Shown here one piece after another: positions 1-37,262 of a DNA stretch of 37,262 bases. The stretch is from Kineosporia mesophila (GTDB lineage Bacteria > Actinomycetota > Actinomycetes > Actinomycetales > Kineosporiaceae), in the NCBI RefSeq assembly GCF_021129235.1, contig NZ_JAJOMA010000042.1:1-37262 (forward strand), given 5' to 3'. Position 1 is the stretch's first letter. Each line of letters begins with the position of its first letter. The notes beneath the pieces were generated by a model. That model was not told where the DNA came from and ran no database searches. It saw only the letters and a list, made by a program, of their open reading frames with translations. A program made the position numbers and the translations under genes.

Positions 1-36
1 CCCCGGTAGCTCCCGGGTCACTGCAGAGGGCTGCAT

Positions 37-56
37 CTCGCGCACTGCTGCGCGAG
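37..56. terminator. perfect hairpin downstream of TetR gene
   Basis: An 8-bp perfect inverted repeat (CTCGCGCA / TGCGCGAG) with a 4-nt loop lies about 30 bp past the stop of the minus-strand TetR gene. There is no T-run, so it is only a candidate terminator or processing hairpin. Confidence 0.35.
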
Positions 57-88
57 TAGCGGCGGCCGAGGCGGTCATTCCGGTCATT

Positions 89-640
89 CTAGGCACGGCC
101 TCCGAGGCCGACCACGAACTCCTCGAAGGCCCGGTCGACACGAGCGGAATCCCCCGTGGCCTCCAGATCGATGATCAACCCCCGGATGACGGCCAGCACG
201 AGCGTCGCGAGCTCGGGCCGGCCGACACTGCGCAGGCCGTTCTCCAGCGGTTCCAGCCAGTCGGTCGTGGCGACCTGACGGAACCCGGGCCACAACTGCT
301 GCGCGGTGTCTTCACGCAACCGGTTGAACATGGTCAGGTACGGGCGCCCGACCGGCCCGGTCATGACCTTCCAGGCCTCCCGCAGCGTGCTCAGGTACGG
401 CTCGGGCGGTCGTGGGGACAGCAGTTCCAGGTACAGCGCCCGCTGGCGCTCACGGGCCCGCTTCAGAGTTTCGCGTAACAGCGCGTCGCGGGTGCCGAAG
501 TGGTAGATCAGCATCCGGGCCGAGGCGCCGGACGCCGTCGACAGAGGCTCGAGGCGGTCGGGAAGCCCGTGGGCCAGGGCGTGATCGGCGCAGGCGTCCA
601 GGATGCGGTCGCGGATCTCGGGTTGCCGGTGCCGTCCCAC
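89..640 (-). CDS. TetR/AcrR family transcriptional regulator
   Basis: A 183-residue protein of normal TetR length. The N-terminal three-helix HTH covers about residues 8-55, with the recognition region around ASARMLIYHFGTRDALL, a good match to the TetR consensus (Y-HF---LL). The remaining all-helical part is the ligand/dimer domain, too divergent for its ligand to be guessed. It starts with GTG at 640 and lacks a clear Shine-Dalgarno, so the start is uncertain. It is transcribed divergently from the alpha/beta hydrolase at 720, with about 80 bp between them containing a palindrome at 684-700. The usual arrangement would be a repressor controlling itself and the hydrolase; that is inference. 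Confidence 0.85.
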   Translation of the reverse strand: MGRHRQPEIRDRILDACADHALAHGLPDRLEPLSTASGASARMLIYHFGTRDALLRETLKRARERQRALYLELLSPRPPEPYLSTLREAWKVMTGPVGRPYLTMFNRLREDTAQQLWPGFRQVATTDWLEPLENGLRSVGRPELATLVLAVIRGLIIDLEATGDSARVDRAFEEFVVGLGGRA

Positions 641-683
641 CGCCGCACTTTTTCACGTAACCAGCGCTACGTCTACCGTGGTT

Positions 684-700
684 CTGGACAGTCTGACCAG
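684..700. promoter_or_regulatory. candidate TetR operator
   Basis: The 17-bp CTGGACAGTCTGACCAG is an imperfect palindrome: arms CTGG-CAG and CTG-CCAG are symmetric, with A/A mismatches at one symmetric position and a central T. It lies in the divergent TetR/hydrolase intergenic region, 20 bp before the hydrolase start. Binding by the neighbouring TetR is inferred from position only. Confidence 0.4.
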
Positions 701-719
701 CAGCAATCCAGGAGGAACC

Positions 720-1418
720 GTGCGCGTCGTCTTCATTCACGGTGCTTGTGTCCGCGACGGTGCCTGGTGGTGGCACCCGACCGCCTCGATCCTGCGCGAA
801 CGGGGCATCAGCAGCGCCGCCCCCTGGCTGCCCAGTTGTGGTGAGGGTGACCGGCCCGCCGGCGACGGGGGTCCGGGAATGAAGGACGACGTGGTCGCGG
901 TGCGCGCGGTGCTGGCCGACAGTGACGAGCCGACGGTGGTCGTGGCCCACAGCTACGGCGGGATCGTGGCTGGTGAGGCGATCGCCGGACTGACCGCCGT
1001 GCGCCACCTGGTGCTGGTGTCGAGCTATCTGCCCGAGCCGGGTGAGTCGCTGTCGACGTTCGGCGCGCAGACCCCACCGCCCTTCCTGGACTTCGACCCT
1101 GTGACAGGCACTTTCGGCGCCCGGCCCGAGTTGTTCGCCGAAACCTTCGCCCAGGACTGCTCGCCGGACATCGTCCGTGAGGCGAAGACCCGGCTGATCC
1201 GCCAGACGCTGGCCGTCACCGCTGAGCCTGTCCGCGCCGCCGCCTGGCGTGACGTGCCCACGACCTACGTGGTGTGCACGCAGGACCGGGGCACACCGGC
1301 GACGGCGCAGAGGGAGTTCTCCCGTCGCGCGGACCGGGTCGTCGAGGTGCCGACCGGCCATCACCCGTTCCTGTCCCGGCCGCGCACGGTCGCGGACATC
1401 ATCGAGAACCTGGCCTGA
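720..1418 (+). CDS. alpha/beta hydrolase
   Basis: A 232-residue soluble alpha/beta-hydrolase-fold protein. It begins MRVVFIHGAC, the first strand plus oxyanion HG motif. It has the nucleophile elbow AHSYGG with Ser78, an acidic residue region at CTQDRGTP, and a C-terminal catalytic His in TGHHPF. Size and pattern fit the short esterase-like branch related to methylesterase and EstC/salicylate-esterase-like proteins; the substrate cannot be read. The start is the GTG at 720, preceded by AGGAGG at 710-715. The open frame extends upstream to 603, but that part crosses the promoter region and the TetR gene. Divergent to the TetR gene and probably its target. Confidence 0.85.
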   Translation: MRVVFIHGACVRDGAWWWHPTASILRERGISSAAPWLPSCGEGDRPAGDGGPGMKDDVVAVRAVLADSDEPTVVVAHSYGGIVAGEAIAGLTAVRHLVLVSSYLPEPGESLSTFGAQTPPPFLDFDPVTGTFGARPELFAETFAQDCSPDIVREAKTRLIRQTLAVTAEPVRAAAWRDVPTTYVVCTQDRGTPATAQREFSRRADRVVEVPTGHHPFLSRPRTVADIIENLA

Positions 1419-1479
1419 CCAGCGTCCAGAACCTGGTGCAGCAGCTCTGCGCCGACGGCCACGACATGGCACGGCGACT

Positions 1480-1794
1480 TCAGCTGAACTGCTGGATACC
1501 GATGGTGGCGAGCAGCTCGAGCTGTCCGGCGGACTGGCTGCCGGGCGGGGCGGTGTAGACGATGAGCCGCAGGTCGCCGTCGCGGACCGTCAGGATGTCG
1601 CTGTCCAGGGTGATGGGGCCGATCTCGGGGTGCAGGAACGTCCGGCTGACAGGGCTTCCCTGGGGCGCCGGGCGCTGTTCCCACATCTCGGCGAATGCGG
1701 GACTGGAGGCGAGCAGCTCGTCGATCAGCCGGGGCAACTGCCGCTCAGCCGGGTGACGCCGCTGCACTCCGCACGCGGCGCCGGGACCGGGCAC
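1480..1794 (-). pseudogene. truncated MmyB-type XRE regulator (C-terminal ligand domain only)
   Basis: The reading frame matches the C-terminal half of the large actinobacterial XRE/MmyB family: LPRLIDELLASSPAFAEMW, then HPEIGPITLDSDIL, then YTAPPGSQSAGQLELL. Intact family members are about 260-290 residues with an N-terminal HTH of about 80 residues. Here only about 90 recognisable residues remain, and the sequence immediately upstream (1795-1870) has no HTH in any frame. I read it as a decayed remnant with its DNA-binding half deleted; the first about 17 residues of the open frame are unrelated. It lies convergent to the hydrolase at 720-1418. Confidence 0.7.
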
Positions 1795-1866
1795 CTACGA
1801 CTTGCGGCATAGGCGGTCGTAGACGCGCGAGTTATGGCTGCGCGCACCGCCGGGAAGCAGGCTTCC
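1795..1866. promoter_or_regulatory. two inverted repeats upstream of the membrane-protein/two-component operon
   Basis: CTACGAC (1795-1801) pairs with GTCGTAG (1816-1822). GGAAGC (1853-1858) pairs with GCTTCC (1861-1866) and ends only 4 nt before the ATG at 1871. The second repeat could be an operator or could occlude the ribosome site, since no good Shine-Dalgarno is visible. The function is not known. Confidence 0.3.
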
Positions 1867-1870
1867 TGAC

Positions 1871-2134
1871 ATGAATTCCTTTCACGCGGCCGCCTCGGCC
1901 GACCCCGGTCCGCACCCTCTGCACTGGCTGGTGGCCGCCGGGATCATCGCCGGGCTGCTGGCCCTGCTGGTGCTGTTCGTGGCGGTGGTGTCCTCGATCC
2001 TGAACTCCGGGCTCTCCCTGGGCATGAAAGTGTTGTGGGTGCTGTTCGTGTTCTGGATGCCGGTGCTGGCCTGGCTGGCCTGGTACCTCATCGGGCGCCC
2101 CGATACCCGCCGCCGCGGTCTCGACCCGGCGTAG
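1871..2134 (+). CDS. small two-TM membrane protein, PLDc_N-like
   Basis: An 87-residue protein with two predicted membrane helices, about residues 20-43 and 50-72. It has the loop-plus-second-helix pattern ending FWMPVLAWLAWYLIGRPD, which resembles the PLDc_N (phospholipase D N-terminal-like) small membrane family of actinobacteria and firmicutes. The catalytic HKD motif is absent, so it is not an enzyme. It sits 22 bp upstream of the histidine kinase on the same strand and is probably co-transcribed. Proteins of this type often accompany envelope-stress two-component systems, so it may be a sensor partner or an autoregulated target (inference). Confidence 0.65.
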   Translation: MNSFHAAASADPGPHPLHWLVAAGIIAGLLALLVLFVAVVSSILNSGLSLGMKVLWVLFVFWMPVLAWLAWYLIGRPDTRRRGLDPA

Positions 2135-2156
2135 TGCAACGAACGAAAGAACTCTG

Positions 2157-3350
2157 ATGCTGTCGACGTGGTGGGCCGAGCTCAGCCGGCCGGTGACCCC
2201 GCTGCGCGGCCGAGCGCGCCGGTCCTGGGCCCTGGACAGCCTGCTGGCCGGGCTGATCGCGGTGCTGGCGGTGGACTCCATCAGCTTCACATCGGTCGCC
2301 GTCGTGCTCCTGGTGGCCCCGCTGCTGCTGGTTCGCCGGATCTGGCCGGTACCGGTGAACCTCCTGGTCATCGTCATCGCCGTGAGCACGTTCACGACCG
2401 GCAACCTGTTGCTCCAGTTCGGCGCCCTGGCGGTGGCCCTGCACACACTCACCGTGCTGGGTCCCCGCCCGGCGGCGGTGGCCGGGCTGGTGTTCTCGAT
2501 GTTCTGGCCGCTGGTGGCCGCGGTCGGCCCGATGTCGGCGCAGAACTCGGTGGCGCAGAAGATCCTGATCTTCATCAGCTTCTCCACACCCCCGGTCCTC
2601 GCCTTCGCCCTGGGCGTCTACCGCCGGTCGCGGGACCAGCGCCACGCCGACCTCCAGGCACGCAACCGGCTCCTGGAGATCGAGCGGGAGCAGCGGGACG
2701 CGCTCGCCGCTGCCGACGAGCGCGCCCGGATCGCCCGGGAGATGCACGACCTGATCGCTCATCACCTCACCGTGGTGGTGGCGCTGAGCGAAGGTCTCGC
2801 CCGCAGTGGGGAGATCACCAGTGAGCGGTCCCGCCAGGCTGTCACCACGACGGTCACGATGGCCCGGGCCGCGCTGCAGGAGACCCGGAACCTGCTCGGC
2901 ATGATGCCCCGCGACAGCGACCAGGGTACTGCGCGGCAACCGGTTCCGGACCTGCGGTCGATCACCGGGCTGGTCAGTCAGGTCCGGGCGGCCGGGCTGC
3001 CGGTCACTCTGGAGATCGAGGGCGAGCCGCCGGCCGCCCGGGCCTCCACTGGACTGCAGCTGACCGTCTACCGTCTCGTGCAAGAGGCTCTGACGAACTC
3101 CATGAAGCATGCCCTGCACGTCACCCGCGCCGTGGTGCGGCTGCAGTACCGGCCCGATGCCCTGGCGATCTCGATTGAGGACGACGGGCGCACCCTGGGT
3201 GCGTCGGCGAGCGACGGTCTGGGCCGGGGTGTTCTGGGGATGCGGCAGCGGGCCCAGTCGTTCGGGGGAACGGTGGAGGCCGGCCCCGCCGCGACCGGCG
3301 GCTGGACGGTCCGTGCCCAATTCCCGCTGAACTCTGAGGTGGATCAATGA
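2157..3350 (+). CDS. sensor histidine kinase, HisKA_3/NarL-partner type
   Basis: A 397-residue membrane kinase. About five hydrophobic segments occupy residues 25-155 with no large extracytoplasmic domain, suggesting it senses membrane state or a small partner. A short coiled coil (about 160-188) leads to the HisKA_3 dimerisation box RIAREMHDLIAHHLTVVV with phospho-acceptor His197. The HATPase_c domain has the N-box LVQEALTNSMKHA and G-box elements around DDG and GLGRGVLGMRQRA. The architecture matches LiaS/DesK-like kinases. Its stop codon overlaps the response regulator start (ATGA), so the two are translationally coupled. Confidence 0.93.
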   Translation: MLSTWWAELSRPVTPLRGRARRSWALDSLLAGLIAVLAVDSISFTSVAVVLLVAPLLLVRRIWPVPVNLLVIVIAVSTFTTGNLLLQFGALAVALHTLTVLGPRPAAVAGLVFSMFWPLVAAVGPMSAQNSVAQKILIFISFSTPPVLAFALGVYRRSRDQRHADLQARNRLLEIEREQRDALAAADERARIAREMHDLIAHHLTVVVALSEGLARSGEITSERSRQAVTTTVTMARAALQETRNLLGMMPRDSDQGTARQPVPDLRSITGLVSQVRAAGLPVTLEIEGEPPAARASTGLQLTVYRLVQEALTNSMKHALHVTRAVVRLQYRPDALAISIEDDGRTLGASASDGLGRGVLGMRQRAQSFGGTVEAGPAATGGWTVRAQFPLNSEVDQ

Positions 3351-4027
3351 CTATCGGTGTTCTGCTCGTCGACGACCAGCCGTTCCTGCGGCTCGGGCTG
3401 CGGATGGTCCTCGAACCGGAAGAGGGCATCGAGATCCTCGGGGAGGCCGAGGACGGATCGTCGGCGGTACCGATGGCCGCGGCGCTGAAGCCCGACGTGG
3501 TGCTGATGGACATCCGGATGCACACGATGGACGGCATCACCGCCACCGAGAAGATCCTCGCCGACCGGCCGCAGACCAAGGTCCTGATCCTGACCACGTT
3601 CGACCTGGACGAGTACGTGTTCGCCGGTCTGCGCGCCGGGGCCAGCGGCTTCCTGCTGAAAGACGCCCCGCCCGATGTGCTGCTGACCGCGATCCGCACG
3701 GTCGCCACCGGGGACGCGGTGCTCGCCCCGTCGGTGACCCGGCGCCTGCTGGAGCGTTTCGGCTCGGTGATGCCCAGCGCGCAGGGCACCGAACGACGCG
3801 AGGAGGTACTCAGGTCGCTGACCGAACGCGAGCAGGACGTGTTCCTGGAGCTGGCGGCCGGGCAGTCGAATCAGGAGATTGCCGCGAAGCTCTACCTTTC
3901 CGAGGGAACGATCAAGGTTCACGTGGGCAAAATCCTGGCCAAGCTCGGCCTGCGTGACCGGGTCCAGGCCGTGGTGCTGGCCTACGAGACCGGCGTCGTG
4001 GTACCGGGATCGCACGAGCTCGGCTGA
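3347..4027 (+). CDS. NarL/FixJ-family response regulator (LuxR HTH)
   Basis: A 226-residue two-domain regulator. The receiver domain (about 1-120) has the acidic pocket Asp9/Asp10, phospho-acceptor Asp55 in VVLMDIRM and the conserved Lys105 in GFLLKDAP. The C-terminal LuxR HTH (about 155-215) begins LTEREQDVFLELAAG and includes SNQEIAAKLYLSEGTIKVHV. All residues expected of an active phosphorylation-controlled regulator are present. Its ATG overlaps the kinase stop, making the two a cognate pair. The target may be the small membrane protein upstream (inference). Convergent with the HNH gene, with only 4 bp between stops. Confidence 0.95.
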   Translation: MTIGVLLVDDQPFLRLGLRMVLEPEEGIEILGEAEDGSSAVPMAAALKPDVVLMDIRMHTMDGITATEKILADRPQTKVLILTTFDLDEYVFAGLRAGASGFLLKDAPPDVLLTAIRTVATGDAVLAPSVTRRLLERFGSVMPSAQGTERREEVLRSLTEREQDVFLELAAGQSNQEIAAKLYLSEGTIKVHVGKILAKLGLRDRVQAVVLAYETGVVVPGSHELG

Positions 4028-4031
4028 GCCC

Positions 4032-4475
4032 TCAGACCCCGAGCACCTGCTCCCACGACGGCACGTACGGCTGCGCCCGCAGGGGCATTCCCGCCTCCGA
4101 CGGCGTGCGGTCACGCTTGCGGTGGTTGCACTGCGAGCAGGCCGCGACCGTGTTCAGCCACGAGTCGCCACCACCCCTCGACCGCGGCAGCACATGATCG
4201 ACCGTTCCGGCCCGCCCACCGCAGTACGCACACAACTGACCATCACGTGCCAGCAGAGCCCGCCGGCTCCACGAAGGACCTGACCGGTACCGCCACCTCA
4301 TCGTCACATACCGCAGCAGCCGAACAACTTTCGGCCGGGGCCACGCACCCAGAGGCTGCCCTTCAGCAGCCTCTTCAACCACCGCCACCTGCCGCACCAG
4401 CATCCGCACGGCATGGGGCAGGGAAACATAGTGCAGACGCTCGTAGGAGGCGTTCAGCACAAGAACCGTGCTCAT
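4032..4475 (-). CDS. HNH endonuclease family protein
   Basis: A 147-residue protein. The first about 60 residues (MSTVLVLNASYERLHYVSL...) are the conserved N-terminal extension of a widespread actinobacterial HNH family. The nuclease core has zinc ligands Cys82/Cys85 (CAYC) and Cys113/Cys116 (CSQCN), with the catalytic segment VDHVLPRSRGG around His94 and the N-H pair at Asn117/His118. This chromosomal family is usually found outside phages and is of unknown cellular role. The motifs are intact. It follows the tRNA on the same strand. Confidence 0.9.
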   Translation of the reverse strand: MSTVLVLNASYERLHYVSLPHAVRMLVRQVAVVEEAAEGQPLGAWPRPKVVRLLRYVTMRWRYRSGPSWSRRALLARDGQLCAYCGGRAGTVDHVLPRSRGGGDSWLNTVAACSQCNHRKRDRTPSEAGMPLRAQPYVPSWEQVLGV

Positions 4476-4516
4476 CGGAAACCTCCTTCGTTCGTCTGGA
4501 ATACCTGAGACCGGCG

Positions 4517-4590
4517 TGCCCGCGGAGGGATTCGAACCCCCACCATCTGCGTTCTGAACGCAGCGCCTCTACCAGTTGGACTACACGGGC
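4517..4590 (-). tRNA. tRNA-Leu (anticodon CAG), class I-like short variable loop
   Basis: Read on the minus strand it forms a full cloverleaf. The acceptor is GCCCGTG / CGCGGGC with one G-U and discriminator A. The anticodon stem CTGCG/CGCAG has loop TTCAGAA, giving anticodon CAG. The variable loop is five nt (ATGGT), and the T-arm is GGGGG-TTCGAAT-CCCTC. CAG reads CUG, a leucine codon, but bacterial tRNA-Leu normally has a long class II variable arm, which is absent here. CCA is not encoded. Identity is assigned from the anticodon only. Confidence 0.85.
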
Positions 4591-4828
4591 GAAACATGTT
4601 GCTGACAATGAAAAGACGCCACTTCCGGGATCTCCGGGAGCAGCGCCGTCGTGGAAGCGTGAGATCAGCGCATCACGACGAGCCCCCCATGTCCAGCCGG
4701 GCCAGGGCACACAGAAGTCGGCTGTTCAGCGGTGACATCGTGAACATCCCGGCGACTCCTCTCCTTCTCAAGGCTCTGGCTGGCTGCGGATGAACACTGA
4801 CACGCCGGTCACGAACAGGTCTACTGGT

Positions 4829-5290
4829 TTACGGCGACGTGGTCAGCCGGTCCAGTCGGCTCATCAGTGCTTCCTCCGTCGGCACCCCGAAAAGGCGCTC
4901 GCGGATGACGCCCTTCGCATCAACGGTGACAAGGCTGGGCGTGCCCATCAGCAGCAGGCGTCGCATGGTGACCGGCGCGTCGTCGGTACCGTCGTTCAGG
5001 TCGATTCCGACGGGAAAACGCACACCGGCGCGGGAAAGGTAGCCGGCCAGGGCTTCGGGCCCCTGCTGCGCATGGTTCTCGAAAACGGTGTGCAGACCGA
5101 TCACCCGGACGTCATCACGCTGCTGCACCCGGCCGTAGATCCGGTTGATCAGCGGGGTGGCCTCGTTCACGCACATCGGGCACAGCATCTGGAACGCGTA
5201 GAGCAGCACCACCCGGCCCGCGAGGTCGCCCGGAGCCACCGGTCGACCCTGCCAGGTGCTGACGGAGAGGTTCAGATCGGTGGCGGCCAC
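4829..5290 (-). CDS. thioredoxin-fold peroxiredoxin/TlpA-like protein
   Basis: A 153-residue protein with the AhpC/TSA-TlpA fold. It has strand VVLLYAFQMLCPMCVNE with redox motif CPMC (Cys37, Cys40), a helix, the segment RVIGLHTVFENH, and the cis-Pro region MGTPSLVTVDAKGVI. No signal peptide or TM helix is visible, so it is probably cytoplasmic. The CPMC pair suggests a disulfide reductase or peroxiredoxin-like activity; the substrate is not known. It starts with GTG at 5290 with a weak ribosome site. A TetR regulator lies about 100 bp upstream on the same strand. Confidence 0.8.
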   Translation of the reverse strand: MAATDLNLSVSTWQGRPVAPGDLAGRVVLLYAFQMLCPMCVNEATPLINRIYGRVQQRDDVRVIGLHTVFENHAQQGPEALAGYLSRAGVRFPVGIDLNDGTDDAPVTMRRLLLMGTPSLVTVDAKGVIRERLFGVPTEEALMSRLDRLTTSP

Positions 5291-5386
5291 CCACTCATGA
5301 TCGTGAGGCGGGCCGTCCGACTGAACCCCTCGTCCCCTGGTCTGGTTCTCGTGATGCAGGACGTTGTTGCCGGCTCTTGCGGCAAC

Positions 5387-5935
5387 TCACCTGAGCCCTC
5401 GCAGGAGGGTTTCCAGGAACACCAGCTTCCGCTCCTGCGGAACATCCTCGTTACGGGCCAGCTGCACGAGGACACCGGCCGCCACGACGATGTCGTTGCG
5501 GTCGATCCCCGCGCGAATGCAGCCACCGGCCTGGCCGCGCTCGAGGATCCGGTCGAGCGCGTCGCGGATCTGCACCCGGGTCTGCTCGATCTCGGGACAG
5601 TCGGGGGTTCGCCCCTCACCCAGTCGCAGCAGGCACAGGTCGGCGGTCTCCAGCGTCCACAGCAGGAACCGGCGCAGGCCCTCCACCGGGTCCAGGTCGT
5701 GGAGACCGTCGAGCAGATGGACGACCTGGCAGGCCCGGTCGAGGAAGACCGCCTGCTGCAGGGCCTCCAGGCCCGCGAAGTGCCGGTACAGCGTGGCGTT
5801 GCCCACACCGGCACGCTGCGCGACCGCATTGAACGAGACCTCGAAACCCTGCTCGGCGAACAGGTCCGCCGCAGCGGCGACGATGCGCACCCGGTTGGCC
5901 CGGGCGTCGGCGCGCCGCACTGAGGTCTCGGTCAT
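5387..5935 (-). CDS. TetR/AcrR family transcriptional regulator
   Basis: From the ATG at 5935 the protein is 182 residues. An upstream in-frame start at 5983 would add 16 residues without TetR similarity. The HTH (about 10-60) is clear: RIVAAAADLFAEQGFEVSFNA followed by AGVGNATLYRHFAGLEALQ. The ligand domain shows WTLETADLCLLRLGEG, resembling the TetR_C 'SACE_7040'-like groups. It is followed on the same strand by the thioredoxin-fold gene, so a redox or xenobiotic response is possible but unproven. The LuxR-type gene at 6041 is divergent. Confidence 0.88.
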   Translation of the reverse strand: MTETSVRRADARANRVRIVAAAADLFAEQGFEVSFNAVAQRAGVGNATLYRHFAGLEALQQAVFLDRACQVVHLLDGLHDLDPVEGLRRFLLWTLETADLCLLRLGEGRTPDCPEIEQTRVQIRDALDRILERGQAGGCIRAGIDRNDIVVAAGVLVQLARNEDVPQERKLVFLETLLRGLR

Positions 5936-6040
5936 CACAACATCGTAACGGGTGACCGTGGTATCCGGGGAAGGCTTCCCCACTTATAGTGGTCGCTGCC
6001 CCGACAGGACCGAACCTGTCCTCGTGAAAGCAGCCACGCC

Positions 6041-6367
6041 ATGGTCATGCCCCTTGCCCCGAAACGGCCCGACCCCCAGATCCCGTCCCTCAGCCGCCGC
6101 CTCGCCGACCTGACGCCCCGCGAGCGCGAGGTCATGACGCTGGTGGCCCGCGGCCTGACGAACGACGAGATCGGCGCCGTGCTCTTCATCAGCCCGACGA
6201 CGGCCAAGACGCACGTGAACCGTGCTCTGGCCAAGACCGGCTGCCGGGACCGCACCCAGCTGGTGATCCTCGCCTACGAGACCGGCGTGGTGCGGGCCGG
6301 CGAACGCACCGGCCCCTGCAAGACCGACCTGGTGCAGCGGCCGCCGTACCTGCAGCGCTCGGCGTAG
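6041..6367 (+). CDS. stand-alone LuxR-type HTH protein
   Basis: A 108-residue protein whose centre is a complete LuxR/GerE HTH (about 22-85): LTPREREVMTLVARGLTNDEI followed by FISPTTAKTHVNRALAKTG. It closely resembles the C-terminus of NarL-type response regulators, including the tail LVILAYETGVV also seen in the regulator at 3347-4027. No receiver domain is present or detectable upstream. It is either a dedicated single-domain regulator or the 3' remnant of a response regulator. The ribosome site is weak, and no kinase is adjacent. Confidence 0.7.
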   Translation: MVMPLAPKRPDPQIPSLSRRLADLTPREREVMTLVARGLTNDEIGAVLFISPTTAKTHVNRALAKTGCRDRTQLVILAYETGVVRAGERTGPCKTDLVQRPPYLQRSA

Positions 6368-6661
6368 TCAGCGGCTGGGTGCTGTCGCGGCGTGACCAAG
6401 GACCACGCGTTCCTGTCCGCGCCGTCGCACTCACAAATGCCTTGAACTCGGCGTAACCGGTCGCGAGTGGGGGTATCGGACGTCAGGGATCAAGCAATTG
6501 GCCGCCGATGCGCTCGCTCTGTCCGCAGCTCTGGAGGAACACCAGCAGGATGTTCAAGGCCGCTGCAACCGCGCTGGCCAGATAGCCGAAGAAGCCACCT
6601 GGCACGGCTGGGACGGCATCACTGGGGCCATGTTCCAGGCGATCGCAGCCCTGGAAGCTAT
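6368..6661. other. no recognisable gene; probable mobile-element debris
   Basis: Short open frames exist on both strands. On the plus strand a stretch from 6498 reads like a real helix-rich protein (LALSAALEEHQQDVQG) before merging with the integrase remnant. On the minus strand a hydrophobic frame covers the same bases. I could not assign either to a family. Confidence 0.3.
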
Positions 6662-7015
6662 GCCGTCGTCGCCCGGCTCTTACACGAGCTCGCCGCCGAC
6701 GCCCAGCTGCAGGACGCCGGGCGTCCAATCAGCTTCACCCCGCACGACATCCGGCGGCTGTTCGCCACAGAGATGGTCAGTAATGGCCTGCCCCTGCACA
6801 TCGCCGCGAGACTTACTCGGGCACCTCAACCTCGATACCACCCGCGGCTGCACTGCCGTGTTCCCGCAGACGTGAGCACCGTCTGTCAGCACTTCGTCGA
6901 GCACCGCCGCACCCTGCGCCCCGAGGGCGAGCTGCGAGCCGCAACCGGCAGCGAACGGGATGAGTTCGAAGAGCTCTTCCTCCTGCGTGAGGTCGCCCTC
7001 GGCGACTGCCACCGT
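6662..7015 (+). pseudogene. tyrosine recombinase/integrase C-terminal remnant with two frameshifts
   Basis: In one frame: ISFTPHDIRRLFATEMVSNG, equivalent to the catalytic H-x-x-R box (FTPHDFRR in actinobacterial relatives). About position 6805 the similarity moves to the next frame: LLGHLNLDTTRGCTAVFP, equivalent to GH-D-TT-GY-AVYP, with the nucleophile Tyr replaced by Cys. About 6872 it returns to the first frame: HFVEHRRTLRPEGELR and later EVALGDC. The order of motifs is correct for one gene, but the N-terminal core-binding part and the family's C-terminal cysteine-rich tail are missing. It is a dead integrase marking a former mobile element. Confidence 0.75.
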
Positions 7016-7109
7016 GACCCCAGTCAAATCAAAATCATCGACCGGTGGCCGGGCCCCAGGTGGCGATTAACACGCACACCGGGAACACGAATTGTCGCCG
7101 ATGTACGCG

Positions 7110-7649
7110 TCAGCTCGGCATTGTTCCGTGGGTGCGCAGCGCGATGAGCGGGTTGTCAGTGCGCCAGTAGTCCTGCGCGAGTCGTTCCTTCAGCGCTGCT
7201 TCGCGCTTGACCGCGAGGTCACCCAGGAAGGCCGGGTCCTGGAAGAACACTCTCTTGCGGATGACTTTGCCGTCCTCGAGATCGACGAGTTCGATGACGG
7301 TCATCGACCAGGGGTTGCCGTCGGTGTCCTCACCGTGGTTGACGCCGATGCAGATGACGCGCCCCGGCCCGTCGGCGATGTTCTCGTCCTGGGTGTGGTC
7401 GCGGTGGGTGAAACCGCACAGCTCGTGCATGCGGTGGCGCCCGATGGCTATGTCGTCGGGACCGTGGAAAACGCCGCCGACGGGGGCGGGGAGGTTGATT
7501 TCCACCTCGTGTTCGTTCTCGAAGAAGTCCACCACGGTGGCCAGGTCGTCGGGGGTGAAGCCACCGTGCTGCTCGGCTCGGGTCATCGCGGCGTAGAAGC
7601 CGGAAACAACCGCGCGGTCGCGATCTGTCTGCTCCGCTGTCGTGGTCAT
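7110..7649 (-). CDS. NTF2-like (SnoaL-type) protein
   Basis: A 179-residue protein with the NTF2/SnoaL-like cone fold pattern. The N-terminal helix segment VVSGFYAAMTRA is followed by FTPDDLATVVDFFENEHEVE, then the strand GVFHGPDDIAIGR and the beta-sheet core SMTVIELVDLEDGKVI. Members act as isomerases, cyclases, hydroxylases or simple ligand binders, so no reaction is assigned. It follows the GDSL hydrolase gene by 44 bp on the same strand and is probably co-transcribed with it. The C-terminal about 45 residues (after FFQDPAFLGD) are an extension beyond the usual domain. Confidence 0.7.
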   Translation of the reverse strand: MTTTAEQTDRDRAVVSGFYAAMTRAEQHGGFTPDDLATVVDFFENEHEVEINLPAPVGGVFHGPDDIAIGRHRMHELCGFTHRDHTQDENIADGPGRVICIGVNHGEDTDGNPWSMTVIELVDLEDGKVIRKRVFFQDPAFLGDLAVKREAALKERLAQDYWRTDNPLIALRTHGTMPS

Positions 7650-7693
7650 GGAAGTGCTCTCTTTCGCTGGTGGTTCGTTGGAGTGGCGTGCGA

Positions 7694-8866
7694 TCAGGGG
7701 TTGCGCTGGTTCAGGTGCCTCACTGCAGATATCGCGGTGGCGGCGAGCTGCATCTGCCCGGCGTCGCTGGGGTGCAGGTGATCGCCACTGTCGTACCGGG
7801 CGTGCAGGGTCAGAGGTGAGGCCGGGTCGCGCAGCGCCTGGTCGAAGTCGATGCAGCGGGATCCGAGGGCGCGGATCCAGTCGTTGACGGTGCTGCGGAT
7901 CCGTTCCCGCTCGCCGTCGTAGCTGTCCGATCCCTGACGGGGGCCGATGGTGGCGATGCTGGCTCCAATTGCAGCAGCGGACGCCTGGTCGAGCAGGGTC
8001 TGGTAGGCGGCGATCAGTTCGTCGGCGGTGGGCAGTTCGTGCAAGGGCTCGAACTCACCCGGAAGCCCCAGGTCGTTGGTGCCGAGGGCGACGACCACAT
8101 GGGCTACCCCCGAGGTGGCCAGGACGTCGTCGGCGAACCGATGGAGACCGGAGCGTCCGTTCGACCGGTACGGGGCACCGGCGTCCAGCCGCAACCGATT
8201 ACCGGCGATCCCCCGGTTCACGATCGAGACACCTTCCCCGACAGGCAGCAGGCCAGCGGCTGCTTCGGGCCAGCCCATCGCGGTGATCGAGTCCCCCAGG
8301 CAGACCACCACCGCGTGCCGGTCCGGGCCCATCACGTCCACGGTGCGCAAGAAGGGCCCACTCTCGTGGACGGAAATGTCGGCGTCGTCCGGTATGGGAA
8401 ACGGCGGCGCCGCGACGGCCGGGAAGTGCTCGGCCCCCACGTGATCGCCGGGCTCGGACATCTGGCCGGTGAACTCGCTGACGCTGGTGAAAAGCATGGG
8501 GAAAGAAGTCTGCTCGGGCAGGTGGAAGTCGATCGTCAGCATCGCGTGCCCCTTGACCGGCAGATCCACCGGATCCGTCCAGACCGACCCGCCCGACGGG
8601 ACCGAGCACCCCACGCCCGAGTCGAAAAACGCCGGGAGACTAAGGCCCCCGCAGGTGACAGCGACCCGCCCGATGACCAGAGCCTGGTCCCCGTACCGGT
8701 TGCTGAACTCCACGCGGACGCGGTCGCCCCCGATCCCGGCCCGCAACTGCGACCGCAGGGTGACGTCGGCGAAGGGCTCAGCGTCGGCCCTCACGTCGGG
8801 AAGCGCCTGTGCCCAGCTGGCCTCCCGGGCCGGGACGGATGCTACCGATGTTGTTCCGTTGGCCAT
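7694..8866 (-). CDS. SGNH/GDSL-family hydrolase (two-domain)
   Basis: A 390-residue protein. The N-terminal about 185 residues form a beta-rich carbohydrate-binding-like module (VTLRSQLRAGIGGDRVRVEF). The C-terminal SGNH hydrolase shows all four blocks: CLGDSIT (nucleophile Ser), GIAGNR, GTNDLG, and DHLHPSDAG with the catalytic Asp/His. This architecture is common in actinobacterial esterases acting on acetylated sugars. No signal peptide is evident, so it may be cytoplasmic. ATG at 8866 is preceded by GAAGGAAG. It is the first gene of a probable operon with the NTF2-like protein, downstream of a MarR gene. Confidence 0.9.
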   Translation of the reverse strand: MANGTTSVASVPAREASWAQALPDVRADAEPFADVTLRSQLRAGIGGDRVRVEFSNRYGDQALVIGRVAVTCGGLSLPAFFDSGVGCSVPSGGSVWTDPVDLPVKGHAMLTIDFHLPEQTSFPMLFTSVSEFTGQMSEPGDHVGAEHFPAVAAPPFPIPDDADISVHESGPFLRTVDVMGPDRHAVVVCLGDSITAMGWPEAAAGLLPVGEGVSIVNRGIAGNRLRLDAGAPYRSNGRSGLHRFADDVLATSGVAHVVVALGTNDLGLPGEFEPLHELPTADELIAAYQTLLDQASAAAIGASIATIGPRQGSDSYDGERERIRSTVNDWIRALGSRCIDFDQALRDPASPLTLHARYDSGDHLHPSDAGQMQLAATAISAVRHLNQRNP

Positions 8867-9005
8867 AACGACTTCCTTCGTGAGGCGGGCGTGGGTGCAC
8901 GGCCGACCTTGAGCAGGCAGGCAGGATCGAGCGCATGCCGAGCGACATGCGGTGGGCGCGACGGACCGAGCGCGGCCGAGGGACGCTCGTGGATGGGCTA
9001 GGTGG

Positions 9006-9449
9006 CTACGGACGGCCGTGCGGCAGCCTGCCGTTCACTTTGGCGAGCAATGTCTCGAGCGTGGCCATTTCGGCCGCGTCGAGAGGTTCGAAAATTGCCT
9101 TGTCGACCTCGGCCATCGACGCGTTCAGGCCGGCGACCAGTGCGAGACCATCCTCGGCGAGGTACACGCGTTTGCTGCGAGCGTCGCCCTTCTCGGCGCG
9201 ACGCTCGATCAGGCCGCGTCCCTCCAGGGTCTTGAGCATCAAAGAGATGTTGGATGGCGTGGTCTGACTCATCTCCACGATGTCCCGCTGCATGGCGCCG
9301 GGACACTGTTCCAGGTATCCGAGCACCACAGCCTGCTCAAACGTGAGACCACGACCCCGCGACCATTCCTCCGCCGCCTTGCGCTGCGCATGCAGGATCG
9401 GCCGCAACAGCTCGAGACTACGGATGCGAGGGGTGCCGCTCTCGGTCAT
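9006..9449 (-). CDS. MarR family transcriptional regulator
   Basis: A 147-residue winged-helix regulator of standard MarR length. Recognition helix and wing: MSQTTPSNISLMLKTLEGRG, then IERRAEKGDARSKRVYLAEDG with the conserved D-R-K/R wing motif. Flanking helices form the dimer domain. It is transcribed toward the GDSL hydrolase about 140 bp away, which may be a target. A palindromic TTGA...TCAA site lies 18 bp upstream of its start codon, suggesting autoregulation. Confidence 0.9.
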   Translation of the reverse strand: MTESGTPRIRSLELLRPILHAQRKAAEEWSRGRGLTFEQAVVLGYLEQCPGAMQRDIVEMSQTTPSNISLMLKTLEGRGLIERRAEKGDARSKRVYLAEDGLALVAGLNASMAEVDKAIFEPLDAAEMATLETLLAKVNGRLPHGRP

Positions 9450-9466
9450 GACACTCAGCCTGACAC

Positions 9467-9486
9467 TTGAGTCACTCGACAGTCAA
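9467..9486. promoter_or_regulatory. candidate MarR operator
   Basis: TTGAGTCACTCGACAGTCAA has outer arms TTGA/TCAA and partial inner symmetry, like the TTGACT-n-AGTCAA sites of many MarR proteins. It lies just upstream of the MarR start codon at 9449. Assigned by position and pattern only. Confidence 0.4.
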
Positions 9487-9597
9487 GCGACCAAACAGTT
9501 CAGAGAGGAAAACAATTGCGCCGAGAAGTTGGCAGGTCAGCCAGCCACGCGACTTGGCTCTTCCCGTGAATGAAGGACACGGACGAAGGATAAAAGA

Positions 9598-10146
9598 GTG
9601 ACGGCCTCCTCCCCCGCACATGATCACGACACCGCGCGTGCTGATAGCAACCCGTTGCCTCCCCTGACCTTGGCCTGGGGCGTCAACCCCGAAGAGACCG
9701 ACCGGAATCAGGTCCAGGTCACTGCCACCCGTGAGCTCACCGACATCCTGGCCACCATTCACGCGCAGGCTCTGCGCCGGGGTGTCGCCCAGCAGATCGA
9801 CATCTGGGAAGGCCGGCTACCGGACACCACCGTCAACGGCGCGCCCGGCGATGCGGCCGAACTCGATGACTTCCTTCCCGAACCGTTCCTCCAGGCCGTC
9901 ATCGGCCATCCCGAGCGGGCCGGTTTCCGTTGGCTCGGACGCGATCGGCAGGTCCAGGCCGTCCGTCCCGCACTGCCGCTCCTGGCCGAGCCGGTCCTGT
10001 ACGACAACGGCGGCGCTACTGACCCCATGTCACCGGAGCTCCTCCCGCTGACCTACACCGACGTCGAGCACATCCTCACCGTGTTCCTCCTGCATCGAAC
10101 CCGCGCCGACGACGTCGCCTGGGCCGATCTCCGGGAAATCCTCTAG
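9598..10146 (+). CDS. Imm1-like immunity-family protein (tentative)
   Basis: A 182-residue protein starting with GTG. The central [13 protein letters not shown] and the late segment [18 protein letters not shown] followed by DDVAWADL resemble the C-terminal half of Imm1 (deaminase-toxin immunity) proteins, where a G-P-x-y-p motif precedes an amphipathic helix and a final V-W. No signal peptide or TM helix is present. No polymorphic toxin gene is adjacent, so if correct it is an orphan immunity protein. The similarity is weak; it could equally be an uncharacterised cytoplasmic protein. Confidence 0.45.
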
Positions 10147-10237
10147 AGCCAGTCCCATCCGGTCTGACCTTGACCGGATACACCCCCTGCTCCGGCTCGA
10201 TCCAGCAACGATGGCTGTGCGAAGTACCCTCGAAGCC

Positions 10238-11692
10238 ATGAGCCTCACCCCGGCCACCACGTTCCGCCTGGACAACCGTTTCGCCCGTGAACTCCCCGAG
10301 ATGGCCATCGCCTGGACAGGCGAGGGCGCCCCCGGGCCCCGGCTGCTGGTTCTCGACGAGCACCTGGCAGAAGAGCTGGGCCTCGACCCGGACTGGCTGC
10401 GCAGCGCGGAAGGGCTGGAGCTACTGGTCGGGACCGGTGTGGTGGAGGGCGCGACCCCGGTGGCCCAGGCCTACTCCGGGCATCAGTTCGGCGGATTCTC
10501 CCCGCGGCTCGGCGACGGGCGGGCCCTCTTGCTCGGCGAGCTGACCGATGCCGACGGGAACGTCCGTGACCTGCATCTGAAGGGTTCGGGGCGCACGCCC
10601 TTCGCCCGTGCCGGTGACGGCCTGGCCGTGGTCGGCCCGATGCTGCGCGAGTACATCGTCAGTCAGGCCCTGCACGCGCTGGGCATCCCGACCACCCGTT
10701 CGCTGGCCGTGGTCGCGACCGGACGTCCGGTTCAGCGCGAAACCATAGTTCCAGGAGCGGTTCTGGCCCGGATTGCCAGTAGCCACCTGCGGGTCGGCAG
10801 CTTCCAGTTCGCCTCGCTGACCGAGGACCCGGACCTGCTGCGCCGCCTGGCCGACCACGCGATCAACCGGCACCACGCGAGCGCCGCCCCGTCGGATCGT
10901 CCTTACTTGGCCCTGCTGGAGGCCGTGATCGCCGCCCAGGCCGATCTGGTGGCGCGGTGGATGCTGGTGGGGTTCGTGCACGGGGTCATGAACACCGACA
11001 ACATGACGATCTCCGGGGAGAGCATCGACTTCGGGCCGTGTGCGTTCCTGGACGCCTACGACCCGGCCGCGGTCTACAGCTCGATCGACCGGGACGGCCG
11101 CTACGCCTTCGGCAACCAGCCGGCGATCGCCCAGTGGAACCTGACCCGCCTGGCCGAGACCCTGCTCCCCCTCATCGACGACGACCAGGACACGGCGATC
11201 GAGCTGGCCACGACGTCCCTGCGCGGTTTCGCCGCACGGTACGAGAACGCCTGGGCGAGCGGAATGCGGGCCAAGCTCGGCCTGCCCGAGGGTTCCGACG
11301 CCACGGTGCTGACAGAGGAACTCCTGGATCTGCTGCGGACCCACCAGGTCGACTACACGTCGTTCTTCCGCTCGCTGTCCGGAGCGGCCCGTGGAGATCT
11401 CGAACCCACGCGGGGCCTGTTCCCCCACCCCGTGACCGCCGACGACTGGCTGGCCCGGTGGAGCGCCCAGGAGCCTCAGGCGAAACTGATGGACGAGGTC
11501 AACCCGGCCTACATCCCGCGCAACCACCTGGTCGAGGAGGCCCTGGCCGCCGCGACCGACGGCGATCTCGCCCCGCTCGCACGGCTCATGGAGGCGGTGA
11601 CGAGCCCGTACGACGAACGACCCGGGCTGGAGCGTTACGCCGTGCCGGCGCCGGCGGACTTCGGCACGTACCGGACCTTCTGCGGCACGTGA
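10238..11692 (+). CDS. selO: protein adenylyltransferase SelO (YdiU/UPF0061)
   Basis: A 484-residue pseudokinase-fold AMPylase that transfers AMP from ATP to Ser/Thr/Tyr of target proteins, linked in the characterised E. coli enzyme to redox homeostasis. Family blocks are intact: [34 protein letters not shown] (ATP-binding Lys and glycine-rich region), [20 protein letters not shown], the catalytic [16 protein letters not shown] and metal-binding DFGPCAFLD, and [15 protein letters not shown]. The C-terminus ends TFCGT, placing a Cys where some eukaryotic homologues carry selenocysteine. I chose the ATG at 10238 (MSLTPATTF) over the in-frame ATG at 10211. Single-gene unit. Confidence 0.95.
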
Positions 11693-11705
11693 ACCCCTGA
11701 ACCGG

Positions 11706-11939
11706 TCAGTGCCGGCGGTGCGAGAACTTGGAGCTGTGGGCCTCGGCCGAAGCTTCCCGGCCCTTTTCGCTCCGCCGGCCGATCAGGTTGCTGACCGAGA
11801 TCAGGGCCCGGGACACCTTCGTCGACCCGTTGCGCTTCTCGATGCGACGCGCCAGCGCCCGGGCGGCGACCGCGACCGCCGGAACCGCGACGGTCAGAAG
11901 CAGCCAGGTGCGCAGACGACGGCTGAAAAACGCGAACAT
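11706..11939 (-). CDS. small basic single-TM membrane protein
   Basis: A 77-residue protein starting at the ATG at 11939, set by a strong AGGAGG about 6 nt upstream. The open frame extends further to 12056, but that part has no ribosome site. One hydrophobic helix (about 9-27, TWLLLTVAVPAVAVAARAL) is followed by a very basic cytoplasmic tail ending in SSKFSHRRH. The pattern resembles small actinobacterial membrane proteins of unknown function. Convergent with selO. Confidence 0.6.
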   Translation of the reverse strand: MFAFFSRRLRTWLLLTVAVPAVAVAARALARRIEKRNGSTKVSRALISVSNLIGRRSEKGREASAEAHSSKFSHRRH

Positions 11940-12331
11940 GAAAGCCTCCTGAGCATGGGGTGGGAACCTGGGGGAAGCATCCCCCGGCCCGTGTGCCCTT
12001 GCGATTCGAGGCGCGACTAATTCCTCGGCTCGATCAGCTCTACCGCCGGGCGACATCGGCCAGAACCCCGCCTGGGGTTAGGCGTTCGGGGCCGGGGAGT
12101 CGTGGACCACCAGCAGGTGGTCCTCGTCCAGCCGAGTGATGCCCTCAGCGTGATCCTCGCCGATGCTCATGCACCGTCACGCTCGGATGTGACAGACATA
12201 TCCCCACGAAAGGGTGCATCCAGTCGGCTGACCCAGCCGATTCCGGGCCCTAGCCTCACGCCTTCCTGCGGTTCGGTGATCGACTGCGCGCCCAAGAGGT
12301 GAAAGGTGCTCACGTGAGCGCGGGCCGGGTG
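11940..12331. other. intergenic region without a convincing gene
   Basis: It holds the promoter and ribosome site of the small membrane protein at its left end. Short open frames lack codon bias, ribosome sites or recognisable motifs. Nothing else can be assigned. Confidence 0.4.
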
Positions 12332-13078
12332 TCAGCGCACGACCGTGAGCCAGGCGCTGACACCACCCACGACGTCCTCGCCCTTGGCCTTCTTGAACTC
12401 GATCAGATGGTCGTCGCGCCAGCGGTCCGGAACGGCGAACTTGAAGCGCGCACGGCCGTTCGCATCAGTGCGAAAAGAGCGTAACCCAGGCCCATCCGAC
12501 GATGATCCTCCACCGCAGTTGCACTCCGCGTTCTCGCGGGTCCTGCGGCTGAACATCACGTACTTGGCGTGGGCCCGTAGCCCGCTGACGACGACCCGGA
12601 CTCGGGAACCTGCCTCGACCGTGTCAGCGCCCAACCCGAGGGACGGGCGGGGCAGGGTGACGGTGAGCCATTGGGGGAGTTGCTCGACCAGATCGGCGCC
12701 CTTGACCTTCTGCAGCTCGATCAGGTGATCGTGCCGCCAGCTCAGTGGCACGACGAACCGTATCGAGAACTTGCCCCGTGAGTTGGTCTTCACCCGGGCC
12801 AGCACCGTCACCACCTCCGAGGTCCCCTCCGTCGAAGACTCGTCGGTGCGGGTCGTGTGAGAGAACACCTCATAGGTTGCTTTCGGTCGCAGCGCCGTAC
12901 CGGTTGCCCCGATCGTGCGGCCGGCCGAGACGGAATGTGCGCTCAGCCCCAGCTCCGGCGCGGCCAGCACCGTCGCCCGAGGCGCGGCCTGTGCCCCCGC
13001 GGTGGCCTGGGCGACCCCGGTAGCGGACCCGAGAATCATGGAAAGCCCAGCAACCGCAACGCCGATACGGACCATCAT
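12332..13078 (-). CDS. secreted protein with duplicated Ig-like domain
   Basis: A 248-residue protein from the ATG at 13078, which follows a GGGGGA ribosome site; the open frame extends to 13147. The N-terminus is a Sec signal peptide (MMVRIGVAVAGLSMILGSA...) with likely cleavage after an A-x-A near residue 30. The mature part is two repeats of about 90 residues. Each starts LGL-A--V-AG, contains a Y-VFS--TR strand and N-RG/GRA-F turn, and ends RHDHLIELQKVKG or RDDHLIEFKKAKG plus WLTV. The second repeat has an ECNCGGG insertion with two Cys. Extracellular, function unknown; the strong repeat similarity argues for a recent internal duplication. Confidence 0.7.
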   Translation of the reverse strand: MMVRIGVAVAGLSMILGSATGVAQATAGAQAAPRATVLAAPELGLSAHSVSAGRTIGATGTALRPKATYEVFSHTTRTDESSTEGTSEVVTVLARVKTNSRGKFSIRFVVPLSWRHDHLIELQKVKGADLVEQLPQWLTVTLPRPSLGLGADTVEAGSRVRVVVSGLRAHAKYVMFSRRTRENAECNCGGGSSSDGPGLRSFRTDANGRARFKFAVPDRWRDDHLIEFKKAKGEDVVGGVSAWLTVVR

Positions 13079-13193
13079 CCGGCTCGTCCCCCTGTCAGCA
13101 TGCTCACGACGCAGGAACGGTACGCCGATCGATGTGACCGCGATCATGCGACACGCAGGATCGCGGTGGCACGCCAGGGGCAGCCGAGACCGG

Positions 13194-13826
13194 TCAGCCG
13201 GTCAGGCGAGCGCGCACCCGCCGGACCACATCGCCCAGTGCCTCGTCCTCCCGCAGGTCGACCGCTCCGGAGTCCACGACGATGACCGGGCTGCCGGTGT
13301 AACCGTCGATCCAGCGGTCGTACGCCTCCTGCAGCGCCTGGAGATAGTCGAGGGTGATCCCTGATTCGTAGCCGCGACCGCGGCTCTTCACGCGGTCCAG
13401 GAGAATGTCGGGCTCGGCCCGGAGGTAGACCAGGGCCGCCGGGGCCGGCAGCACGGTGGCGAAGGAGTCCAGCAGTGTGGTGAACGTGCCTCGCTCGTCG
13501 TCCGTGGCCAGGCCACTGCCGTGGGCCACCTCCGCGAAGACGGCACCCTCGAGATAGCACCGGTCGAAGACGGTGGGCACCCCGCCGGGGCGGTACTCAC
13601 GCCCGACGGTCAGCGTCCGTTCGGCCAGGAAATGCACATCGACGTGCAAGGTCCATCGGCGCATGTCGTCGTAGAACCGGGCGAGGTAGGGGTTGGTGTC
13701 GGTCTGTTCGGTGACCAGCCGCCCGCCCAGCGCGGACGAGAGCCGGCTGGACGTCGTCGACTTGCCCGCCCCGATGTTCCCGGCCACGAAGACAAGATTC
13801 GACGTCTCGATGTCCGCGTCCCCCAT
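13194..13826 (-). CDS. deoxynucleoside kinase
   Basis: A 210-residue dNK-family (thymidine/deoxyguanosine-kinase-like) enzyme phosphorylating deoxynucleosides in salvage. The P-loop is AGNIGAGKST (about 15-24). The substrate-binding Glu/Asp-Arg motif is DRCYLEGAVFA, and the LID region has the arginine cluster VKSRGRGYE. The helix LDYLQALQEAYDRWI is typical of the family, and length is normal. I chose the ATG at 13826; a GTG at 13838 would add four residues. The substrate base cannot be read. An inverted repeat lies 32 bp upstream of the start. Confidence 0.92.
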   Translation of the reverse strand: MGDADIETSNLVFVAGNIGAGKSTTSSRLSSALGGRLVTEQTDTNPYLARFYDDMRRWTLHVDVHFLAERTLTVGREYRPGGVPTVFDRCYLEGAVFAEVAHGSGLATDDERGTFTTLLDSFATVLPAPAALVYLRAEPDILLDRVKSRGRGYESGITLDYLQALQEAYDRWIDGYTGSPVIVVDSGAVDLREDEALGDVVRRVRARLTG

Positions 13827-13857
13827 CACCCACCACACTCCCCGGCCCGGATGACGA

Positions 13858-13873
13858 GCGTACTGATGTACGC
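13858..13873. promoter_or_regulatory. palindrome upstream of deoxynucleoside kinase
   Basis: GCGTAC-TGAT-GTACGC is a perfect 6-bp inverted repeat with a 4-nt spacer, about 32 bp upstream of the kinase start. It could be an operator; no cognate regulator is adjacent. Confidence 0.35.
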
Positions 13874-13891
13874 GTCCTTCATCATCCCTCC

Positions 13892-13921
13892 CCGCCCCGG
13901 CCGCTGCCGTGGACGGGGCGG
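13892..13921. terminator. GC-rich hairpin at the end of the NRPS operon
   Basis: CCGCCCCG and CGGGGCGG form a perfect 8-bp stem with a 14-nt loop, 27 bp past the stop of the PLP-enzyme gene on the minus strand. There is no U-tract; this is a typical actinomycete-style candidate terminator separating the biosynthetic operon from the kinase gene. Confidence 0.45.
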
Positions 13922-13947
13922 TTCTGCATGATCACGAAGGGTTCCGG

Positions 13948-14847
13948 TCAGTCCAGCCCCGACCGGCCGGTCAGCACCACGATCTGCGGGCCGTCGATCG
14001 GTGTGCTGAGGGCGTGGTTCAGCAGACCGGCCAGGCCCGCCGCCCCCGACGGGCTGGCGTCGACGCCGTACCCGGTCAAAAGCTTCTGGGCGGCCACCAG
14101 CTCGTCGTCGGTCGCGGCGTGCACCACTCCCCCGGACGCGTCGATCGCGATCATGGCAGCGGGTCCGTGCAGGGCGTGCCAGTTCACCAGTGGCTCGTTG
14201 TGCTCGGTGGTCACGACGGCCCCGGTCGGCAGCGGCTCGTACGGTCCGGGCCAGCTGGTGACGATCGGGTTGTTGCCCGGGGAACCGACGGCGTGCAGCG
14301 GCACGGACCAGCCCAGCGCCCGCAGACGCCGGTGGAACGCGACGACCGTGGTGCCGTTGCCGACCGGCAGCCACATCGTCGCCGGGATCGGCCCGAGTTC
14401 CCGGTGCAGGGCCTGCACGACGCGGCCGTGTCCGTCCAGGACGGCGTCCTGGTACGGGCCGTCGACGTTCCCGTCGGCGGCCCCGGCCTCGGCGGCCAGG
14501 CGGTGGGACTCCTCGACGGCGTCCTCGTAACCGCCCGGGGCGAAGCGAATGTCGGCTCCGGTGGCCTCGGCGAACGCACCTCCGTCACCCCAGCCCTCGG
14601 GAAGGACGACGGTGCACCGCAGCCCTTCCTGCGCGCAGGCCGTCGCCATCGCCCGGCCGTAACTGCCGCACGATCCGACGAAGACCCGCTCATGGCCGTC
14701 GGCGCGGGCCGCAGCCGCCACCGAACGGGCCGCGGGTTCCTTGTGACTACCGGAGGCGTAGAGGGTTTCGTCCTGGAGCAGAACACTGAGACCGGGGACG
14801 AGGTCGTCCACGGAGATCAGCCGGGTGCGGGGGGCGGTGGTGGTCAC
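13948..14847 (-). CDS. PLP-dependent fold-type II enzyme (threonine synthase-like)
   Basis: A 299-residue enzyme. The PLP lysine lies in ASGSHKEPAARS (about residues 30-41). The glycine-rich phosphate loop is GSCGSYGRAMATA, and the cofactor-ring Ser/Gly region is SPSGAAGLAGL near the C-terminus. This is the tryptophan-synthase-beta/threonine-synthase/cysteine-synthase superfamily, which does beta- or gamma-elimination and replacement on amino acids. The exact reaction cannot be read; supply of a non-proteinogenic amino acid for the adjacent synthetase is a reasonable inference. Its GTG start overlaps the synthetase stop by 4 nt (GTGA), implying translational coupling. Last gene of the operon. 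Confidence 0.85.
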   Translation of the reverse strand: MTTTAPRTRLISVDDLVPGLSVLLQDETLYASGSHKEPAARSVAAAARADGHERVFVGSCGSYGRAMATACAQEGLRCTVVLPEGWGDGGAFAEATGADIRFAPGGYEDAVEESHRLAAEAGAADGNVDGPYQDAVLDGHGRVVQALHRELGPIPATMWLPVGNGTTVVAFHRRLRALGWSVPLHAVGSPGNNPIVTSWPGPYEPLPTGAVVTTEHNEPLVNWHALHGPAAMIAIDASGGVVHAATDDELVAAQKLLTGYGVDASPSGAAGLAGLLNHALSTPIDGPQIVVLTGRSGLD

Positions 14848-17800
14848 AGGGAGGTCCTCTGATCCTGACGGTGGGCGGCGAGCAGTGCGTCGGCCTCCCG
14901 CTGGAGGTCGTCGCGGGTGCCGATGAAGTCCGGCGGGGTGGCGTCGGGCAGTTCGTCCTCGATCAGGCGCAGCCGCGGGGTGAACCAGCCGCGGATCGCC
15001 CAGGCCAGCTGGAGCACACCGCTGAGCACGACCAGCAGGGCCAGCCCGCGGCCGGGCCCGGCCGAGCTGAACAAGGGCTGGACGTAGCGCTCGGCCAGCG
15101 GCCCGATGATCAGGTAGCCCACCGGCAGGGTGAGCATCATCAGGGTGATGAACAGCGACAGCACCCGGCCCTGGAGTTCGAGGTTGACCTTGGTCTGGAC
15201 GATGGCGATCCAGTGGCCGTCGGCGAGGGACTCGGCCACGCCGACGAAGAACATCCCGGCGATGATCAGGGCCGGGACGGTGGTGATACCGACGACGACC
15301 ATGGCGATGCTGCCGACCGCCATGGCCACGAGCATCCCGTGGCTGCGCCGGGCCGTTCCGCCCCAGACACCCATCAGGACACCGCCGGTCAGCACCCCCA
15401 CGCCACCGGCGCCCAGGGCCGCGCCCAGCACCGAGGCCGACTGCTCCAGCAGCAGCATCGGGGTGATGACCGCGAAACCCAGCGCGTAGAAGGCATGGTC
15501 GATGACGAAGAACCGCACGGCCGCGACCAGGCCGGGCCGGCGGGCGATGAACTGCCAGCCGTTGCGGATCTCGGCGGTGAAGCTCTCCTCGCGGCGGCGG
15601 AACATCAGATCCGGGAAGCGGACGAGCAGCAGGCTGATCGCCCCCGCCGCGAACGTGCCCGTGTCCACCAGCAGCACGCCGCTGATGCCGATCGGGCCCA
15701 TCAGCGCCGCTCCCAGCATGGGCGAGAAGACCTGCCCGACACCGAGCCCGAGCTGACCGATGCCGCTGGCGTGCCCGAGATAGCGCTTGGGCACCAGCTG
15801 GGCGACCGCGGCCAGGTAGGCCGGGCGCTGGAAGGCACTGGCCACCGAGGTGAGCGCCACCGCCAGATAGACGTGCCACAGGTGCAGGCCGTCGTTCAGC
15901 ATCAGCGCGGCCAGACTCGCCATCGCGACCCCGGCCGCGGTGTCACCGGCCAGCATCACCCGGCGCCGGTCCCAGCGGTCGGCCACGGCCCCCGCGATCG
16001 GCCCGGCCAGGATGCCGGGCAGCAGGCCGACCGCATTGACCACGGAGAACGCGGTGATCGAGCCGGTCTCCCGCAGCACCCAGATGCTCAGCACCAGGGT
16101 GCTCAGGCCGCTGCCGATCATGGACAGGAACTGGCCGAGGGCGACCAGCGCGAACTTCCCCAGATGGGCGGAGGCCACCGGCGCGGCCGGGGCCGGGACC
16201 GGGCTCGACCCGCCCGCGACGAAATCCTCCAGGGCCCCGGCGAGCGGCTCGGCGTGACTCTTCACGAAGAAGTGCCCGGCCTCGGGCAGCACCGCCACAT
16301 CGACGTCGCCCTCGGTGAAGTGCCGCCATTCCTGGTGGCGTTCCTGATAGTGCTCGGTGACCCGGTCGCGGGCCCCGACCACGGCCCGCACCGGGGCCTT
16401 CAGGGGCCGGTACGCACCCCGGTAGGCACCGGTGAAGTACTCCTCGGCGTCCCGGTCGTCCTGGCGCACGTTGCGCAGCACGAACTCCTGCTGGTCCTTG
16501 TCCTCCAGGTCGGTGAAACCACCACGGGCGCGCAGATAAGCGAGGTACTCACGGTTGGAGGTCAGACGGTCGACCCGGACGTTGCGGTAGAACCAGTCGA
16601 AGAACCGCCCGGGCAGCCGGGCCGTCGGGAACCCCGCCCCCAGCGCCACCCCGGCCACGGGCACACCCGCCTCCTCGGCCTGGCGGGCCATCTCGACCGT
16701 GAGCGCGACGCCCTGACAGTGCCCGTAGAAGACGACCGGGCCCTCGATCGCCTGGAGCTCCTGCGCGACCCGGGCCGCAATCGCGTCGATGGGCTCCAGT
16801 TCCTCGTCGGGCCGGGCGTAGTCGTGGCCGGGCAGTTCCACGGCGTGCAGGGCCCAGCCGGCCGGCAGGGAGTCGGCCAGCGGCTGGTAGGCGACGGCGC
16901 TGCCACCGGAGTAGGGCACCGCCACGACCGTGTGACCGCCGCCGGACCGGTCGGCCTCGGCGGCGCTCAGCCGGTTCAGCAGTCCACGCTCGGAAGTCTC
17001 ACCCTGAGACAGTTGGACAGCCAGCCGCCGGATCGTGGCGTGACGGTAGAAGTCCACGAGGCTGGGCGAGGGCTCCAGGCGCCGCACCACCTTCAGCGCG
17101 GCGAACGAATCACCGCCCAGGGCGAAGAAACTCTCGTCGATGCCCGGGACCTCGATGCCGAGCACATCCGCCCAGACGGCCGCGATGTGCTGCTCGGCGG
17201 CGGTGCGGGGCGCCGTGCCGGCGCTCGCGGGCGTGCCCTCCGGCGGGGCGGGCAGGGCCTTGCGGTCCAGCTTCCCGTTCGGTGTCTGCGGCAGTGCGGG
17301 CAGCGTGAGGATCCGGGTGGGCACCATGTGCGGGGGCAGCCGCTCGGCCAGGGCTTCCCGCAGACCCGCCTCGTCGGCCGTGTCGGCTTCGGCCCGGTGG
17401 ACGACGTATCCGATCAGCTGGGTCAGGCCGTCACCGCGCCGGTGCGGGGCGGCCGCGGCGGCGCTGATCCCGGGCAGAGCCGCGAGCGCCGCCTCGATGT
17501 CGCCGAGTTCGATCCGGTACCCGTTGACCTTGACCTGGTCGTCGAGACGGCCCAGGAAGTCGACGGTGCCGTCGCGGCGGAACCGGGCCGAGTCGCCGGT
17601 GCGATACATCCGGGCGCCGGGGCGGTCGGCGAACGGGTCTGCCAGGAAACGGGTCTCGTTCAGGTCGGGCCGCTCGTGGTAGCCCGGTGAGACGCCGTGC
17701 CCGCCGAGGTACAGCTCGCCGGTCACCCCGGCGGGTACCGGGCGGTGGCCGGCGTCCAGGACGTAGACGCGGTTGTTCGGGAAGGGGCGCCCGATGGGCA

Positions 17801-20800
17801 GCGGAGCGTCGTCGGCGAGATGCTCGACGGATCCCTCGAAGTACACGTTGTCGACGGTGACCTCGGTGACGCCGTACGAGTTGACGACCCGGTGACCCGG
17901 GCCGACGAGCTGCTGGGCGAGCCGGAACTCCTCGACGTGCCATTTCTCGCCGCCGCCGATCAGCAGGTCGACGAATCCGAGACCGCCGTTGTCCCGGGCG
18001 TGCTCGAACAGGGCCCGCAGTACCGCGGGCACCAGCTCGGTGCAGTTCACCTGCTCGGAGCGCATCAGGTCGTAGAGCTCGGCCGGGTCGAGCAGCGTCT
18101 CGCGGGAGGCCACGACCAGGCGTCCGCCCGCGGTGTGGGCGCGCATGGTCTCGCCCACGAACATGTCGAACGACGAGCTGGCCGCCTGGAGGTAGGTCCA
18201 TTCCGGCCGGAGCCGGTAGGCCTCCTGCCACATCCCGGCGGCGTGCACCAGGTTTCCGTGGGTGATCACGACACCCTTGGGCCGGCCGGTCGAGCCGGAG
18301 GTGTAGATGACGTAGGCCGGATCGTCCGCAGTATTGACGGCGGGTGGGTCGCTCTCGTTCTCGTCGTCCGTCGTCGCGGCGATGAAGGACGCGTCGATCA
18401 CCACGGTGGGGCGGCTGTCGGTCAGCATGTGGTCGAGCCGGTCGGCGGGGTAGGCCGGGTCGAGCGGCACGTAGGCCCCACCCGCCTTGAGCACGGCCCA
18501 CATCGCGACGAAGAAGCCGGTGCCGCGCTCCAGCTGGATGGCCACCCGATGACCGGGCAGCACACCGGCGTCCCGCAACCGCCAGGCCAGCCGGTTGGCC
18601 CGGCGGTTCAGCTCGGCGTAGCCGATGGTCTCGCCGCCGGCGGTGAGCGCGGGTGCGTGCGGGGTGGTGGCGGCGTGGCGCTGAAGGAGTTCGTGGACGG
18701 TGGTGACGTCCGGAGCCGGGATGGTGACGTCGTTCCAGTCGTGCAGGATGCGCTGCTGTTCGGCGTCACCGAGCATCCGCATCCGGGTGATCGGTTCGGC
18801 CGCACCCAAGGCCGCCTCGCCGAGCACGGTCAGCAGGTGATCCAGCAGGGCCTCGATCCGGGCGCCGTCGAACAGCTCGGTGGCGAGGTCGGCGCTGAGC
18901 ACCGCGCCGTCGGCGGTGAAGTCGAGGCTGATCGAGAGGTCGACCATCGTTGCCGCGGGTGCTGTTTCACCCGCGTAAGTGAGGACCGAGCCGTCGGGGG
19001 CGGGGGTGTTGTGCACGGTCAGCATGACCGGGCTGACGCGTTTGGCACCGCCGGGACGGGCCGTCGCGGTGACCAGATCGGGCAGCGCCAGGTCCTGGTG
19101 GTCGAGGTCGCTCAGCACGTCGTCCCGCACCCGGGCGACGAGCTGGTCGAACGTCGGCTCCCCGGTGACGTCGCCGCGGATCGGGAGCACGTTCAGGACG
19201 GGCCCGATGACGGACGCGAGGGCACTGGTCGAGCGGCCCGCCACCGGGGAGAGGACGGTCAGGTCGGTGCGGCCGGTGTAGCGCCGCAGCACCACCTGGA
19301 GACCGGCGAGCACGACCGTGAACAGGCTCGCCCGCTGCCGGCCGGCATAGGCGCGCAGGTGTTCCAGCAGGACGGGATCGAGGGTGCGGCCGACCCGGGC
19401 GGAGGCGTAGGAACGCACGACGGGTGCCGGCCGGTCGGCCGGGAGTTCCAGGTCCAGATCGGCGCCGGTGAACCGTTCCCGCCAATAGGTGACGAGGGAC
19501 GCGTCGGCCCGGGCCCGGTCGGCCCGCTGCGCGAGATCGGGGAACGGGAGCGTCGGCGCCAGCCCCGCGGCAGCAGCGAGATCCCCTATCGGGGTGGGAT
19601 GTCCGGTCGTGGCCAGGGCGGCCCGGTACAGCGCGGCCAGTTCCTGGCCGAACACCCCGGCCGACCAGCCGTCGAAGGCGAGGTGGTGCACTCGCAGGGT
19701 GATCTCGGTTCCCGGATCCACCCCGGAAGCCGCGCCCGGGGACGTCCCCGGTTGATCGATCGGCTGGGTGCCGTGGAGATGGACCCGGGCGATCGGGCCG
19801 TGCCGGTGCTCGACACCGTCGGGGCCGGGTGCCCCGAGGATCAGCGGGATGGTCCCGGCCGGATCGATGACCAGGGTGGGCTCGGCGTTCTCGTCGGGGA
19901 AGTGCGCGCGCAGCAACGGGTGCCGGTGAGCCAGCTCCGCGAGCGCCCGGCGCAGCGCGTCGACGTCGGCGGGCTCGCTCCAGCGGTACCGCAGGCCCAG
20001 TGTGTACGCGGGCAGGTCGGCGGTCACCTGCTCGGCGATCCAGTAGTCGCGCTGCATCGGGTTGAGTCGATGAGGGACGCCCTCGGTGAGTCCGGTGTCC
20101 GGCGCCGGTTCCGTGGTGGGGGGAGCCTCGGTGATGTGCGCGGCGAGGGCGGCCACGGTCGGGTCGGAGTACCAGCTGGTGAGGGTGAGTTCCGCGCCGT
20201 GCCGCTGCCGCAGCGCCGCGATCAGGCGGACGGAATCAAGGGAATCGCCGCCCAGGGCGAGGAAGTCGTCGCCCGGGCCGGTCACGGCGACACCGAGCAC
20301 GGACTCCATGAGCGCCGCGGCGGCGCGCTCGGCGTCGGTGAACGCGTCCGGGATCCTCGCACCGTCGGGGCCGGGTACCTTCACCGCCAGCGCCGCCTTG
20401 TCGATCTTTCCCTGGGGTGTCAGCGGAAACCGGTCGTGCCGGCGCATGATCCCGGGGACGAAGGCGGGCGGCAGGAGCGCGGCCAGTTCGGAGCGCACCA
20501 ACGCCAGATCGGTCCCGGCGCCGGTGACCAGGTGCCCGATCAGCCGGGGGTGGCCGCTCGTGTCGTCGACCAGCACCACGGCGTCCGTGATGCCGGGCAG
20601 GGTCCGCAGGGCGGCCTCGACCTCGCCGGGTTCCACCCGGTGGCCGCGGATCTTCACCTGGTCGTCGAGGCGCCCGAGGAACTCCAGTTGCCCGGCCGAC
20701 CAGCGCACCCGGTCGCCGGAGCGGTACTCCCGGCCGTGGCCGGGGGTCGTCACGAACCGCTCGGCGGTGAGTTCGGGCCGGTTCAGGTACTCCTGGGCCA

Positions 20801-21800
20801 CGCCGGTGCCGCCGATGAGCAGTTCGTCGTCGTCACCGATGCGGCAGGTCACGCCGTCCAGGGGTGTGCCGATCGGCACCGCCTGGCCCGGGGCGCCCGA
20901 CCATGCGGTGACGTCTGCGGCGGTGGCGCCGACCGTGGTCTCGGTCGGGCCGTAGGTGTTGTACAGGCGGGCGGTGGAGCCGGCGGTGGCCCGCTGCCAG
21001 GCGCGCACCGCGTCGGGGCGGGCAGTCTCCCCGCCGACGATCACGACCCGCACGCACCCGGGCAGGGTGGCCTCGCCCTGGTCCAGGGCTGCTACCAGCT
21101 CGTGCCAGTAGGCGGTGGGCAGGTCCAGGATCGTGATCCCGAGGGCACCGCAGCGGTCGAGGAAGAGGTCCGGCCGGCTGATCATGTCGTCGTCGCGCAG
21201 CACCACGGTGGCGCCGCGGGTCAGCGAGGGGAAGATCTCCTCGACACTGACGTCGAAGCTGAGCGACGCGAACTGCAGCACCCGCTCCCGGGGGCCGAAC
21301 GCGAACCGAGTGCCGAAGGCGTTCGCGAAGTCCCGCAGCGACCGGCGTCCTACCAGCACACCCTTGGGACGGCCGGTCGAGCCCGACGTGAAGATGACGT
21401 AGGCCGGCTCCTGCCGCGGCACACTGTCGTCCAGTGGCTGCACGCCGGCGGGGGTGACCAGGGCCCGGGGGCGGCTCTCCTGGAGCATCAGGTCGAGGCG
21501 GGCCTGCGGGTAGGCGGGGTCGAGCGGCACGTACCCGGCGCCGGCCCGCAGCGTCGCCAGAACGGCCACGACCGCGGCCCGCCCCCGCGGCATCCGGATC
21601 CCGACCAGGTCGCCAGGGCGCACACCGGCCCCGGCCAGTTCGCCGGACGTGGCGGCGACCAGGTCGACGAGCTGCTGGTAGGTCAGCTCGCCGTCGGTGT
21701 CCAGCAGCGCTGGGGCGTGTGGGGTCCGGGCGGCCTGCCGGGCCACGGACGACCAGACGTCGTCGTCCGGCAGGACGGGTGCCTGCGGTGTAACGGTCAC
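14844..21800 (-). CDS. NRPS A-T-C-A-T-TE fused to C-terminal MFS exporter
   Basis: A 2318-residue protein in one uninterrupted frame. Order by residue: A1 about 20-480 (VIFTSGSTGRPKGV, NTYGPTETTVGAT), T1 with Ser near 517 (ALGGDSLDS), and C about 577-1015 with HHLAFDG near 703. A2 covers about 1033-1510 (VIYTSGSTGRPKGV), and T2 has its Ser near 1563 (ALGGDSFAA). The TE (about 1622-1862) has nucleophile motif GHCQG (Cys1695), Asp near 1810 and His near 1842. A 12-TM-type MFS domain (about 1878-2270, EntS/MFS_3-like, with ADRWDRRRVM) follows. By-eye codes: A1 DVEDIGTVGK (acidic pocket, probably a cationic substrate), A2 DMGEIGSVDK (8/10 to ornithine DVGEIGSIDK). No epimerase or N-terminal C domain. 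It would make a dipeptide-scale product, release it by the Cys-TE and export it, tethered at the inner membrane face. GTG start with GAGGAGAAG upstream. Confidence 0.93.
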   Translation of the reverse strand: MTVTPQAPVLPDDDVWSSVARQAARTPHAPALLDTDGELTYQQLVDLVAATSGELAGAGVRPGDLVGIRMPRGRAAVVAVLATLRAGAGYVPLDPAYPQARLDLMLQESRPRALVTPAGVQPLDDSVPRQEPAYVIFTSGSTGRPKGVLVGRRSLRDFANAFGTRFAFGPRERVLQFASLSFDVSVEEIFPSLTRGATVVLRDDDMISRPDLFLDRCGALGITILDLPTAYWHELVAALDQGEATLPGCVRVVIVGGETARPDAVRAWQRATAGSTARLYNTYGPTETTVGATAADVTAWSGAPGQAVPIGTPLDGVTCRIGDDDELLIGGTGVAQEYLNRPELTAERFVTTPGHGREYRSGDRVRWSAGQLEFLGRLDDQVKIRGHRVEPGEVEAALRTLPGITDAVVLVDDTSGHPRLIGHLVTGAGTDLALVRSELAALLPPAFVPGIMRRHDRFPLTPQGKIDKAALAVKVPGPDGARIPDAFTDAERAAAALMESVLGVAVTGPGDDFLALGGDSLDSVRLIAALRQRHGAELTLTSWYSDPTVAALAAHITEAPPTTEPAPDTGLTEGVPHRLNPMQRDYWIAEQVTADLPAYTLGLRYRWSEPADVDALRRALAELAHRHPLLRAHFPDENAEPTLVIDPAGTIPLILGAPGPDGVEHRHGPIARVHLHGTQPIDQPGTSPGAASGVDPGTEITLRVHHLAFDGWSAGVFGQELAALYRAALATTGHPTPIGDLAAAAGLAPTLPFPDLAQRADRARADASLVTYWRERFTGADLDLELPADRPAPVVRSYASARVGRTLDPVLLEHLRAYAGRQRASLFTVVLAGLQVVLRRYTGRTDLTVLSPVAGRSTSALASVIGPVLNVLPIRGDVTGEPTFDQLVARVRDDVLSDLDHQDLALPDLVTATARPGGAKRVSPVMLTVHNTPAPDGSVLTYAGETAPAATMVDLSISLDFTADGAVLSADLATELFDGARIEALLDHLLTVLGEAALGAAEPITRMRMLGDAEQQRILHDWNDVTIPAPDVTTVHELLQRHAATTPHAPALTAGGETIGYAELNRRANRLAWRLRDAGVLPGHRVAIQLERGTGFFVAMWAVLKAGGAYVPLDPAYPADRLDHMLTDSRPTVVIDASFIAATTDDENESDPPAVNTADDPAYVIYTSGSTGRPKGVVITHGNLVHAAGMWQEAYRLRPEWTYLQAASSSFDMFVGETMRAHTAGGRLVVASRETLLDPAELYDLMRSEQVNCTELVPAVLRALFEHARDNGGLGFVDLLIGGGEKWHVEEFRLAQQLVGPGHRVVNSYGVTEVTVDNVYFEGSVEHLADDAPLPIGRPFPNNRVYVLDAGHRPVPAGVTGELYLGGHGVSPGYHERPDLNETRFLADPFADRPGARMYRTGDSARFRRDGTVDFLGRLDDQVKVNGYRIELGDIEAALAALPGISAAAAAPHRRGDGLTQLIGYVVHRAEADTADEAGLREALAERLPPHMVPTRILTLPALPQTPNGKLDRKALPAPPEGTPASAGTAPRTAAEQHIAAVWADVLGIEVPGIDESFFALGGDSFAALKVVRRLEPSPSLVDFYRHATIRRLAVQLSQGETSERGLLNRLSAAEADRSGGGHTVVAVPYSGGSAVAYQPLADSLPAGWALHAVELPGHDYARPDEELEPIDAIAARVAQELQAIEGPVVFYGHCQGVALTVEMARQAEEAGVPVAGVALGAGFPTARLPGRFFDWFYRNVRVDRLTSNREYLAYLRARGGFTDLEDKDQQEFVLRNVRQDDRDAEEYFTGAYRGAYRPLKAPVRAVVGARDRVTEHYQERHQEWRHFTEGDVDVAVLPEAGHFFVKSHAEPLAGALEDFVAGGSSPVPAPAAPVASAHLGKFALVALGQFLSMIGSGLSTLVLSIWVLRETGSITAFSVVNAVGLLPGILAGPIAGAVADRWDRRRVMLAGDTAAGVAMASLAALMLNDGLHLWHVYLAVALTSVASAFQRPAYLAAVAQLVPKRYLGHASGIGQLGLGVGQVFSPMLGAALMGPIGISGVLLVDTGTFAAGAISLLLVRFPDLMFRRREESFTAEIRNGWQFIARRPGLVAAVRFFVIDHAFYALGFAVITPMLLLEQSASVLGAALGAGGVGVLTGGVLMGVWGGTARRSHGMLVAMAVGSIAMVVVGITTVPALIIAGMFFVGVAESLADGHWIAIVQTKVNLELQGRVLSLFITLMMLTLPVGYLIIGPLAERYVQPLFSSAGPGRGLALLVVLSGVLQLAWAIRGWFTPRLRLIEDELPDATPPDFIGTRDDLQREADALLAAHRQDQRTSL

Positions 21801-21840
21801 CGGGTTTCTTCTCCTCGAACGGGTGGATCGTGAGCGGGAC

Positions 21841-22824
21841 TTACAGCGACCAGGACGTGGGGACGCGGTCCCAGCGGTGCTCCCGCAGCGCGTCGATCAG
21901 CTCCGGGGGCAGCGGGGTGCCGTCCGAGACCGCGAGGTTGGAGCGCACGTGCCCGGGACGCCGCATGCCCGGGATGACCGTGGAGACGGCCGGGTGGTGC
22001 AGGATGAAGCGCAGGGCCAGTTCCGGCAGGGTCATGCCCTCGGGTACCAGGTCGCGCAGCGCGTCGACCCGGGTGATGGTCTCCGGCAGGTTCTCCGGGC
22101 CGAAGTAGACGGCGCGCCAGTCGTCGGCCGGGAACGTGGTCGCGGCGTTCATCGTCCCGGTCAGCGAGCCCTCGTCGAAGGGCACCCGGGCGACGATCGC
22201 GATGTTCTCCTCCAGCGCGCGGGGGAACAGCTCGTCCTCCGGAGCCTGGTCGAAGATGTTGTAGATGACCTGGATCGCGTCGACGAGACCGGTGTCGAGG
22301 GCGGCGAAGCAGTTCGTCGGCTCCCAGCGGTTGACGCTGATGCCGAACCCGCCGATCAGGCCCTCCTCCTTGAGCTGGGTGACGGCCTTCTGCCAGCCCG
22401 GCTCACCGGCCCAGCGGTCTTCCCAGACATGCAGTTTCAGCAGGTCGATCCGGTCGACGCCGAGGTTGTCGAGGCTGCGGCGGGTGTACTCGAGGATGTG
22501 CTGTGCCGGGAAGACGTCTTCCAGCGTGTCCTGCGGGCGCGGCGGCCATTCCCGGTTCAGCGGCGGGATCTTGGTGGCCACGCGCAGGTCCGTCCCGGAC
22601 CGGCGCCGGCGCAGCTCGCCCAGCAGGCTCTCGGACTTGCCGCGCCCGTAGACCCAGGCCGTGTCGAAGAAGGTGCATCCCAGGTCGACGGACAGGTCGA
22701 GCGCGGTCGGGGCCACGTCGTAGTCCCAGCCGGTGAAACCGCCCGGTCCCCCGCCGATTCCCCACATGCCGTAGCCGATCTCGCTGACGTCCCAGCCGAG
22801 TCGGCCCATGGTGCGGTGCTGCAT
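21841..22824 (-). CDS. aldo/keto reductase
   Basis: A 327-residue NADPH-dependent AKR with the catalytic tetrad Asp54, Tyr59 (FFDTAWVYG), Lys85 (VATKIP) and His132 (LLKLHVW). It has the N-terminal RTMGRLGWDVSEIGYGMW typical of the YajO/general-stress-69-like subgroup. The phosphate-binding segment near the C-terminus (VSTVIPGMRRPGHVRSN) is present. It lies between the A-T-R gene (34 bp upstream) and the large synthetase (40 bp downstream) on one strand. The obvious cluster role is reducing the aldehyde released by the A-T-R protein to an alcohol, or another carbonyl of the product (inference). Confidence 0.92.
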   Translation of the reverse strand: MQHRTMGRLGWDVSEIGYGMWGIGGGPGGFTGWDYDVAPTALDLSVDLGCTFFDTAWVYGRGKSESLLGELRRRRSGTDLRVATKIPPLNREWPPRPQDTLEDVFPAQHILEYTRRSLDNLGVDRIDLLKLHVWEDRWAGEPGWQKAVTQLKEEGLIGGFGISVNRWEPTNCFAALDTGLVDAIQVIYNIFDQAPEDELFPRALEENIAIVARVPFDEGSLTGTMNAATTFPADDWRAVYFGPENLPETITRVDALRDLVPEGMTLPELALRFILHHPAVSTVIPGMRRPGHVRSNLAVSDGTPLPPELIDALREHRWDRVPTSWSL

Positions 22825-22858
22825 CAGTGTGTCCGTGCCTTTCCGTGGTGGTGCGTGG

Positions 22859-25800
22859 TTACTGCGCGAGGGCGGCGGGCACGCGGTGACGGTTCAGTCC
22901 GTGGCGCTGCTCGAACGCGGCCCCGGCCGTGCGGTCGAAGCAGGCGGGGTTGTCCTGCAGCAGGTTCTCCAGCACGGCGCGGGCCGTGTCCTCGTCGTCC
23001 AGGCCGCCACCCGCGCGGTGATCGATGACGGCCAGCAGCGTGCTCAGCCCGGTGTCCCCGGCGGCCGCGACGCGCAGGTCGGCCAGGAAGCGCGTGCAGG
23101 CCACCCGCGGCGTCACCGGGAACTCGGCGAGCTCGTCGAAACGCACGCTCCCGGGGCGGAAGACATGCAGGACACCGCCCCACACGGTGGTGTCGCGCAC
23201 GGCCTCGGCCACGGTGCGGGCGACGGCGTCGACCGGGGTGTAGTCCGACCGGATCGCGGCCCGGGGAACGGCTCCGAGCTGCTCGAAGGCCTGCAGCAGC
23301 AGATGGGTCACCGCGGTCGGGTTCGCGATCGGTCCCGCCGGGCCTGCCGGGTTCACGGGCCGGACGGCCGGCATCACCTCGCCGAGGCGCAGCACGGTCA
23401 CGGGCAGGTCGGTGGCGGCGTTCAGCAGCCGTTCGGCCACCCACTTCGATCGGCTGTAACCGCTGCGCGGCGCCGTCACGCCGGCGAGGTCGACGTCTTC
23501 GCCGAGCACGCCGGGCGTGCGCATCGCGTGGTCGTGCAGCACGCCCAGCGTCGAGATGTAGTGCAGGGGAACGCCGCCGGCCTCGCGGGCGAACCGGATC
23601 AGCTCGGCCGTGCCCCGCACGTTGGGGTCGCGGTGCATGCGGTAGTCGTAGAGGAAGTTGACCATCGCACCGTTGTGCACAACCAGATCGACCGCCTGGG
23701 CCAGTGAAGACCATTGCTCCGGGCTCAGTCCCAGGCCGGGGCGGGACAGGTCACCGGCGACCGCCCGGACCCGGCCGGTGAACCCGGGGTGATCGAGCTG
23801 CTGGCCGGTCAGGGCCGTGTCCAGACGACGGCGCGCCTGGTCGTCGTCCGGGGCCCGCACCAGACAGACCACGGTCAGGTCCGGGTCGTCGAGCAGCTCG
23901 TGCAGCAGATGCGTTCCGACGAAACCGGTGGCTCCGGTGAGAAGCACCGTCCGCACCGGCTGATCGCGCCGTTCACGCCGGGCCGGGACCGGGCCCGTCA
24001 GGTCCGCCAAATCGGCCGCGACCAGTGCCGCCTCCTCCGGAACCCTCTCGTGGTCGAGCTCGCGCCGGGTGATCAGCTCCCGCAGTCCGGCGGCGGTGGG
24101 GTGATCGACCAGGTCCCGGACCCCGATCTCCACCCCGAACCGGTCGGTCAGTGCGACCACGGCCGCGACCATCAGCAGGGAATTCGCCCCCGCGGCGAAG
24201 ACGTCGTCGTGCGCCCGCAGACGGGGACGGCGCATCGCGGTCCGCAGGACCCGCAGGACCTCGTCGTCGGTCCGGTCGTCGAGATCGGCCGCCCCGGCCA
24301 CGTCGGCCAGTTCCGCCTCCAGCGCCAGTTGCCGGCGGTCGGTCTTGCCCGCAGCGGTGAGGGGTATCTCCTCGAGGACCAGGCACCGCTGCGGCACACT
24401 GCTGCGGGGCAGCCGGGAACCCAGATGCGTCAGCACTTCTGCCGCGGGGACGGTCCCGGTGACGACCAGCACCAGCTCCCGGCCGGTGGCCGGCCCGACG
24501 ACCAGGGCCACAGCCTGCCGAACCCCCGGCAGGCTCAGGGCTGCGGCCTCGACCTCCCCCGGCTCGATACGGACCCCACCGACCTTGATCTGATGGTCGA
24601 TGCGACCGGAGAAATGGAACCGGCCTCGCTCGTCGAGATGTCCCAGGTCACCGGTGCGGTAGAGGCGACCGGTCAGCACGGGGCCGGCCCCGGGCCAGGG
24701 GCAGTCGAAGAATCGCTGGGCGCTCCGGTCGATCTCACCGTGGTAGCCGAGCCCGACACAGACCCCGCCGATGACGATCTCGCCGGTGGCGCCCGGGGGC
24801 AGAGGCCTGCCGTCGACGTCCACGACGACCGCGCCACAGTTGTCGACGGGCCGCCCGAGCGGTACGTCGTCGCCGTCGGCCTCGGTCACCTCGTGGAAGA
24901 TCATGCCGATCGCGGCTTCCGAGGGCCCGTAGCCGTTGCTCACCCGCAGCCCCGGCAGCAGCCGCTGGAGCCGGTGCACGTCGTGCGGGTTGATCTGCTC
25001 CCCGCCGACCACGAGATGGCGCAGTGAGCGCAGCCGCCCGACCAGGGCAGGCCGTTGTTCCAGCAGGGACAGCAGGGCGTTCAGGAGCGCGGGCACGAAG
25101 TCGGTGACCGTCACACCGTGGGTCTCGATCAGGTCGATGGTGTGCTGAAGGTCGCGGTGTTCCCCGGCGGTGGGAACGACCGTGGCCCCGCCGGTGGTCA
25201 GCGGCCAGAAGATCTGCCAGAACGCGGAATCGTAGGTGTGCCGGGTGTTCTGCAGCACCACCTCACGGGCCGGGGCCGGGCCGAACCAGCTGGTCATGAA
25301 CGCCAGCCGGTTGGCCAGGGCACCGTGCGAGTTCACGGCGCACAGCGGCGTCCCGGTGGTGCCGGAGGTGTACACCCCGTAGACGACGTCGTGCGGACCG
25401 GTGACCACACCGTCCTTGATTCCCGAACTTTTTTCTGTGGCAGAAACTTCCACCACCAGGGCCCGGTCGCGGTGGTGAGCCGGCATCAGGTCGGGGTCGG
25501 TGCACAGCACCGGCGCGCCCGCCAGGAGATCGAGCACCCGCTCGATTCTCGATGCGGGCCAGTGCGGATCGACCGGCACGTAGCCCACCCCCGCGAACAT
25601 GGCTCCGGCCCAGGCCACGGGCAGGGCCAGCCCGTCGGCGACGAGAACGGGAATCAGCGAGCCCGGGGCGGGAGCGGCGGCGATGATCCGCACGGCCAGC
25701 CGCCGGGCGTGAGCCACGAGCTCACCGTAGGTCAGGGTTCCGTCCGTGGCATGAACTGCCACGAGTTCCGGTGTCCGTCGCGCCATGTCGCTGACCTGCG

Positions 25801-26248
25801 CGGGAACACCGCGGAACGGCCCGTGATCGATCGTGACCCCGGCGAGCGGCCCGAGGACCGCCGCCTCGGTGGCCCGGGACAGTGCCGGAGCGGCGGTCGG
25901 GTCCAGGTCGGGATCGGCCAGCAGGGCCTGTGTCAGCTGCGTGCACATCTCGACCACGGCCGTGGTGGCGGGCGCCCAGGGATCGCCGTCGGACAGTTCT
26001 ATTTCATAGCTCACACAATATTTTTCATCAAAAATACAACGAATGACCGGCCCGCCGTCGGAGGTCGTCAGGCAGACCGTGAGCGCCGCCGCGACGCTGC
26101 GCTCCACCGAGGAGCCCACGACTATGAGGTCACGGTCCAGCCGGCGCGCCACCTCCTGTACGGCCCGGACGGCCGATGCCACGAATGCGTCCGAGAACTG
26201 ATGTTTTCGGAGAACGGGATCGGGCTGCATTCGGTCCACCGGGCTCAT
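22859..26248 (-). CDS. free-standing A-T-thioester reductase (NRPS-like)
   Basis: From the ATG at 26248 the protein is 1129 residues; starts at 26230 (ATG) or 26320 (TTG) cannot be excluded. Order: an unassigned N-terminal region of about 120 residues, an adenylation domain (VYTSGTTGTPLCAV, NGYGPSEAAIGM, YRTGDLG), a carrier domain with Ser in AGANSLLM, and a reductase domain with NADP motif LLTGATGFVGTHL and catalytic YSRSK. Such Lys2/MxcG-like modules activate an acid, load it as a thioester and release it reductively as an aldehyde or alcohol. By-eye A code DSWDVGGIGK gives no safe substrate. First gene of the operon, and no condensation domain is recognisable. The first about 300 bp are unusually AT-rich, around 25995-26050. 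Confidence 0.9.
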   Translation of the reverse strand: MSPVDRMQPDPVLRKHQFSDAFVASAVRAVQEVARRLDRDLIVVGSSVERSVAAALTVCLTTSDGGPVIRCIFDEKYCVSYEIELSDGDPWAPATTAVVEMCTQLTQALLADPDLDPTAAPALSRATEAAVLGPLAGVTIDHGPFRGVPAQVSDMARRTPELVAVHATDGTLTYGELVAHARRLAVRIIAAAPAPGSLIPVLVADGLALPVAWAGAMFAGVGYVPVDPHWPASRIERVLDLLAGAPVLCTDPDLMPAHHRDRALVVEVSATEKSSGIKDGVVTGPHDVVYGVYTSGTTGTPLCAVNSHGALANRLAFMTSWFGPAPAREVVLQNTRHTYDSAFWQIFWPLTTGGATVVPTAGEHRDLQHTIDLIETHGVTVTDFVPALLNALLSLLEQRPALVGRLRSLRHLVVGGEQINPHDVHRLQRLLPGLRVSNGYGPSEAAIGMIFHEVTEADGDDVPLGRPVDNCGAVVVDVDGRPLPPGATGEIVIGGVCVGLGYHGEIDRSAQRFFDCPWPGAGPVLTGRLYRTGDLGHLDERGRFHFSGRIDHQIKVGGVRIEPGEVEAAALSLPGVRQAVALVVGPATGRELVLVVTGTVPAAEVLTHLGSRLPRSSVPQRCLVLEEIPLTAAGKTDRRQLALEAELADVAGAADLDDRTDDEVLRVLRTAMRRPRLRAHDDVFAAGANSLLMVAAVVALTDRFGVEIGVRDLVDHPTAAGLRELITRRELDHERVPEEAALVAADLADLTGPVPARRERRDQPVRTVLLTGATGFVGTHLLHELLDDPDLTVVCLVRAPDDDQARRRLDTALTGQQLDHPGFTGRVRAVAGDLSRPGLGLSPEQWSSLAQAVDLVVHNGAMVNFLYDYRMHRDPNVRGTAELIRFAREAGGVPLHYISTLGVLHDHAMRTPGVLGEDVDLAGVTAPRSGYSRSKWVAERLLNAATDLPVTVLRLGEVMPAVRPVNPAGPAGPIANPTAVTHLLLQAFEQLGAVPRAAIRSDYTPVDAVARTVAEAVRDTTVWGGVLHVFRPGSVRFDELAEFPVTPRVACTRFLADLRVAAAGDTGLSTLLAVIDHRAGGGLDDEDTARAVLENLLQDNPACFDRTAGAAFEQRHGLNRHRVPAALAQ

Positions 26249-26384
26249 AAGGCAGCAATCAAACGAATCCGAGCATCCGGGACACCGCCATGAAATGACC
26301 TGGACGCAAACCCGAAGCAAAAGTTGCCACCGATCGGTGTCAGAGACGTCAGCGTCGTCGAAACTTCCTGGTGTGGATCACAGC
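26249..26384. promoter_or_regulatory. divergent promoter region of the biosynthetic cluster
   Basis: About 136 bp separate the minus-strand A-T-R operon from the plus-strand GNAT-racemase pair. It must hold both promoters. I see no clear -35/-10 pair or strong palindrome, and no regulator gene lies within the cluster. Confidence 0.5.
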
Positions 26385-27254
26385 ATGGGAACAATGGCCG
26401 CGCGGGCGAGTGCGACGCGAGCGGCCGGGACGGCCGGCGTCCGGGTGCGGGCCTTGACATCGACGGCGGACAGCTTCGCCTGCGAACGGTTTCTGGCCGA
26501 CGTGTGGCAGACCGGGCCAGAACACCCCCCGCTCGCCGCCGACGTGATCCGGGCGATGGCCGATGCCGGGAGTTACGTGGCGGGCGCCCTGGACGACAGG
26601 CTGGAGGGTACCCCGGACGAGGAGCGGCTGCTGGCCGCCGGCATCGGGCTGTGGGGACCACCCGGGCGGCCCGAGATGCACAGTCACATCGCCGGGGTGC
26701 ACGCGCAGGCCCGCGGCCGCGACGTCGGCTTCGCCCTGAAGCTGGACCAGCGCGCTCACGCCCTGGAGCACGGTGCCCACGAGATCACCTGGACCTTCGA
26801 CCCTCTGGTGGCCCGCAATGCCCACTTCAACGTCCGGAAACTCGGCGGCGGGGCGCAGGCCTACCTGATCGACCACTACGGCCAGCTGTCCGACGGGCTG
26901 AACGGCACCGACGAGACCGACCGGCTCCTGCTGCGCTGGGAGCTGCTGGGGGAACGAGCCCGCTCGGCCTGCGAGGATGGCGCCCAGGCCGGCGTCCCTC
27001 GGCCGGCACCGGAGGTGGCGCTGGGCCGTGACGGCGAACGCCCCGGGCCACGTCCGGCCCCGACCGGGGCCGGTCCTGTCCTGGTCTCGGTACCGCACGA
27101 CATCGAGGGCCTGCGCACCCGTGACCCCGAGCTGGCCGGCGCCTGGCGCCTCGCTGTCCGCGAGGTGCTCGGAGGACTCCTGGCCGGCGGCGCCCAGATC
27201 GTCGATTTTGACCGTTCAGCAGGCGGTTACGTGCTCGCCCGGGGAGGCCGGTGA
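26385..27254 (+). CDS. GNAT acyltransferase, COG3375 type (probable N-succinyl/acyltransferase)
   Basis: About 289 residues from the ATG at 26385; starts at 26295, 26337 or 26394 are also possible. The signature of the COG3375 GNAT group is clear: MHSHIAGVHAQARGRDVGFALKL (in two parts), EHGAHEITWTFDPLVARNAHFN, KLGGGAQAYLIDHYG and GLNGTDETDRLLLRWEL. In several bacteria this group pairs with N-succinylamino-acid racemase and is shown or proposed to N-succinylate amino acids. Its stop overlaps the racemase start (TGATG), so the two are coupled. It may acylate the cluster's amino acid so that the racemase can act. Confidence 0.8.
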   Translation: MGTMAARASATRAAGTAGVRVRALTSTADSFACERFLADVWQTGPEHPPLAADVIRAMADAGSYVAGALDDRLEGTPDEERLLAAGIGLWGPPGRPEMHSHIAGVHAQARGRDVGFALKLDQRAHALEHGAHEITWTFDPLVARNAHFNVRKLGGGAQAYLIDHYGQLSDGLNGTDETDRLLLRWELLGERARSACEDGAQAGVPRPAPEVALGRDGERPGPRPAPTGAGPVLVSVPHDIEGLRTRDPELAGAWRLAVREVLGGLLAGGAQIVDFDRSAGGYVLARGGR

Positions 27255-28366
27255 TGCAGGTCGAACGCGTCGTGCTACGGCAGATCAATCTGCCACTGGT
27301 CAGCCCGTTCCGGACGTCGCTGGGGATCGAGTACGAAAAGCCCGCGCTCCTGGTGCAGGTGACCACCTCGTCCGGTGACGGATGGGGTGAGAGCGTCTCC
27401 GGGTTCGACGCCAGCTACTCCTCGGAGTACATCGAGGGAACCCACGACGTCATGCAGCGGCACCTCATCCCCCGGCTGCTGGCCGCACCGAGCGTGACGG
27501 CGAGCGCCGTGGCGCCGCTGCTGGCCCCGGTCAAGGGCCATCGGATGGCCAAGGCCGCTCTGGAGATGGCCGTGATGGATGCCGAACTACGTTCCTACGG
27601 GATGTCTTTTGCCACGTCGCTGGGCGCCGTCACCGACCGGGTGCCGAGTGGGGTGTCGGTCGGCATCATGAACTCGGTGCCGGAGCTGCTGGCTGCTGTC
27701 TCGGGCTACCTGGACCAGGGGTACCGGCGGATCAAGCTCAAGATCGAGCCGGGCTGGGACATCGCGCCGGTGCGCGCGGTGCGTGAACGGTTCGGTGACG
27801 ACGTGGTGCTGCAGGTGGACGCGAACGCCGCCTACACCGCGGCCGACGCCCGTCACCTCGCCCGCCTCGACGACTTCGGCCTGCTGCTCATCGAGCAACC
27901 GCTGGACGAGGAGGACATGCGCGGGCACGCCGCGCTGTGCCGCGATCTGAGAACTCCCATCTGCCTGGACGAATCCATCGTGTCGGCGCGCTCGGCGGCC
28001 GATGCCATCGCCTGGGGCGCCTGCCACATCGTCAACATCAAACCGGGGCGGGTCGGCGGCTACCTGGAGGCCCGGCGTATCCACGACGTGTGCGCAGCCT
28101 CGGGTGTCCCGGTCTGGTGCGGCGGCATGCTGGAGACCGGGCTGGGCCGGGCCGGCAACGCCGCGCTGGCCGCTCTGCCCAACTTCACCCTGACCGGTGA
28201 CGTCTCGGCATCCGACCGGTACTTCGCGACCGACATCACCGAACCGTTCGTCCTGCGTGACGGGCACCTGGACGTGCCGGGCGGCCCGGGTCTGGGGGTC
28301 GTGCCGATCCCCGATCTGCTGGACGAGGTCACCACCTCGATGCAGGAACTGGTGAGACCCCGGTGA
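27254..28366 (+). CDS. N-acylamino-acid racemase / o-succinylbenzoate synthase-type enolase
   Basis: A 370-residue enolase-superfamily enzyme, very close in pattern to the Amycolatopsis N-acylamino-acid racemase/OSBS. Catalytic lysines are Lys163 (KLKIEPGWD) and Lys263 (NIKPGRVGGYLEARR), and metal ligands are Asp189 (VDANAAY), Glu214 (IEQPLDEED) and Asp239 (CLDES). The numbering is identical to the characterised enzyme. It begins at the ATG overlapping the GNAT stop. Pairing with a GNAT and not with menaquinone genes favours the racemase role: interconverting D- and L-N-acyl (N-succinyl) amino acids. No N-acyl hydrolase is in the window. The stop is followed at once by an ABC-gene fragment. 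Confidence 0.9.
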   Translation: MQVERVVLRQINLPLVSPFRTSLGIEYEKPALLVQVTTSSGDGWGESVSGFDASYSSEYIEGTHDVMQRHLIPRLLAAPSVTASAVAPLLAPVKGHRMAKAALEMAVMDAELRSYGMSFATSLGAVTDRVPSGVSVGIMNSVPELLAAVSGYLDQGYRRIKLKIEPGWDIAPVRAVRERFGDDVVLQVDANAAYTAADARHLARLDDFGLLLIEQPLDEEDMRGHAALCRDLRTPICLDESIVSARSAADAIAWGACHIVNIKPGRVGGYLEARRIHDVCAASGVPVWCGGMLETGLGRAGNAALAALPNFTLTGDVSASDRYFATDITEPFVLRDGHLDVPGGPGLGVVPIPDLLDEVTTSMQELVRPR

Positions 28367-28642
28367 GGCGAACTGGCCGGTGAGGCTGATCGAGCGGCGC
28401 ACGGCGACCGGCGCGGCGGCGACGTCGAAGCCATTGACCAGAGCCTTCCCGGCATCGGCCCCGGCCAGGGTGGACAGGATCCGCACCGCGGTGGTCTTGC
28501 CCGCCCCGTTGGACCCCAGCAGCGCGAACACACTCCCGCGTCGCACCTGGAGGTCCACCCCGCGCAGCACCTCGTGGTCACCAAACGCCTTGCGCAACCC
28601 TCGCACCTCGATCGCGAGGTCCCTGCTCTGCCCTGACGGCAT
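28367..28642 (-). pseudogene. truncated DrrA-type ABC transporter ATPase (5' fragment)
   Basis: From an ATG at 28642 with GGAGGAG upstream, the frame matches the N-terminus of daunorubicin-resistance-like ABC ATPases: IEVRGLRKAFGDHEVLRGVD, Walker A GSNGAGKTT, then RRSISLTGQFAS, the Q-loop. Similarity ends at about 28367, 1-3 bp from the racemase stop codon. Beyond that the frame continues only as antisense of the racemase. The signature motif, Walker B and C-terminus are missing, so it cannot be a functional ATPase. It marks a recombination or insertion edge of the biosynthetic cluster. Confidence 0.85.
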
Positions 28643-28679
28643 CGTCTTCTCCTCCGCTCCCTGGCTGGCGATCACCAGG

Positions 28680-28708
28680 GTGAAGGGTTGCCCCTGCGTC
28701 AGGGTCAA
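28680..28708 (-). promoter_or_regulatory. MerR-family-type promoter/operator for the ABC fragment
   Basis: On the minus strand TTGACCCTGACGCAGGGGCAA combines a TTGACC -35 with the dyad CCCTG-ACG-CAGGG. This is the layout of actinobacterial MerR-type operators (TTGACCCTGACG-n-CGTCAGGG). It sits about 40-65 bp upstream of the ABC fragment start. No merR gene is adjacent. Confidence 0.5.
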
Positions 28709-28777
28709 GTCGCTGCGGGAAGCAGTTTCCAGCAGGCCGGCTCAAGCCGCTGTGAGAGCTGTTCCGGGAACTGGTGA

Positions 28778-29779
28778 TCAGATCATGGAGATGACGATCT
28801 TGCCGCGGGTGGAGCCCTTGGCCATGTGGTCGAGGGCTTGCGGTGTGTCGGCGAACGGGAAGACGCGGTCGACGACCGGTCGGATGGTGCCGCTCTCCAC
28901 CAGTTTCGTGATCTCGCCGAGCTGTTCACCGCTGGCCTGCATGAACAGGAATGAGTAGGAGACCCCCAGGCGCGCTGCCTGGCGCCTGGTCTTCAGGCTG
29001 AGCAGGCGGGTGGCGATCTTCAGAACCGGGTTCCCGCCGATCTCGCGGGCGAAGTCCGGGTCGGGAGGCCCGGCGATGCCGATGACCGTGCCGCCGGGCT
29101 TGAGGATCGTCATCGATTTCGCCACGCTCCTGGGGCCCTGACTGTCCAGGACGACGTCGTAGTCCTTCAGGACGGTGGAGAAGTCCTGGGTGCGGTAGTC
29201 GATGACGACGTCCGCGCCCAGTTCCTTGAGGAAGTCGGCGTTCCTGGCGCCGGCAGTGGTGGCCACGGTGGCACCCAGGTGTTGGGCGAGCTGGATCGCG
29301 ATGGTGCCCACCCCGCCAGAACCCGCCTGGATGAGGACCTTCTGGCCGTGGCGCAGGTTGGCGCGTTCGACGAGGGCCTGCCAGGCGGTCAGGGCGACCA
29401 GGGGCAATGAAGCGGCTTCTTCCATGCTGAGGTTGGCCGGTTTGATCGCGAGGTCGTCCTGGTGCACGGTGAGGAACTCGGCGAAAGTGCCGATTCTGTC
29501 CTTGCGGGGTCGGGCGTAGACCTCGTCGCCGGGCTGAAAGGCATGAACCCCGGCGCCGACCCGGACGACGACGCCGGCCAGGTCGTTCCCCAGGACCAGG
29601 GGCAGGCGGTAGGGCAGGATGAGCTTGAACTCTCCCTGCGCGATCTTGTGGTCGAGCTGGTTGACGCCGGCCGCGTGGATGCGGACCAGGACCTCACCGG
29701 CAGCGACGTCAGGCTCGGGCAGCTCGGCAAGACGGACTGCCGGCTGGCTGGCGTACCGGTCGATGACGTAGGCCTTCAT
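28778..29779 (-). CDS. NADP-dependent medium-chain oxidoreductase (quinone-oxidoreductase-like)
   Basis: A 333-residue MDR-superfamily enzyme. The start is the ATG at 29779 (MKAYVIDRYASQ) with AGGAGA upstream; the open frame extends to 29851 across the promoter. GroES-like N-terminus (VRIHAAGVNQLDHKI, GNDLAGVVVRVG), Rossmann motif GSGGVGTIAIQLAQ, C-terminal HMAKGSTRGKIVI. Structural-zinc cysteines are absent, as in the zinc-free quinone oxidoreductase/enoyl reductase branch. It would reduce quinones or alpha,beta-unsaturated carbonyls with NADPH. Divergent to the TetR gene at 29895, with a palindromic operator between them. Confidence 0.92.
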   Translation of the reverse strand: MKAYVIDRYASQPAVRLAELPEPDVAAGEVLVRIHAAGVNQLDHKIAQGEFKLILPYRLPLVLGNDLAGVVVRVGAGVHAFQPGDEVYARPRKDRIGTFAEFLTVHQDDLAIKPANLSMEEAASLPLVALTAWQALVERANLRHGQKVLIQAGSGGVGTIAIQLAQHLGATVATTAGARNADFLKELGADVVIDYRTQDFSTVLKDYDVVLDSQGPRSVAKSMTILKPGGTVIGIAGPPDPDFAREIGGNPVLKIATRLLSLKTRRQAARLGVSYSFLFMQASGEQLGEITKLVESGTIRPVVDRVFPFADTPQALDHMAKGSTRGKIVISMI

Positions 29780-29840
29780 GGTGTTCTCCTGGGGATGATC
29801 GGCGCCAGTGGCGGGTGTTTCGTGGTCCGGCGCCAATGGT

Positions 29841-29854
29841 AGTATGGTCATACT
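29841..29854. promoter_or_regulatory. TetR operator, copy 1
   Basis: AGTATGGTCATACT (6-bp arms, 2-nt spacer) lies between the divergent oxidoreductase and TetR genes. The identical core recurs at 30543-30558 before the hydrolase. Two copies around one TetR gene make it the probable binding site. Confidence 0.75.
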
Positions 29855-29894
29855 TCAAATGGACGAGCGACACCCGATCGGGCGAGGAGGGGCC

Positions 29895-30479
29895 ATGGCG
29901 CGCTACGGCAAGGAACACAAGGAAGAAACGCGGCGGCGCATGGTGAAGAGCGCCGGGCGCCGGCTGAAGAAAGACGGCCTGGACGGCTCGGGCGTGGCCA
30001 CACTGATGGCCGATGCCGGACTGACCAACGGCGCCTTCTATGCGCACTTTGCCTCCAAGGACGACCTGATCGCCGCGACCATCGCCGACCAGCTCCAGCA
30101 ACAGCGGGTGCTGTTGCAGGAGCTGGCCGGCGAGTCGGACGGGTTCATGCGTTTCGTGCACGGATATCTCTCCCCCGAGCATCGTGACGACGCCGAGAAC
30201 GGCTGCCCTTCAGGAGCTTTGCTGGACGAGGTGGCCCGCAGTTCGCCAGTGGTCCGCCGGGCCTACAGCGAGAGCATTCGCGGCGTGGTCGACGACATGG
30301 CCGCCCTGGTGGCGCCAGGCGCCCCTGCGTCAGGACGGGGCAAGGCGCTGGGTTGCATAGCGATCCTGGTCGGGTCGTTGCAGCTGGCCCGGGCGATCGA
30401 CGACCCCCAGGAGTCTGCGACTGTGCTCGCCGAGGGGGTGCGGTCCATCTCCGCGCTGCTGGCTGCCCCGCCGGGCTGA
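29895..30479 (+). CDS. TetR/AcrR family regulator of the redox gene group
   Basis: A 194-residue repressor starting at the ATG at 29895 after a GAGGAGGGG ribosome site. HTH about 12-60: RMVKSAGRRLKKDGLDGSGV, then ADAGLTNGAFYAHFASKDDL, matching the TetR_N consensus. The C-terminal domain includes ENGCPSGALLDEVARSSP, typical of the AcrR/NemR-like branch that responds to electrophiles or quinones. Its targets are predicted to be itself, the divergent oxidoreductase and the downstream hydrolase/Old Yellow Enzyme genes, from the shared operator. The Cys in NGCPSG is a candidate redox sensor, by analogy with NemR-type proteins (inference). Confidence 0.9.
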   Translation: MARYGKEHKEETRRRMVKSAGRRLKKDGLDGSGVATLMADAGLTNGAFYAHFASKDDLIAATIADQLQQQRVLLQELAGESDGFMRFVHGYLSPEHRDDAENGCPSGALLDEVARSSPVVRRAYSESIRGVVDDMAALVAPGAPASGRGKALGCIAILVGSLQLARAIDDPQESATVLAEGVRSISALLAAPPG

Positions 30480-30542
30480 CCCTCCACCCGATACCGGATT
30501 GCGCCGACCGGGGTGTGATCCGGCATTCGTGTACCGCTATTG

Positions 30543-30558
30543 AAGTATGGTCATACTT
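30543..30558. promoter_or_regulatory. TetR operator, copy 2
   Basis: AAGTATGGTCATACTT has perfect 7-bp arms with a 2-nt spacer and shares its 14-bp core with the site at 29841-29854. It lies about 60 bp upstream of the hydrolase start. Confidence 0.75.
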
Positions 30559-30619
30559 TTATTGGGAGCGACGACGGTCGTGGTGTGACCGCTGCGACCA
30601 ACCCCTGGAGGACCCGCTC

Positions 30620-31486
30620 ATGACTCTCTCGTCCCGCCCCGCCGAGGGCATCGACGCCGACTACCGGACCGTCCCGACCCGCACGCTGAGGGCCGACGGC
30701 GTGACCTGGGCCTACCGGGTCATGGGCGCTGCGGATGGCGTCGCTCTGGTCCTGCTGCCGCACCTGGCTGCGGTCCTGGACAACTGGGACCCTGCCCTGA
30801 TCAACGCTCTGGCCGCCGAACGGCAAGTGATCGTCTTCGACAACCGCGGAGTCGGCGCCTCCACCGGCGCGACGCCGGACACCGTGGAGGCCATGGCCCG
30901 CGACGCCGTGACGTTCATCCGCGCGCTGGGCCACCAGCAGGTTGACCTGCTGGGCCTCTCGCTCGGCGGCATGCTCGCCCAGACGATCGCCCAGCGCGAA
31001 CCCCAGCTGGTCCGCAAGCTCATCCTCGCCGGAACGGGCCCGGCCGGCGGCACCGGCATCACCCAGGTGAGCCGCCTGTCAAACCTGGCTCTGCTGCGCG
31101 GGGCACTGGCGCGCCAGGACCCGAAGACCTACCTGTTCTTCACCAGGACCGCGAACGGGCGGCACACTGCGAAGGAGTTCCTCGCCCGGCTGCAGGAGCG
31201 CACCGAGAACCGGGACACCCCCGTCTCACTGAAGACCTACCGGGCCCAGCTCACCGCCGTCGGCCGGTGGGGCCGGGCGCAGGCCGCAGATCTGTCCCTG
31301 ATCACTCAGCCCACCCTGGTCGCCAACGGCGAGCACGACGTCATGGTGCCCACCGCCAACTCCGTGGACCTGGCCGAGCGACTCCCCACCAGCGAGCTCG
31401 TCCTCTACCCCGACGCCGGGCACGGCGGCATCTTTCAGCACCACGCCGCTTTCTCCACCACGACGCTGGCCTTCCTGGCCCGCTGA
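30620..31486 (+). CDS. alpha/beta hydrolase
   Basis: A 288-residue alpha/beta-hydrolase-fold enzyme starting at the ATG at 30620 (GGAGGA upstream). The oxyanion region is LVLLPHLAAVLDNWDP, strand VIVFDNRGVGAST, nucleophile elbow GLSLGG (Ser114), the acid in NGEHDVMVP and the catalytic His in DAGHGG. It resembles the haloperoxidase/3-oxoadipate-lactonase-like group; the substrate is unknown. Followed by the Old Yellow Enzyme gene and preceded by the TetR operator copy 2, so it belongs to that regulon. Confidence 0.9.
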   Translation: MTLSSRPAEGIDADYRTVPTRTLRADGVTWAYRVMGAADGVALVLLPHLAAVLDNWDPALINALAAERQVIVFDNRGVGASTGATPDTVEAMARDAVTFIRALGHQQVDLLGLSLGGMLAQTIAQREPQLVRKLILAGTGPAGGTGITQVSRLSNLALLRGALARQDPKTYLFFTRTANGRHTAKEFLARLQERTENRDTPVSLKTYRAQLTAVGRWGRAQAADLSLITQPTLVANGEHDVMVPTANSVDLAERLPTSELVLYPDAGHGGIFQHHAAFSTTTLAFLAR

Positions 31487-31552
31487 CCACCCCCCACGTC
31501 CCGCCCCTGCCGGGCCGCTCGTCACCATCTGATTCTCGTGAAGGAACCCGCT

Positions 31553-32632
31553 ATGGACCCGTCCTCTTCCGTGTGGCAGCCCTACACCCTGGGCAAGCTC
31601 CCATTACCCCATCGCCTCGCGATGGCCCCGATGACCCGCAACCGGGCGAACGCCGACGGAACCCCGGGCGTACACGCCACGCAGTACTACGCCCAGCGCG
31701 CCTCGCTGGGCCTGGTGATCACCGAGGGCGTCCAGCCATCAGAAGACGGCCAGGGCTACCTCAACACCCCGGGAATCCACACTCCCGAGCAGATTGCCGG
31801 CTGGAAGCCGATCGCCGAGGCGGTGCACGACAACGGCGGGTACCTCTTCCTGCAGCTGATGCACGCAGGCCGGATATCTCACCCGGACAACACCCCGCAT
31901 CACCGCCCGCCGGTGGCGCCCTCGGCGATCTCGGCCGAGCAGGACATGATCACGCCCACCGGACCGCAAAAGACCCCGGTGCCGCGGGAACTGAGCACGG
32001 CCGAGATCCGCACCGTGATCGACGAGTTCCGCCGGGCCGCGGCCGGAGCGATCGCCGCCGGTGCGGACGGGGTGGAGATCCACGCCGCCAACGGGTATCT
32101 CCTGCACCAGTTCCTCTCCCCGAACGCGAACGAGCGCACCGATGCATACGGCGGATCGGTGGAGAACCGGGCCCGGTTCGTCATCGAGGTCGCCCAGGCC
32201 ATCGCACAGGAGATCGGCGGCGACCGCACCGGCATCCGCATCTCCCCGGCCTTCCCCCTCGGCGGACTCGACGAAGGCGACACCGAAGCAGTACGCGCCC
32301 AATACCGCTACCTCGTCGAGCAACTGGCCGACCTGGGCCTGGTCTATCTCCACGTCCACCACCTGGGAGACGACGACCTGCTGCGATCGCTGCGCCAGAC
32401 CTGGCCGACCGCCGTGCTCGTGGTCCGGTACGGGCGCGAGCGTGAGCAGATCGCGGCCGACATCGACGCGGGGCTGGCCGACATCGCGCCCCTGGGCCGA
32501 TTCGCCCTGGCCAACCCCGACATCGTCCAGCGACTGCGCACCGGCGCCGCCCTCAACGAGGTGGACCCCAGCACCCTGTACGGCGGCGGTACCTCCGGCT
32601 ACACCGACTACCCGACCCTTTCCCCGGCCTGA
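31553..32632 (+). CDS. Old Yellow Enzyme family alkene reductase
   Basis: A 359-residue FMN-dependent TIM-barrel ene-reductase, NemA-like. Signature segments: APMTRNRAN near the N-terminus, LMHAGRISHPDN, HAANGYLLHQFLSP, NERTDAYGGSVENRARF, and PLGRFALANPDIVQRL near the phosphate site. It would reduce activated C=C or nitro groups with NAD(P)H. I chose the ATG at 31553 after AAGGA; a GTG at 31538 also opens the frame. Third gene of the TetR-controlled redox group; together with the oxidoreductase it suggests electrophile or quinone detoxification. Confidence 0.95.
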   Translation: MDPSSSVWQPYTLGKLPLPHRLAMAPMTRNRANADGTPGVHATQYYAQRASLGLVITEGVQPSEDGQGYLNTPGIHTPEQIAGWKPIAEAVHDNGGYLFLQLMHAGRISHPDNTPHHRPPVAPSAISAEQDMITPTGPQKTPVPRELSTAEIRTVIDEFRRAAAGAIAAGADGVEIHAANGYLLHQFLSPNANERTDAYGGSVENRARFVIEVAQAIAQEIGGDRTGIRISPAFPLGGLDEGDTEAVRAQYRYLVEQLADLGLVYLHVHHLGDDDLLRSLRQTWPTAVLVVRYGREREQIAADIDAGLADIAPLGRFALANPDIVQRLRTGAALNEVDPSTLYGGGTSGYTDYPTLSPA

Positions 32633-32681
32633 CCCACCCTCCACACCGACCAAATCACACTCAATCAAAGGAACTCGCATC

Positions 32682-32744
32682 ATGACTTCACTCAACGGCG
32701 CCGTCGTGCTCGGCACCGGCGACATCGGCACCCACATCGTCTAG
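32682..32744 (+). pseudogene. 20-residue stub of an NAD(P)-binding dehydrogenase
   Basis: A good ribosome site (AAAGGA) and ATG begin a frame encoding MTSLNGAVVLGTGDIGTHIV and then a stop. This is the beta-alpha start of a Rossmann dinucleotide fold with G-x-G-x-x-G. Similar-looking residues (DALTRGAAKVC) continue in another frame for about 30 bases after the stop, so the gene was frameshifted and then cut off. It is the fourth position of the redox operon. Confidence 0.55.
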
Positions 32745-32765
32745 ACGCCCTCACCCGCGGCGCAG

Positions 32766-32806
32766 CGAAGGTGTGCACCCACCGCCCACAACCCCCCGCA
32801 CCTTCG
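32766..32806. terminator. long-loop hairpin after the redox operon
   Basis: CGAAGGTG (32766-32773) pairs perfectly with CACCTTCG (32799-32806) across a 25-nt loop, followed by TTGT. Candidate terminator of the TetR-controlled operon. Confidence 0.4.
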
Positions 32807-32966
32807 TTGTCAGGTCGCCTGGCCCGTTGCGGTGATGAGCAAGCCCTGTTGGGTGAGGACGAGCTGTCCGTCTCGATGTCGGGTCACGGTGGGTTCAAAG
32901 TGATCTTGGACGTTTGACCGGGGCGAATGGGCAGTGACCTGATGTAGGGGACCCCGGACGGGAGGC

Positions 32967-33028
32967 GGGCACGACCTCAGCTGATCATGGATCTGGTCTG
33001 AGGAAACCGTGATCAGAAGGCCGTGCCC
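32967..33028. repeat. imperfect inverted repeat before the transposase remnant
   Basis: GGGCACG at 32967-32973 pairs with CGTGCCC at 33022-33028, and TGATCA at 32982 with TGATCA at 33010, forming an interrupted stem. The position just 5' of the transposase frame suggests an element end or its regulatory hairpin. No matching right-hand copy was found. Confidence 0.45.
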
Positions 33029-33880
33029 GTGGACCTGTCCCCCCTCATCCTGCCCACTTTCGACCAGTCGTCACCGGAACGAGTCTGCCCGGACGTGACA
33101 GTGGGTGAGATCGGGAGCGTCGCGTCCGCTGTGGCCGCGACGGCCGATCCCCACAAGGCCCGCGGCGTGCGGCACAGCGCGTTCGGCCTGGTCCTGGGCA
33201 TCATGGTCGCGATCCTGGCCGGCGCCCGCAGCACGCTCGAGATCGCCGGGCCTGTCCAGGACCTCAGCAGCCGTCAGCGTGGACAGATCGCCCTGACCTG
33301 GAACCTGGCGCCGAGCCTGTCCACGATCCGGCGGTTCCTGCTCGCGCTGGAACAGGCGGTTCGGCAGGACGCCCTGAACGCCTGGGCGCAAGCCCACGCG
33401 GCACGGATTGCTGCCACCCAGAACGGTTTACGGCACTTCATGATGGACGGGAAGTCCCAGCGCGCAGCCGCCTGCAAGGCCCGGCCCCAACCGCATCTGA
33501 TGGGCGTCCTGGACATCGGCGACACCGACGTCGGGGCACGCCTGCGCCACCGGACCGAGAAACGCGTGGTCCCGGTGACCTCCATCGGCCACCGGGACGA
33601 GCAGATCGTTGCCTCACGTCCGGCGCGTCGCCCGCTACGACAAACGCAAAACCCGCCCCGAACGACGCCGGTAGTGGAAGAAACTCGAAACCGCCTACGA
33701 CCTCTGCACCCTCAACCAGGTCCGGCTCAGACCGTCCGCGAGCAGGGGCCATCGAGTCCTGGCACTGGCCACGCGACGTCACCTCCGGAAAGCACCACCA
33801 CCGCGCCCCGCAGCGGCAACCTCGCCGCCCACCTCGCTACCCTGCGCAACGCCGCGATCAGGACGCAGATGTGGCAACGG
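33023..33880 (+). pseudogene. degenerate ISAs1-like transposase
   Basis: The N-terminal part resembles ISAs1-family transposases: KARGVRHSAFGLVLGIMVAI, AGARSTLEIAG, LAPSLSTIRRFLLALEQ, then HFMMDGKSQR, equivalent to the first catalytic Asp in VDGK. After LDIGDTDVGA the sequence jumps to RHRTEKRVVPVTSI, skipping the block with the second catalytic Asp. The C-terminal block appears in two frames: IESWHWPRDVTSG in one, SGNLAAHLATLRNAAI in the next. Internal deletion plus at least one frameshift make it non-functional. The open frame runs on without similarity to 34159. Confidence 0.7.
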
Positions 33881-34217
33881 CGTCGGGAAGCTGAACCCTC
33901 GCCGAGGGTGCCACCCTGGGCGCCCGTCCACGAGGAACTCGAACGGGATCGTACGCGATCAAAAGCCATGAGGGAAAAGGACTCCGAAGATCCTGACACG
34001 CCGGCGGACGAGTGTTTTCACCGGGCCCGTCCCGCCTTGATGCGGAGATTTCCTCGCCCCGTCGCTTTCACTGCGCCCGGGGCATACGCCGGCTCACGCC
34101 CCTCGGCAGCACTGACGGTTTACGAGGAATTTATGATGACTTGTCCGTTTTTCTGGTAGGTTCGCGGTTGTTCGGAGCACGAAGAAGTCCTCCGTGAACA
34201 GCCCGGAGAAGCGAGAC
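33881..34217. other. region without a recognisable gene
   Basis: The open frame left over from the transposase continues here but has no family similarity. An AT-richer patch at about 34120-34165 (TTTACGAGGAATTTATGATG) may hold a promoter for the downstream genes. No right-end inverted repeat of the element could be identified. Confidence 0.35.
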
Positions 34218-34346
34218 ATGTTTCAGGGCAGCAGTTACCACGCATTCATCATGACCTGCGACGGTGCCTGCGGTGTGCCCTTCAGCCACGGACCGAGGAA
34301 GCATCTACCGACACCGGTCATGGCCGCTGTCGGTATCAGTTCATAG
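34218..34346 (+). CDS. possible small protein (42 residues)
   Basis: An ATG preceded at proper spacing by GGAGAAG opens a 42-codon frame (MFQGSSYHAFIMTCDGACG...) ending TPVMAAVGISS. It carries two Cys in CDGAC. No family is recognised, and it is short enough to be chance. It sits about 185 bp upstream of the epimerase operon, where it could be a leader peptide. Confidence 0.25.
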   Translation: MFQGSSYHAFIMTCDGACGVPFSHGPRKHLPTPVMAAVGISS

Positions 34347-34531
34347 TGGGGAAAACCGTTTTCGTTCCGCCGACCGTCGTGACCGGCCGGCCTGAACTGC
34401 GCGCCACCAGCAGGATCTTCATGCTGGTGGCGTGTCGGCTTCGGCGGGACCCGACGCCCGTTCCAGCCGTAGAGGACCTTGCTCGTAGTCGCCCGCGCTC
34501 CCTGCGAGCGCCAGAAGACTGAGGAGTCGGA

Positions 34532-35575
34532 TTGCAGCACATCTGTGTGACCGGGGCGGCCGGGATGCTGGGACAGCACCTGGTGGAGCGTCTGACGCAG
34601 ACCTCCGGGGATTACACGGTGACGGGCATCGACCTGCTACCGGCCGAGTATCAGCACGACGGGTACCGGCACGTGGTGGGCGATGTGCGAAACGCCGAGA
34701 CGGTCAAAGCCGCGGTGGCCACGGCCGACATCATCGTGCACGCGGCGGCGGCCCTGCCCAGCAGCAAACCTGCGGACATCGTCTCGACCGATGTCGAGGG
34801 AACTCGTGCGGTGCTCGAGGCTGCCCGCTCCTGTGGGGTCCCGCGCGTGGTGCACATATCTTCCACCGCGGTGTACGGGCTGCCCACCACCGTCCCTACC
34901 CCCGAGGACTACCCGCAGACTCGGGAGGACACCTACAGCGGCGCGAAAATCGCGGCCGAGGAGCTCTGCCGGCAGGCACGGGGCGACGGTCTGACGGTCG
35001 CCGTCCTGCGTCCCAAGACCTTTCTCGGGCCCCGGCGTATGGGCCTGTTCGCCATGCTCTTCGAATGGGCCGAGGAAGGCCACCACTTTCCTGTCCTCGG
35101 TCGTGGGGACATTCGCTGTCAGCTCCTGGATGTACGGGATCTCGTGGACGCCACCCTGCTGTCCATGAACCGGGAGTCCAGCGTGGTCAACACCGAGTTC
35201 AACCTCGGTGCAGACCAATTCACCACTCTTCGTGAGGACTTCCAGGCAGTCCTCGACGCGGCCGGACACGGGCGGCGCGTGCTGTCCGTGCCCGTCGCTC
35301 CGGCCGTCCTTGCTCTGCGAGGACTGTCGGCTGCCGGTCTGTCTCCGGTGTACCGGCGACTGATCTACAAGCTCCGTTCCGATTCGTACGTCAGTACGCA
35401 TCGGGCCGCTCAGCGACTGGGCTGGCAGCCGCGGTACTCCAACCAGGCAACTCTCCTGGCGACGTTCGACTGGTGGCGTGAGGAGATGTCCAACCGCGGA
35501 CCACGGGCAGCCGGCCTCACCCATCGCGACCCCTGGCGTCAAGGCGCATTGGCGGCCGCGAAGCTCCTGATCTGA
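34532..35575 (+). CDS. NAD-dependent epimerase/dehydratase (extended SDR)
   Basis: A 347-residue extended-SDR protein starting with TTG at 34532, supported by GAGGAG at 34521-34526. The NAD motif is TGAAGMLGQHL (about 7-17), the Ser/Thr of the active site in ISSTAVYG (Ser111/Thr112), and the catalytic pair YSGAK (Tyr135, Lys139). Such enzymes modify NDP-sugars or, in polyprenyl-sugar pathways, lipid-linked sugars. It is the first of three genes with UbiA and GT2 partners, so a role in making or attaching an envelope sugar is likely. The exact sugar is unknown. Confidence 0.88.
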   Translation: MQHICVTGAAGMLGQHLVERLTQTSGDYTVTGIDLLPAEYQHDGYRHVVGDVRNAETVKAAVATADIIVHAAAALPSSKPADIVSTDVEGTRAVLEAARSCGVPRVVHISSTAVYGLPTTVPTPEDYPQTREDTYSGAKIAAEELCRQARGDGLTVAVLRPKTFLGPRRMGLFAMLFEWAEEGHHFPVLGRGDIRCQLLDVRDLVDATLLSMNRESSVVNTEFNLGADQFTTLREDFQAVLDAAGHGRRVLSVPVAPAVLALRGLSAAGLSPVYRRLIYKLRSDSYVSTHRAAQRLGWQPRYSNQATLLATFDWWREEMSNRGPRAAGLTHRDPWRQGALAAAKLLI

Positions 35576-35650
35576 GCGGACACGCGAGCACATCGTTCCA
35601 CAGAATCAGAACGTTCTGCCCAGCAGGCATTCTCTGAGGAAGGAATGGCC

Positions 35651-36592
35651 ATGAGCATCCCCCCACCCGCCGGCAGCGTCATCCAGACGCCCGGCGCAGC
35701 ACTGGTGAACACCGGCCCGAATGCCCGCGCCCTGGTCAGCCTGCTACGACCCCAGCAATGGACGAAAAACCTTCTGATCGTTGCCGTACCCCTGGTCGTT
35801 GCCCCACAGGCGGTGCCCGGGCACGGCTGGGCACTTCTGACCGCGACCACCGCCTTCTGCCTGGTCTCGTCGCTGGTCTACATCGTCAACGACCTGTACG
35901 ACGCCGACCGTGACCTGCTGCATCCGGTGAAGCGTCACCGTCCGCTGCCCAGCGGGCGCGTCTCACGCTCACAGGCGCTCGTGCTGCTGAGCGCGCTCGG
36001 TGCCACGGTCTGCGGTGGGCTCGCGGTGGCCACGAAGTCCGGAACGCTGAGACCGGCCACGGTGGGCATCCTGGTGGCCTACCTCACGATGAACGTGCTC
36101 TACTCGTCCCGACTCAAACATCTACCCCTGATTGATGTTTTCGTTGTCGCCGCGGGGTTCGTGCTCCGGTCGGTCGCCGGTTCCCTCGCCGCCGGGATCG
36201 ACGTCAACGCCTGGCTGAACCTTTGCCTGTACTCGGCCTGCCTGTTCCTGTTCTTCGGCAAGCGGCGTCACGAGCTGGCCAGCAGCTCCGCGGGTCAGAG
36301 CCATCGCCCGGCGCTGACCAATCTGTCGGTGCCCTTCCTCGACCATCTGCTCGTGCTCACCATGACGCTGACCCTGGTCGGTTACAGCTTCTTCATCTGG
36401 TCCTCGATGGCGCATCCCGCGCTCACCGTGGCCCTGACCTATCCGTTCGCCCTGTTCGGGGTGGTGCGCTATCTGCAACTTGTTCTGCTCGAGGATTCCG
36501 GTGGTGACCCCACCGACACCCTCAGCCGCGACCGGGCCCTGCTGGGCACGGCCGCCGGGTGGGTCCTGATGCTGGTGGTGGCTGCCCTGTGA
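35651..36592 (+). CDS. UbiA-family prenyltransferase, DPPR-synthase-like
   Basis: A 313-residue integral membrane protein with about eight to nine TM helices. I chose the ATG at 35651 because GAGGAAGG lies 7 nt upstream; the ATG at 35645 is too close to it. UbiA motifs: RPQQWTKNLLI near the N-terminus, first Asp-rich motif NDLYDADRDLLHPVKRHRPL, and YSSRLKHLPLIDVFVVAAGF. The wording of these motifs matches decaprenyl-phosphate phosphoribosyltransferase (Rv3806c-like), which joins polyprenyl phosphate with PRPP in arabinan precursor synthesis, better than quinone UbiA enzymes. It overlaps the GT2 gene (GTGA), consistent with an envelope-glycan operon. Confidence 0.85.
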   Translation: MSIPPPAGSVIQTPGAALVNTGPNARALVSLLRPQQWTKNLLIVAVPLVVAPQAVPGHGWALLTATTAFCLVSSLVYIVNDLYDADRDLLHPVKRHRPLPSGRVSRSQALVLLSALGATVCGGLAVATKSGTLRPATVGILVAYLTMNVLYSSRLKHLPLIDVFVVAAGFVLRSVAGSLAAGIDVNAWLNLCLYSACLFLFFGKRRHELASSSAGQSHRPALTNLSVPFLDHLLVLTMTLTLVGYSFFIWSSMAHPALTVALTYPFALFGVVRYLQLVLLEDSGGDPTDTLSRDRALLGTAAGWVLMLVVAAL

Positions 36593-37262
36593 CACCCGAC
36601 GGCCCCCTCGTCTCGATCATCGTCCCCAACTACAACTATGCCCGTACCCTGGATCTTTGCCTGACCGCAGCGGTCCACCAGTCATACCCGCGGCTGGAGG
36701 TCATCGTTGTCGACGACGGCAGTACCGACGACTCGGTGCAGATCGCGCGTCGCCATCGCGTCACGCTCATCGAAAGCCCCAACCGGGGGGTTTCGGCGGC
36801 CCGCAACCTCGGGGCGCAGAACGCCACGGGCCAGATCCTGTTCTTTCTCGACTCCGACATCGCCCTGGAGCCTGACGCGGTCCAGCAGGCGGTGACTCTG
36901 CTGTCCCAGGACCCTGAGCTGGGATGTGTCTGTGGCATCTACGCAGCCGAGCCACTGATCGATGACGGCCCGGTCGAGTGGTACAAGGTTCTGCAGGGGC
37001 ATTTCTGGCGGGTCCGGTGCGCCGGCACGGTCCGCGCCGGGTTCTTCTCCCTGGGGGCCGTCCGGCGTGAGGTTTTCCAGCAGGTCGGCCCGTTCGACGA
37101 AACTCTGCGCTACACAGAAGATGTCGAATACGGGGCCAGGCTCTCGGAGGTTGCCCGGATCGAGCTCACGCCGTTGCTGGTGGGCCGTCACGACGACGAC
37201 GCCCAGTTCGGCCTGCTGCTACGCAAGCAGTTCACCCGCTCGATCCCCCTGGTGTCCTTGTT
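36589..37262 (+). CDS. family 2 glycosyltransferase (partial, runs off the window)
   Basis: A frame open from the GTG at 36589, overlapping the UbiA stop by 4 nt, to the window end; 224 codons are visible. GT-A fold: VSIIVPNYNYARTLDLCL, nucleotide-sugar Asp in VVDDGSTDDS, SPNRGVSAARNLGA, DXD-type metal site FFLDSDIALEPD, and the acceptor/catalytic region VGPFDETLRYTEDVEYGARL with the ED motif. It is probably a membrane-associated transferase using a sugar made by the upstream genes. The C-terminus lies beyond the window. Confidence 0.93.
   Translation, partial: MTPDGPLVSIIVPNYNYARTLDLCLTAAVHQSYPRLEVIVVDDGSTDDSVQIARRHRVTLIESPNRGVSAARNLGAQNATGQILFFLDSDIALEPDAVQQAVTLLSQDPELGCVCGIYAAEPLIDDGPVEWYKVLQGHFWRVRCAGTVRAGFFSLGAVRREVFQQVGPFDETLRYTEDVEYGARLSEVARIELTPLLVGRHDDDAQFGLLLRKQFTRSIPLVSL

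Follow-up and report, generated by a model that had tools for sequence, protein, structure and literature searches.

The window, by which we mean the whole 37,262-nt stretch of Kineosporia mesophila DNA analysed here, carries on its minus strand an unbroken frame of 2,318 aa (14844..21800) in which a nonribosomal peptide synthetase (NRPS) of A-T-C-A-T-TE layout runs, with no stop after the thioesterase (TE), into a complete 12-helix MFS transporter. The frame begins with a GTG at 21800 that has a GAGGAGA site upstream. Read from this start, and all on the minus strand, it comprises adenylation domain 1 (20379..21740; code DVEDIGTVGK), carrier (T) domain 1 with LGGDS (20133..20330), a condensation domain with HHLAFDG (18756..20066), adenylation domain 2 (17256..18692; code DMGEIGSVDK), carrier domain 2, again with LGGDS (17010..17198), the TE domain (16239..16931), an Ala/Pro-rich linker of 22 aa (16164..16229), the MFS part, nearest to 2A0121 and Mef models (14982..16163), and a C-terminal tail that is predicted to be cytoplasmic (14847..14981). 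Pfam matches to AMP-binding, PP-binding, Condensation, Thioesterase (residues 1623-1858) and MFS_1 (residues 1885-2223) were all above cut-off, and the order of A, T and C domains, their core motifs and the terminal TE identify the synthetase as a modular type I NRPS. Residues 1601-2318 were modelled with AlphaFold2 (mean pLDDT 77.2), giving an alpha/beta hydrolase followed by 12 membrane helices. The open frame, the Pfam domains and this model bear out the initial annotation in its description of a single A-T-C-A-T-TE frame that continues into a complete MFS transporter.

The fusion gene is one of four in a conserved operon (A-T-R, AKR, NRPS-MFS and PLP enzyme) that had been overlooked in that annotation. 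On the same strand, it is preceded by an A-T-R protein (adenylation, carrier and thioester reductase domains; code DSWDVGGIGK; 22859..26320, start provisional) and by an aldo/keto reductase (AKR; 21841..22824) that is 81-85% identical in three orthologous clusters. It is followed by a threonine-synthase-like PLP enzyme of the PALP family (13948..14847), the GTG start of which overlaps the NRPS-MFS stop (GTGA). The first two intergenic gaps are 34 and 40 nt long, the last two genes overlap by 4 nt, and the order of all four is kept in five taxa. On the plus strand lie a divergent, conserved protein of no recognised family, found in all five clusters (26295..27254), and an enolase-superfamily protein resembling N-acylamino acid racemases and o-succinylbenzoate synthases (27251..28366). 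The idea that the former is a GNAT protein found no support, as no Pfam, NCBIfam or PDB match was obtained. Because of the A-T-R protein, clusters for protease-inhibitor aldehydes (antipain, omicsynin, livipeptin) were considered as a known home of such a fusion and set aside; the word "transporter" is absent from the available text of PMC12783407 and PMC10548850. In the same portion of PMC12783407, "MFs" denotes molecular families.

Whole-protein orthologues with the identical fusion (71-75% identity) were recovered from Kineosporia babensis, Actinoplanes couchii and Amycolatopsis azurea; a further NRPS-MFS fusion is present in Embleya. A TE followed by an MFS in one frame was found in 72 ORFs, 69 of them non-redundant, with linkers of 21-126 aa that are always in frame. 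Of 388 genomes sampled from the class, 21 have the fusion, at up to five copies per genome, and among the 56 TEs most strongly related in the actinomycete sample, 55 are fused to an MFS, the remaining one (L152) being cut by a contig end. The coding frame through the linker region has no stop in any of the five clusters, of which the window is one; of the other two forward frames, one has stops in every cluster and the other is open as well. A simple Shine-Dalgarno-plus-start pattern for a separate MFS start, in a pattern search that was not exhaustive, was matched in none of the five clusters. Since the fusion recurs in independent assemblies, chance and sequencing error are excluded. Some relatives have NRPS and MFS as distinct neighbouring genes, and in one actinomycete locus (L072) a TE-like ORF is followed by an MFS ORF with a stop in between, but a lost stop codon, a frameshift or an assembly error merging two neighbouring genes is ruled out here by the 69 non-redundant fusions from many assemblies together with the linker frame kept open in 5/5 clusters. 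The same 69 fusions uphold the statement in the initial annotation that such an architecture exists in actinomycete databases, and the orthologue search that it proposed returned fused orthologues, so that TE and MFS are not always separate proteins.

Quick trees with SH-aLRT support only, in which long outgroup branches were flagged, place the 69 fused MFS parts on one branch (SH-aLRT 87) and the 69 fused TEs plus the contig-cut L152 on another single branch (SH-aLRT 92). The window protein is a member of this fused family, having TE and MFS in one frame and both within the fused groups. Agreement of the two trees favours one old fusion, a single origin being moderately supported. TE and MFS distances are correlated (r 0.868 for 67 of the 69 proteins; no value as high in 999 permutations). 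Distances of the C and T domains track those of the MFS nearly as well (r 0.845 and 0.859, respectively), and the co-inherited unit may therefore be the whole terminal module. Terminal adenylation codes differ across the fused set, being presumably Orn-like in the clade of the window, Ser-like in 12/69 and Asp-like in 31/69. TE-MFS is probably one inherited end unit that was fused once in actinomycetes and later came to stand on assembly lines with differing terminal amino acids.

The presence of a TE, as noted in the initial annotation, stands; what had been overlooked is that it is of a Cys type related to ObiF1. Its nucleophile motif is GHCQG, with Cys1695, and the Asp and His of the triad are present. 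Cys is found in 64 of the 69 fused TEs. The five with Ser form a single clade with the terminal code DTEDIGT[IV]IK, and they rule out the notion that the fusion requires a Cys TE. A control set of 30 loci picked by Pfam score gave 28 aligned rows, two of them with Cys; L105, L106 and L108 (aligned piece <=150 aa) and a weak second piece of L100 were left out of these rows, and L106 and L108 read GYC. Among all unfused TEs, Cys occurs in 11 of 52 rows, a set in which close relatives of the query are over-represented and to which the contig-cut fused-group member L152 also belongs. The best solved relative of the window TE is the TE of ObiF1 (6n8e; E 1.2e-35), the beta-lactone-forming TE of the obafluorin NRPS, which is also the first Foldseek match. 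Both share a GHCxG nucleophile motif, the Asp of the window TE aligns with the beta-6 Asp of ObiF1, and, as we read the alignment, the position of ObiF1 Gly1173, which is an Asp in EntF-like TEs, is taken by a small residue, Ala. The window TE thus has the marks of an ObiF1-like Cys TE as given in the available part of PMC6668435 (GxCxG, a beta-6 Asp and no beta-5 Asp), with strands assigned by alignment only. In ObiF1, as described in that same part, the TE is followed by an MbtH-like domain and not by an MFS; it acts on a beta-hydroxy amino acid, whereas the terminal A domain of the window reads Orn-like. SulM, which forms the monobactam sulfazecin (8w2c/8w2d), also has a Cys TE that matches the window TE in sequence and fold. 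However, the Gln-Cys-Asn of this beta-lactam-forming type, as stated in the available text of PMC11298585, is replaced by His-Cys-Gln in the window, and the solved parts of SulM contain no MFS.

The MFS part shows 12 TM helices, the MFS fold and positive-inside loops in the model. With motif A set inside, and with helix borders placed by hand, K+R number 21 in inner and one in outer loops, and the N-terminal, TE-bearing side of the transporter is predicted to face the cytoplasm. The best NCBIfam match is TIGR00900 (2A0121 H+ antiporter), which at 204.8 bits covers nearly the full model and stays below the subfamily cut-off of 319.6; the Mef(B) model (128.5 bits) and the EntS equivalog model PRK10489 (80.4 bits; cut-off 324) are also below cut-off. 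The "EntS type" of the initial annotation was accordingly too specific. In all of these families the transporter is a stand-alone protein, whereas here it makes up the C-terminal portion of an NRPS. Unfused relatives of the MFS occur in actinomycetes (L072, L076) and on plasmids of the cyanobacteria Nostoc sp. MS1 and Trichormus variabilis, where the MFS is 36.4 and 36.8% identical to that of the window, respectively. The cyanobacterial MFS genes are separate, and each follows an NRPS gene that has a TE at its end, at a distance of 32 nt in Nostoc and 14 nt in Trichormus; NRPS and MFS are thus two genes there as against one fusion, and the TE motif is GWSMG (Ser) as against GHCQG. The conserved fusion and these MFS genes directly behind an NRPS gene make it likely that the MFS exports the NRPS product.

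That the MFS part is instead an importer, or an anchor feeding a building block to the synthetase, is improbable. Foldseek matches to the MFS part include the importers AmpG and PepT alongside VMAT, MdfA, QacA and NorA, but the best sequence models are efflux antiporters, and the fusion sits at the release end, beside the TE. A precedent for inward transport is LplT-Aas, in which an MFS transporter is paired with an acyltransferase/acyl-ACP synthetase. According to the available text of PMC11416262, the genes are adjacent in many bacteria and apparently form one ORF in some, and in E. coli, where the two proteins are separate, they associate into a coupled complex. The likeness, a transporter paired with an adenylating enzyme, is one of design only: in LplT-Aas transport is inward, the MFS comes first and no NRPS is involved, and the fused forms are uncharacterised in that text.

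A siderophore system, with an EntS-like exporter and a hydroxamate or similar chelator as the peptide, also appears unlikely. Asp, Ser, Cys and Orn residues are common in siderophores, and many family members presumably have terminal Asp-, Ser-, Cys- or Orn-like specificities. The EntS match itself is weak and short of its cut-off. Moreover, Pfam detected no ornithine N-oxygenase, catechol or iron-uptake family in the subset of window ORFs scanned, and none in 20 ORFs that neighbour the fusion at five other loci. The EntS/siderophore reading is weakened by these comparisons.

A much stronger alternative, to which we give almost an even chance, is that the fusion only ensures equal amounts and co-insertion of the two parts, the MFS exporting from a cytosolic pool or conferring self-resistance with no hand-off from the TE. 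Linkers of such differing length speak against a tight, fixed channel, efflux pumps for macrolides and tetracyclines are among the nearest MFS models, and unfused adjacent genes are enough in two cyanobacteria. Retention of the fusion in nearly all of the strongest relatives, including genomes with as many as five copies, suggests more than convenience and is no proof of channelling.

On balance, we consider it probable that the protein is a peptide synthetase bound to the membrane and equipped with its own unit for release and export. We take the code of adenylation domain 1 to denote a basic, Lys-like amino acid and that of domain 2, identical in all five clusters (window included), an Orn-like one. 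Two A domains, one C domain and two carriers could join two amino acids, presumably these. The A-T-R protein, AKR, PLP enzyme and racemase probably take part in providing or modifying an unusual building block. The TE would take over the peptide on its Cys and release it by ring closure or hydrolysis, and the MFS would export the released product by proton antiport. The MFS part would insert the whole synthetase into the membrane, its 12 TM helices anchoring the chain provided that it stays whole; cleavage in the linker would undo the tether. With a fixed 1:1 link, each synthetase would have an exporter and release would sit beside the pump. The direct hand-off from TE to MFS proposed in the initial annotation is possible. 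A more speculative proposal, which we put forward with considerable reserve, is that cyclisation by the Cys TE gives a strained or reactive product, the terminal residue deciding whether it is a lactone, a lactam or a thiolactone, and that this product passes straight to the attached pump and so avoids the cytosol.

How an NRPS product leaves the cell without harm to its producer is usually guessed from neighbouring genes, and we found no paper on an NRPS-MFS fusion in the open-licence PMC literature, judged by titles and the starts of abstracts. With enzyme and pump on one chain, the sequence itself tells which pump goes with which product, and coupling of release to export becomes testable. 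If the proposal of a reactive ring passed straight to the pump is true, the assembly line would end in the membrane, in many actinomycetes and for many different products. The TE-MFS unit might be of use as a natural module in the engineering of secretion and, not being rare among the 388 genomes, is usable as a gene-cluster marker.

The thioesterase (TE) to MFS transporter fusion at 14844-21800 (-) is, on sequence evidence, a recurrent end unit of actinomycete non-ribosomal peptide synthetases (NRPSs). Its ORF (2,318 aa) starts at a GTG codon with GAGGAGA in front of it, and matches the AMP-binding, condensation, carrier, thioesterase and MFS_1 families of Pfam, all over their cut-offs. Profiles built in this analysis give the domain order A-T-C-A-T-TE-MFS, with a condensation motif HHLAFDG and LGGDS in both carriers. 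The TE ends at residue 1858 and the MFS starts at about residue 1880, with zero stops between them. The initial annotation had described an assembly line and an MFS transporter in one polypeptide; this observation is real, and its interpretation is sound in outline.

The TE-MFS part was scanned against one genome per species (84,980 species) using a short-pattern search that was not exhaustive. This returned 14 loci, all in actinomycetes, and in every case a single frame spans TE and MFS. Whole-protein identity to the window's fusion was 74.7% in Kineosporia babensis, 74.8% in Actinoplanes couchii and 70.9% in Amycolatopsis azurea, and an Embleya record provided a fifth cluster. Orthologues of the kind that the initial annotation had proposed searching for were thereby found, and its statement that the same architecture exists in actinomycetes agrees with these 14 loci and with 21 genomes of a class sample. 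In that sample, a TE-MFS query (E 1e-40) matched 24 of 394 genomes, including G219 via a TE alone and G253 via a separate MFS, and a TE-only query (E 1e-15) matched 41 of 388. Among the 56 best TE places (E 8.4e-44 or better), 55 run in frame into an MFS, spread over 21 genomes at 1 to 5 per genome, and a contig end truncates the remaining one (L152). The next-ranked place, in G219, is unfused, and of 27 weaker places the 14 examined (13 fetched regions and one in locus L091) contain no fusion. The G219 locus encodes an NRPS with two Cys-nucleophile TEs in tandem and no MFS (L077:9002-12280 (-)). The fusion occurs in only two of six Kineosporia genomes, and the window resembles K. babensis no more closely than it does A. 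couchii, a pattern suggestive of horizontal transfer. The Streptomyces clavuligerus large plasmid pCLA1 also bears an NRPS-MFS fusion (L051:5732-12349 (+)), with a terminal A code that we take to be Asp-like; the collection's gene table, which is incomplete, has no entry at that place. No description of an NRPS-MFS end unit was found in the open-licence papers searched.

For phylogenetic analyses, 72 fused ORFs were reduced to 69 by dropping copies (L069, L157 and L184). With 15 standalone MFS added, one branch set apart all 69 fused MFS (SH-aLRT 87); with 52 unfused TE rows added, the 69 fused TEs and the contig-cut L152 fell on one side of a branch (SH-aLRT 92). The fused set divides identically in the two trees, into a group of 13 that includes the window's fusion and one of 56. 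A single origin is favoured but not proven, since both trees were quick and several outgroups have long branches. In the MFS tree, the closest standalone MFS were two cyanobacterial and two actinomycete proteins; of the latter, one follows a TE-like ORF with a stop between the two (L072) and the other lies near a T-C protein (L076). Distance correlations were calculated without the incomplete L053 and L017 (n=67), and the A, T and C segments were taken at constant offsets from the TE. The TE-MFS correlation was 0.868, with none of 999 permutations as high, and the correlations with the MFS were 0.859 for T, 0.845 for C and 0.690 for A. As T and C follow the MFS nearly as closely as the TE does, these sequence distances suggest that the terminal module is co-inherited as a whole, the A domain least. 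The TE-MFS linker varies from 21 to 126 aa; a Trp-Trp pair recurs in 47 of the 69 otherwise variable linkers (e.g. in L012; as in WWLQGV) and is absent from the window's group of 13.

The initial annotation had placed the transporter in the EntS type. It is an MFS with 12 modelled membrane helices, but EntS scored only 80.4 bits among NCBIfam models, below 2A0121 H+ antiporters (204.8) and Mef(B) (128.5), with all three under their curated cut-offs. No solved relative of the MFS part was detected by phmmer up to E 10. A related MFS is instead a separate gene in Nostoc sp. MS1 and Trichormus variabilis, starting 32 and 14 nt, respectively, 3' of a PKS/NRPS or NRPS gene with a terminal Ser TE. 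Mainly because NRPS and MFS are adjacent in these two cyanobacteria and fused here, the MFS likely exports the NRPS product, which the TE may hand over to it directly.

The C-terminal 718 residues were modelled with AlphaFold2 from an alignment with 12 relatives (mean pLDDT 77.2, pTM 0.72); the model shows an alpha/beta hydrolase, then a linker of low confidence, then the 12 helices. Foldseek matched it first to ObiF1 (TE part), then to VMAT1/2 and MdfA and lower down to QacA and NorA; the matches also include importers, for example AmpG and PepT. With motif A set in the cytoplasm and helix borders hand-placed from the model, inner loops hold 21 Lys and Arg residues versus 1 in outer loops, so that the TE should face the cytoplasm. 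Provided that the chain stays whole, the predicted membrane tethering of the synthetase is close to certain.

Of the 69 fused proteins, 64 have Cys and five have Ser as TE nucleophile, and all have the Asp and His of the triad; outside the window's group, many members carry GHCGxG in place of GxCxG. The terminal A code is presumably Asp-like in 31, Ser-like in 12, Orn-like in six, Lys-like in five and Cys-like in three, with 11 others and one unreadable. The five Ser TEs (L171, L172, L173, L175 and L177), all with the code DTEDIGT[IV]IK, are exactly the five fusions with a Lys-like code; the nucleophile may thus co-vary with the last residue. ObiF1 is the best solved relative of the window's TE (E 1.2e-35). 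The ObiF1 TE uses its Cys to form a beta-lactone and carries its Asp on beta-6, not beta-5 (PMC6668435); by alignment, the window's TE shares both the Cys nucleophile and the Asp placement. It lacks the Gln-Cys-Asn motif of the SulM TE (PMC11298585). In the window's pathway the TE may close a ring; with an Orn-like last residue, a delta-lactam could form instead of a four-membered ring. Our best guess for the cluster's product is a short basic peptide.

Four genes are codirectional: an adenylation-carrier-thioester reductase (A-T-R) protein (22859-26320 (-)), an aldo/keto reductase (21841-22824 (-)), the fusion, and a PLP enzyme (13948-14847 (-)) whose start overlaps the fusion's stop as GTGA; they are separated by 34 nt, 40 nt and a 4-nt overlap, respectively. 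The first approximately 150 aa of the A-T-R protein, before its A domain, gave no Pfam matches. In L054-L056, too, the fusion is followed by a PLP gene of this family. Two divergent genes stand beside this operon, one for a protein without known family and one for a racemase-like member of the enolase superfamily (27251-28366 (+)). The latter matches 1sja (E 1e-165, about 70% identity by eye from the alignment), an N-acylamino acid racemase/o-succinylbenzoate synthase, presumably from Amycolatopsis. All six genes are common to the five clusters. The enolase adjoins an NRPS cluster in five taxa, a neighbourhood that may point to a natural function of the N-acylamino acid racemase/o-succinylbenzoate synthase group. 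Elsewhere in the window, a SelO-type protein adenylyltransferase is encoded close to the cluster (10211-11692 (+)), and a transposase-associated DDE_Tnp_1_assoc domain towards the right end (33023-34159 (+)).
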